A model generated the notes under the pieces. That model did no database searches. It was not told the origin of the DNA and worked only from the letters and a program-made list of their open reading frames with translations. From a virus, in the IMG/VR virus record IMGVR_UViG_3300032214_000356, positions 1 to 37,017 of that record: a stretch of DNA of 37,017 nucleotides; one strand, written 5' to 3'. Position 1 is the first letter of the stretch. Each line of letters opens with the position of its first letter. This document shows positions 1 to 37,017 of this stretch, piece after piece. The position numbers and the translations under genes are program-made.

Positions 1-1491
1 CCGGGTGCCGGCGACGCTGATCGTATTCGCGAGGCGTACCGATACACGACCAATCACCAAGACGAGGGTGTTACTGTGGTCAGCTACTTCCAGAAGCTCA
101 TCCCGTCTGAGTGGAACCTGTTCGACTACGATCACCCGGTCTGGATGCGCTTCATCCACACTGGATCTCACACTGTCAGTCATGCTGTACCACTGGCCTA
201 CAACCCGCTGGTGGCCTACCTCTATGACGCGGACATGGGCAACGCCCGCAATTCCTCGCTCGCGCTGGAGATTCTCCCGTTCCAGGACCACCTGTCCAAC
301 ATGCTCACCCAGTACATTCTGACGGTGAAGCAGAACTTGGAACGTGTCGTTTTCTGGAACGCTGATGTCGTTGATCAGAAGTACATCGACATCATCAACA
401 ACCTCGGTGAGAAGAAGTACCGTGGTGTCACTTTCGTTCCGTACTCCAAGCGCGAACTCAGCTGGCAGCAGCAGTCTGAGCGTGATGCCTTCACGCCGGT
501 CCAGTTGCCGCAGGGGTCTTCCGGTGAGATCGCCAGTGGTGTGAACCAGCTTCTCTCCATGATGGAGCGGGTTCTTGGCTTCTCGCCGCAGGAGGTTGGT
601 CTCCCTGCCGCTCACGAGCAGACGGCGCAGGAGGTGCAGATCATCGCCAGCAACACCAGCAACCGTCTGGAGCTCACTGGCAGTTTCATCGACGCTGCCA
701 TCAAGGCTCGCAAGAAGCTCCTCTATGAAGCCTTCTTGGCCTACTCCGATGACGAGGTGCTGGCTGACGTTGCCGAGGTTGATGACGTGAAGAAGCAGGC
801 CCTCGACAAGATGGGCTTTGAAGTGGACGAGCCAGAAGGTCGGGGCACTACTGCCGGTATTCGTGGAAGCAAAGACGCCCTCCGTGTGGATGGCTTCTCG
901 AGCGATCGCGAGGGGGCTGACCGTATCGTGGACTCCAAGTTGGCGGGGACCATGATTCAGACGTTCCAGTCAATCTTCGCAAACCCGGTGCTCGCTCAAG
1001 CTGCTGGGCTCGACCAGCTTGTAGACCTCTTCAATCAGGTGCTTGTCTACAGTGGAGCACCCAAAGATTTCCGCCTGCGTGTTCAGCCTCAACAGCAGCA
1101 ACCATCGCCCGAGGAGGCTCAGCAACAACAGGCGGAACAGCAGCAGCAACAGGCTGCACAGCAACAGCAGATCCAAGAGCAGTTGGCCCAGATGGCCAGC
1201 CAGATTGTAGACGGGAAGCTGATGGAACTCAGCGAGGGTTTACGGACCAATCTGGTGGAGCCAATGCAGGTTCAGTCGCAACAGACCACACAGGCAATTC
1301 AACAGCTTGCCCAGCAGCAAGATCAACAGAGTCAGGCGCTGGTCAGGTTGTTTCAGATAATCCAGTCGGCACAGCAAGATCCCAATGTTGGAAGTCCAAG
1401 TCCGGTCGCTGGAGAGTACCCAGCAGGGCAGTCTCCAGAGATGGCTCCTGTCCCCGGAGTACTACCTCCTCAGGCAGTCCCTGTTGGCTGA
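1..1491 (+). CDS. Portal protein, 5' truncated by window edge
   Basis: The reading frame is open from base 1, so the start lies upstream and 496 residues are visible. The portal forms the dodecameric ring at the capsid vertex through which DNA is packaged and ejected. Features typical of podovirus-like portals are a long mixed alpha/beta body, then a helical region with LPAAHEQTAQEV at window residues 201-212, a motif type common in portal stems. The C-terminal third (about bases 1084-1340) is very rich in glutamine, with CAG/CAA runs, and ends in a Pro/Gly tail, probably a disordered extension into the capsid or towards ejection proteins. The position directly before scaffold-like and capsid genes fits the standard head-gene order. 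GTG at 76 is only an internal codon. The family call rests on motif style and context. Confidence 0.82.
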   Translation, partial: PGAGDADRIREAYRYTTNHQDEGVTVVSYFQKLIPSEWNLFDYDHPVWMRFIHTGSHTVSHAVPLAYNPLVAYLYDADMGNARNSSLALEILPFQDHLSNMLTQYILTVKQNLERVVFWNADVVDQKYIDIINNLGEKKYRGVTFVPYSKRELSWQQQSERDAFTPVQLPQGSSGEIASGVNQLLSMMERVLGFSPQEVGLPAAHEQTAQEVQIIASNTSNRLELTGSFIDAAIKARKKLLYEAFLAYSDDEVLADVAEVDDVKKQALDKMGFEVDEPEGRGTTAGIRGSKDALRVDGFSSDREGADRIVDSKLAGTMIQTFQSIFANPVLAQAAGLDQLVDLFNQVLVYSGAPKDFRLRVQPQQQQPSPEEAQQQQAEQQQQQAAQQQQIQEQLAQMASQIVDGKLMELSEGLRTNLVEPMQVQSQQTTQAIQQLAQQQDQQSQALVRLFQIIQSAQQDPNVGSPSPVAGEYPAGQSPEMAPVPGVLPPQAVPVG

Positions 1492-1702
1492 GGTAGCTGT
1501 TCTGCAGGCAACTGCATCGAACGTCATCACAAGAAACGCAGACGCCATCCGCGCCCAGGCGGGATTGGACACTCGCGCATCTCAAGCTCTCAACCAAGCA
1601 GCGCGTCTTCAGACGTGTTTAGACATTCTCGCAACTGTGTCCTCAGAGGGATACCAATTCAAAACCGCAGAAGTGCATATCACGGACAAGCATGACAACT
1701 GA
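1385..1702 (+). CDS. Small helical protein overlapping portal and scaffold genes
   Basis: A 105-residue frame begins with ATG inside the last 107 bases of the portal gene and ends 11 bases into the next gene. The part outside the portal (bases 1492-1691) has no competing gene. Its translation is a clean amphipathic helix rich in Ala, Gln and Leu (for example LLRQSLLAEVAVLQATASN), which supports real coding. The function is not recognised. Its position between portal and scaffold suggests a minor head protein. The ATG start may be too early: a later internal start would shorten the portal overlap, but no clear Shine-Dalgarno decides this. Confidence 0.6.
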   Translation: MLEVQVRSLESTQQGSLQRWLLSPEYYLLRQSLLAEVAVLQATASNVITRNADAIRAQAGLDTRASQALNQAARLQTCLDILATVSSEGYQFKTAEVHITDKHDN

Positions 1703-3227
1703 ACAACAGCAGTCTCAAGACGCAGATCAGACAGGGCTCGGGCAGATGAATGCTGCTCGCAGCACGCCGGCCGAAAAGTCTCCGGCCGAAACCGCAGCCA
1801 TGAATGAAGCCGCCAAAGAGGCGAGCATGATGCTGCTGGACAAGCTGCTGGGCGAGGAGAACCAAGCCGCAACCGAAGAGGCTCAACAGAACACGGAGGA
1901 AACCAACACCCAAGAGCAACCGGTTAAGAAGCCCGAGGAGAAGAAGCCGGCAAAGAAGGCTGAAAAGAAGCCTGAGCCCAAGGTCGAGCAGAAGCCTGTC
2001 GAGAAGACTCCCGCCGACACTGACGACGAGGAGCCTGAAGATCCCAAGCCGCGTCGCCGCATCTCTGCTGAAAAGATCACGGAGATGGCCAGCAAGGCCG
2101 CCGCTGAGGCTACCGCTGAGACGCTGCGCCAAATGGAGGAGCGCCGACTCGAGTCTGAGTACGCTCGAAAGCAGGAGGCTGCACGCCGTGAAGAGCAGAT
2201 CGATATTCCAGAAGAGTTTCGCGACGAAGTGGAACGTCTTCGTGAGGTCCAGAAACTGCACCCCAATGACTACAAGGGGCGCGATCTTGCCAAGGAGTTC
2301 CTTGAGAGCTCTCAGAAGGAACGGGACTACGAGAAGAAGTGGCGCAAGGCAAACCCCGGCGTGGACTTCGACTGGGACGATGAAGAGCACTCTGACTTCG
2401 TTGACCAAAACGCCGTCGAGGTAGACGAGCGCCATCTGAAAAACGCCGAGCGTTCCATCATCAAGGAGCAGGCGATCCAAGAGGCTGAGGAACGGTTTGC
2501 CAAGAAGTACGGACAGGACATCGAGGAGGTGCGTCGTTCACGTACCGAGGCTCAGCTTGCCCCGTTGCGCCAGCAGGTGGACCAGATGGCTTCCAAGAGC
2601 TTGCTGGAGGCACTGCGGCCAGACCTCGTCGAGACGTTCGCTACCGACAAGGCCAAGGTCGTTGAGGAGATCAAGAACGACCCGATTGCCATGGAGGCGG
2701 TGGCTGCTGTCGAGCAGTGGAGCTTACCGGCCCTCGATGCCGCTGTGCGCGTCATAAACAACCCTAACAGCTACAACAGCAAGTCGCCCGAGGTGCAGCG
2801 GTTGGTCAACACCGCGATGCACGTTGAGAAGGTCTTGTCGTCAGTTCCACGCGAGGAGCGCCCCGTGGCGGAGGATGGTCGCAAGTTTTCCACCATGCGT
2901 GACTACGCAAACATGCCTGCCTCTCAGCGGGCCAAGTATTACACGGTGCGAGATGAGGAGTTGGTCCCTCAGCTGATTATCAAGACCGCTCAATACGAGG
3001 CCGGACGCATCAAGTCAGACCTGGAAAATAAGGCCGAAGCGTTCGCGAAACGCATGGGCTACACGAAAACGGAGAGTAAACCATCACAAAAGACGGAGCA
3101 GAAACCAGCCAGAGAGGCCAGTGCTCCAAGTGTCAGAGCTCAGGTGGCACAGCCTGATGCTGGCAATGATGACAACGGAAATGTCAACGGACTCCCTAAA
3201 GCGTTTTGGCAGAGCATCGGACTGTGA
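1692..3227 (+). CDS. Scaffold-like / head assembly protein
   Basis: 511 residues, lying between portal and major capsid genes where phage scaffolding proteins normally sit. Residues 1-75 are Gln/Glu/Ala-rich. About residues 76-121 form a Lys/Glu/Pro-rich low-complexity segment, followed by a long helical, highly charged region with predicted coiled-coil character (about 125-400). The C-terminus is basic and then polar (KTEQKPAREAS and onward), as in scaffolds that bind the capsid inner face. There are no enzymatic motifs, and no protease triad was seen. Scaffolding proteins guide capsid shell assembly and are then lost or cleaved. The start ATG lacks a Shine-Dalgarno and overlaps the preceding gene by 11 bases, so translation is probably coupled. 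The function is inferred from composition and position. Confidence 0.68.
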   Translation: MTTEQQQSQDADQTGLGQMNAARSTPAEKSPAETAAMNEAAKEASMMLLDKLLGEENQAATEEAQQNTEETNTQEQPVKKPEEKKPAKKAEKKPEPKVEQKPVEKTPADTDDEEPEDPKPRRRISAEKITEMASKAAAEATAETLRQMEERRLESEYARKQEAARREEQIDIPEEFRDEVERLREVQKLHPNDYKGRDLAKEFLESSQKERDYEKKWRKANPGVDFDWDDEEHSDFVDQNAVEVDERHLKNAERSIIKEQAIQEAEERFAKKYGQDIEEVRRSRTEAQLAPLRQQVDQMASKSLLEALRPDLVETFATDKAKVVEEIKNDPIAMEAVAAVEQWSLPALDAAVRVINNPNSYNSKSPEVQRLVNTAMHVEKVLSSVPREERPVAEDGRKFSTMRDYANMPASQRAKYYTVRDEELVPQLIIKTAQYEAGRIKSDLENKAEAFAKRMGYTKTESKPSQKTEQKPAREASAPSVRAQVAQPDAGNDDNGNVNGLPKAFWQSIGL

Positions 3228-3275
3228 TGGTGTTCTGCGCAAATTAGAGCAGCACAGATTGTAAAACAGAAAATG

Positions 3276-3303
3276 AGCGGACCTATTCACAAACTGGTCC
3301 GTT
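3276..3303 (+). other. RNA hairpin in capsid gene leader
   Basis: AGCGGACC (3276-3283) pairs with GGTCCGTT (3296-3303): 8 bp including one G-U, with a 12-nt loop. It lies in the 112-nt gap before the capsid gene. No T-run follows, so it is probably not a full terminator. It may mark an RNA processing or stability site that separates capsid mRNA from the upstream transcript. Confidence 0.4.
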
Positions 3304-3323
3304 CAGTGAAAAGATGAGCATCG

Positions 3324-3334
3324 AAAGGAATAAC
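3324..3334 (+). promoter_or_regulatory. Capsid ribosome binding site, shared leader AAAGGAATAAC
   Basis: AAAGGAATAAC precedes the capsid ATG at 3340, with the AAGGA core about 10 bases upstream. The identical 11-mer lies directly before the SSB start codon on the other strand (36841-36851). Most other genes here have no recognisable Shine-Dalgarno, so this leader fixes the start and fits high expression. Confidence 0.65.
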
Positions 3335-3339
3335 TGAAT

Positions 3340-5109
3340 ATGCCTATTGCAACCCCTACCGACAACCTGTTCAGCAGGTGTCTTCCGGCCATCGGGACTA
3401 ACATTGAGTCCTGTGGCGCTGTGACCGCGTGCGACGCCAAGGTCGTCACGTCCGGTGATCTCGCCTCGATCTACGGATCGAACGACACCAACTACCGCAT
3501 TCTCGGCAACCTGATTGCCGCTGATTTCGTGGGAAAGGCTGTCGGCGTCCGCCAGAACGGTCTCTATGACTTTCTCCAAGCCAACAAGCGCGTGATGGGC
3601 GGCAAGCGCCTCAGCGTGCAGCAGGTGGCTGGTGGTGTCTGGGAGCTCTCGCCCTTCATCAAGATGGGCCGTAAGCGTCAGGTCAACAGTGAGTACTGGA
3701 CCGCTCGTGTGGTCGCCGCTACCGGTGCCACCCCGTCCCAGACCAACGATCTGGACCTCAAGATCTACTCGCAGAGCTCCATCCCCGCCGACTCTCGCTG
3801 GTTCCCGAATGGTCTTCGGATCTTCGTGTCCGGTAAGAACGCTGGCGCTGGCGACCCTGCTGTCGGCGACACCACGTACCGCCTCGCGTTCGTCGTGAAG
3901 GCGTATGTGAGCTCCGGTTCCGATGGTAACGGCGCGTTCGTTCGCATCACCGTCACCCCGCAGAACGCTGGCTCTGTGTTCGCTGCTGCCAGTAACGCTG
4001 ATGCTATCAAGGCCAAGGCCAAGATCCCGGCCAGCCTTGCTGCTGACGCCCTCCTCGGTCTTGTTGTGCGTGGCACTCCCAACGTCTCTGACTACGAGAG
4101 CCACTGCGCTGAGATCCCCGGCATCAACAACAACCAGCTGCTGCCGTTCTGGATCGAGACCACCCGGTACTCGATCTGTGAAGACGAGCTCACCCAGAAG
4201 TACCTGTCGGCGCTTCGGGATTCCAACCCGTTCTTCAAGCAGTTTGGTGACGTTGAGACCGTTGAGCTCAACCGCCAGATCATTGAGGATTTCCAACGCC
4301 GCCACGCGAACAGCTTCTTCTTCAACAAGCCGCTGAACGCGAACCAGACGCTCGCGAACTACAACAACCTCCCGGCCATCAATGTTCCCACCGGCTCATT
4401 GAACCTCGCCGTTGACGGTCGCTGCATTGGTCGCAAGGCCAACGCTACCGGCATCTACGAGCAGCTGGGCGAGTGCGGCCGTGTGTACGACATGGAGGCC
4501 GACACCCTCGACCTGAACAAGTTGTTCAACACGCTCTACCGCCTCCAGCGGGAGCGCGAAGCGGCTGGCACCAAGGCCGACATCATCGAGCTCTTCACCG
4601 ACTCGTTCTACGCCAACCAGTTCATCATCGGCATGGTGAACTACTTCAAGGCCAAGTACGGCTCCGATGTGTTCCGCTTGACCATGCAGTTGAATCAGGG
4701 TGGCGAGCAGGGTCCGTTTGGATTCCGCTTCTACCGCTTCACCCTCGACTACCCGCAGGTCGAGCTCCGCATCGTCACCCACCGCATGTTCGACGACATG
4801 CTCGCCGCCCACAAGGCTGCTGGGTTCGAGACCGCTGGCCGCATGATGTGGGCGATCGATTGGCAGAATGTCTATCAGGGCATCATCGATTCCAACTCCG
4901 TCACCAACAAGACTGGCGACCTGAAGCAGCTTGCCGCTGTGGATGACTCGTACAGCTGCGTGATGAAGGTGCCGAGCCGCACCACCAAGCTGACCAGCAC
5001 CACCTACACGGCGGTTCTGGAAGCCGAGACTACCAGCTTCGTGCTGGAGAACCTCGGACCTGCTGCGCCTATCGGCAACAGCACCAACAACGGTTCGTAC
5101 TACGTCTAA
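3340..5109 (+). CDS. Major capsid protein
   Basis: 589 residues. The position after portal and scaffold, the strong Shine-Dalgarno leader and the isolated strong terminator immediately downstream all fit the most highly expressed virion gene. The protein is of even composition with no low-complexity tract or signal peptide. A beta-rich segment at about residues 125-225 could be a surface insertion. The C-terminal half has long helices (around residues 390-430) and a beta-rich end, compatible with an HK97-type fold, although no diagnostic motif can be claimed by eye. It is longer than the roughly 300-400 residues of many HK97-fold capsid proteins, so an extra domain is likely. The codons are strongly biased to C/G-ending forms such as ACC, AAC and CTC, more so than in neighbouring genes, again fitting high expression. 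Confidence 0.82.
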   Translation: MPIATPTDNLFSRCLPAIGTNIESCGAVTACDAKVVTSGDLASIYGSNDTNYRILGNLIAADFVGKAVGVRQNGLYDFLQANKRVMGGKRLSVQQVAGGVWELSPFIKMGRKRQVNSEYWTARVVAATGATPSQTNDLDLKIYSQSSIPADSRWFPNGLRIFVSGKNAGAGDPAVGDTTYRLAFVVKAYVSSGSDGNGAFVRITVTPQNAGSVFAAASNADAIKAKAKIPASLAADALLGLVVRGTPNVSDYESHCAEIPGINNNQLLPFWIETTRYSICEDELTQKYLSALRDSNPFFKQFGDVETVELNRQIIEDFQRRHANSFFFNKPLNANQTLANYNNLPAINVPTGSLNLAVDGRCIGRKANATGIYEQLGECGRVYDMEADTLDLNKLFNTLYRLQREREAAGTKADIIELFTDSFYANQFIIGMVNYFKAKYGSDVFRLTMQLNQGGEQGPFGFRFYRFTLDYPQVELRIVTHRMFDDMLAAHKAAGFETAGRMMWAIDWQNVYQGIIDSNSVTNKTGDLKQLAAVDDSYSCVMKVPSRTTKLTSTTYTAVLEAETTSFVLENLGPAAPIGNSTNNGSYYV

Positions 5110-5122
5110 TCCGTGAATGCAC

Positions 5123-5158
5123 AGGGCGGGTGGGTCTAACGGCTCACCCGCCCTTTTT
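5123..5158 (+). terminator. Strong intrinsic terminator after capsid gene
   Basis: AGGGCGGGTG (5123-5132) pairs perfectly with CACCCGCCCT (5145-5154), 10 GC-rich base pairs, followed by TTTTT (5154-5158). It lies 14 bases after the capsid stop codon and should end or sharply reduce transcription from upstream. Confidence 0.93.
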
Positions 5159-5208
5159 GTTGGATGACTTTCGGTTGCGGCCAAGAACCCCCTGATCAAA
5201 ATCTCGCC

Positions 5209-5625
5209 ATGCGGTACTTTGGAAAATCTCTCGTTTACAACACCATCCAATCAAACGACGGGCGCACCATCCCGTTCATTGAGGGTGCTGCTGGCATCGG
5301 CCTGCTGGCCACAGAGGACGCGGTCTTCGTCGCTGAACTCGAGCTCCGAATCCGCGAAAAGCGCGGCGGAATCTGGGAGATGACGCAAGAGGTCCACGAC
5401 GAGGAGTTAAAAAAAAAGAACGCCTCGCAATCGCTGCTGCCGTCGTTAACCAGACAGGGTCTGACTCTGGCGGTGGTTCAAGCTCAGGCACAACTCCAGT
5501 CAGGCGATCCTGCTGTGGTCGCGGCTCCCGCACCTGAGAAGCCCAAGCAGTCAGAACAAGCCCCAGCCGCTACTACTGACGAAATCAAGGTTTCGAGACC
5601 GACCGTCGGAAAACTCAAACGCTAA
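5209..5625 (+). CDS. Small virion-region protein, unknown function
   Basis: 138 residues from the ATG at 5209. An in-frame ATG at 5164 sits only six bases after the terminator T-run and would add an unconvincing Cys/Pro leader, so the later start is chosen. Residues 1-70 look folded (MRYFGKSLVYN and onward, with IEGAAGIGLL). Residues about 71-100 are Gln/Ala/Leu-rich, and the rest is a Pro/Ala/Lys tail ending in KLKR. At residues 67-70 the codons TTA AAA AAA AAG create the slippery heptamer A AAA AAG; see the separate site entry. The family is not recognised. The location after the capsid gene suggests a head or head-completion role, but this is only context. Confidence 0.6.
   Translation: MRYFGKSLVYNTIQSNDGRTIPFIEGAAGIGLLATEDAVFVAELELRIREKRGGIWEMTQEVHDEELKKKNASQSLLPSLTRQGLTLAVVQAQAQLQSGDPAVVAAPAPEKPKQSEQAPAATTDEIKVSRPTVGKLKR
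5412..5418 (+). promoter_or_regulatory. Possible -1 ribosomal frameshift site (A AAA AAG)
   Basis: The 9-A run at 5409-5417 followed by G gives A AAA AAG in the correct register for a -1 slip, the same heptamer used by Escherichia coli dnaX. A purine-rich GAGGAG (5401-5406) lies just upstream, and a small stem CAGAC/GTCTG (5451-5463) lies downstream. The -1 frame stays open to TGA at 5535-5537 and gives a helical, then Gly/Ser-rich tail. No experiment supports it, and the downstream structure is weak. Confidence 0.4.
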
Positions 5626-5640
5626 AACAGATTCCGTCCC

Positions 5641-5892
5641 ATGAGCGACATCCAAGCCAACCAACTCGTTGCAGCCAAGTCTGGTGCCATGTCTATCGGT
5701 GGGATGGTCGCCATGGCGGTTTCGCACATCTTGAGCCTGCCAAGCTGGGTTCAGATGGCTGCAGCGGTTGCCACAATGTGTGCGAGCTTCTATGCCATTC
5801 GATTGAGTCGAGTGAATATCAAGAAGGTGGAAGCTGAGCTAAAGATACTACGAGCCAAAGCTACCCAGCTTGGGGTATCAATAGACGACTGA
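5641..5892 (+). CDS. Small two-TM membrane protein, holin-like
   Basis: 83 residues with two hydrophobic segments (about 16-32 and 36-54) separated by a short turn containing Pro, then a charged C-terminal helix (about 57-77) with coiled-coil character. Size and topology fit a class II holin, which forms inner-membrane lesions at lysis time, or another small phage membrane protein. It overlaps the start of the following lipoprotein gene (TGATG at 5890-5894), suggesting a coupled pair. Holins often sit next to spanins, which strengthens the call. No Shine-Dalgarno precedes its ATG. Holin function is inferred from topology and neighbour only. Confidence 0.5.
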   Translation: MSDIQANQLVAAKSGAMSIGGMVAMAVSHILSLPSWVQMAAAVATMCASFYAIRLSRVNIKKVEAELKILRAKATQLGVSIDD

Positions 5893-6548
5893 TGAAACCG
5901 TTTTTAATCACACTGCTTCTGTTCATCGCTGGTTGCGGGGCATTGGTGCCAAGCACTGCCAAGCGAACGTCGTCCACATCGGAAGCTGCTGCTTCTACCC
6001 TCAAGGGCTCTGAGCAGTTCTCCAAGATCGTTACTGGGCAGAAGTCTGATCCTAAAACGGCTACGGAGTTTCACGTTGGAGGTCTTGGAAACAAAGTGAG
6101 TGTGACGATACCCAAAGAGCCAGAGCAGGTTTCTGCGCCTCCTCAGGTTACGATGGTGACAGTTCCAGTTGTCCAGAAAGAGGTGGCACCCAAAGCTCAA
6201 CCACAGGAACAGCAACCGTACAGGGAGGAGATCCACTACTCATCAAACGTGGATGCCACCGACAAGGAAAAGACCACTGAGTCCACCTCCAAGTCAGTCT
6301 CGATCCCGCTTGGTGTGAACCTCATCCTGCTTGCAGCCGGAATACTTGCCGTGATTTTCGCCATCAACAGAGCACGCAACTCCAGTCTGGCGGTCAACGC
6401 TCTCTACCAGACGTTCGACTCCGCACTCGCTGGACAGATCAGGAGTGTTCGTGAGCGCGCCATTCTCTCGACGGACAACCAGACCATCAGCATGCTGAAC
6501 GCCCAGATCGCCGATCTCGAGGCGCAACGCGGAAGACTCGCACGATGA
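5892..6548 (+). CDS. Lipoprotein with C-terminal TM, candidate unimolecular spanin
   Basis: 218 residues. The N-terminus is a lipoprotein signal: Lys2, hydrophobic 4-12, lipobox I12-A13-G14-C15, with Gly at +2, a residue that permits outer-membrane sorting. Residues about 16-135 are hydrophilic, Ser/Thr/Pro/Gln-rich and extended. A second membrane segment spans about 140-158 (GVNLILLAAGILAVIFAI) and is followed by Arg-rich residues, so by the positive-inside rule the last roughly 58 residues, with a coiled-coil end, are cytoplasmic. A lipid anchor at one end and an inner-membrane helix at the other is the layout of u-spanins such as phage T1 gp11, which join the two membranes at lysis. The long cytoplasmic tail is unusual for that class. 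Start and stop overlap both neighbours by ATGA-type junctions. A structural lipoprotein remains possible. Confidence 0.55.
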   Translation: MKPFLITLLLFIAGCGALVPSTAKRTSSTSEAAASTLKGSEQFSKIVTGQKSDPKTATEFHVGGLGNKVSVTIPKEPEQVSAPPQVTMVTVPVVQKEVAPKAQPQEQQPYREEIHYSSNVDATDKEKTTESTSKSVSIPLGVNLILLAAGILAVIFAINRARNSSLAVNALYQTFDSALAGQIRSVRERAILSTDNQTISMLNAQIADLEAQRGRLAR

Positions 6549-7312
6549 ACTTTTCCCAGTATTACGCTCAGATCAGCGCCGCCGTCTTTCCTGAGGGCGA
6601 GGCTGAAAACCTTGTCCACGTTCACAAGCTGGCCGTGAAGGATGCGCTCATCGACATCCAGACCAAAATCCCGTGCCTGCGGACCAATCACGCTGATTAC
6701 GTTGGTCAGTCCTCCACGCTGTTCCATTGCGGTGCCAGCACGTTTGACACTGTGGATGGCAACATCGAGCGGGTCTACACGTCGGCGCTCGACGGTGGAT
6801 GCGATCCTGTTGAGGCTATGTTTGTGGACCACGAGCGCATGCTCGACATGATTCACAGCTACCGCTGCTGTCTTGCTGGTGATGCTTACGGGATGACGCC
6901 GCGTGCTCCCAACGACGCGGTTGGTGCTCCGGTGTATGCACCCGGAAGCGCGAGCACTGACAAGGGGTATCGGACTGGACCCGACGCGCTCTATTGGTCC
7001 ATCAATCGCGGCACCGTCTACGTGTTCCCGTCGATTGAGAGCACTGAACAGATCGTTGTTGAGTGGAACGGCATTCAGCGCACGTTCATCGATGCTACGG
7101 TGATTCCTGTGACGTTCGAGAGCCGTGATGTGATGAACGCTGTCGAGGTCTACTTGGACGCTCAGGTGGCTCGCCGTGAGACCAAGGACATGAGCGACTA
7201 CCAGACAGCCAACTCGCTGTACACGAGCGCGATTTCACAGTTGGTCTACGATTGCCGTAAAGCCCAGCAGGCAGTGCGTAGTCCCAAGGTGATGCCTCCC
7301 GATGTATGCTGA
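6545..7312 (+). CDS. Head-tail connector / adaptor-like virion protein
   Basis: 255 residues, starting in an ATGA overlap with the preceding lipoprotein gene. The second half carries a beta-rich segment (NRGTVYVFPSIE, EQIVVEWNG), then a helical C-terminus with VEVYLDAQVARRE and SQLVYDCRK. The pattern of a beta sandwich followed by helices with a conserved xxYLxxxxARRExK stretch resembles adaptor or gatekeeper proteins that dock below the portal. Role: probably extends the portal channel and helps attach the short tail. Four Cys residues are spread through the N-terminal half, without a metal-site spacing. The next gene begins 7 bases before this one ends. The assignment is by resemblance and position, not by a diagnostic motif. 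Confidence 0.5.
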   Translation: MNFSQYYAQISAAVFPEGEAENLVHVHKLAVKDALIDIQTKIPCLRTNHADYVGQSSTLFHCGASTFDTVDGNIERVYTSALDGGCDPVEAMFVDHERMLDMIHSYRCCLAGDAYGMTPRAPNDAVGAPVYAPGSASTDKGYRTGPDALYWSINRGTVYVFPSIESTEQIVVEWNGIQRTFIDATVIPVTFESRDVMNAVEVYLDAQVARRETKDMSDYQTANSLYTSAISQLVYDCRKAQQAVRSPKVMPPDVC

Positions 7313-8292
7313 CAGTCAATGTTCGTCCTCCGCTCGCATCTCATGCCCGTCTGTCCGGTAGACCGCTGAGATTTTTTACACTAACAGCAGATCCAGCCAG
7401 CGGTTACGGACGCCTTGCTGAAGCCTGTATGCAGGCTCTCAACATGGTTCACGTCTCACCGACTGATTATCCTGACTTCGTGCTGTCAGACCCGAGCAAT
7501 GTCGCGGTCTCTCCAATCCGTTTCACGATGTGGGAGCCAACACAGCTTCCGCCAACTTGCATGGGGTTTATGACTGCCAAGGCGATCATCGTGCCGTGCA
7601 AGATGAACGTGCGTGTTTTCAGGTCCAGTGGCTACCGTGGATTGATTCACAATGTTCCGCTTTGGGGTGAAGCCGCGTGGTCTCCAATGCCGTCTGACGA
7701 CGTGTTCAAGTTCATTTGCATCGGAAGGGACAACTCTGTCCGATCTCGGAAAGGGATTGATGAACTCATTGAGTGGTTCGGATTGGCGTTTCCGACGGAG
7801 AGGGATGTGAGACTGACGGTTAAGAGCAGCCCGCATTGCCCACGCAGAGAGCCGTCAGATCAGCGTATTACCGTAATCCGCGAGGACTTCACTAGGCCCA
7901 AGTATGAGGAGATGCTTGCCGCTCATCACTGCGGTGTATTCCTGTCCGGTCTGGAGGGGTGGAACTTTCCAGCATGCGAACTTATGGCGGCTGGTCGCCC
8001 GTCGATTATTGTTCCATGGGGCGGACCAGCAGACTTCACCACGCCTGAGACATCGTGGCATCTTCCGTACACAATGGTCCAAGCGCCAAGCGACATCCCG
8101 TACTTGGGGGTTGGTCAGGGTGCCAAGCCAACCAAAGACGGCGTCATCTGGGCGTTGCGCGATGCGTACAAAAATCGAGATCTCGTGCGCGATAAAGCGG
8201 TCAGGTCTTACGAGATGTCGATCAAGTTCACCAAAGCCAAGTTCATGGAACGACTACGTGTTGTCGCACTGGACATTCTCAGTAGTGTTTGA
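7306..8292 (+). CDS. Glycosyltransferase, GT-B fold, GT4-like
   Basis: 328 residues. The C-terminal half shows hallmarks of retaining GT-B enzymes: RKGIDELIEWF (148-158), matching the usual start of the nucleotide-sugar domain, and E217-GWNFPAC-E225, the EX7E motif, followed by LMAAGRPSII and a Gly-rich turn. These residues normally contact the donor nucleotide sugar. The N-terminal half is a shorter acceptor domain beginning after TADPASGYGRLAE, the typical Gly-rich loop. It should transfer a sugar from an activated donor in the host cytoplasm; the acceptor may be a virion protein, DNA base or host glycan. It overlaps the connector-like gene by 7 bases and precedes the fibres by 3 bases, so it is co-expressed with virion proteins. 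At 328 residues it is slightly short for GT4 but complete. Confidence 0.85.
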   Translation: MLTVNVRPPLASHARLSGRPLRFFTLTADPASGYGRLAEACMQALNMVHVSPTDYPDFVLSDPSNVAVSPIRFTMWEPTQLPPTCMGFMTAKAIIVPCKMNVRVFRSSGYRGLIHNVPLWGEAAWSPMPSDDVFKFICIGRDNSVRSRKGIDELIEWFGLAFPTERDVRLTVKSSPHCPRREPSDQRITVIREDFTRPKYEEMLAAHHCGVFLSGLEGWNFPACELMAAGRPSIIVPWGGPADFTTPETSWHLPYTMVQAPSDIPYLGVGQGAKPTKDGVIWALRDAYKNRDLVRDKAVRSYEMSIKFTKAKFMERLRVVALDILSSV

Positions 8293-8295
8293 TCC

Positions 8296-8919
8296 ATGGC
8301 ATCCAACGCCAAGGCAACCCTGATCAAGAGGTTGGCATCGACCCCCGGAAGGGGGAACGGTGCCAATACCGGCTTGGGGACCGCTGACGTTGTCATCCCA
8401 GAATTTCCGCAGCTTCCGCAGAAGCTGAACGACGCAACGGTCAGGGAGTTCTCGGAGTCCATAAACCGGTGGCGCATCAGTCTTCAGGCGCAGTTCCCCG
8501 TCCCGACTTCGCAAACGTCAGTCGTTACGGAGACTCAGGCCGCTGACGTTTCCGATCAGATTTCCAGCGCGATTCAGTCAGCGGTTGCCAGCATCAATTC
8601 TCAGATTGATTCACTCAACCAGTTGATCGTGTCGAACACGACCAATCTGCAGAGTCAGATAGACGCCATCGACACAAGTGTTGGCGAATCGCTCACAGCC
8701 GACGATGTTAAGCTGATAATCCAAAGCGCCCGATACGTTCACAATCAAGGCGTTTCGGCATCTACATGGACGATCAACCATAACCTCGGGTGGTATCCGT
8801 CTGTCACAATCGTTGATCAGTCAAAGAACGTCTTCTATGGCGATGTGAATTACATCAACCAGAACTCACTCACGGTCTCTTTTTTCGCTGAGTTGTCCGG
8901 TACAGCATACCTAAATTAG
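8296..8919 (+). CDS. Short tail fibre protein
   Basis: 207 residues. The first about 85 residues are a low-complexity basic to polar attachment region. Residues about 90-135 form a heptad-like coiled coil (ISSAIQSAVASINSQIDSL and onward), a trimerisation stalk. Residues about 149-207 form a compact beta domain (WTINHNLGWYPSV, YGDVNYINQNSLTVSF, GTAYLN), a small C-terminal domain seen in many phage fibres with the consensus HNLG and PxVxVxD. A similar but shorter version ends the next protein. Likely role: receptor contact or fibre tip. The stop codon overlaps the Shine-Dalgarno of the next gene. Confidence 0.75.
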   Translation: MASNAKATLIKRLASTPGRGNGANTGLGTADVVIPEFPQLPQKLNDATVREFSESINRWRISLQAQFPVPTSQTSVVTETQAADVSDQISSAIQSAVASINSQIDSLNQLIVSNTTNLQSQIDAIDTSVGESLTADDVKLIIQSARYVHNQGVSASTWTINHNLGWYPSVTIVDQSKNVFYGDVNYINQNSLTVSFFAELSGTAYLN

Positions 8920-8927
8920 GAGTTAAC

Positions 8928-11060
8928 ATGCCCAAGTTTCTATCCATCATCGACATGTCGAACCTTGAGATTGTCAATCTCAAGATCCACAACAGCCCTA
9001 GTGCCCCATACAATGCGAACACTGGAAAAGGATCGCTGTGGATGGACACGGCGAGCAACCGTCTCAACTGGAGCGACGGCATTAACTGGCGAGCCATTTT
9101 CCCGTTCGACACGCTTGCAAACGGCAATACCGCCGTTCTTCGAGATGGTGCAGGGGGGTTCTCTGCTGGAACCATTACAGCGACATTGTTTGATGGCACG
9201 GCGACTCAGGCCAATAAGCTGACAAACGGAAGGGCCATCGGAATCACCGGTAAGGCCACTGCTGCTGGCGTCTCATTCGATGGCACTGCGGCAATCAATC
9301 TAAGCGTCACGGCGCTGTCGGTTGTTCCCGGTGAAATTACTCTGGCGAACAACCAGATCATTGTTGGCAATGGCAGCGGTGTTGGCGCTGCTGTCGCCAA
9401 GAGCACGCTCCTGTTGTCTGAGCTTGGCGCACCCACGTCTTCTGTAGCGTTTGGTGGGCAGCGCATTACCGGGCTCGCTAATCCGACTGACGATCAAGAT
9501 GCGGCAACTAAGCTGTACGTCGATCAGACCGCTCAGGGGTTGGACCCTAAAGGGTCGTGTCGAGTCGCCACAACTGCAGACCTAGGCGGAACCTACAACG
9601 GCATCAACAAGACGATGACCGGGCCTGCGGCTCCCTTAATCATCGACGGTGTCACGCTTGCTGTTGGCGAGCGAGTGTTGGTAAAGAACGAGACCACTGG
9701 CGGTGGCGCTTCGGAAAACGGTATCTACACCGTTACCAACGCCGGCACATATAGCGTTGCGTGGGTGCTTACTCGCGCTGTCGATTTCAACACGAGCGCC
9801 AAAGCGACGCCAGGTTCGTTCACGTTCATTGAGGAGGGAACGACCAACAAAGACACCGGCTGGGTAATGACCGCCGACGCCCCGGTCGCGCTCGATACAA
9901 CCCTGCTCACTTGGACCCAGTTCTCTGGTGCTGGTTCGTACACGGCTGGTCGCGGCATTGTTCAGAACGGTTCTGTTTTCAACTTCGCTCAGAACACAGA
10001 CTACACCACCAACTCAATCCCGTATGCCACTGGAGCGACGACGATTGGGTTCACGGCTGCTGGAACTGCACATCAAATACTCCGTGTTCCCGCTGGAGGT
10101 GGTGCTCCTGCGTTTGGCGCTATCGATGTCAGCGCAACTGCTGCTATCGTTGGAACCCTCGCTGCTGCTAACGGCGGCACCGGGCAGTCGTCATACACCA
10201 TTGGTGACATCCTCTACGCAAGCGCAGCCAACGCGCTTTCGAGGCTCGCCGATGTGGCTGTTGGGAATGTGCTGATCTCTGGTGGAGTAGGTGTAGCTCC
10301 TAGCTGGAACAAAGTCGGGCTAACGACTCACGTCACCGGTATTCTGCCTCTCGCAAACGGTGGTACTGGTCTTTCCTCGTGGACCACAAACGGGGTGTTT
10401 TATGGTGGCGCTTCCGCAATGGGCCAGACAGCTGCACCATCCTCTGGCCAGCTGCTCGTTGGAAACGCAAGCGGAGTTCCGACGTTCGTTGGAATGTCTG
10501 GTGACGCGACTCTTGCTGCGGCCGGCGCAATCACTATCGCCGCAAACGCAGTCACCTACGCGAAGTTCCAGCAGATTACCGGCCTGTCGGTGTTCGGTAA
10601 CTCTGGATCAGCGGCCGCAAACGGTGGCGCGATCACCGGCACAGCATATCAGGTTCTGCGTGTTAATGATGCCGGCAACGCCCTGGCGTTCGGAGCAATC
10701 AACATTGCAAACGGAAATGCTGTCACAGGTGTCCTTCAAGGATCTAACGGCGGCACTGGAACCGCATACGTTCAGTTCACCACTGGTGGAACGACGCTGC
10801 GCACATACACGCTTCCAAATTTTAACTGTGCGCTTCCAACCGCTTTCAGTGGAACTTTTACCGGAAATAACACCGGAAATGTGTTCGATGCTATTCACAA
10901 CAGGGGCACCAAGCTGGTTGTCATTTCGCTGACCGACGCAAACGACAACGTCGTTTATGTGGACACAACCATCATTGACGTAAATACCGTTCGCTTCACT
11001 TTTGCCGTCGCTCCTGCAAGCGGAGCAGTGTATCGCTGGACCATCATCGCTTCCTACTAA
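8928..11060 (+). CDS. Tail fibre protein with NGGTG repeats
   Basis: 710 residues, preceded by a good Shine-Dalgarno (AGGAG at 8918-8922, 5 bases before ATG). The N-terminal 60 residues include SLWMDTASNRLNWSDG, a motif type near fibre attachment domains. A region around residues 184-205 (RITGLANPTDDQDAATKLYVD) is typical of phage fibres. Three NGGTG units (AANGGTGQSS, LANGGTGLSS, GSNGGTGTAY) alternate with beta-rich spacers, as in trimeric beta-helical fibres. The C-terminal about 60 residues (NVFDAIHNRG through VYRWTIIASY) form a small beta domain similar to the end of the preceding protein. Role: host adsorption. No Cys-rich or enzymatic motif. Confidence 0.82.
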   Translation: MPKFLSIIDMSNLEIVNLKIHNSPSAPYNANTGKGSLWMDTASNRLNWSDGINWRAIFPFDTLANGNTAVLRDGAGGFSAGTITATLFDGTATQANKLTNGRAIGITGKATAAGVSFDGTAAINLSVTALSVVPGEITLANNQIIVGNGSGVGAAVAKSTLLLSELGAPTSSVAFGGQRITGLANPTDDQDAATKLYVDQTAQGLDPKGSCRVATTADLGGTYNGINKTMTGPAAPLIIDGVTLAVGERVLVKNETTGGGASENGIYTVTNAGTYSVAWVLTRAVDFNTSAKATPGSFTFIEEGTTNKDTGWVMTADAPVALDTTLLTWTQFSGAGSYTAGRGIVQNGSVFNFAQNTDYTTNSIPYATGATTIGFTAAGTAHQILRVPAGGGAPAFGAIDVSATAAIVGTLAAANGGTGQSSYTIGDILYASAANALSRLADVAVGNVLISGGVGVAPSWNKVGLTTHVTGILPLANGGTGLSSWTTNGVFYGGASAMGQTAAPSSGQLLVGNASGVPTFVGMSGDATLAAAGAITIAANAVTYAKFQQITGLSVFGNSGSAAANGGAITGTAYQVLRVNDAGNALAFGAINIANGNAVTGVLQGSNGGTGTAYVQFTTGGTTLRTYTLPNFNCALPTAFSGTFTGNNTGNVFDAIHNRGTKLVVISLTDANDNVVYVDTTIIDVNTVRFTFAVAPASGAVYRWTIIASY

Positions 11061-11072
11061 TCCATCTCCATA

Positions 11073-14000
11073 ATGAAGTACGAGAGCCAACTGCAGATCA
11101 CCACCGCAGCGGCTGTTCCCCCGCTGACGGTCAATCAGACTGCGCTAGTCACCAATTTCAATGCCGACCTGCTCGATGGGCAGCATGGCGCGTACTACGC
11201 GACGGCAGCGTCGCTTGGCGGCTACCTACCGCTCACGGGTGGTACGCTGACAGGCACGCTGACTGGAACGGTTGGCATCTTCACAACGCTCAGGGCGAGC
11301 GAGCTAACCAGCCTCCTCGGATCGAACGGCCCGATCACAATCACACCAGATGGAACCGGCCACGTTCACATCAACTCGACGGACATCCGTCTTGGCCCCA
11401 ACAACACAAACGCCACCCTCGCGACTCGCGGAACTGGCGACCTGATCCTCAGGACGAATGAGGGGTCAGCTGTCGAGGGGTCGATCAGGATCTACGACGG
11501 CGCGAACGGCAACATCGAGATCACTCCGAATGGCACCGGCACAGTTGTGGTTGGTAAGCTGTCTGGATCGACCGCCTCGTTCAGTGGTCAGATCACCAGC
11601 ACGGTTGCTACGGGAACTGCGCCGCTGGTCATTACGAGCACAACCGCTGTCACCAACCTCAATGCGGATCTTCTGGACGGACAGCATGGGTCGTACTACC
11701 AAAACGCTGGAAACCTGAACGCTGGAACCGTGCCATTGGCTCGGCTTTCAGGGTCTTACAATATCGACATCACCGGCTCTTCTGCGTTCGTTTTTGTCAA
11801 TGACACGCGAAGCAGTGTAACTGGTCCTCAGACTGGGTATCGGCAGGTTCGAGCAGACTTCCTAAACAACTCCACAGATGGTCTCAGCGATGGTGGAACC
11901 TATCACGGCGTCCTGACGTTTCAACAGTGGGCAGACTCTTCGGGTGGTGGCACACGTCAGCTTGCGTTTACAGACAACGACAATCTTTGGATTCGAGGAA
12001 GCGGCACTGGTCTAACGTCGTATAACCCGTGGAAACTGGTGCTCAATAGCGTCAACTACTCCACCTATGCACTGCCTCTGAGTGGCGGAACGCTTACCGG
12101 CCAGCTGTTTTCAAACTCAAAGATCGAGACAACTGGAGTAGTCACTGGATCGAGCTTCAGTGGAGCAGGTACTGGACTCACCGGCACTGCAGCATCACTT
12201 ACCGCTGGCGCTGTGCCGTGGACTGGAGTCACTGGTAAGCCGACAACGCTTAGCGGTTACGGAATCACCGATGCTCTCCCGCTTACAGGCGGCACGTTGA
12301 CAGGTGGATTGAGCGGGACCACGGCGTCGTTTTCAGGGGCGGTTTCAGCCCCTCAATATGCTTGGGCGTCGAGCAAGGGGTACGAGACAAGCAATAGTGA
12401 GTACTCTGGCCCTAGGACTCTGTTTGAACTGGCATACGCACTTGCTCAAGCGCATGGATCGAACGACGCATTCAGATACAAGACCGTTCTAAATCGCCAG
12501 TCATGGAATGGTTCCGCGTGGGTCACCGACAATTCAACGGCATGGACCAACACGCTGACTCCTGACGGTGGCGGCACAACAGTGATCACTCAAGCAGAGT
12601 ACGCTGCAGGGACGACAAGGAAGCGTTTCACGATCGACGTTGGTGGTGATTGGCAGAGAGCTAACCTGATATTTGTACAGCGCGGGTGGAACCAATCTGA
12701 CTGGGCATTTTCACTAGAGGTTGAGCGAAGCACCGACAACGTCAACTGGACCTCTGATGGCGTCCAGAGTGTTCCAAACGGACCGGGATTGGCGTACTTC
12801 TCTCAAGCCGACACAGGTCAGGCGAGATGGTTTCGGATCACTGTAGCAGCCACGCAGGTGATTACAGCGGGCGGTCTAACAATCATCCGTGTAATGGCTC
12901 TAGGGCCTCGATACGCGACTGTTCACCCGTTCACGGTTGACTACAGCAGGAACGTCTCGTTTGCCGCTGGAATAACGATTGCAAATCCGATCACCAGCAC
13001 CGTAGCGACCGGCACTGCGCCTCTGGTTATTACGTCCACGACTGCAGTCACAAACCTCAACTCCGACCTTCTTGACGGTCAACACGGATCCTATTTCGAG
13101 GGCCGCGACACTACGGCAGTTGGGTTCTCTGCAGGCACACTGACGCTCACTAGGACTACTGGCAACCTGACTGTCAGTCTCGATGGTAGATACCTACCGT
13201 TGGCCGGTGGAACACTGACGGGTGGGCTATCTGGAACGACCGGATCTTTCAGCGGACAGATCACCAGCACGGTCGCAACTGGCACCGCTCCGTTCGTTGT
13301 CACCAGCACAACTCAGGTCAACAACCTTAACGCCCAGTTGCTCGGAGGCCAGCTTAGTACGTATTACGCCGCCGCTTCTTCTCTGGCCAGCTATCTGCCG
13401 CTGTCTGGTGGTCAGATGACTGGAGCGTTGACGTTGCACTCGACAGGGACCAACGGGTTTTACAACGGCACTGGGGATGCGGCCACTTACGCCCTCTACA
13501 ACTTCAAGCTAGGCGGGTGGAACGGCATGGCGCTCGAGAACCTGGCCCCTGGAGGAACATATCCGTCCCAGGTGGTCGGCGTCATCGACTTCCGCAGCGG
13601 CACGATCGACATGAAGGGCGGATTCAAGGTGAGCGGGGCTTCCGTCATCACCGAGAACCAGAGCATCACGATCAGTGGCGACGCGAGTGGATCTGGAAAA
13701 ACTGCAATCAACCTGACTCTTGCAAGCGTTGGTACTGCAGGCACGTATCGATCAGTCACAACCGACGCCAAGGGCCGCGTCACTGCTGGCACCAATCCTA
13801 CCACACTGGCTGGTTATGGCATCACTGATGCATTGCCGATCACTGGCGGCACGCTGACTGGATTGCTGAATGCTGGTCAGGGCATTCTAGCTCCTGGTGC
13901 TGACATCAACTATGCCGCCGCTGATGGATGGACGGCTGGAACAGGGGATGGCGTCGGGTATTACGGAACCAACTTTGCGGCCAACGGAAACACTGCAGCC

Positions 14001-17000
14001 GAAAACACGCGCTCCTACAAGGACACGCCGTATGCGTCTCCAGGACTTATTTGGGCGACTACAAACAACGACGCAACATCTGACGCTGATGGTGGCTGGA
14101 ACAAGGACATCAACGGACTCACCGCAAACAAGTCGTACCGATCGATTGTGTGGGTCAGGCGCAGCAGCGCATCGACCAATGGGCAGTTCTATCATGGGTG
14201 TTCATCTGGTTCGACTTTGAACTTGGACAATACGGCGAACACCAACCCGTATTTCGGCAACTTCACAATTAACACCTTCACTCAGTCGAAGTGGTATCTT
14301 TCTGTCGGTTACGTCCACGCCAACAACGATGGGTCCACGACGAGCTACGGCGGTTTGTATGACGGTGAGACAGGGCAGAAAGTCCTCAACTACACTGACT
14401 TTAAGATGGCGGCTGGAGCACAGGCTCAGACGCATCGTGTTTATCTCTACTACTCAACCGATCCTGCGGCGCTACTAGACTTCTGGGGTCCGCGTTTCGA
14501 GGAGGTTGATGGAAATGAGCCGAGTGTTGGGGCGTTGCTCGGGTTCCTGCCTTCCCCTCGATTCACCGGAACCCCGACGGTCAACGGAAACACTGTCATT
14601 CATGCAGGAAATTACACGTCCTACCCAGACGCGACTAAACTTCCGTTGACTGGTGGTGCACTTACCGGAACGATTTCAATCGACACATCAGGGTCTACCG
14701 CTCTTGTTAGCTCGGTCATTATCAAGCGGAGTGGTCAGTCGGCATTAAACTTTGGTCAGTACACTGGTCAGTGGCGTCCTGCACTCCAGATCCAAAGCAA
14801 CGCAAGCGACCGACTACTGTTTTTGGCTCCTCCCGAGTCGGACTTTCAGTTCGGACTCCTGCGCTCTGCAAACGGTGGTCTAAAGATCGATGTCGGCGGC
14901 ACCACGGCCAACACTGGTGTAAATGCTATCACGATCGACACCGCGGGTACGGCAAATTTCCCGGTTGGATTACAGCAGAATGGAAGTGCGGTTCTCACCG
15001 CTGCGAGCACCAGCGCACCTAACCTGAGCGTCGGTGGAAGCGCAGGTTCAGTTGCCTGGACAGGAGTCACTGGGAAGCCAACGACGCTTTCTGGTTATGG
15101 AATCACTGACGCTCTACCACTGAGCGGAGGCACGCTCACTGGAGGTCTGATCGGAACATCCGCTAACTTCAGCGGCACGTTCATTCAGACTGGAGAGGCG
15201 CTTGCGGTAGATGCTTGCGCCATTGTTCACAACTCCAACGTAGAGTCCTATTACCAGTTGAGCCGACGCCTTCAGGCGTTCAGCCATCTTGGCTCTACGA
15301 CCACACTTGAGATCGAGGCCGTCACTCTTGGTGGAGGTAACTACAACGGTGAGGCTCAGCGGACCACTTGGCGCATATCTTCGCGAGGCGCTTTGTACGT
15401 CACTCGACACGATGAGCATGGCGGAGTTGGTAAGGTGTCTCTTAAGATCCTGAACGACACAGCGGTTCCTGACGCCAACGGACAAGACGCCAAGTACGTC
15501 GTTGGTCTCGTTTGCGGAAACACTACCGACTTCGTCATGGTCTGGATGCGTGCTCGGTTCCTTCAGGACTCGGGCACCAGCCGTTGGGTAACCATCGCAC
15601 GTCTCGCCACCGCCACACCGAGCACGGTGTCTGGATCGGCGATGACGTACTCGTCGGGGTGGATCGCGAATACCGGGTTCACGAACACCTCGTTCACTGA
15701 AGTTGTGCCGGCAGGTAAATTTGCGGCGTTGGCTCTGACTGGAGTGCTGACATCCACGGTCGCCACCGGAACGGCTCCCTTGGTAGTGGCCAGCACGACT
15801 GCTGTTGCGAATCTGAACTCCGACCTTTTGGACGGTCAGCATGGTGCGTACTACCAAGACGCTGGAAACCTGAATGCGGGTACAATCCTTGCAGCGCGAA
15901 TGCCGGCATATACCGGCGGAGACGTTACGTCTCCTGCTGGTTCTGTTGCTCTTACACTGGCAAACAGCGGCGTGACGGCTGGCACGTATCGTTCGGTAAC
16001 CGTTGACGCCAAGGGCCGCGTCACTGCGGGAACAAACCCGACTACGCTCGGTGGGTACGGGATCACTGATGCCCTCCCTATCGGAGGAGGTACGCTTACA
16101 GGAAAGCTATCAATCAACAGCACTGGAGCGTGGAATGACGCTCAAGCTCTGCTTACCGTTGGAAGCGGTGGAGATGGGCGGATTCAGGTGCGACACATCT
16201 GGGGCAAGAGTGCTGCGAACAACAACGCAGACCATCTCTGGCTAAACTATCAGAACGCAAATGGACACGTTCAGATTGGTGACAGCGGCGGCGGAAACAA
16301 CCTATACGTTTCAGGTCAGCTTTATGCGGGTGGATACTTTGGCGGAAGTCTTGTGCTCCATGCTGGTAACTACGGAGCCTATTCTACGTTCACGGGAACG
16401 GTTACTGGAACCAACTTTTCAGGCCCCGGAACTGGGCTGACAGGAACTGCGGCGAGCCTCACTGCTGGTGCAGTTCCATGGTCAGGCGTGACCGGAAAGC
16501 CGACGACACTGTCCGGTTACGGAATCACCGATGCGATGTATCAGGTGGACCCGAACGGGTTCACACAGGGCGACATCAACGGGTCTGGAAATATGCAACG
16601 CCTGTGGGGCACAGACTCGGTCCAAAACCTCATAGCGTTCAGGCCGCCAACTACTGTCGAGTACACCACGGACAACGTGAACTGGGTCGCAACCACGATC
16701 AGCAATGACGTGTTTGACGGCAAAGTGTTCGGCAAGTGGGCTGGGTTCAACATGAACGTCGGGTCCAACATCGGAGCTTGGACCAAGGTTCGCATGACGT
16801 GGGTCAACTTCGGGTATCACTTCTTCTCCCACTTCACGCTGTGCCATTCAACCAACGGTCACTCGATGAACTTCGTGTTCTACAAGAGCGACCTGAGTGG
16901 CGTCTTTTCATCTGAGGCATACCGAGTCAACGGCATTTCCTCTTGGCCTGGATACACGTTCACATCGCACGTAAACGTCAGTGGTTGGTGGGATACTCGC

Positions 17001-19850
17001 GACGTGCGTATGGTGTTTGAGTTGAACGGGAACAACGGCCCGTCTGGGTATCCGAACAACGCGATTTCGATCGGTCACATCGGAATCATGGGCGGGTACT
17101 CCTCGTTCAATCGCGTGTTTGACTGGGACGGAAACAGGAACATTACGCTGTTTGGAAACCTGACGCTTCCAGGAAATGTCAGTGCCACTGGAACTGTGTC
17201 TGGCTCCAGCTTCTCTGGTGCCGGAACGAACCTAACTGGAACGGCCAACAGCCTGAACGTTGGTGGTTACTCTGCTCGATGGGCGACCGGCCGCACGATC
17301 GCACTGACCGGAGACGTGACGGGCACGAGCGGCGCATTTGATGGGACAGCAGCGTTGTCGTTCGGTGTCACGATCGCCAACTCGGCGGTGACTTATGCGA
17401 AGATCCAGAACGTCGCTGCCGCGAGCGTATTGGGCAATAGCAGTGCATCAGTAGCTCAAGCGCCAGCGGCACTGTCCATGGCAACACTGGCTGGGATGCT
17501 GAGCAACCAGGCGATGAACATCAACGGCAGCGCCACCTCGGTGCCGTGGTCTGGTGTCACTGGCAAACCCACCACTGTAACTGGATACGGCATTACGGAC
17601 GCCATGAAGATCTTTGGCGCTCCTGGTGTAGATCTCAACACGCTGACCACTGCTGGTGTCTACCGGATCAGCAACACTGAGGCGAATCGGCCGAATGACT
17701 ACGGTCAGCTTCTAGTGATGTACGGCGGCAGCGACACGATCACACAGATCTACGGACATTACGCTGATGGAACACTCAAGACACGTAGTGGAAATCCCAC
17801 GAACGTGGGCGGTAGCGGTACTTACACTGCGTGGAGGACATTACTTGCTGATCACAACTATTCTAATTACGCGCTTCCGCTATCAGGAGGAACTCTCACT
17901 GGAGCTCTAACATCAAACTCCAAGTTCGAGACAACCGCTAACGTCATTGGTGGAAACTTCTCAGGACCAGGAACTGGGCTCACAGGCACAGCAGCGAGCC
18001 TAACCGCAGGCTCTGCAAACGCGATTGCTGATGGAGCGGTCTCGACCAGCGCCAAGATCGCTGCGTCGGTCGTCACATACGCAAAAATCCAGAACGTCTC
18101 GGTCTCGACGGTTCTCGGCAACAGCAGCGCCTCGGTGGCTCAGGCCCCTGTTGAGATCAACATGGCTTCTCTGGCGGGAATGCTGAGCAACCAAACGATG
18201 AACATCAACGGTTCATCGGCTTCCTGTACTGGAAACGCAGCAACTGCCACAAACGGGTTTACAGTAAAGCCTGTATGGGCCGGTGCTCAGAACCTCATCG
18301 CTGATCTCGCGAACTTCAACAACTCGGTCCCGTCTGGGTTTTATCAATATTCTGGAGCGACCAACTCTCCGACTGCAACGTGGTACAACCTAATCAACGT
18401 CAGACACAGCAACACTGGAAATGACCATGGATTCCAGTTGGCGATGAGCTACTACGACGAGGTTCTTTGGTCTCGAACGTATTCAGGAGGAACCGGCGCT
18501 AATAACGGCACGTTCACGACATGGAGGGCTCACCTACACAGCGGGAACTACAGCAGCTACGCCCTGCCTCTGGCTGGTGGAACTCTTACTGGAGCACTGA
18601 ATTCTAACTCGAAGATCGAAACTACAGGTAACGTCATCGGAGGAAATTTCAGCGGTCCAGGAACTGGTCTTACTGGTACTGCTGCAAGCCTGAGCATCGG
18701 AGGCAACGCTGCAACCGCAACATCATCGCCGCTGCTGTCTGCTCTCTCCAACTACGTTTGGTCAGCATCCACGCTTCCTCAAGGTTACAACCAGGGAATC
18801 CAGGCGTCGTTTGTCTCAGCATCACAAGGATTTCAGAACTACGGATCATTAGTCACCGTAAACACCTACTCTGCCGGCGGTGGGGCATTGCAGCTATACG
18901 TCCCGTACAGCCCGACGTATGGCGGCACTGGACTCCAGGTCCGATTCGGGAACTACGACGTATCGTCAGGAAATTCGTGGACCTCATGGAAGACACTGCT
19001 CGCGAGTGACAACTACACTTCCTACACGCTTCCTCTGACAGGTGGGACGCTCACTGGAGCCTTGACTGCCACCAGTTTCTCGGGCGCTGGTACGGGCCTC
19101 ACAGGCACGGCTGCGAGCTTAAGCATCGGAGGCAGTGCTGGCTCAGTTGCAGCAAGCGGCATCACCGGCCAGACTGGAATGTGGACATCGGCTGCTAGAC
19201 CTGGCCCGTACCGTCTCTACCGCCGAGATGTAAACGATGCGTACAGCGTCCAGAATTACTGGACCGGGACGTACTGGAGACTGGATGGGTACTACAGCAA
19301 CGACACTGTCCACGCTGGCTGCAGCGTAGCTTATGCGGACACGGCTGGGAGTGTCTCAACGATTGCTGATGGCGCTGTTTCAACCACAGCTAAACTAGCT
19401 AACAGTGTTGTCACTTATGCTAAGATCCAGAACGTCGGAGCGTCATCGGTGCTTGGCAACACGAGCGCATCGGTGTCACAGGCTCCGCAGGAGATCACGT
19501 TCGCCAACCTCGGGCCGTACATCAATGGTGTCGCCCGTGCGTGGGTTACGTTCAACGAGAACCCGTCCACTGGAGCGATCACGATCAACGCGAGCTTGGG
19601 CATCTCAAGCGTCACCCGCATCAACTACGGGCAGTATCGAGTCAACTTCAGCACCGCGTTTGCCGACGCGAACTACGCGGTGTCTGGAACGATCGGCTAC
19701 GAGTCCAACGGTGGGTATCTCTACGGCGGATTCCTGAACATCCCTCGCGTTGCCACGCCAAAGACCACCACCTACTGTGAGGTCACTGCGAGCTACGGTG
19801 ACGGCAACACGTACAACGCTCGCTTCGTCCACGTCGTATTCGACCGATAA
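11073..19850 (+). CDS. Giant modular tail fibre, 2925 residues
   Basis: One uninterrupted frame of 2925 residues. It consists of short linker repeats alternating with globular domains. The linkers are LPLxGGTLTG (10 exact GGTLTG plus GGALTG and GGQMTG variants), GYGITDA (6), STVATGTAP (4), DLLDGQHGxYY (4, plus one degenerate copy) and GxGTGLTGTAASL. Between them lie distinct beta-rich domains. Several resemble pyocin-knob-type modules ending in TWRxLL or SWKTLL before YxLPL, near bases 17600-17870, 18250-18550 and 18720-19030. Others look like jelly-roll or carbohydrate-binding inserts, near 12360-12900, 13900-14520, 15180-15720 and 16540-17150. The C-terminal about 105 residues are a common fibre tip fold (SSVTRINYGQYRVNFST). 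The protein is probably a trimeric receptor-binding fibre. No Shine-Dalgarno is seen, and the start follows the preceding stop by 12 bases. Confidence 0.85.
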   Translation: MKYESQLQITTAAAVPPLTVNQTALVTNFNADLLDGQHGAYYATAASLGGYLPLTGGTLTGTLTGTVGIFTTLRASELTSLLGSNGPITITPDGTGHVHINSTDIRLGPNNTNATLATRGTGDLILRTNEGSAVEGSIRIYDGANGNIEITPNGTGTVVVGKLSGSTASFSGQITSTVATGTAPLVITSTTAVTNLNADLLDGQHGSYYQNAGNLNAGTVPLARLSGSYNIDITGSSAFVFVNDTRSSVTGPQTGYRQVRADFLNNSTDGLSDGGTYHGVLTFQQWADSSGGGTRQLAFTDNDNLWIRGSGTGLTSYNPWKLVLNSVNYSTYALPLSGGTLTGQLFSNSKIETTGVVTGSSFSGAGTGLTGTAASLTAGAVPWTGVTGKPTTLSGYGITDALPLTGGTLTGGLSGTTASFSGAVSAPQYAWASSKGYETSNSEYSGPRTLFELAYALAQAHGSNDAFRYKTVLNRQSWNGSAWVTDNSTAWTNTLTPDGGGTTVITQAEYAAGTTRKRFTIDVGGDWQRANLIFVQRGWNQSDWAFSLEVERSTDNVNWTSDGVQSVPNGPGLAYFSQADTGQARWFRITVAATQVITAGGLTIIRVMALGPRYATVHPFTVDYSRNVSFAAGITIANPITSTVATGTAPLVITSTTAVTNLNSDLLDGQHGSYFEGRDTTAVGFSAGTLTLTRTTGNLTVSLDGRYLPLAGGTLTGGLSGTTGSFSGQITSTVATGTAPFVVTSTTQVNNLNAQLLGGQLSTYYAAASSLASYLPLSGGQMTGALTLHSTGTNGFYNGTGDAATYALYNFKLGGWNGMALENLAPGGTYPSQVVGVIDFRSGTIDMKGGFKVSGASVITENQSITISGDASGSGKTAINLTLASVGTAGTYRSVTTDAKGRVTAGTNPTTLAGYGITDALPITGGTLTGLLNAGQGILAPGADINYAAADGWTAGTGDGVGYYGTNFAANGNTAAENTRSYKDTPYASPGLIWATTNNDATSDADGGWNKDINGLTANKSYRSIVWVRRSSASTNGQFYHGCSSGSTLNLDNTANTNPYFGNFTINTFTQSKWYLSVGYVHANNDGSTTSYGGLYDGETGQKVLNYTDFKMAAGAQAQTHRVYLYYSTDPAALLDFWGPRFEEVDGNEPSVGALLGFLPSPRFTGTPTVNGNTVIHAGNYTSYPDATKLPLTGGALTGTISIDTSGSTALVSSVIIKRSGQSALNFGQYTGQWRPALQIQSNASDRLLFLAPPESDFQFGLLRSANGGLKIDVGGTTANTGVNAITIDTAGTANFPVGLQQNGSAVLTAASTSAPNLSVGGSAGSVAWTGVTGKPTTLSGYGITDALPLSGGTLTGGLIGTSANFSGTFIQTGEALAVDACAIVHNSNVESYYQLSRRLQAFSHLGSTTTLEIEAVTLGGGNYNGEAQRTTWRISSRGALYVTRHDEHGGVGKVSLKILNDTAVPDANGQDAKYVVGLVCGNTTDFVMVWMRARFLQDSGTSRWVTIARLATATPSTVSGSAMTYSSGWIANTGFTNTSFTEVVPAGKFAALALTGVLTSTVATGTAPLVVASTTAVANLNSDLLDGQHGAYYQDAGNLNAGTILAARMPAYTGGDVTSPAGSVALTLANSGVTAGTYRSVTVDAKGRVTAGTNPTTLGGYGITDALPIGGGTLTGKLSINSTGAWNDAQALLTVGSGGDGRIQVRHIWGKSAANNNADHLWLNYQNANGHVQIGDSGGGNNLYVSGQLYAGGYFGGSLVLHAGNYGAYSTFTGTVTGTNFSGPGTGLTGTAASLTAGAVPWSGVTGKPTTLSGYGITDAMYQVDPNGFTQGDINGSGNMQRLWGTDSVQNLIAFRPPTTVEYTTDNVNWVATTISNDVFDGKVFGKWAGFNMNVGSNIGAWTKVRMTWVNFGYHFFSHFTLCHSTNGHSMNFVFYKSDLSGVFSSEAYRVNGISSWPGYTFTSHVNVSGWWDTRDVRMVFELNGNNGPSGYPNNAISIGHIGIMGGYSSFNRVFDWDGNRNITLFGNLTLPGNVSATGTVSGSSFSGAGTNLTGTANSLNVGGYSARWATGRTIALTGDVTGTSGAFDGTAALSFGVTIANSAVTYAKIQNVAAASVLGNSSASVAQAPAALSMATLAGMLSNQAMNINGSATSVPWSGVTGKPTTVTGYGITDAMKIFGAPGVDLNTLTTAGVYRISNTEANRPNDYGQLLVMYGGSDTITQIYGHYADGTLKTRSGNPTNVGGSGTYTAWRTLLADHNYSNYALPLSGGTLTGALTSNSKFETTANVIGGNFSGPGTGLTGTAASLTAGSANAIADGAVSTSAKIAASVVTYAKIQNVSVSTVLGNSSASVAQAPVEINMASLAGMLSNQTMNINGSSASCTGNAATATNGFTVKPVWAGAQNLIADLANFNNSVPSGFYQYSGATNSPTATWYNLINVRHSNTGNDHGFQLAMSYYDEVLWSRTYSGGTGANNGTFTTWRAHLHSGNYSSYALPLAGGTLTGALNSNSKIETTGNVIGGNFSGPGTGLTGTAASLSIGGNAATATSSPLLSALSNYVWSASTLPQGYNQGIQASFVSASQGFQNYGSLVTVNTYSAGGGALQLYVPYSPTYGGTGLQVRFGNYDVSSGNSWTSWKTLLASDNYTSYTLPLTGGTLTGALTATSFSGAGTGLTGTAASLSIGGSAGSVAASGITGQTGMWTSAARPGPYRLYRRDVNDAYSVQNYWTGTYWRLDGYYSNDTVHAGCSVAYADTAGSVSTIADGAVSTTAKLANSVVTYAKIQNVGASSVLGNTSASVSQAPQEITFANLGPYINGVARAWVTFNENPSTGAITINASLGISSVTRINYGQYRVNFSTAFADANYAVSGTIGYESNGGYLYGGFLNIPRVATPKTTTYCEVTASYGDGNTYNARFVHVVFDR
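11137..19110 (+). repeat. Dispersed peptide-level repeats within the giant fibre gene
   Basis: The same peptides recur many times but with different codons. For LTGTAASLTAG, bases near 12179, 16437 and 17981 encode the same residues with CTC ACC GGC, CTG ACA GGA and CTC ACA GGC openings and further silent changes. Repeats are therefore strong in protein and weak in DNA. Confidence 0.8.
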
Positions 19851-19853
19851 CCC

Positions 19854-20336
19854 ATGAAAGTCATCGTCTTCACTGGAGACACCGGGAATGCCTGTGTGCT
19901 GACCCCTGTCTACCCGCCAGACCTAACCCAAGAGCAGGAGGCCGAGTTCCTTGCCCAACGTCAGCAGCGCGATATTCCGCCGTTCGCAGACGGAACTTTA
20001 CGCCAGTCGTTCATCAAGGACTCTGATTCGAGCGAGGTGAAGGCGATGACACACCTGTTCAGTGCGTGGAGAATCGACAGCGTCGGCAACATCACACTGG
20101 ACAGAGCGGCTGCCGAGGAACTTAAGAGAAGTCAGTTCCGAGCACTACGGAAGCCGCTTCTTGAGAAGCTGGACGTGCAGTTCATGCGTAGTTTAGAGGA
20201 GGGTAATACCGCTCAACTTGCGGAGATTGCCGCCAGCAAGAAAACTCTCCGCGACGTTACGTTGATCGATCTTTCGCCATACGATACACCGGAGACACTA
20301 AACGCCTTCATACCCGAAGTGCTCAAACAAAACTGA
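19854..20336 (+). CDS. Fibre-assembly-like protein
   Basis: 160 residues, beginning 4 bases after the giant fibre stop. Residues about 1-85 are a beta-containing region with HLFSAWRID. Residues about 90-145 form a helical segment, RALRKPLLEKLDVQFMRSLEEG then IAASKKTLRDV, a pattern found in small proteins encoded next to phage fibres and often annotated as fibre-assembly chaperones. Chaperones of this kind help trimerise or fold fibre tips. The family link is by eye only. No signal peptide or membrane segment. No Shine-Dalgarno; translation probably depends on coupling to the fibre gene. Confidence 0.5.
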   Translation: MKVIVFTGDTGNACVLTPVYPPDLTQEQEAEFLAQRQQRDIPPFADGTLRQSFIKDSDSSEVKAMTHLFSAWRIDSVGNITLDRAAAEELKRSQFRALRKPLLEKLDVQFMRSLEEGNTAQLAEIAASKKTLRDVTLIDLSPYDTPETLNAFIPEVLKQN

Positions 20337-20337
20337 T

Positions 20338-20649
20338 ATGCAACAAAACTACCGCCAGATTGAGCCGGCCCCCGTGCTGGACAAAACCGCCAACGCCATC
20401 TCGGTTCCCTACGTGAACGTGCAACTGTTCCAGTCTTGCACGGCCCAGTACGAGGTCCGACAGGTCACCGAAATCCCTCCCCTGCCGGACGGTCAAGTCC
20501 TCCCCGCATTCTGGGGTCCGGTCTTGATGAATGGCAGCATCACCCTGAGCGGTGAGGACTACACCTCTTGGGGTGAGGACGACAACTACCTCTACGAGAA
20601 GATTGCCGAGAAGCTGGGCCTGACGCTGATCCCGCTCCCGACCGCTTGA
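20338..20649 (+). CDS. Small unknown protein of fibre cluster
   Basis: 103 residues with the ATG one base after the preceding stop, clearly co-translated with the fibre-assembly-like gene. It is Pro-rich, with a central IPPLPDGQVLPAFWGP and an acidic aromatic segment (YTSWGEDDNYLYEKI). It has one Cys and no membrane segment. No family is recognised. It may be a minor structural or chaperone component. Its stop codon lies inside the -35 element of the promoter for the next gene. Confidence 0.65.
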   Translation: MQQNYRQIEPAPVLDKTANAISVPYVNVQLFQSCTAQYEVRQVTEIPPLPDGQVLPAFWGPVLMNGSITLSGEDYTSWGEDDNYLYEKIAEKLGLTLIPLPTA

Positions 20650-20674
20650 CACATCGAGTCCGGTGTTGTACACC
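20646..20674 (+). promoter_or_regulatory. Sigma70-like promoter with palindromic operator
   Basis: TTGACA (20646-20651), a 17-base spacer and TACACC (20669-20674). The -10 overlaps a palindrome GGTGT-TGT-ACACC (20662-20674). A start about 7 bases downstream would fall 2-3 bases before the ATG at 20684, so the mRNA would be almost leaderless. The same arrangement, TTGACA-N10-GGTGT-N3-ACACCT, is found on the minus strand at 36337-36365. Confidence 0.7.
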
Positions 20675-20683
20675 TAAATCCGC

Positions 20684-20911
20684 ATGTCTGACACCACCGA
20701 TATCGTCTCGAAGATCAACACTGAGCGGGATCTTGTTCTGAGCAACATTCAGCAGCTTGAGCAGAACATCAACATCTTGACTCAGCAGCTGAATCAGTCC
20801 CAACAGAACTTGGTTGCCTCCAAGGGCGCTGTCATGGGTTTTGATCGGCTCCTGTCTTCGTTGAGCCCGAACACTCCCCCTCCGACTGAGGGCGCTGAGA
20901 TTCCCGTCTAA
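20684..20911 (+). CDS. Small coiled-coil protein in its own transcription unit
   Basis: 75 residues. Residues about 8-48 form a Gln/Asn/Leu heptad coiled coil (LSNIQQLEQNINILTQQLNQ), followed by a short helix and a Pro-rich acidic tail. No membrane segment or catalytic motif. It is framed by a TTGACA/TACACC promoter on the left and an intrinsic terminator 26 bases after its stop, so it can be expressed separately from the late genes around it. No Shine-Dalgarno fits between the promoter and ATG, suggesting leaderless translation. The function is unknown; possibilities are a regulator, an anti-host factor or a small structural protein. Confidence 0.75.
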   Translation: MSDTTDIVSKINTERDLVLSNIQQLEQNINILTQQLNQSQQNLVASKGAVMGFDRLLSSLSPNTPPPTEGAEIPV

Positions 20912-20936
20912 CCTAACCAAACCATAATCGACGCAG

Positions 20937-20964
20937 CCCACCCTCGAAAGGGGGTGGGTTTTTT
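20937..20964 (+). terminator. Intrinsic terminator
   Basis: CCCACCC (20937-20943) pairs with GGGTGGG (20952-20958) around an 8-base loop, followed by TTTTTT (20959-20964). It ends the 75-residue coiled-coil unit and any read-through from the fibre genes. Confidence 0.9.
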
Positions 20965-21019
20965 CGTTGTATACGACTACCACTTGCTGGCTACAGGTGC
21001 GCCGAGTACCAAAGTAACC

Positions 21020-21736
21020 ATGAGTTCGCCGATCACAGGCAGCAGTTTCACCGTAGCGACGCTTGGAGAGAGCTTTTGCAACCGGATCACCAACCTCCTG
21101 GCGCTGTCATCCAAGATGAAGCTGTGGTTCGACTGGGCTTTTGATAGTGCAGGCAACGCGACCTCCGACTTCAAGTCGATGTTCCTGCCTCCTCCCAATG
21201 TCATCATGCCGTTTTACATGTCGGACACGGAGGCCGCTGTTAAAACCGCTGTCGAGGCGCTCAACAAACCGACTGGAGACACTGGGCTTGCGTTCTGGAG
21301 ACTCTGCGACGGAACCAACGGGACTCCTGATCTGCGTGGCCGCGTCATTTCTGGTGCTGGTGCAGGCACTTCTCTAACTGAACGCAACAACGGAGATATT
21401 TTTGGCTCTGAGAAGGTCACTCTCGCGTCGAATCAGGTGCCTGTTCAGCCACATTTCCATGGTATTGGACTCCGCTCTGGAGGTGGGTCAATCGACGCTG
21501 GCAACAATGACTTCGACTTCATCATGCGTCAGTGGACATTGGCCGGAAACTACCACTACAACACGCTTCAGGGTGATGGAAGTCTGTCTGGCAACGGCAA
21601 CTTCTCGAACACCGGCAATGCGGCCACCACTGGGCTCATTGCTGACGGTGAATCCACCGCTCCTTCTCAAGGTGTTTCCGTTGTTCAGCCGTCAATGGCT
21701 ATCTGGTTCATCATGCGCACCACTCGAACTATATGA
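21020..21736 (+). CDS. Phage tail-collar domain protein
   Basis: 238 residues from the ATG at 21020. A GTG at 20954 is in frame but lies inside the terminator stem, so it is rejected. The C-terminal two thirds match the tail-collar pattern: FWRLCDGTNGTPDLRGR (about residues 94-110), RVISGAGAG, GSEKVTLASNQVP, QPHFHG, and the closing VVQPSMAIWFIMRT. This domain lies at fibre or short-fibre tips in many phages, with a Trp/Cys/Asp/Gly loop and a His-rich turn, sometimes metal-bound. The N-terminal about 60 residues are probably an attachment helix bundle. The stop overlaps the next ATG (ATGA). Likely a receptor-binding or tip protein. Confidence 0.85.
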   Translation: MSSPITGSSFTVATLGESFCNRITNLLALSSKMKLWFDWAFDSAGNATSDFKSMFLPPPNVIMPFYMSDTEAAVKTAVEALNKPTGDTGLAFWRLCDGTNGTPDLRGRVISGAGAGTSLTERNNGDIFGSEKVTLASNQVPVQPHFHGIGLRSGGGSIDAGNNDFDFIMRQWTLAGNYHYNTLQGDGSLSGNGNFSNTGNAATTGLIADGESTAPSQGVSVVQPSMAIWFIMRTTRTI

Positions 21737-22455
21737 AGCGACTTGGAGGCGTTAGAGAGACTGGCATTCAGCTGAATGCTGTATCGCTGGACCTGCGATC
21801 CCCTGCTGGAAAGACCAGTGAGGGGTACTTCCGCCTTGTCGTGAACGCCATCAGCGATCGTGAGGGTATGATGACGAGGCTTGGAGGGTGGAGGCCCCTG
21901 GCTCTATCAACTCTGCCGGCTGGAAACGAGGATCTGCACGATCAGCTTCTGACCAACACGGTTTCGCCAACGGTGATTGCTGGCACGGCAGTGATTTCTG
22001 TGATTGGAGCCAACGTGCTGGTTCAGAATCCAGGAACTGTCGTAGCCCCAACAGCTACCATCTCGAACAATGGTGGTACGGTTTACGCATACAGCCCGAT
22101 CATCTCCAACTTTCCGACGATTTCGGTCGTAGCGCCAAGCACTCATGCGTATGTCCCTTGGGTTGGATACATCTGGAGAGTCAGCACGCGAACAACAGCC
22201 GCTGTGACGACAGAGTCTGACGGTTACGTTGATCTCCAGTACACCTCTGTTCTAGCAGGAGGGACTCAGATTTTGCGCATGTACTCGAACACGAATGCTG
22301 CGGCCAACCAGAACGTGTTTGCATACGGATGCGCTCCGAATGACGCGATTGGATTTAGCGACACTGGTGTTTCAGACAAACTGATGGTCTGGAACTCGAC
22401 CATTCAAGACAGCAGTCTGCTTCCGCCCACCAACACCCAAATCATCTGTGAATGA
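21733..22455 (+). CDS. Tail nozzle-like protein, N-terminal part with beta insert
   Basis: 240 residues, overlapping the collar gene and the next gene by ATGA at both ends. Residues 16-73 (LDLRSPAGKTSEGYFRLVVN, then RLGGWRPL and NEDLHDQLL) resemble the beginning of phage tail-nozzle or hub proteins, in which this segment runs directly into an ITFL-LAGT-SRLY segment. Here that segment starts the following gene instead. Residues about 74-235 are Thr/Val/Ala-rich beta sequence of unrecognised type. The simplest reading is a nozzle gene whose N-terminal module gained a beta domain and became a separate polypeptide. It could also be an independent nozzle-associated protein. Confidence 0.5.
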   Translation: MKRLGGVRETGIQLNAVSLDLRSPAGKTSEGYFRLVVNAISDREGMMTRLGGWRPLALSTLPAGNEDLHDQLLTNTVSPTVIAGTAVISVIGANVLVQNPGTVVAPTATISNNGGTVYAYSPIISNFPTISVVAPSTHAYVPWVGYIWRVSTRTTAAVTTESDGYVDLQYTSVLAGGTQILRMYSNTNAAANQNVFAYGCAPNDAIGFSDTGVSDKLMVWNSTIQDSSLLPPTNTQIICE

Positions 22456-24248
22456 GCTCTCCTGAGTACATCACTTTTCTGGCCCACATGCGCGGCGAAA
22501 GCGGAGACACCCGGCTTTTAGCTGGAACGCGCTCTCGCCTCTACTCGAACACCGGTCTGGACGGCAACTGGCGTCTACTGATCGGTGGTTTGGGCGGTGA
22601 AATACCGGCCGCTGGTGTTCCAGAGACGCGGTGGAGGCATGCCCAGATGGGCGGCATCACGATTTTCACCAACGGCATGGACCAGCCGTACTGGTGGTCG
22701 TGGGAGAAGCCGTCTGACCCCACCACGGGCTACTCGGCCGAGCTCTTGGACGACTTTGTTGCGCTGGACATCACCACGGTGCGATCCGTTGGCGCATGGC
22801 GTGGGTTTGTCTTCGCTGGAAACGTCATCAGTGAGGGTGAGGTCTACCAGAACCGTATTTTCTGGTCGGACTTCAACGATCCACTGAGCTTTGTGCCCGG
22901 ACCAGAGTCTCTGGCTGGCTACATCGACCTCGGTGAGGACGAGCGTGTGCTTGCAATGGCTCCTCTTGGGGCGCAGTTCCGCGTCTACACCGACAAGGCC
23001 ATCTACAACGTGGATTTGGTGGGCGGAGATGAGGTCTTCAACTTCAGGGAGGTTTACCGTGGCCCTCAGGTGCTGCGGTTCGAGAACAGCCTTGTGAATC
23101 TGGGTGAGCTTCACGTCTATGGCGGTGAAGACACTATCTACGTCATCGGGGAGTTCGATCGGAGCCCAAGAATCCTCGATTGGCTGTACCGTGCGTGCGG
23201 CGCGATCTACAACGGTGTCAGTGCTGACTACCTAAGTGGCGTCACCATCTCGTCGTTCCCTGCTTTCGGCCCAGTCAATCGAGGCGCGTGCCATTTGCTG
23301 GTTGGTGGCTACGATGAGGCCGAGCGGATGGTCTGGTTCTCGTGGGCTCCTGATGCTGAGACGGTTCCGTCCAAGTCTCTGGTGCTCCAGATGGATATCG
23401 GCAAGGCGTGCTTGGTTGAATCCGGTTTCACATCGTTCGTTTCCCACCTTCCTAGCTACCAAGCCAACGTGCGCCGCTGGTTGGCTGATATTGGCGCGTG
23501 TCCTCCAGAGCCTCTTCCTGGTGAGGGTAACCCGCTCCCGATCACGTTCGTTCTGGACAACAACCTGACCTGCATTCGCAACACGACCGAGGACTACCTG
23601 CTTCCCCCAAGTCCCACCAACTCGCTGTGCGCCAAGATAGACGCGAACCCCAGCCTTGAGCCCGACTGCACCCCGTGTGGCAACGGGTACAAGTTCGTCA
23701 TGGCCTCCTCTCAGGACAAATGCCTGAAGGAGTACACGCCGGATGTCTACGCCCGCACCTACTGCACCACAGATCAAAACCAGCGGTCAGGAATGCCGTG
23801 GACGACGACCAATCACCCAACCACGGTGGTTAGCTACGCTGACTTCGGGTACACAACCCTGCTCCAGACAGACTCTCAGGACATGGGCACTCCGAACAAC
23901 AAGACGATCTCGCGGATCGCTGTTGAGTACGACGCCCCAGACGTGCCTGACATCAATGCTGCATACCTGCACGTTGACATCGGGTATGGATCTCAGCCGC
24001 ACCGGTTGATCTGGCAGACATCAAACCCTCGAAAGGTTGACCGCTTGTCGTCGGAGACCGAGGGCCAGATGGCCACTAACAATCTCAGGCCGAATCGCCT
24101 TGCGACGTATCAGTTCTTCAGGACTGGGTCGCAGATTGGGTTCCGCCTGATGATCGCCAACGCTTCAAGGAATCCGGTGGTCGGCGGTTCATGCAACCTC
24201 AACGAGATGAGTGTCTCGATGAGGTCTTCGCACGGAGACTATTTCTAG
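22452..24248 (+). CDS. Tail nozzle / hub protein, beta-propeller-like
   Basis: 598 residues, starting in ATGA overlap with the preceding gene. Residues 7-44 (ITFLAHM, LLAGTRSRLYSN, GNWRLL) and about 65-215 (GITIFTNGMDQPYWW, VGAWRGFVFAGNV, NRIFWSDFNDP, FRVYTDKAIYNVDL, YRGPQVLRF) are repeated beta strands of the type that form the propeller-like ring of podovirus nozzles. The nozzle is the distal tube of the short tail through which DNA leaves. A Cys-rich stretch at about residues 355-440, including CTPCGNG, suggests a disulphide- or metal-stabilised insert. The C-terminal region (about 480-598) is a beta sandwich. No signal peptide. Function is assigned by pattern and by position before the internal virion proteins. 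Confidence 0.68.
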   Translation: MSSPEYITFLAHMRGESGDTRLLAGTRSRLYSNTGLDGNWRLLIGGLGGEIPAAGVPETRWRHAQMGGITIFTNGMDQPYWWSWEKPSDPTTGYSAELLDDFVALDITTVRSVGAWRGFVFAGNVISEGEVYQNRIFWSDFNDPLSFVPGPESLAGYIDLGEDERVLAMAPLGAQFRVYTDKAIYNVDLVGGDEVFNFREVYRGPQVLRFENSLVNLGELHVYGGEDTIYVIGEFDRSPRILDWLYRACGAIYNGVSADYLSGVTISSFPAFGPVNRGACHLLVGGYDEAERMVWFSWAPDAETVPSKSLVLQMDIGKACLVESGFTSFVSHLPSYQANVRRWLADIGACPPEPLPGEGNPLPITFVLDNNLTCIRNTTEDYLLPPSPTNSLCAKIDANPSLEPDCTPCGNGYKFVMASSQDKCLKEYTPDVYARTYCTTDQNQRSGMPWTTTNHPTTVVSYADFGYTTLLQTDSQDMGTPNNKTISRIAVEYDAPDVPDINAAYLHVDIGYGSQPHRLIWQTSNPRKVDRLSSETEGQMATNNLRPNRLATYQFFRTGSQIGFRLMIANASRNPVVGGSCNLNEMSVSMRSSHGDYF

Positions 24249-24255
24249 CAACAAC

Positions 24256-24269
24256 ACCGCTTCGGCGGT
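24256..24269 (+). other. UUCG tetraloop hairpin
   Basis: ACCGC-TTCG-GCGGT in the 48-base gap between the nozzle and internal virion genes. C(UUCG)G loops are exceptionally stable. No T-run follows, so it is more likely an mRNA stability or processing element than a terminator. Confidence 0.55.
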
Positions 24270-24296
24270 TCACTAACTCAAAGAACAGGACACGCT

Positions 24297-25220
24297 ATGG
24301 GCATTTCAAATCTCGGTGGAATCATCGGGGCATTCGCTGGCTCCAAGATGGAGCGGATGAACAAGAATCAGGGTCTCCAAGACCAAATCGATTCTTCGAC
24401 TAGCGGCATGGACAAGTATCGTCAGGAGGCGGACACCGCTCTTGGCAATTACACCGCCGCGAACCGGACTGCTATTGGCGAGGTCGGCCGACTGAACCAG
24501 CAGACCGAGGGCGAGACCAACCAGATGCTCGGTGGTCTTCGCAATGCCAGCTTCATGGGTGACCGTGAACGGGCTCGTGAGGGCGACCTCAGCGCGCTCC
24601 AGGGTTTTCTTGGTCAGCTTGGTGGCGGCATGTCCAAGGCCGACAAGATGGCGGCTTCCCGGTTGGGTTACGCCGGCAAGGCTTCTGGCACCTACATGGA
24701 CAAGCAGCGTTCCGGCTACGTCGGTGCGTTCGGTGCGCCCATTGCCCAGCAGATCTTCGGCGGACTCAATCAAGCTGCTTCCGGTGCGGGCGCAGAGCGT
24801 GGCGCGAACGTCGGCCAGCAGATGGGGTTGATGCAGTACCGCAACCAGCTGCCGATGAACCTGGCCCAGATGGAGCTCAACCCGCTGCAAGCTCGTCAGC
24901 AGGCTCGTCAGGCTGAGATTGGGCAGCTGAGTGGTCTGTCTGACGTGAACAACTCGAACTTCGCTGGCTTCCAAGAGAAGCAGAACAAGTGGGCCAAGCT
25001 GGGAAGCGCCCTTGATTCCAGCGTGAACAGCGCCATCGACACCGGCATGAGCCTCTACAGCGGCGGAATGCTCGGCAGTGGCGGAATGCTCGGTGGTCTC
25101 ATGGGAGGTCTTGGTGTGGGTGGAGGCGGTCGCCAGCAGCAGGCTCCTACTCCGATGCCAGCCTACGGCTACGCCAACCCGATGATGTACGGCATGCCGA
25201 TGTACGGCCGCCCCTACTGA
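24297..25220 (+). CDS. Putative internal virion protein
   Basis: 307 residues. The N-terminus is Gly/hydrophobic (MGISNLGGIIGAFAGSK), as in T7 gp14-type ejection proteins that insert in the host envelope. The middle (about 30-235) is helical and rich in Gln, Ala, Arg and Gly. Residues about 254-280 form a Gly/Met/Leu stretch (GGMLGSGGMLGGLMGGLG), followed by a Pro/Tyr/Met tail. Amphipathic, Gly-rich, charge-poor composition, together with the position after the nozzle and before two further large proteins, fits an ejected protein that helps build a channel. No motif proves this. The start follows the UUCG hairpin and lacks a clear Shine-Dalgarno. Confidence 0.52.
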   Translation: MGISNLGGIIGAFAGSKMERMNKNQGLQDQIDSSTSGMDKYRQEADTALGNYTAANRTAIGEVGRLNQQTEGETNQMLGGLRNASFMGDRERAREGDLSALQGFLGQLGGGMSKADKMAASRLGYAGKASGTYMDKQRSGYVGAFGAPIAQQIFGGLNQAASGAGAERGANVGQQMGLMQYRNQLPMNLAQMELNPLQARQQARQAEIGQLSGLSDVNNSNFAGFQEKQNKWAKLGSALDSSVNSAIDTGMSLYSGGMLGSGGMLGGLMGGLGVGGGGRQQQAPTPMPAYGYANPMMYGMPMYGRPY

Positions 25221-25254
25221 TCAACCCTGAACAACAACCAGACCAAACACTTTT

Positions 25255-26793
25255 ATGGCAGACGCTTACGGATCAACGCTGGACTCGCTGATGGCCAACA
25301 AGATCGCCCAGCAGGGCGCTCAACAGGCTGAAGCGAACTCGTATCGCAACTTCCTCAATCAGGTGTCCAACACCAACCTGCGCCGCCGCGAGGGTGAAGC
25401 CCTTGATCGTCGGGGAATGGAGGAGTTGGGGATCAGCCGAATGAACGTGTCCGGCCTCAATGACTACCGACGTGGTCAGGTGGATATCGGCATGGAAGAT
25501 GCCCGCACTCGCCGGTATGAGGGTGAGACTGGCCGAGAAGGTATGCGCGGTCTGAATACCTATCGAGGTACTCTCGGTGAGATTGGCAAGACTGATGCCG
25601 CGACCCGTCTGCTGGACACTCAGAACATGGGCAGGTATCGGGATAATTTAACTAACGCCCAGCTTAAGCAAATCGAGTCTCAAGAACGACTTGGAGTGCG
25701 TGGGTTCGACACATCCGAAAGGAATGTTGGTACTCAGGCTGAAGCCCTGAAGTACGGCTATGAGGCTGGTGTCCGAAGCACTGATATTCAGGCTGGCGCA
25801 AGCAAGTTTGACTCCGCAAACCGCCTCAAGGCGGCGTCGCTTGAGTACGACAGGCTGCGTGCTGGCGAGCAACTCGCGTACAATGCAGGCGGTATGGAAG
25901 GGCTTCAGCAGTTTCGCGCCGCCAACAACCCTGGCAGTGAGAACATGCGCCTCATGCGGCAGTCCTATCAGCAGGAGCAGGACGCCCAGCGTCGCAGTGC
26001 TTATGGGTCCACGATGGACCAGCTGAATAAAGACTTCGAGTCTGAAGCGAGTGGCTTGTCGTCATTCATGCCGAACAGCTATCGGACTAAACAGATTATT
26101 GCTGAGCAGGATCGTCTCAAAGCTCTGGGAATGTCCGAAGAACAGGCATACGACGAAGCTCTCGGAACCGTGTCTCGACAAATCGTTGACGCACGTTTCG
26201 GATCTCGCCCCGGAGTTAACGAGATCCTGCGCGAAGACCGCTACGACGTACCTCAAGGTAGTCAACCTCAGGGTCGAGGCATGTCTGCCCCGACTGCTGC
26301 TCCGACCAATGCCGCTCCGACTCGAGTTCTGAATCGCGGTGGTCGTCAGCAGCCGGTGTCGCAGAACCAACCTTCTCAGTACCAAGACGAGCCGGTTGAT
26401 CAGTCTCAGCAGTTTGGTCCTCCGTCCCCAGCTGATGCGTTCGGTTCGCGTATGCAGCAGTTGAGGGGGATGAGGTCTCGGGAAATCTCAAACGCAGGGG
26501 CTGTAGGCGCGTTGACGACACCGTTCTTCGCTGGTGCCGCCGATGCGATGGGTGTCCAACCTGAGCAGGTTGGTGCCAGCAATCGTTACAAGCGCCCTCG
26601 TTCCGTGGTCGCCGACAACTGGAATAATTTCGGCCCTCAGTTCGAGTCGCTTCCTGAGGATGTGCGGAACAGTGTGTACATCAACTCGCTGAACGCGGCG
26701 AGCGACGTTGATGGTCGCTATTCGCCGGCTAACAGTGGCTATCGCGGTCGCGAACTTCCGTCTCTGGACTGGATGACCCGAACGCAACAGTAA
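25255..26793 (+). CDS. Putative internal virion protein
   Basis: 512 residues, helical and rich in Arg, Gln, Gly and Asn. About residues 40-240 contain loosely repeated helical segments built around R-x-x-GE-x-x-R and TYRGTLGEIG/TRLLDTQNMGRYRDNL motifs. Residues about 335-400 are a Pro/Gln/Ala low-complexity linker, and the last about 110 residues look folded (TTPFFAGAADAMGV and onward). No catalytic motif, Cys or membrane helix. It lies between a likely channel protein and the giant peptidase-containing protein, the usual location of ejection proteins in podovirus-like genomes. Family not recognised. No Shine-Dalgarno before the ATG. Confidence 0.52.
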   Translation: MADAYGSTLDSLMANKIAQQGAQQAEANSYRNFLNQVSNTNLRRREGEALDRRGMEELGISRMNVSGLNDYRRGQVDIGMEDARTRRYEGETGREGMRGLNTYRGTLGEIGKTDAATRLLDTQNMGRYRDNLTNAQLKQIESQERLGVRGFDTSERNVGTQAEALKYGYEAGVRSTDIQAGASKFDSANRLKAASLEYDRLRAGEQLAYNAGGMEGLQQFRAANNPGSENMRLMRQSYQQEQDAQRRSAYGSTMDQLNKDFESEASGLSSFMPNSYRTKQIIAEQDRLKALGMSEEQAYDEALGTVSRQIVDARFGSRPGVNEILREDRYDVPQGSQPQGRGMSAPTAAPTNAAPTRVLNRGGRQQPVSQNQPSQYQDEPVDQSQQFGPPSPADAFGSRMQQLRGMRSREISNAGAVGALTTPFFAGAADAMGVQPEQVGASNRYKRPRSVVADNWNNFGPQFESLPEDVRNSVYINSLNAASDVDGRYSPANSGYRGRELPSLDWMTRTQQ

Positions 26794-26859
26794 GTTGGTG
26801 CCTGACATCTGATCCATCAAGGATCTATCACTTCGTTCAGCAAAAAGACCGACACGCCC

Positions 26860-29800
26860 ATGCCCAAGATCATTGCAGTTGAAGGCCACGGAAATCTTCA
26901 GTTTGGCGACGACTGGTCTGATGAACAGATCGACCAGTACGTTGACCAGAACTACTTTAGATCGCCGTCAGTTGCACAGGATCAGGTCGCTCCAGCCGCA
27001 GAGAAACAGGGTATGTGGGACTCGTTCACCAGTGGCTTCGGTCGCGGCTTCGAGGCGGGAGGTATTCCATTCTATAGCGGCGGCAAGGAGGCGGTGAAGT
27101 CAGTCGGTGTGCTGAGTGCTGCACTCGCTGCCCGTGAAGGCACTGCATCAGATGAGCAGATGCAGCGTCTACGTGAGTACAAGGCAGAAGAAGACCGCGC
27201 TGCTGCTGAGGCTGCCGGTCGTGGAACAGCTGAACGGATTGCCTACGGTGTTGGACGTGTTCTCGGCGAGGCTCCCGGCTTCGCTGGCGAACTGGCTCTT
27301 ACCGGAGGCGTTGCAACTGCTGGCGAAAAGGCTGCTGTCAAAGCTGCTGCTGCTGGCGTCAAGGCGCTGGGCAAGGAGACTGCCTACACAGCAACACGCA
27401 AGGCTGCAGACTGGGCTGCTGACAGTGTCAGTGGTCGCATCGTTCGCGGTGTGGCGGGTGCTGCTGCACAGACAGTTCCGTCCGGTGCGGCTCGCATTGT
27501 GTCTGGAACTGCTGAACGGATGACTCCGGGGTTTGATTTGGAGGAGGCACCGGAAGGCACCTACTTCACGGAAACCAAGCAGGCTGATCCGTTCGTAACC
27601 GCAGCCTACAAGGCTCTTGGAGACCAGTTTGTAGAGGTTCTGAGCGAGCGGTCTGGTGGGTTTCTCACCGACATGCTTGGTTCCGGTGCCCGCAAGGTTG
27701 GTCTCGGTGGCACCATCGACTGGGCCTCTGGTCTCAAAAAGGCAGTGGCTGGTCGAGTGGCGCAGAAGTACCCCGGAATGTTCGAGGGGAACGACTTCAT
27801 TGACGCTGTCAGCAAGACCACCAAGTGGGATGGCGTGTTCGGCGAAATGCTGGAGGAGCGTGCCGGTGAACTAGGTCGCGCTGCTATCGGTGTTCAAGAC
27901 TATCAAGCTCCGTCGATGGAGCAGCTGGCCACAGAGGCTCTTGGGTTTGGATTGATCGACGCGGGGTTCAATGGTGCTCGTTTGGCTGCGGCCCTGAGCA
28001 AGAAGGGTCTGTCCAAAGACCAACGCGCACGAACACAGCAAGCTCTCGATGCCGTCACTGCTGCGGAGTCAATCATTCCAGCAGCAACCCCAGTCCAAGA
28101 GGCTGACCCTGCTTCCTCGCTCTACGATTACGATGCTGCCCCTCGTGGACGTGAGAGCGGTCGCACCCGTCCTGCGTGGATGGATCAGGCTGATCAAGCC
28201 ATGGCTGAGGCGAATGCCAAGCTCGAGCGCGAGCAGAACCTCGCTGCTCAACGTGCTTCCACTGGTGTTGCCGGTTCTCTAGCAAGACTTGAGCAAGATC
28301 AGGAAAACCGTTACGGCCCTGGAGCTCGTGGAGAGGTTCCTCAGAAGATGGAGGATGCAGGTATCGACGTGATGCTGCGCCTCTTGGATGAGCGCCAGAA
28401 AGATGAGGCTGCTGCGAACCGCGCTGCCGCTGGTGTTGGCTCAAGGCTCTCACAGCTTGAGGAGAATCAGGCTAACCAGTTCGGCCCAGGTGCTCGTGGC
28501 GAGGTTCCGCAGGTCATTCGGACTGACATCGGCTCCACACTGAGGAAACAGCTGGAAGATGCTCGGAGGCGCGACGAAGATCTAAAGGCCCAGATCGAAG
28601 CTGAGATTGCTGCACGCGCTGAGGCCAAGCGTCTTGCCGCTGAGAAGGCTGCCCGTGAGCAAGCTGCGGCCCAAGCCCGCGCTGCTGCTGAGAAGGCTGC
28701 CCAAGAACAGGCTGCCGCTGAGGCCCGTGCTGCTGCTGAGGCTGCTGCCGCCGCCGCTACCAAGACTTCCCTGCCGACTGAATCCTCGCTACCGGTGGGA
28801 ACCGGGGCTGCTCCTGTGGGTGGTGTCCCAGTTGCGGCCCCGGTCATTTCTTCAAATGGTACACAAATCCAAGCGCCTCCAGCGGCGGCTGTGGCCCCGG
28901 TCCAGCCCGCCAAAACCGAAACGCCTAGTGGGGCAGCAGGTCCGAAAACAACCGCGCCCCAAGGACCAGTAGCCGCGCCCAAGTACACGGACGGCACCGA
29001 GGTCAAGGTTGGCGACACTATTCGCTGGCGCACGGCTGCCGGTAAGAACGAGGTGCTCGGCACCATCGACTCCATCAAGGACGGGGTGCCGCAGGTTCGC
29101 GTCACGCAGCTGTCCAAGAAGGCTCCGAACACCCAGAAGATCGGCAACATTGAACTCAGTGGTGTGTATCCGGTGGTTAACTCCAACCTGCTCGAGAAGC
29201 GCGAGTCGGTGAAGGAGACCGAGAAGAAGAAGGTCGGCCGCCCGTCGAAGATCACACAGACCGACGATGAGAATGTGGCAGCGATCTTGGAGGAGGGTGT
29301 GTCCAATCCTGAGTACGCCAGGTTCTCAGAGCTCATGGAGGGCGCACTCAAGGAGAACGAGGGCGACGAGGAGGCGTTGGAAGCTCTTCGTGAGAAGGTT
29401 GGTACGCGGGCGTCCGTGGCCATGGAAGCCGCGTTCAACCAGCAGACTGCGTTCGACTTCATCGATGGCCAGCCAAGCGTAGTCAACGTCGAGATAGACG
29501 ATGTATTAACAAACTACGATCGCGGCCTGAAAAAGTGGGTACTCAAGAACATCGACAGCAAATCGCCTGTCGGGTTCTCACCCAAGAAGAACCTGGTCAT
29601 CGCGGTTCGCAACTCCCGCAAGAAGTCGCTCATCGAGAAGGCGACCACCTCAATGAGTTCCTCCGTCAACGAAGACGGCGAGGAGAGTTCCCCGATCGAG
29701 CAGTTTGCCCAGCCTGTCCAGAAGGAGAGTGCTGCGTCGCTGGCGTCCATCTTCAGGAATGTTGAGGCGCTTGCTGATGCCGTTGTCTCTGCAATCCAGA

Positions 29801-32800
29801 AGGCCGAGGCTGCTGTGCGTGGGCGTCAGCTGACTCCTGATGAGTTCACCAAGGCTGTCGTCAGTGGATTCAAATCACTGATTCCAAACGCCCCTGCAAA
29901 CGTAGCCGCAACTCTTGAGAGTATCGGTCTCACTGCATCTGGAAACCTTCAAGACATCTACGACGAGAAGGGGATCGATGGCGTTGATAATGCCATCGCT
30001 GAAGGTGAAGCACTCCTAGCCAACGCCGCTTCCCAGGACACCGGCAACCAGTCTCTCCAGCAGGGTGAGACCACGTTGGCTGAAGCCATCGACACAGTGC
30101 TCGCTGGCAACAGTGCCAGTAGTTGGATGCGCGGTATCGCTGAGAAGCTGCTCAAGGCCAAGCTCCGCGCCCGTGTGGTTGTGCTGTCCGATGCCGAGTT
30201 CGACCGCATCGCGCCTCGCCCCGGTCAGTCCGCGTTCTACGACTCCAACCCTCAGTCCGACACGATCTACATCCGCCAGTCCGCTGCGTCGCACGACTAC
30301 TTGGTCATGCACGAGGCGGTCCACGCGGCCACGGTGTACGCGCTGCGCACCAACGTGAAGTTCCGCAACGAGGTTCGCCGGTTGCGCGATACTGCCGTCA
30401 AGGCTCTTGGATCGAACAGCTTCTACGGTCTGCAGGAGCACGGCTCCAACTTCAACAACCTCGCCGAGTTCGTCGGTGAGTCGATGTCCAGTCAGGAGTT
30501 CCGCGACGCGCTTAACGGTGTCACTTCCAAAGATGGTCAGTCACTCTGGGCCAAGTTCCTAAACCTGCTCGGCCGCCTGTTCGGGTTCAAGGGTGAGCAG
30601 AAGACCCTGCTCGACCAGATCGTCAACCTGAGCACCGAGCAGTTCGCGCCCAACGTCGCTCTCAGTGAAGGGGATCAGGGAGTCGGCGAGCTAATGGCTG
30701 CTCCTCAGGTAGAAAACAAGCAGCAGCTGAGCGACCTAACCTCGGTGCCCGGACTCAACGCGGCGAACATCGCTGCGATCGAGAACTTGGCGGCGACGCA
30801 GGCCCAGATGATCCCCGATACGCTGGTCGAGCGAATCGTAAATTCCGGCAAGACGGTTCAGCGAAGCCTGCAGTGGCTGATCGATCAGCGGCTTGTCTCA
30901 ACATCGCCGATGCAGCTTGCATCGATGCCAACATCAACCGATGAGGAGGTTGAGGCTAAGTATCAAGCGTCCCATGCCGTTGACCAGTTGGCTCGCGACG
31001 TTGAGAACGAGCGCACCAAGGTTCTCGATCGGCTTGAGACGCTGCGCCAGAAGTACAGCACATCGATCATCGGCCTGAGGAAAAAACTCGCCTCCGCTAA
31101 TGTCAAAGTGGCTGCAACAACTGGTGTAGTAGACAACCTTGTTGAAGACTACAAAGAATACGTGCGCGAGTCGGTTCTGACTGGCGGAAAACTGACCGTG
31201 TCTCAGAGGGCTGCTGTCGAACAAGCCGCCGAGATCGTTCGCCGCACTCACAAGCAGTCGGACCAGATGAGAAAAGCGATTTCTGCAATCGCTGAAGGTG
31301 TCACCGATGCTGAGCTCAATGCTGCTCAGACCAACGACGACATCATCAACATCATCACCACCCGCAATCTGCTGGATCAGAAGGTTCTGCCAGAGACGAT
31401 CACCGCGTTGTTCACTGCTGGCTCTTCTGGAAGCACCCCGTTGCAATCCATGCGCCGGCTGATCCCCGCGTTGAAGATGATCAAGAGGATCAACTCCAAC
31501 ATCGCCGTGGTGAAGGCTTCGATCGACGGGTTCGAGGCGGCTGTTGCTGGCATGACCGGCAACAAGAAGCGCAAGGTGAACCCTCGCGCTTTCGCACGGC
31601 TCTATCGCCGAGTGCTGGCCAAGCAGTCTGAGGCAATCGAGGAGGCGCGCCTGCTGGACAACACCATCAACCGGATGGAGCGCAGCATCCTCCGCGCTGT
31701 TGATGAGCTCAGCATCTACGACGCGCTCACCGCATCGCCTGAGTTCAGCACTCAGCACGAAGAGGCGATCCGCAACCTGAACATCCTGTCCAGCAATGCC
31801 GGCGACTACGGCGGCGCTGAGGGATCGAAGAGCGATCGCAAGCTCACCTACAAGATTGGCTCCCAGCTGTATACGTTGGAGTACAGTGCTGATCCGGCTG
31901 TCAACGCGAACAACAACGCGGTCGTGATGAGTGCGCTCACCGCGATTGAGAACGAGCTCAAGAAGCCATTGAGTGCGATCGACCGCTTCAAGCTGAAGTG
32001 GATGCGCACCAAGCTGACGTTGTTCTCCAACCCGATGGGAGACGCCGCGCTGGCAATCAACAGCTTCGACATTATCAACCGTCTGCGTGTTGCGATTCCG
32101 ATCCTCACGCCGCTGATCGATCGTGCATACGTCCTGTCTTTGATGCCTGGAACTGTCGGCAAGGAACTCCGCCTCCTGCTCAAGGTCTCCATGTCTGTTG
32201 CCTCTGGAATCGAGGCGGCACGGATGAACCCACGGTTTGGCGAGTACGCAATCAACCTCGCTGTCGATAACGCTATCAAGAGCCATCCGGGTCTTGACGC
32301 TCGCACATGGGACAAGGAAGTCCTCAACGAGTTCCTTGGCAGCAATCAGGAGCGCATCGGTCGCAACCTCAAGGTTGGTGACACCACCGCTTTCGGACAT
32401 GTCATAACCAAGGAAGACGTGAAGGCGGCTGAGCTTCAGGCTCGGTTCGCTGATGCGATCTACAAGGCTGCTCGCGGTTCTGAGAACGGCGGCATCGCCA
32501 TGTACTATCCGACGCTGGTGCAGGAGTCGTTCATTGTGAACGGCGAGAAGCGCAGTCGCTTCCGATACGCTTACGCTGGTGGTGCATTCACCACTCCGAT
32601 GACTCTGGATCGCAGTGAGCTTCCCGGAAGAGTGCGAGACATGGCTCAGCAGTGGCAGAATGAGGGTAAGAGCCTTTCCACTGCTTACGCCAATCGGCTG
32701 GCCCTGTTGCAGCAACGCAAGTGGTTCGTCAATTTTGCGCTCAAGCACGTCATGGAGATGAGCCCTCTGTACAAGAGGAACTCTCCGTACTTGAAGATCT

Positions 32801-35550
32801 ACCAAGCCCTCGCGGATCGGTACGCATCGACCGGACAGCTGCCCGGAACGCTTGATGACCTGATTGATGACATCGACGCAATGACCCCGGCTGTTGGAGA
32901 CGAGGCTTTGAGCAAGGATGACATCTCGCGTCAGCTGGTCAGCGAGATCGACGAGTTCGTCAATTCCTACCTGACTCAGATCAAGGGCGCTGATCGAGAT
33001 GAAGAGGCCGCACTCCTGAAGACGGACGCCATGTCGGCGGTCGCGTTCAACTCTGTCATCAGCGGTTCAAACAACTTCACCAAGCCTCGTGGTGATATGG
33101 TTGCGCCGTCCAACTTCTACAACTTCACCATCTCCAGCGACAGCGCCAAGGGTGTGATTGCCCACTCGGCAATGATGCCGATTCGGATGCGCCAGTTGGA
33201 TCTGATGCGTGATGCGAATGACGCGTTTAAGGCTGAGCTCGCCAAGATTAACGAGCAGATTGAAAGCCGGAAGGGTTCTACTGGTTACATCAAGCGCGAG
33301 TGGACTGAGCCGAAGAGCAACGTCCTCTCTGGCAAGGCATACCTCAATCAAGGTCAGTTGATCGATCTGGTGAAGATGATCACCAACGTGACCGACGTTC
33401 TTCAGCAGACGCTTGATAAGCCGGCCGTCGGCCGCCTTCAAACGACTGTCATTGAGGACATGCTTCAGGTTCGACGGGTGATGCTCGTTGCACAGCTGAC
33501 ATCGGCGATCATGAACTTCACTCAGGCTGTGACTGCTGGTCAGTTCACTCCGAGCATCTATCTGCAGGGCTTCAAGCCTAAGAGCCTTGTCAAACAGGGT
33601 CTGACCCAGATCGTCCGTGGCGCTTGGGATACAGCTGCTGCACTGTCGTCTGAGAACAAGGCTGTGTCCGGCTGGCTCAATGCCAACAAGTCCAAGACTC
33701 GATTCCTGATGCGCAAGTTCGCTGAGCGCGTCGAGGAGTTCCAGCGCATGCAGGCGCGATCCAATTTTGAAGGATTCGCTGCTCCCCGCATGAGCGTGTT
33801 TGAGCGAGCCAAGATCATCCGCCAACTCGGTGGGTATGGATCTCCAGTTGAGGGGTTTGCTGACTCCGTCGGTTCAACATCGCGTGTACTTGAGGGGGTC
33901 TTCTCGAAGTGGTTCCTACCCTACGTTGCGCTTGGCATTCAGAACATCCCGGCATCCGTTGATCGTGTGGCCAACATGATCAACCTCATGTCCATTCAGG
34001 ACACGCTGAACTTGGTGATGCGGTCTGGCATCTCGATCATGGACAAGCGGTCGAAGTCCGGCGCTACCGGATGGGATAACTGGTCCGACCCGAAGAACCT
34101 GATCACCGAGGCTGAAGCTGAGGCGGCCGGCTGGCAGCGCGAGACTCTGGTCAACATGCGTCAGTCGTTCTCTGGTCTTGGTGGTCTTGAGCGGGTGCTG
34201 CACGACTACTGGCTGCGCGTTCAGGCGGCCAAGGCTGCTGGCACTGACATCAATGATGTGCCTCCGATTGCTGACGAGGGATTCAACCGAGACGTTTCGC
34301 GTGAGCTTCTCGGCATGACCAACGCATCGATGGAGGGCATGCGAGCGGAGGCCATCCAAGGGCGCACCATCTTGGGTCGCATCTACAACTTCATCTTCAC
34401 GTTCTCAAGCTGGGTGAACCGGTACTTCAGCACGCTGGGCAACCTGTCTGCTGTCGATCCGAAGCGTGGCTACGTCAACTTCGCTGCCTACTCTGCGATC
34501 TCGATGGTCGCACTCCTGACTGTGCTCGCCCTGTCGGGAGCGTGGAACAACGAGATCCGTGGGTTCTTCTACGAACTGGTGAAGGGTCGCCCCTACCCGG
34601 TTACCCGCTTGGGTGATGTGCTCCGCGATGCAAACCCCGGAAGCATTGCCAAGCTGGCTGCTGCATCGATCAGCCTGATGGTCCCCTACGCTGGCGAGGC
34701 CATCTCCAACATGGTTGGTGGTCAGACCTACCGGAACTCTCCGACCGATATCGCCAGCTTCTCGCAGTCAGTGCAGCTGGCCAAGACGTTCTCGTCTGCC
34801 ATCGAGAGCGGAATGAAGACTGGCGACTGGACCGGAACATTCGTCAACACGCTGCGCCAGACGGTGCCTGGAACTGACACGGTGCTCAACCGACTGCCGG
34901 GTGTGCGATCTGCTGATGCCTCGGCTGATGCAGGACGTGCCGCCCGAGTCGCTGCAGGCCCGCTGGAGCTCTCGGACAAGGGTGGACAGGGTGGAACGCC
35001 CACTAAGTTCAGCAACCTCGTCAGAAGGGCAGAGGCCGCCGCCGCTGGTGGTAACCTTGAGGAAGCCCGGAGCCTGCTGCAGCAAGCCGCCGAGGAGAAG
35101 AAGAAGACGGGCGGTACCGATCCCTACGGTGCTGTGAAGTCGGCCATTGCCGGTCGAGCCGTGGATCGGAAGACGTTTGGGCGGAACCTGACTGACGACG
35201 AACGTGAGGGGTTGCTCTCTCGTATGAGCGATACCCAGCGGGTTGCCTACCAGAAGGCTGACGACGCCAACAAGGCGCTTGCCAGTTTGGTGCCTGATTC
35301 AGGTAGCCGTGGGGATCTTGAGCGGGTTGGCGGAAAGCCGAAGACTGCGATCGATCGGATGAACTCGAAGTTCAGGAAGCTCCGCCGCTCCGCAACACCC
35401 AAGGCGCTGCGGGCGGTGAAGACCAAGCTGTCGAAGCTCAAGCCGAAGAAGCTGAAGATCTCGAAGCCGAAGACCGTGCGCGGCTCAAGGCTGCTGCGAC
35501 CAAGAGCTCGGGCGGAGGGGGCTTTTGCGCTGCGCCCCGCCTCGATGTGA
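26860..35550 (+). CDS. Giant polyvalent ejection-type protein with zinc-peptidase motif
   Basis: 2896 residues. The N-terminus (VEGHGNLQFGDDWSDEQI) is a short module found at the start of many large phage virion proteins. Residues about 45-240 are Ala/Gly amphipathic helices. About 454-551 hold a duplicated GPGARGEVPQ unit. About 570-640 form an Ala/Glu/Lys coiled coil, followed by a Pro/Ala linker and a small beta barrel-like domain (about 708-775). Residues about 1074-1225 form a zincin-type domain with H1151-E-A-V-H1155 and downstream NLAEFVGE (E1203 or E1207 as likely third ligand). The rest is mostly helical. About 2240-2640 resembles C-terminal domains of phage polyvalent proteins, with one membrane-like segment at about 2541-2565. 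The tail is strongly basic. Probably packaged and ejected with the DNA to act on the host cell. RNA polymerase motifs were not seen. Confidence 0.75.
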   Translation: MPKIIAVEGHGNLQFGDDWSDEQIDQYVDQNYFRSPSVAQDQVAPAAEKQGMWDSFTSGFGRGFEAGGIPFYSGGKEAVKSVGVLSAALAAREGTASDEQMQRLREYKAEEDRAAAEAAGRGTAERIAYGVGRVLGEAPGFAGELALTGGVATAGEKAAVKAAAAGVKALGKETAYTATRKAADWAADSVSGRIVRGVAGAAAQTVPSGAARIVSGTAERMTPGFDLEEAPEGTYFTETKQADPFVTAAYKALGDQFVEVLSERSGGFLTDMLGSGARKVGLGGTIDWASGLKKAVAGRVAQKYPGMFEGNDFIDAVSKTTKWDGVFGEMLEERAGELGRAAIGVQDYQAPSMEQLATEALGFGLIDAGFNGARLAAALSKKGLSKDQRARTQQALDAVTAAESIIPAATPVQEADPASSLYDYDAAPRGRESGRTRPAWMDQADQAMAEANAKLEREQNLAAQRASTGVAGSLARLEQDQENRYGPGARGEVPQKMEDAGIDVMLRLLDERQKDEAAANRAAAGVGSRLSQLEENQANQFGPGARGEVPQVIRTDIGSTLRKQLEDARRRDEDLKAQIEAEIAARAEAKRLAAEKAAREQAAAQARAAAEKAAQEQAAAEARAAAEAAAAAATKTSLPTESSLPVGTGAAPVGGVPVAAPVISSNGTQIQAPPAAAVAPVQPAKTETPSGAAGPKTTAPQGPVAAPKYTDGTEVKVGDTIRWRTAAGKNEVLGTIDSIKDGVPQVRVTQLSKKAPNTQKIGNIELSGVYPVVNSNLLEKRESVKETEKKKVGRPSKITQTDDENVAAILEEGVSNPEYARFSELMEGALKENEGDEEALEALREKVGTRASVAMEAAFNQQTAFDFIDGQPSVVNVEIDDVLTNYDRGLKKWVLKNIDSKSPVGFSPKKNLVIAVRNSRKKSLIEKATTSMSSSVNEDGEESSPIEQFAQPVQKESAASLASIFRNVEALADAVVSAIQKAEAAVRGRQLTPDEFTKAVVSGFKSLIPNAPANVAATLESIGLTASGNLQDIYDEKGIDGVDNAIAEGEALLANAASQDTGNQSLQQGETTLAEAIDTVLAGNSASSWMRGIAEKLLKAKLRARVVVLSDAEFDRIAPRPGQSAFYDSNPQSDTIYIRQSAASHDYLVMHEAVHAATVYALRTNVKFRNEVRRLRDTAVKALGSNSFYGLQEHGSNFNNLAEFVGESMSSQEFRDALNGVTSKDGQSLWAKFLNLLGRLFGFKGEQKTLLDQIVNLSTEQFAPNVALSEGDQGVGELMAAPQVENKQQLSDLTSVPGLNAANIAAIENLAATQAQMIPDTLVERIVNSGKTVQRSLQWLIDQRLVSTSPMQLASMPTSTDEEVEAKYQASHAVDQLARDVENERTKVLDRLETLRQKYSTSIIGLRKKLASANVKVAATTGVVDNLVEDYKEYVRESVLTGGKLTVSQRAAVEQAAEIVRRTHKQSDQMRKAISAIAEGVTDAELNAAQTNDDIINIITTRNLLDQKVLPETITALFTAGSSGSTPLQSMRRLIPALKMIKRINSNIAVVKASIDGFEAAVAGMTGNKKRKVNPRAFARLYRRVLAKQSEAIEEARLLDNTINRMERSILRAVDELSIYDALTASPEFSTQHEEAIRNLNILSSNAGDYGGAEGSKSDRKLTYKIGSQLYTLEYSADPAVNANNNAVVMSALTAIENELKKPLSAIDRFKLKWMRTKLTLFSNPMGDAALAINSFDIINRLRVAIPILTPLIDRAYVLSLMPGTVGKELRLLLKVSMSVASGIEAARMNPRFGEYAINLAVDNAIKSHPGLDARTWDKEVLNEFLGSNQERIGRNLKVGDTTAFGHVITKEDVKAAELQARFADAIYKAARGSENGGIAMYYPTLVQESFIVNGEKRSRFRYAYAGGAFTTPMTLDRSELPGRVRDMAQQWQNEGKSLSTAYANRLALLQQRKWFVNFALKHVMEMSPLYKRNSPYLKIYQALADRYASTGQLPGTLDDLIDDIDAMTPAVGDEALSKDDISRQLVSEIDEFVNSYLTQIKGADRDEEAALLKTDAMSAVAFNSVISGSNNFTKPRGDMVAPSNFYNFTISSDSAKGVIAHSAMMPIRMRQLDLMRDANDAFKAELAKINEQIESRKGSTGYIKREWTEPKSNVLSGKAYLNQGQLIDLVKMITNVTDVLQQTLDKPAVGRLQTTVIEDMLQVRRVMLVAQLTSAIMNFTQAVTAGQFTPSIYLQGFKPKSLVKQGLTQIVRGAWDTAAALSSENKAVSGWLNANKSKTRFLMRKFAERVEEFQRMQARSNFEGFAAPRMSVFERAKIIRQLGGYGSPVEGFADSVGSTSRVLEGVFSKWFLPYVALGIQNIPASVDRVANMINLMSIQDTLNLVMRSGISIMDKRSKSGATGWDNWSDPKNLITEAEAEAAGWQRETLVNMRQSFSGLGGLERVLHDYWLRVQAAKAAGTDINDVPPIADEGFNRDVSRELLGMTNASMEGMRAEAIQGRTILGRIYNFIFTFSSWVNRYFSTLGNLSAVDPKRGYVNFAAYSAISMVALLTVLALSGAWNNEIRGFFYELVKGRPYPVTRLGDVLRDANPGSIAKLAAASISLMVPYAGEAISNMVGGQTYRNSPTDIASFSQSVQLAKTFSSAIESGMKTGDWTGTFVNTLRQTVPGTDTVLNRLPGVRSADASADAGRAARVAAGPLELSDKGGQGGTPTKFSNLVRRAEAAAAGGNLEEARSLLQQAAEEKKKTGGTDPYGAVKSAIAGRAVDRKTFGRNLTDDEREGLLSRMSDTQRVAYQKADDANKALASLVPDSGSRGDLERVGGKPKTAIDRMNSKFRKLRRSATPKALRAVKTKLSKLKPKKLKISKPKTVRGSRLLRPRARAEGAFALRPASM
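28219..28512 (+). repeat. Two-copy 56-residue repeat in giant protein
   Basis: Residues 470-495 and 526-551 share 16 of 26 positions, including GPGARGEVPQ in both copies. Copies start 56 residues apart and are encoded at 28267-28344 and 28435-28512, with several silent differences. Confidence 0.8.
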
Positions 35551-35851
35551 ATGACAGTGGGCTGACAGTCTTGCGCGGGTCCAATGATCTGCGCAGGAAG
35601 TATCGATGACGCCAGAGGTTGCGGAGTGTGACGCCACAGCCTCGCATGAAAGAGTCCGCGTCTCCGATGGAGACCTTGTCCCAAGACTTGAGCAGGGACA
35701 GGTCGCGCACCTTCTCGTAGGACAGACCACTCCGCTTGGCGATGTCGTGATGGGTGAGGCGCTTGGCACCACGACCCTTACCCTCCCGTGCTAGGAGCCG
35801 GATGATCTGGGGAGGGAATGCGCTGAGCATTTGGGAGATCGTGTCTTTCAT
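35438..35851 (-). CDS. Small helix-turn-helix DNA-binding protein
   Basis: 137 residues from the ATG at 35851 (reading leftward); a GTG two codons upstream is an alternative. AGG lies 5 bases before the ATG. Residues about 30-47 (KRLTHHDIAKRSGLSYEKV) fit a helix-turn-helix: A-K-R-S-G-L-S is the typical turn with a recognition helix following. Residues about 50-85 (DKVSIGDADSFMRGCGV) complete a small domain resembling phage Cro or early regulators. The last about 40 residues are basic, Ser/Ala/Arg-rich and overlap the 3' end of the giant plus-strand gene by 113 bp in antisense. It probably regulates transcription from nearby promoters. The palindrome at the two promoters is a plausible target, but no direct evidence links them. 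Confidence 0.72.
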   Translation of the reverse strand: MKDTISQMLSAFPPQIIRLLAREGKGRGAKRLTHHDIAKRSGLSYEKVRDLSLLKSWDKVSIGDADSFMRGCGVTLRNLWRHRYFLRRSLDPRKTVSPLSFTSRRGAAQKPPPPELLVAAALSRARSSASRSSASSA

Positions 35852-36027
35852 CTGCACCTAACTGTAAATGGACGACCCATCGGATTGAACGGCTGGATTT
35901 CAACAAGGTTCCAGTGAGTAGGCTTGCATCCACCCCACTGTCTCTCAGCCAAAGTACCCGAACCTCTGGACTCTACGGCCCAGCGTGTCTTATGCCCGTC
36001 GGCTTTCTCTACACCATGGATCGAAAT
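35848..36027 (-). CDS. Possible small ORF after tRNA, start codon unclear
   Basis: The frame between the tRNA and the helix-turn-helix gene is open for 59 residues and reads like protein (HGVEKADGHKTRWAVESRG, KPTHWNLVEIQPFNP). Its TGA overlaps the regulator ATG as ATGA, as in true coupled pairs here. No ATG lies in the open part except near the end. Options are ATT right after the tRNA CCA, a GTG inside the tRNA T-stem, or an internal TTG that would give 34 residues. It may also be a remnant. Function unknown. Confidence 0.35.
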   Translation of the reverse strand: MSIHGVEKADGHKTRWAVESRGSGTLAERQWGGCKPTHWNLVEIQPFNPMGRPFTVRCR

Positions 36028-36102
36028 TGGTAGCGGGGGGTGGACTCGAACCACCGACCGTCTGCTTATGAGGCAGCCTAGCTACCGCTGCTACACCCCG
36101 CC
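36028..36102 (-). tRNA. tRNA with CAU anticodon (Met or Ile2)
   Basis: A 75-base cloverleaf, read on the minus strand: acceptor GGCGGGG/CCCCGCT (first pair G-U), D stem TAGC/GCTA, anticodon stem closing on loop CTCATAA with anticodon CAT, T arm GGTGG-TTCGAGT-CCACC, discriminator A and encoded CCA. The anticodon stem lacks the three G-C pairs of initiators, so it is an elongator Met tRNA or an Ile2 tRNA whose C34 is modified to lysidine by the host. The outermost anticodon pair is G-A, slightly imperfect. An encoded CCA lets it function without host repair. Confidence 0.92.
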
Positions 36103-36290
36103 ACGAAAGCAACTGGGGCGCTCCGTTTTATGCGGTTACGGAGCAGGGATACCATGTTACCAGCGAACCACCGCCGCCGCATTCCCCGCTTGCCCCAGTA
36201 GAAAATGTGCCCGTTGTTTTCACAGTGTAAGGAGGCTAGAACAACTCGCTCCCCCTCGGGCGCACTGACGGTATCGGTCTTTCCCGACTG
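36078..36290 (-). other. Start-less open frame upstream of tRNA
   Basis: A frame of 70 codons between TGA at 36291-36293 and TAG inside the tRNA D-arm. The translation is protein-like (VSAPEGERVVLASLHCENNG, FYWGKRGMRRRWFAGN), but the only ATG codons are at 36182 and further in. It could be a gene remnant, a small gene starting at 36182, or chance. It occupies most of the 270-base gap between SSB and the tRNA. Confidence 0.3.
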
Positions 36291-36336
36291 TCACTGCTTG
36301 TGATCGCAGACTTGATCAACAATTCACTGCGCACAA

Positions 36337-36365
36337 GGTGTAGTACACCAAGTGCATCTTGTCAA
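36337..36365 (-). promoter_or_regulatory. Sigma70-like promoter with palindromic operator (minus strand)
   Basis: Read leftward: TTGACA (36365-36360), a 17-base spacer and TACACC (36342-36337), overlapping the palindrome GGTGT-ACT-ACACC. It is placed just after the SSB gene and points to the tRNA and helix-turn-helix gene. The layout is identical to the promoter at 20646-20674. Confidence 0.7.
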
Positions 36366-36372
36366 CGGGTGA

Positions 36373-36840
36373 TCAGAACGGAACATCATCGTCCGCACTG
36401 ACAGGCCCGTCGTTGGTTACGCCAGCCGCAGCTTGGCGCGGATTGACAGCAGCTTGCTCCTGCTTGAAGCGGCTGACGTTGGAGCCGCCATCAGACGGAG
36501 GGCCGGATGGGCGAGACAGCAGCTGGAGGTTTTCACCGAAGATGCCGAGCTTGCTCCGCTTCTCCCCGGTCTTCTTGTCCTCCCACTGGTCGAGCTTGAG
36601 TCGTCCGTCGATCAGGATGGGGTCACCCTTCTTGACGTACTTACTGACCACCTCGGAAACCTTTCCGATGAAGTCAACGTCCACGAACGTGACCTCCTCC
36701 TTCTTCTCACCGCTCTCGGTGGAGAACTTACGGGAGACTGCCAGTCCGATCTTTGCGATAGAGGTGCCCTTGGGTGTGACCTTAACTTCAGGATCACGGG
36801 TGACGTTGCCCATCAGGACGACCTTGTTGTACGATGCCAT
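36373..36840 (-). CDS. ssb: Single-stranded DNA-binding protein
   Basis: 155 residues. Residues 1-110 form the SSB OB-fold: SYNKVVLMGNVTRDPEVKV, IAKIGLAVSRKF, EEVTFVDVDFIGKVSEVV, KKGDPILIDGRLKLDQWEDKKTG. Residues about 111-149 are a flexible Gly/Ser/Gln/Pro linker, and the protein ends in DDDVPF, the acidic tip that recruits replication and repair partners in bacterial SSBs. It coats single-stranded DNA during phage replication. The size is close to bacterial SSBs, so it was probably acquired from, or shares ancestry with, a bacterial gene. The start is fixed by AAAGGAATAAC directly before the ATG. It follows the cut-off gene by 39 bases and is probably in the same operon. Confidence 0.96.
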   Translation of the reverse strand: MASYNKVVLMGNVTRDPEVKVTPKGTSIAKIGLAVSRKFSTESGEKKEEVTFVDVDFIGKVSEVVSKYVKKGDPILIDGRLKLDQWEDKKTGEKRSKLGIFGENLQLLSRPSGPPSDGGSNVSRFKQEQAAVNPRQAAAGVTNDGPVSADDDVPF

Positions 36841-36851
36841 GTTATTCCTTT
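36841..36851 (-). promoter_or_regulatory. SSB ribosome binding site AAAGGAATAAC
   Basis: On the minus strand the leader reads AAAGGAATAAC immediately followed by ATG, with the AGGA core 5-6 bases before the start. It is identical to the capsid leader at 3324-3334. Confidence 0.7.
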
Positions 36852-36879
36852 TTGTTAGTGATAGCGCACGAAGCGCGTC

Positions 36880-37017
36880 CTAACTAAAGACGTTCACATC
36901 CCTGATGTCAACGACCAGTCGGAACCCACAGGTGGGCTCGCCACTTTCGTCGCACGGGATGGTGACAGCACGCTTTCCTTCAGCGTTTTCAAGGGTCTTC
37001 ACGAACTTGACCGGCTC
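36880..37017 (-). CDS. C-terminal fragment of unidentified gene
   Basis: The last 45 residues of a gene read leftward from the window edge, ending in TAG at 36880-36882. The visible end is beta-rich and includes KTLENAEGKRAVTIPCDESG and FRLVVDIRDVNVFS. Two Cys flank an acidic turn. Too little is visible to name it. Its position directly upstream of SSB suggests the replication or early module. Confidence 0.7.
   Translation of the reverse strand, partial: EPVKFVKTLENAEGKRAVTIPCDESGEPTCGFRLVVDIRDVNVFS

Follow-up and report, generated by a model that had tools for sequence, protein, structure and literature searches.

Virus record IMGVR_UViG_3300032214_000356 (37,017 bases, analysed in full and referred to here as the window) carries two near-identical sequences on opposite strands, each with a -35-like hexamer at the same distance from a palindrome. 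The locus raises the question of whether these two sequences are operators under common control and, if so, which protein reads them.

The two sites and their neighbours

The plus site reads TTGACA-CATCGAGTCC-GGTGT-TGT-ACACC-T (20646-20674) and the minus site TTGACA-AGATGCACTT-GGTGT-ACT-ACACC-T (36365-36337). A preliminary description of this DNA had given both sequences, their positions and their gene neighbours (a 75-codon ORF behind one site, tRNA-CAT and an HTH ORF behind the other), and all were recovered exactly. The two sites are the only exact matches to TTGACA-N10-GGTGTNNNACACC in the window. With up to three mismatches, the composite motif occurs four times against 0.30 expected, a number reached by 0 of 100 shuffles. 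The palindrome alone, with up to two mismatches, is not rare in the window (28 against 19 expected), and the signal is therefore carried by the composite motif. A third exact palindrome, at 25362, is intragenic and without a -35, and was rejected as a member of the set. The features around the two sites, named S3 and S2, are as follows.

20646..20651, plus strand: -35 hexamer TTGACA of S3
20662..20674, plus strand: putative operator palindrome GGTGTTGTACACC of S3 (class A, see below), N10 after TTGACA, covering the -10 position TACACC at a spacer of 17
20684..20911, plus strand: 75-codon coiled-coil-like gene, ATG 9 nt after the S3 palindrome
20935..20960, plus strand: intrinsic terminator at the end of the S3 unit, with conserved counterparts in G003, G006, G007 and G012
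35438..35851, minus strand: HTH-like ORF downstream of S2, proposed earlier as the regulator
36028..36102, minus strand: tRNA, anticodon CAT, downstream of S2 and transcribed away from it
36337..36349, minus strand: putative operator palindrome GGTGTACTACACC of S2 (class A)
36360..36365, minus strand: -35 hexamer TTGACA of S2, directly behind the SSB gene
36373..36840, minus strand: single-strand DNA-binding protein (SSB) gene, upstream of S2
36880..37017, minus strand: tyrosine integrase gene, C-terminal end, with homologues in G003, G007, G012, G046 and G047

The 75-codon gene has no Shine-Dalgarno sequence and is near-leaderless. Its orthologues stand behind the corresponding site in G003, G006, G007, G012, G019, L089 and L091, and the gene is part of a conserved promoter-gene-terminator unit within the late cluster. 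Site S3 together with the conserved terminator makes this unit self-contained; it is moron-like, yet tied to the proposed phage-wide regulon. The -35 TTGACA of S3 contains the TGA at which the preceding gene (20338-20649) stops, so that promoter and gene end are fused. Several site families in the relatives likewise have the upstream gene's stop codon inside TTGACA or TTGACT. The tail gene cluster lies between two giant ORFs, one of 2925 codons (11073-19850) and one of 2896 codons (26860-35550).

Phage family and promoter geometry

The window is a fragment of a phage family with genomes of 60-70 kb; about 30 kb of its own genome would be missing. An exact motif scan of IMG/VR returned 50 motif-bearing stretches, many of them belonging to this one family. 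The structural genes of the long relatives G003 (62.2 kb), G007 (70.0 kb) and G012 (60.5 kb) are collinear with those of the window. Nucleotide and protein searches with the terminase, portal and capsid and with regions of the window gave no relative among cultured phages, and positions 35400-37017 matched other phages over the tRNA only. The RNA ligase, which matched many unrelated phages, was uninformative. A single 78% capsid match (L092, CAIRTT010000534.1, a metagenome bin labelled Armatimonadetes) was too weak and unreliable for a host assignment. The family is undescribed, known from metagenomes only and without a cultured relative. Its integrase matches PF00589 (E 8.7e-22), although no prophage or att site was seen.

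The window and 16 fetched records were scored with TTGACA-N10-GGTGTATTACACC-T at a cut-off of at least 15 of 20 positions. This gave 89 matches, a number that includes some palindromes twice, once per strand; ten Markov-resampled controls gave 0-5. The fetched records included G021, later placed outside the family as a chance match with one motif only and none of the family's features. The more complete relatives have about 6-9 sites per genome, the fragmentary window 2, and GGTGT-N3-ACACC outnumbers every other short inverted repeat of its type in G003 (8 copies), G007 (8) and G012 (6). The motif was derived from just two copies in the window, which by itself would leave room for a chance resemblance; with the excess of matches over the controls, and with orthologous sites whose spacers have diverged, that explanation is left with a negligible probability.

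Among the orthologous sites, S2 stands before the tRNA/HTH unit, S3 before the 75-codon gene and S7 before a ribbon-helix-helix (RHH)-like gene; others precede a GP88-like gene, a RecA-like ATPase gene, the leader of a replication-initiator-like gene, and small unknown genes. In some relatives a site stands before the RNA ligase gene, and further sites stand before thyX or the gene preceding it. The preliminary description had proposed a palindromic operator overlapping the promoter, and co-regulation, and had suggested scanning the complete phage genome for further copies. The promoter-linked copies and fixed geometry of the relatives lend support to both proposals, and random intragenic positions of the motif, named there as grounds for refutation, were not seen in the family. 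In relatives with 35-42% capsid identity the palindrome occurs only as scattered degenerate matches, none of them promoter-linked, and de novo palindrome counts gave no recognisable equivalent promoter motif. The RHH-like gene was not detected in them either, which is weak evidence for a protein so short at such divergence.

The palindrome has the best form GGTGTA-N-TACACC, with the 13-bp core GGTGT-N3-ACACC, and two spacings between it and the -35 dominate across the family. In class A, TTGAC(A/G/T)-N10 is followed by the palindrome over the -10 position, and the ATG usually lies 7-13 nt further on. In 28 non-redundant sites of this class, selected by TTGAC and at most two palindrome mismatches, the palindrome arms are near-invariant and the intervening N10 carries almost zero information. 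In class B, TTGACT-N3-palindrome-TAnnnT, the palindrome fills a 16-bp spacer, and in five non-redundant promoters the only -10 bases retained are those of the pattern TAnnnT. Chance motif matches in unrelated contigs of the collection served as an internal control. Family copies share descent, so the following counts are not independent trials: exact class A matches had an ATG 5-14 nt downstream in 43 of 51 family cases against 2 of 25 in unrelated contigs, and a T directly after the palindrome in 43 of 51 against 4 of 25, and class B matches were followed by TAnnnT in 12 of 12 against 1 of 6 elsewhere.

Class B sites of the relatives agree with a sigma70-type promoter, TTGACT-N16-TAnnnT being present in all family copies. 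Neither class A site of the window has TAnnnT at 16-18 bp; TACACC stands at 17 bp without the last T. A consensus scanner found no promoter at 20646. Because of the poor -10 and this negative scan, class A promoters may be weak, activator-dependent or otherwise read. If transcription starts about 7 nt after the palindrome, class A messages would mostly have leaders of 0-6 nt. Shine-Dalgarno sequences precede only 24% of the genes of the family, compared with 12% of random stretches, and with so low a background their absence at site-linked starts by itself says little in favour of leaderless translation.

The fixed distance between TTGAC and palindrome in class A, the ATG at leaderless distance and the poor conventional -10 could also be accounted for if the palindrome were not an operator but a promoter element, an unusual -10 recognised by a phage-modified polymerase or sigma factor. 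In class B, however, the palindrome lies within the spacer and a separate TAnnnT serves as -10; moreover, twofold symmetry is unexpected for a -10, and a few palindromes without a -35 adjoin an ATG. This reading is accordingly given a very low probability. As class B separates the palindrome from the -10, the palindrome is regarded, on the pattern of its positions, as a putative operator; the sigma70-type promoters that it overlies serve genes of replication and nucleotide metabolism as well as small accessory genes. The palindromes at G016:14013, G016:15080, G011:10086, G008:17233 and G045:17823 have no TTGAC box; several of them stand directly before an ATG, and they are possibly a third operator arrangement.

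Outside the window, the relatives share a structured leader RNA that is conserved and some 150 nt long (G003:47491-47700; G007:14228-14020, minus strand; G012:47593-47804; also L057, L059 and L065). A promoter under putative operator control precedes it, the replication-initiator-like gene follows it, and its 3' end is a long terminator hairpin. Double changes were found in 13 of 34 pairs, and a GGAGAG loop is complementary to CUCUCC of the second hairpin, a possible attenuator. No Rfam family matched at the gathering score. An invariant stretch of the RNA is present in 17 viral stretches. A Type-P5 twister ribozyme scores above the Rfam gathering score at L065:19702-19757 (G012:59702-59757).

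The RHH-like candidate and rival readers

Every family record spanning the region has, 6-13 nt behind S7, an RHH-like gene of 49-80 codons (49 residues in G012, 72 in G007), which stands directly behind the site in G001, G003, G007, G008, G011, G012, G014-G018 and G020. IMG/VR yielded 15 RHH loci, every one of them in a motif-bearing contig. The fold assignment comes from weak but concordant matches. RHH_1 was matched by 2 of 7 members (best Pfam E 0.0029, weak), and weak matches to VapB (E 0.0035) were accompanied by NikA-like and other RHH models. Of 11 Foldseek matches, 9 were RHH proteins by title, CopG among them, at non-significant E values of 4.8 or worse. The AF2 monomer (mean pLDDT 75) has two formed helices and a helix in place of the expected N-terminal strand. 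The protein is therefore called RHH-like with reserve.

Record G046, found after the fact via the class B motif alone, shares an MCP 70% identical and has 9 palindromes, with a class B site before the corresponding ATPase gene. Its RHH homologue (43%) has its ATG 6 nt behind a palindrome. The predicted DNA-facing strand LLALW(V/I)S is unchanged between G046 and the others, whereas much of the remaining sequence differs, and the predicted DNA-facing residues L11, A13 and W15 are invariant, G046 included. Gene position and co-occurrence make the RHH-like protein the best candidate for the regulator. The window does not extend to the RHH gene, which the phage from which the window derives presumably encodes as well. 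A second, divergent RHH-like gene was noted near palindromes in two lower-GC relatives (G016:15407-15279 and G018:9897-9769, minus strand).

The preliminary description had favoured the HTH protein of 35851-35438, which would bind the palindrome and autoregulate through S2. In the window, as in G003, G007, G012, G046 and G047, the ORF does stand behind the palindrome of S2. Its start in the window is nonetheless about 490 nt behind S2, after the tRNA; homologues occur in palindrome-free phages (G031, 41%; G028, 35%; G024; G033); and the predicted recognition helix changes from YEKVRD in the window to RSKIRQ in G046, while the operator is unchanged. The occurrence in palindrome-free phages and the changing recognition helix place it below the better positioned RHH-like protein, and it must be considered improbable as the reader; it is probably a regulated gene itself. 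Another phage protein, such as the double HTH protein or a second RHH protein of the early operon, or a host regulator that recognises GT-N-AC sites, such as a GntR/FadR-like protein, might read the palindrome instead. The double HTH gene (9397-9765 in G007) and RHH2 (7723-7923 in G007) have the same phylogenetic distribution as the RHH-like gene. FadR-like operators typically have palindromes of the GT-N-AC kind. In most relatives, however, no site immediately precedes the double HTH or the RHH2 gene, the double-HTH homologue of G046, behind the palindrome at 10339, being an exception. A reader of this kind is unlikely, if worth keeping in mind.

Proposed regulon and known systems

The model considered reasonably probable as a whole is a phage-wide operator regulon read by the RHH-like repressor. 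Promoters of the host-sigma70 type would be overlaid by the 13-bp palindrome, which falls on the -10 in class A and within the -35/-10 spacer in class B. The phage-encoded protein of 49-80 residues would bind the palindrome as one dimer or as two, blocking RNA polymerase. Autoregulation is probable, since the gene lies directly behind its own site. Replication initiation, the RecA-like ATPase, RNA ligase, ThyX and small unknown proteins would be held down in concert, and likewise the tRNA/HTH unit and the moron-like 75-codon unit in the late cluster. Early or replication genes make up most of the putative targets. We infer that repression by occlusion fits better than activation, because the side of the helix on which the operator lies, seen from the -35, differs between the two geometries. 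The presence of a tyrosine integrase suggests that the regulator may serve lysogenic silencing or early shut-off.

A bolder reading is offered tentatively, as somewhat short of probable: that a tiny RHH master regulator (49-80 residues, among the smallest known) runs an undescribed phage family via one palindrome, placed in the -10 or spacer of nearly leaderless, scattered promoters, and including control of the terminator-ended structured leader RNA before the replication initiator.

CopG/Arc RHH repressors have about 45-55 residues, are autoregulated through a small pseudosymmetric operator over the promoter, and act on one or few operators. The present candidate resembles them in its small size, proposed autoregulation and small operator over the promoter, its family membership being drawn from weak scores. 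In the Bacillus phage SPbeta, the 15-bp SPBRE occurs at about ten places and is read by the repressor MrpR, which maintains lysogeny; SPBRE was first noticed in silico (PMC10516654). Both systems have a short motif at promoters scattered over the phage genome (PMC10516654). They differ in that MrpR is tyrosine-recombinase-like, belongs to a Bacillus prophage and reads another motif, while the candidate here is small and RHH-like. F55 of the archaeal virus SSV1, a 6.3 kDa RHH regulator, binds its own and several early promoters at sites overlapping promoter elements and holds SSV1 lysogeny (PMC5569661). The likeness lies in a small RHH or RHH-like protein acting, or predicted to act, on its own promoter and several others. 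F55, however, serves an archaeal virus and archaeal promoters, and its operators are tandem ATAGATAG repeats with no palindrome fixed behind TTGAC.

The 17-bp repeats TGTTCGG-N3-CCGAACA of cluster O mycobacteriophages, of unknown function (PMC4351075), are also dyad-symmetric with an N3 centre and present in many copies per phage genome. Unlike the present sites, they number more than 30 copies, are about one third intragenic and not tied to start codons, and occur without an integrase. The stoperators of cluster A mycobacteriophages are dispersed repressor sites, asymmetric, that act on elongation (PMC9283540, PMC6550527). Dispersal over the phage genome is shared by the putative operators described here, but these are palindromic and promoter-linked, whereas stoperators are asymmetric, oriented with transcription and not promoter-bound.

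As in systems of the SPBRE/MrpR and F55 kind, the same short motif stands at several promoters per phage genome. Dispersed phage operators are thus already known as a kind; the present system is new, in an undescribed phage family, and no description of such a fixed promoter geometry was found in the literature searched. For a family known from metagenomes only, the analysis provides, from sequence alone, a directly testable regulatory map of operators, target genes and a candidate repressor. If the RHH-like protein does read the palindrome, the pair would be a compact repressor/operator system, and the protein a counterpart, in a tailed phage of bacteria, to F55 of SSV1.
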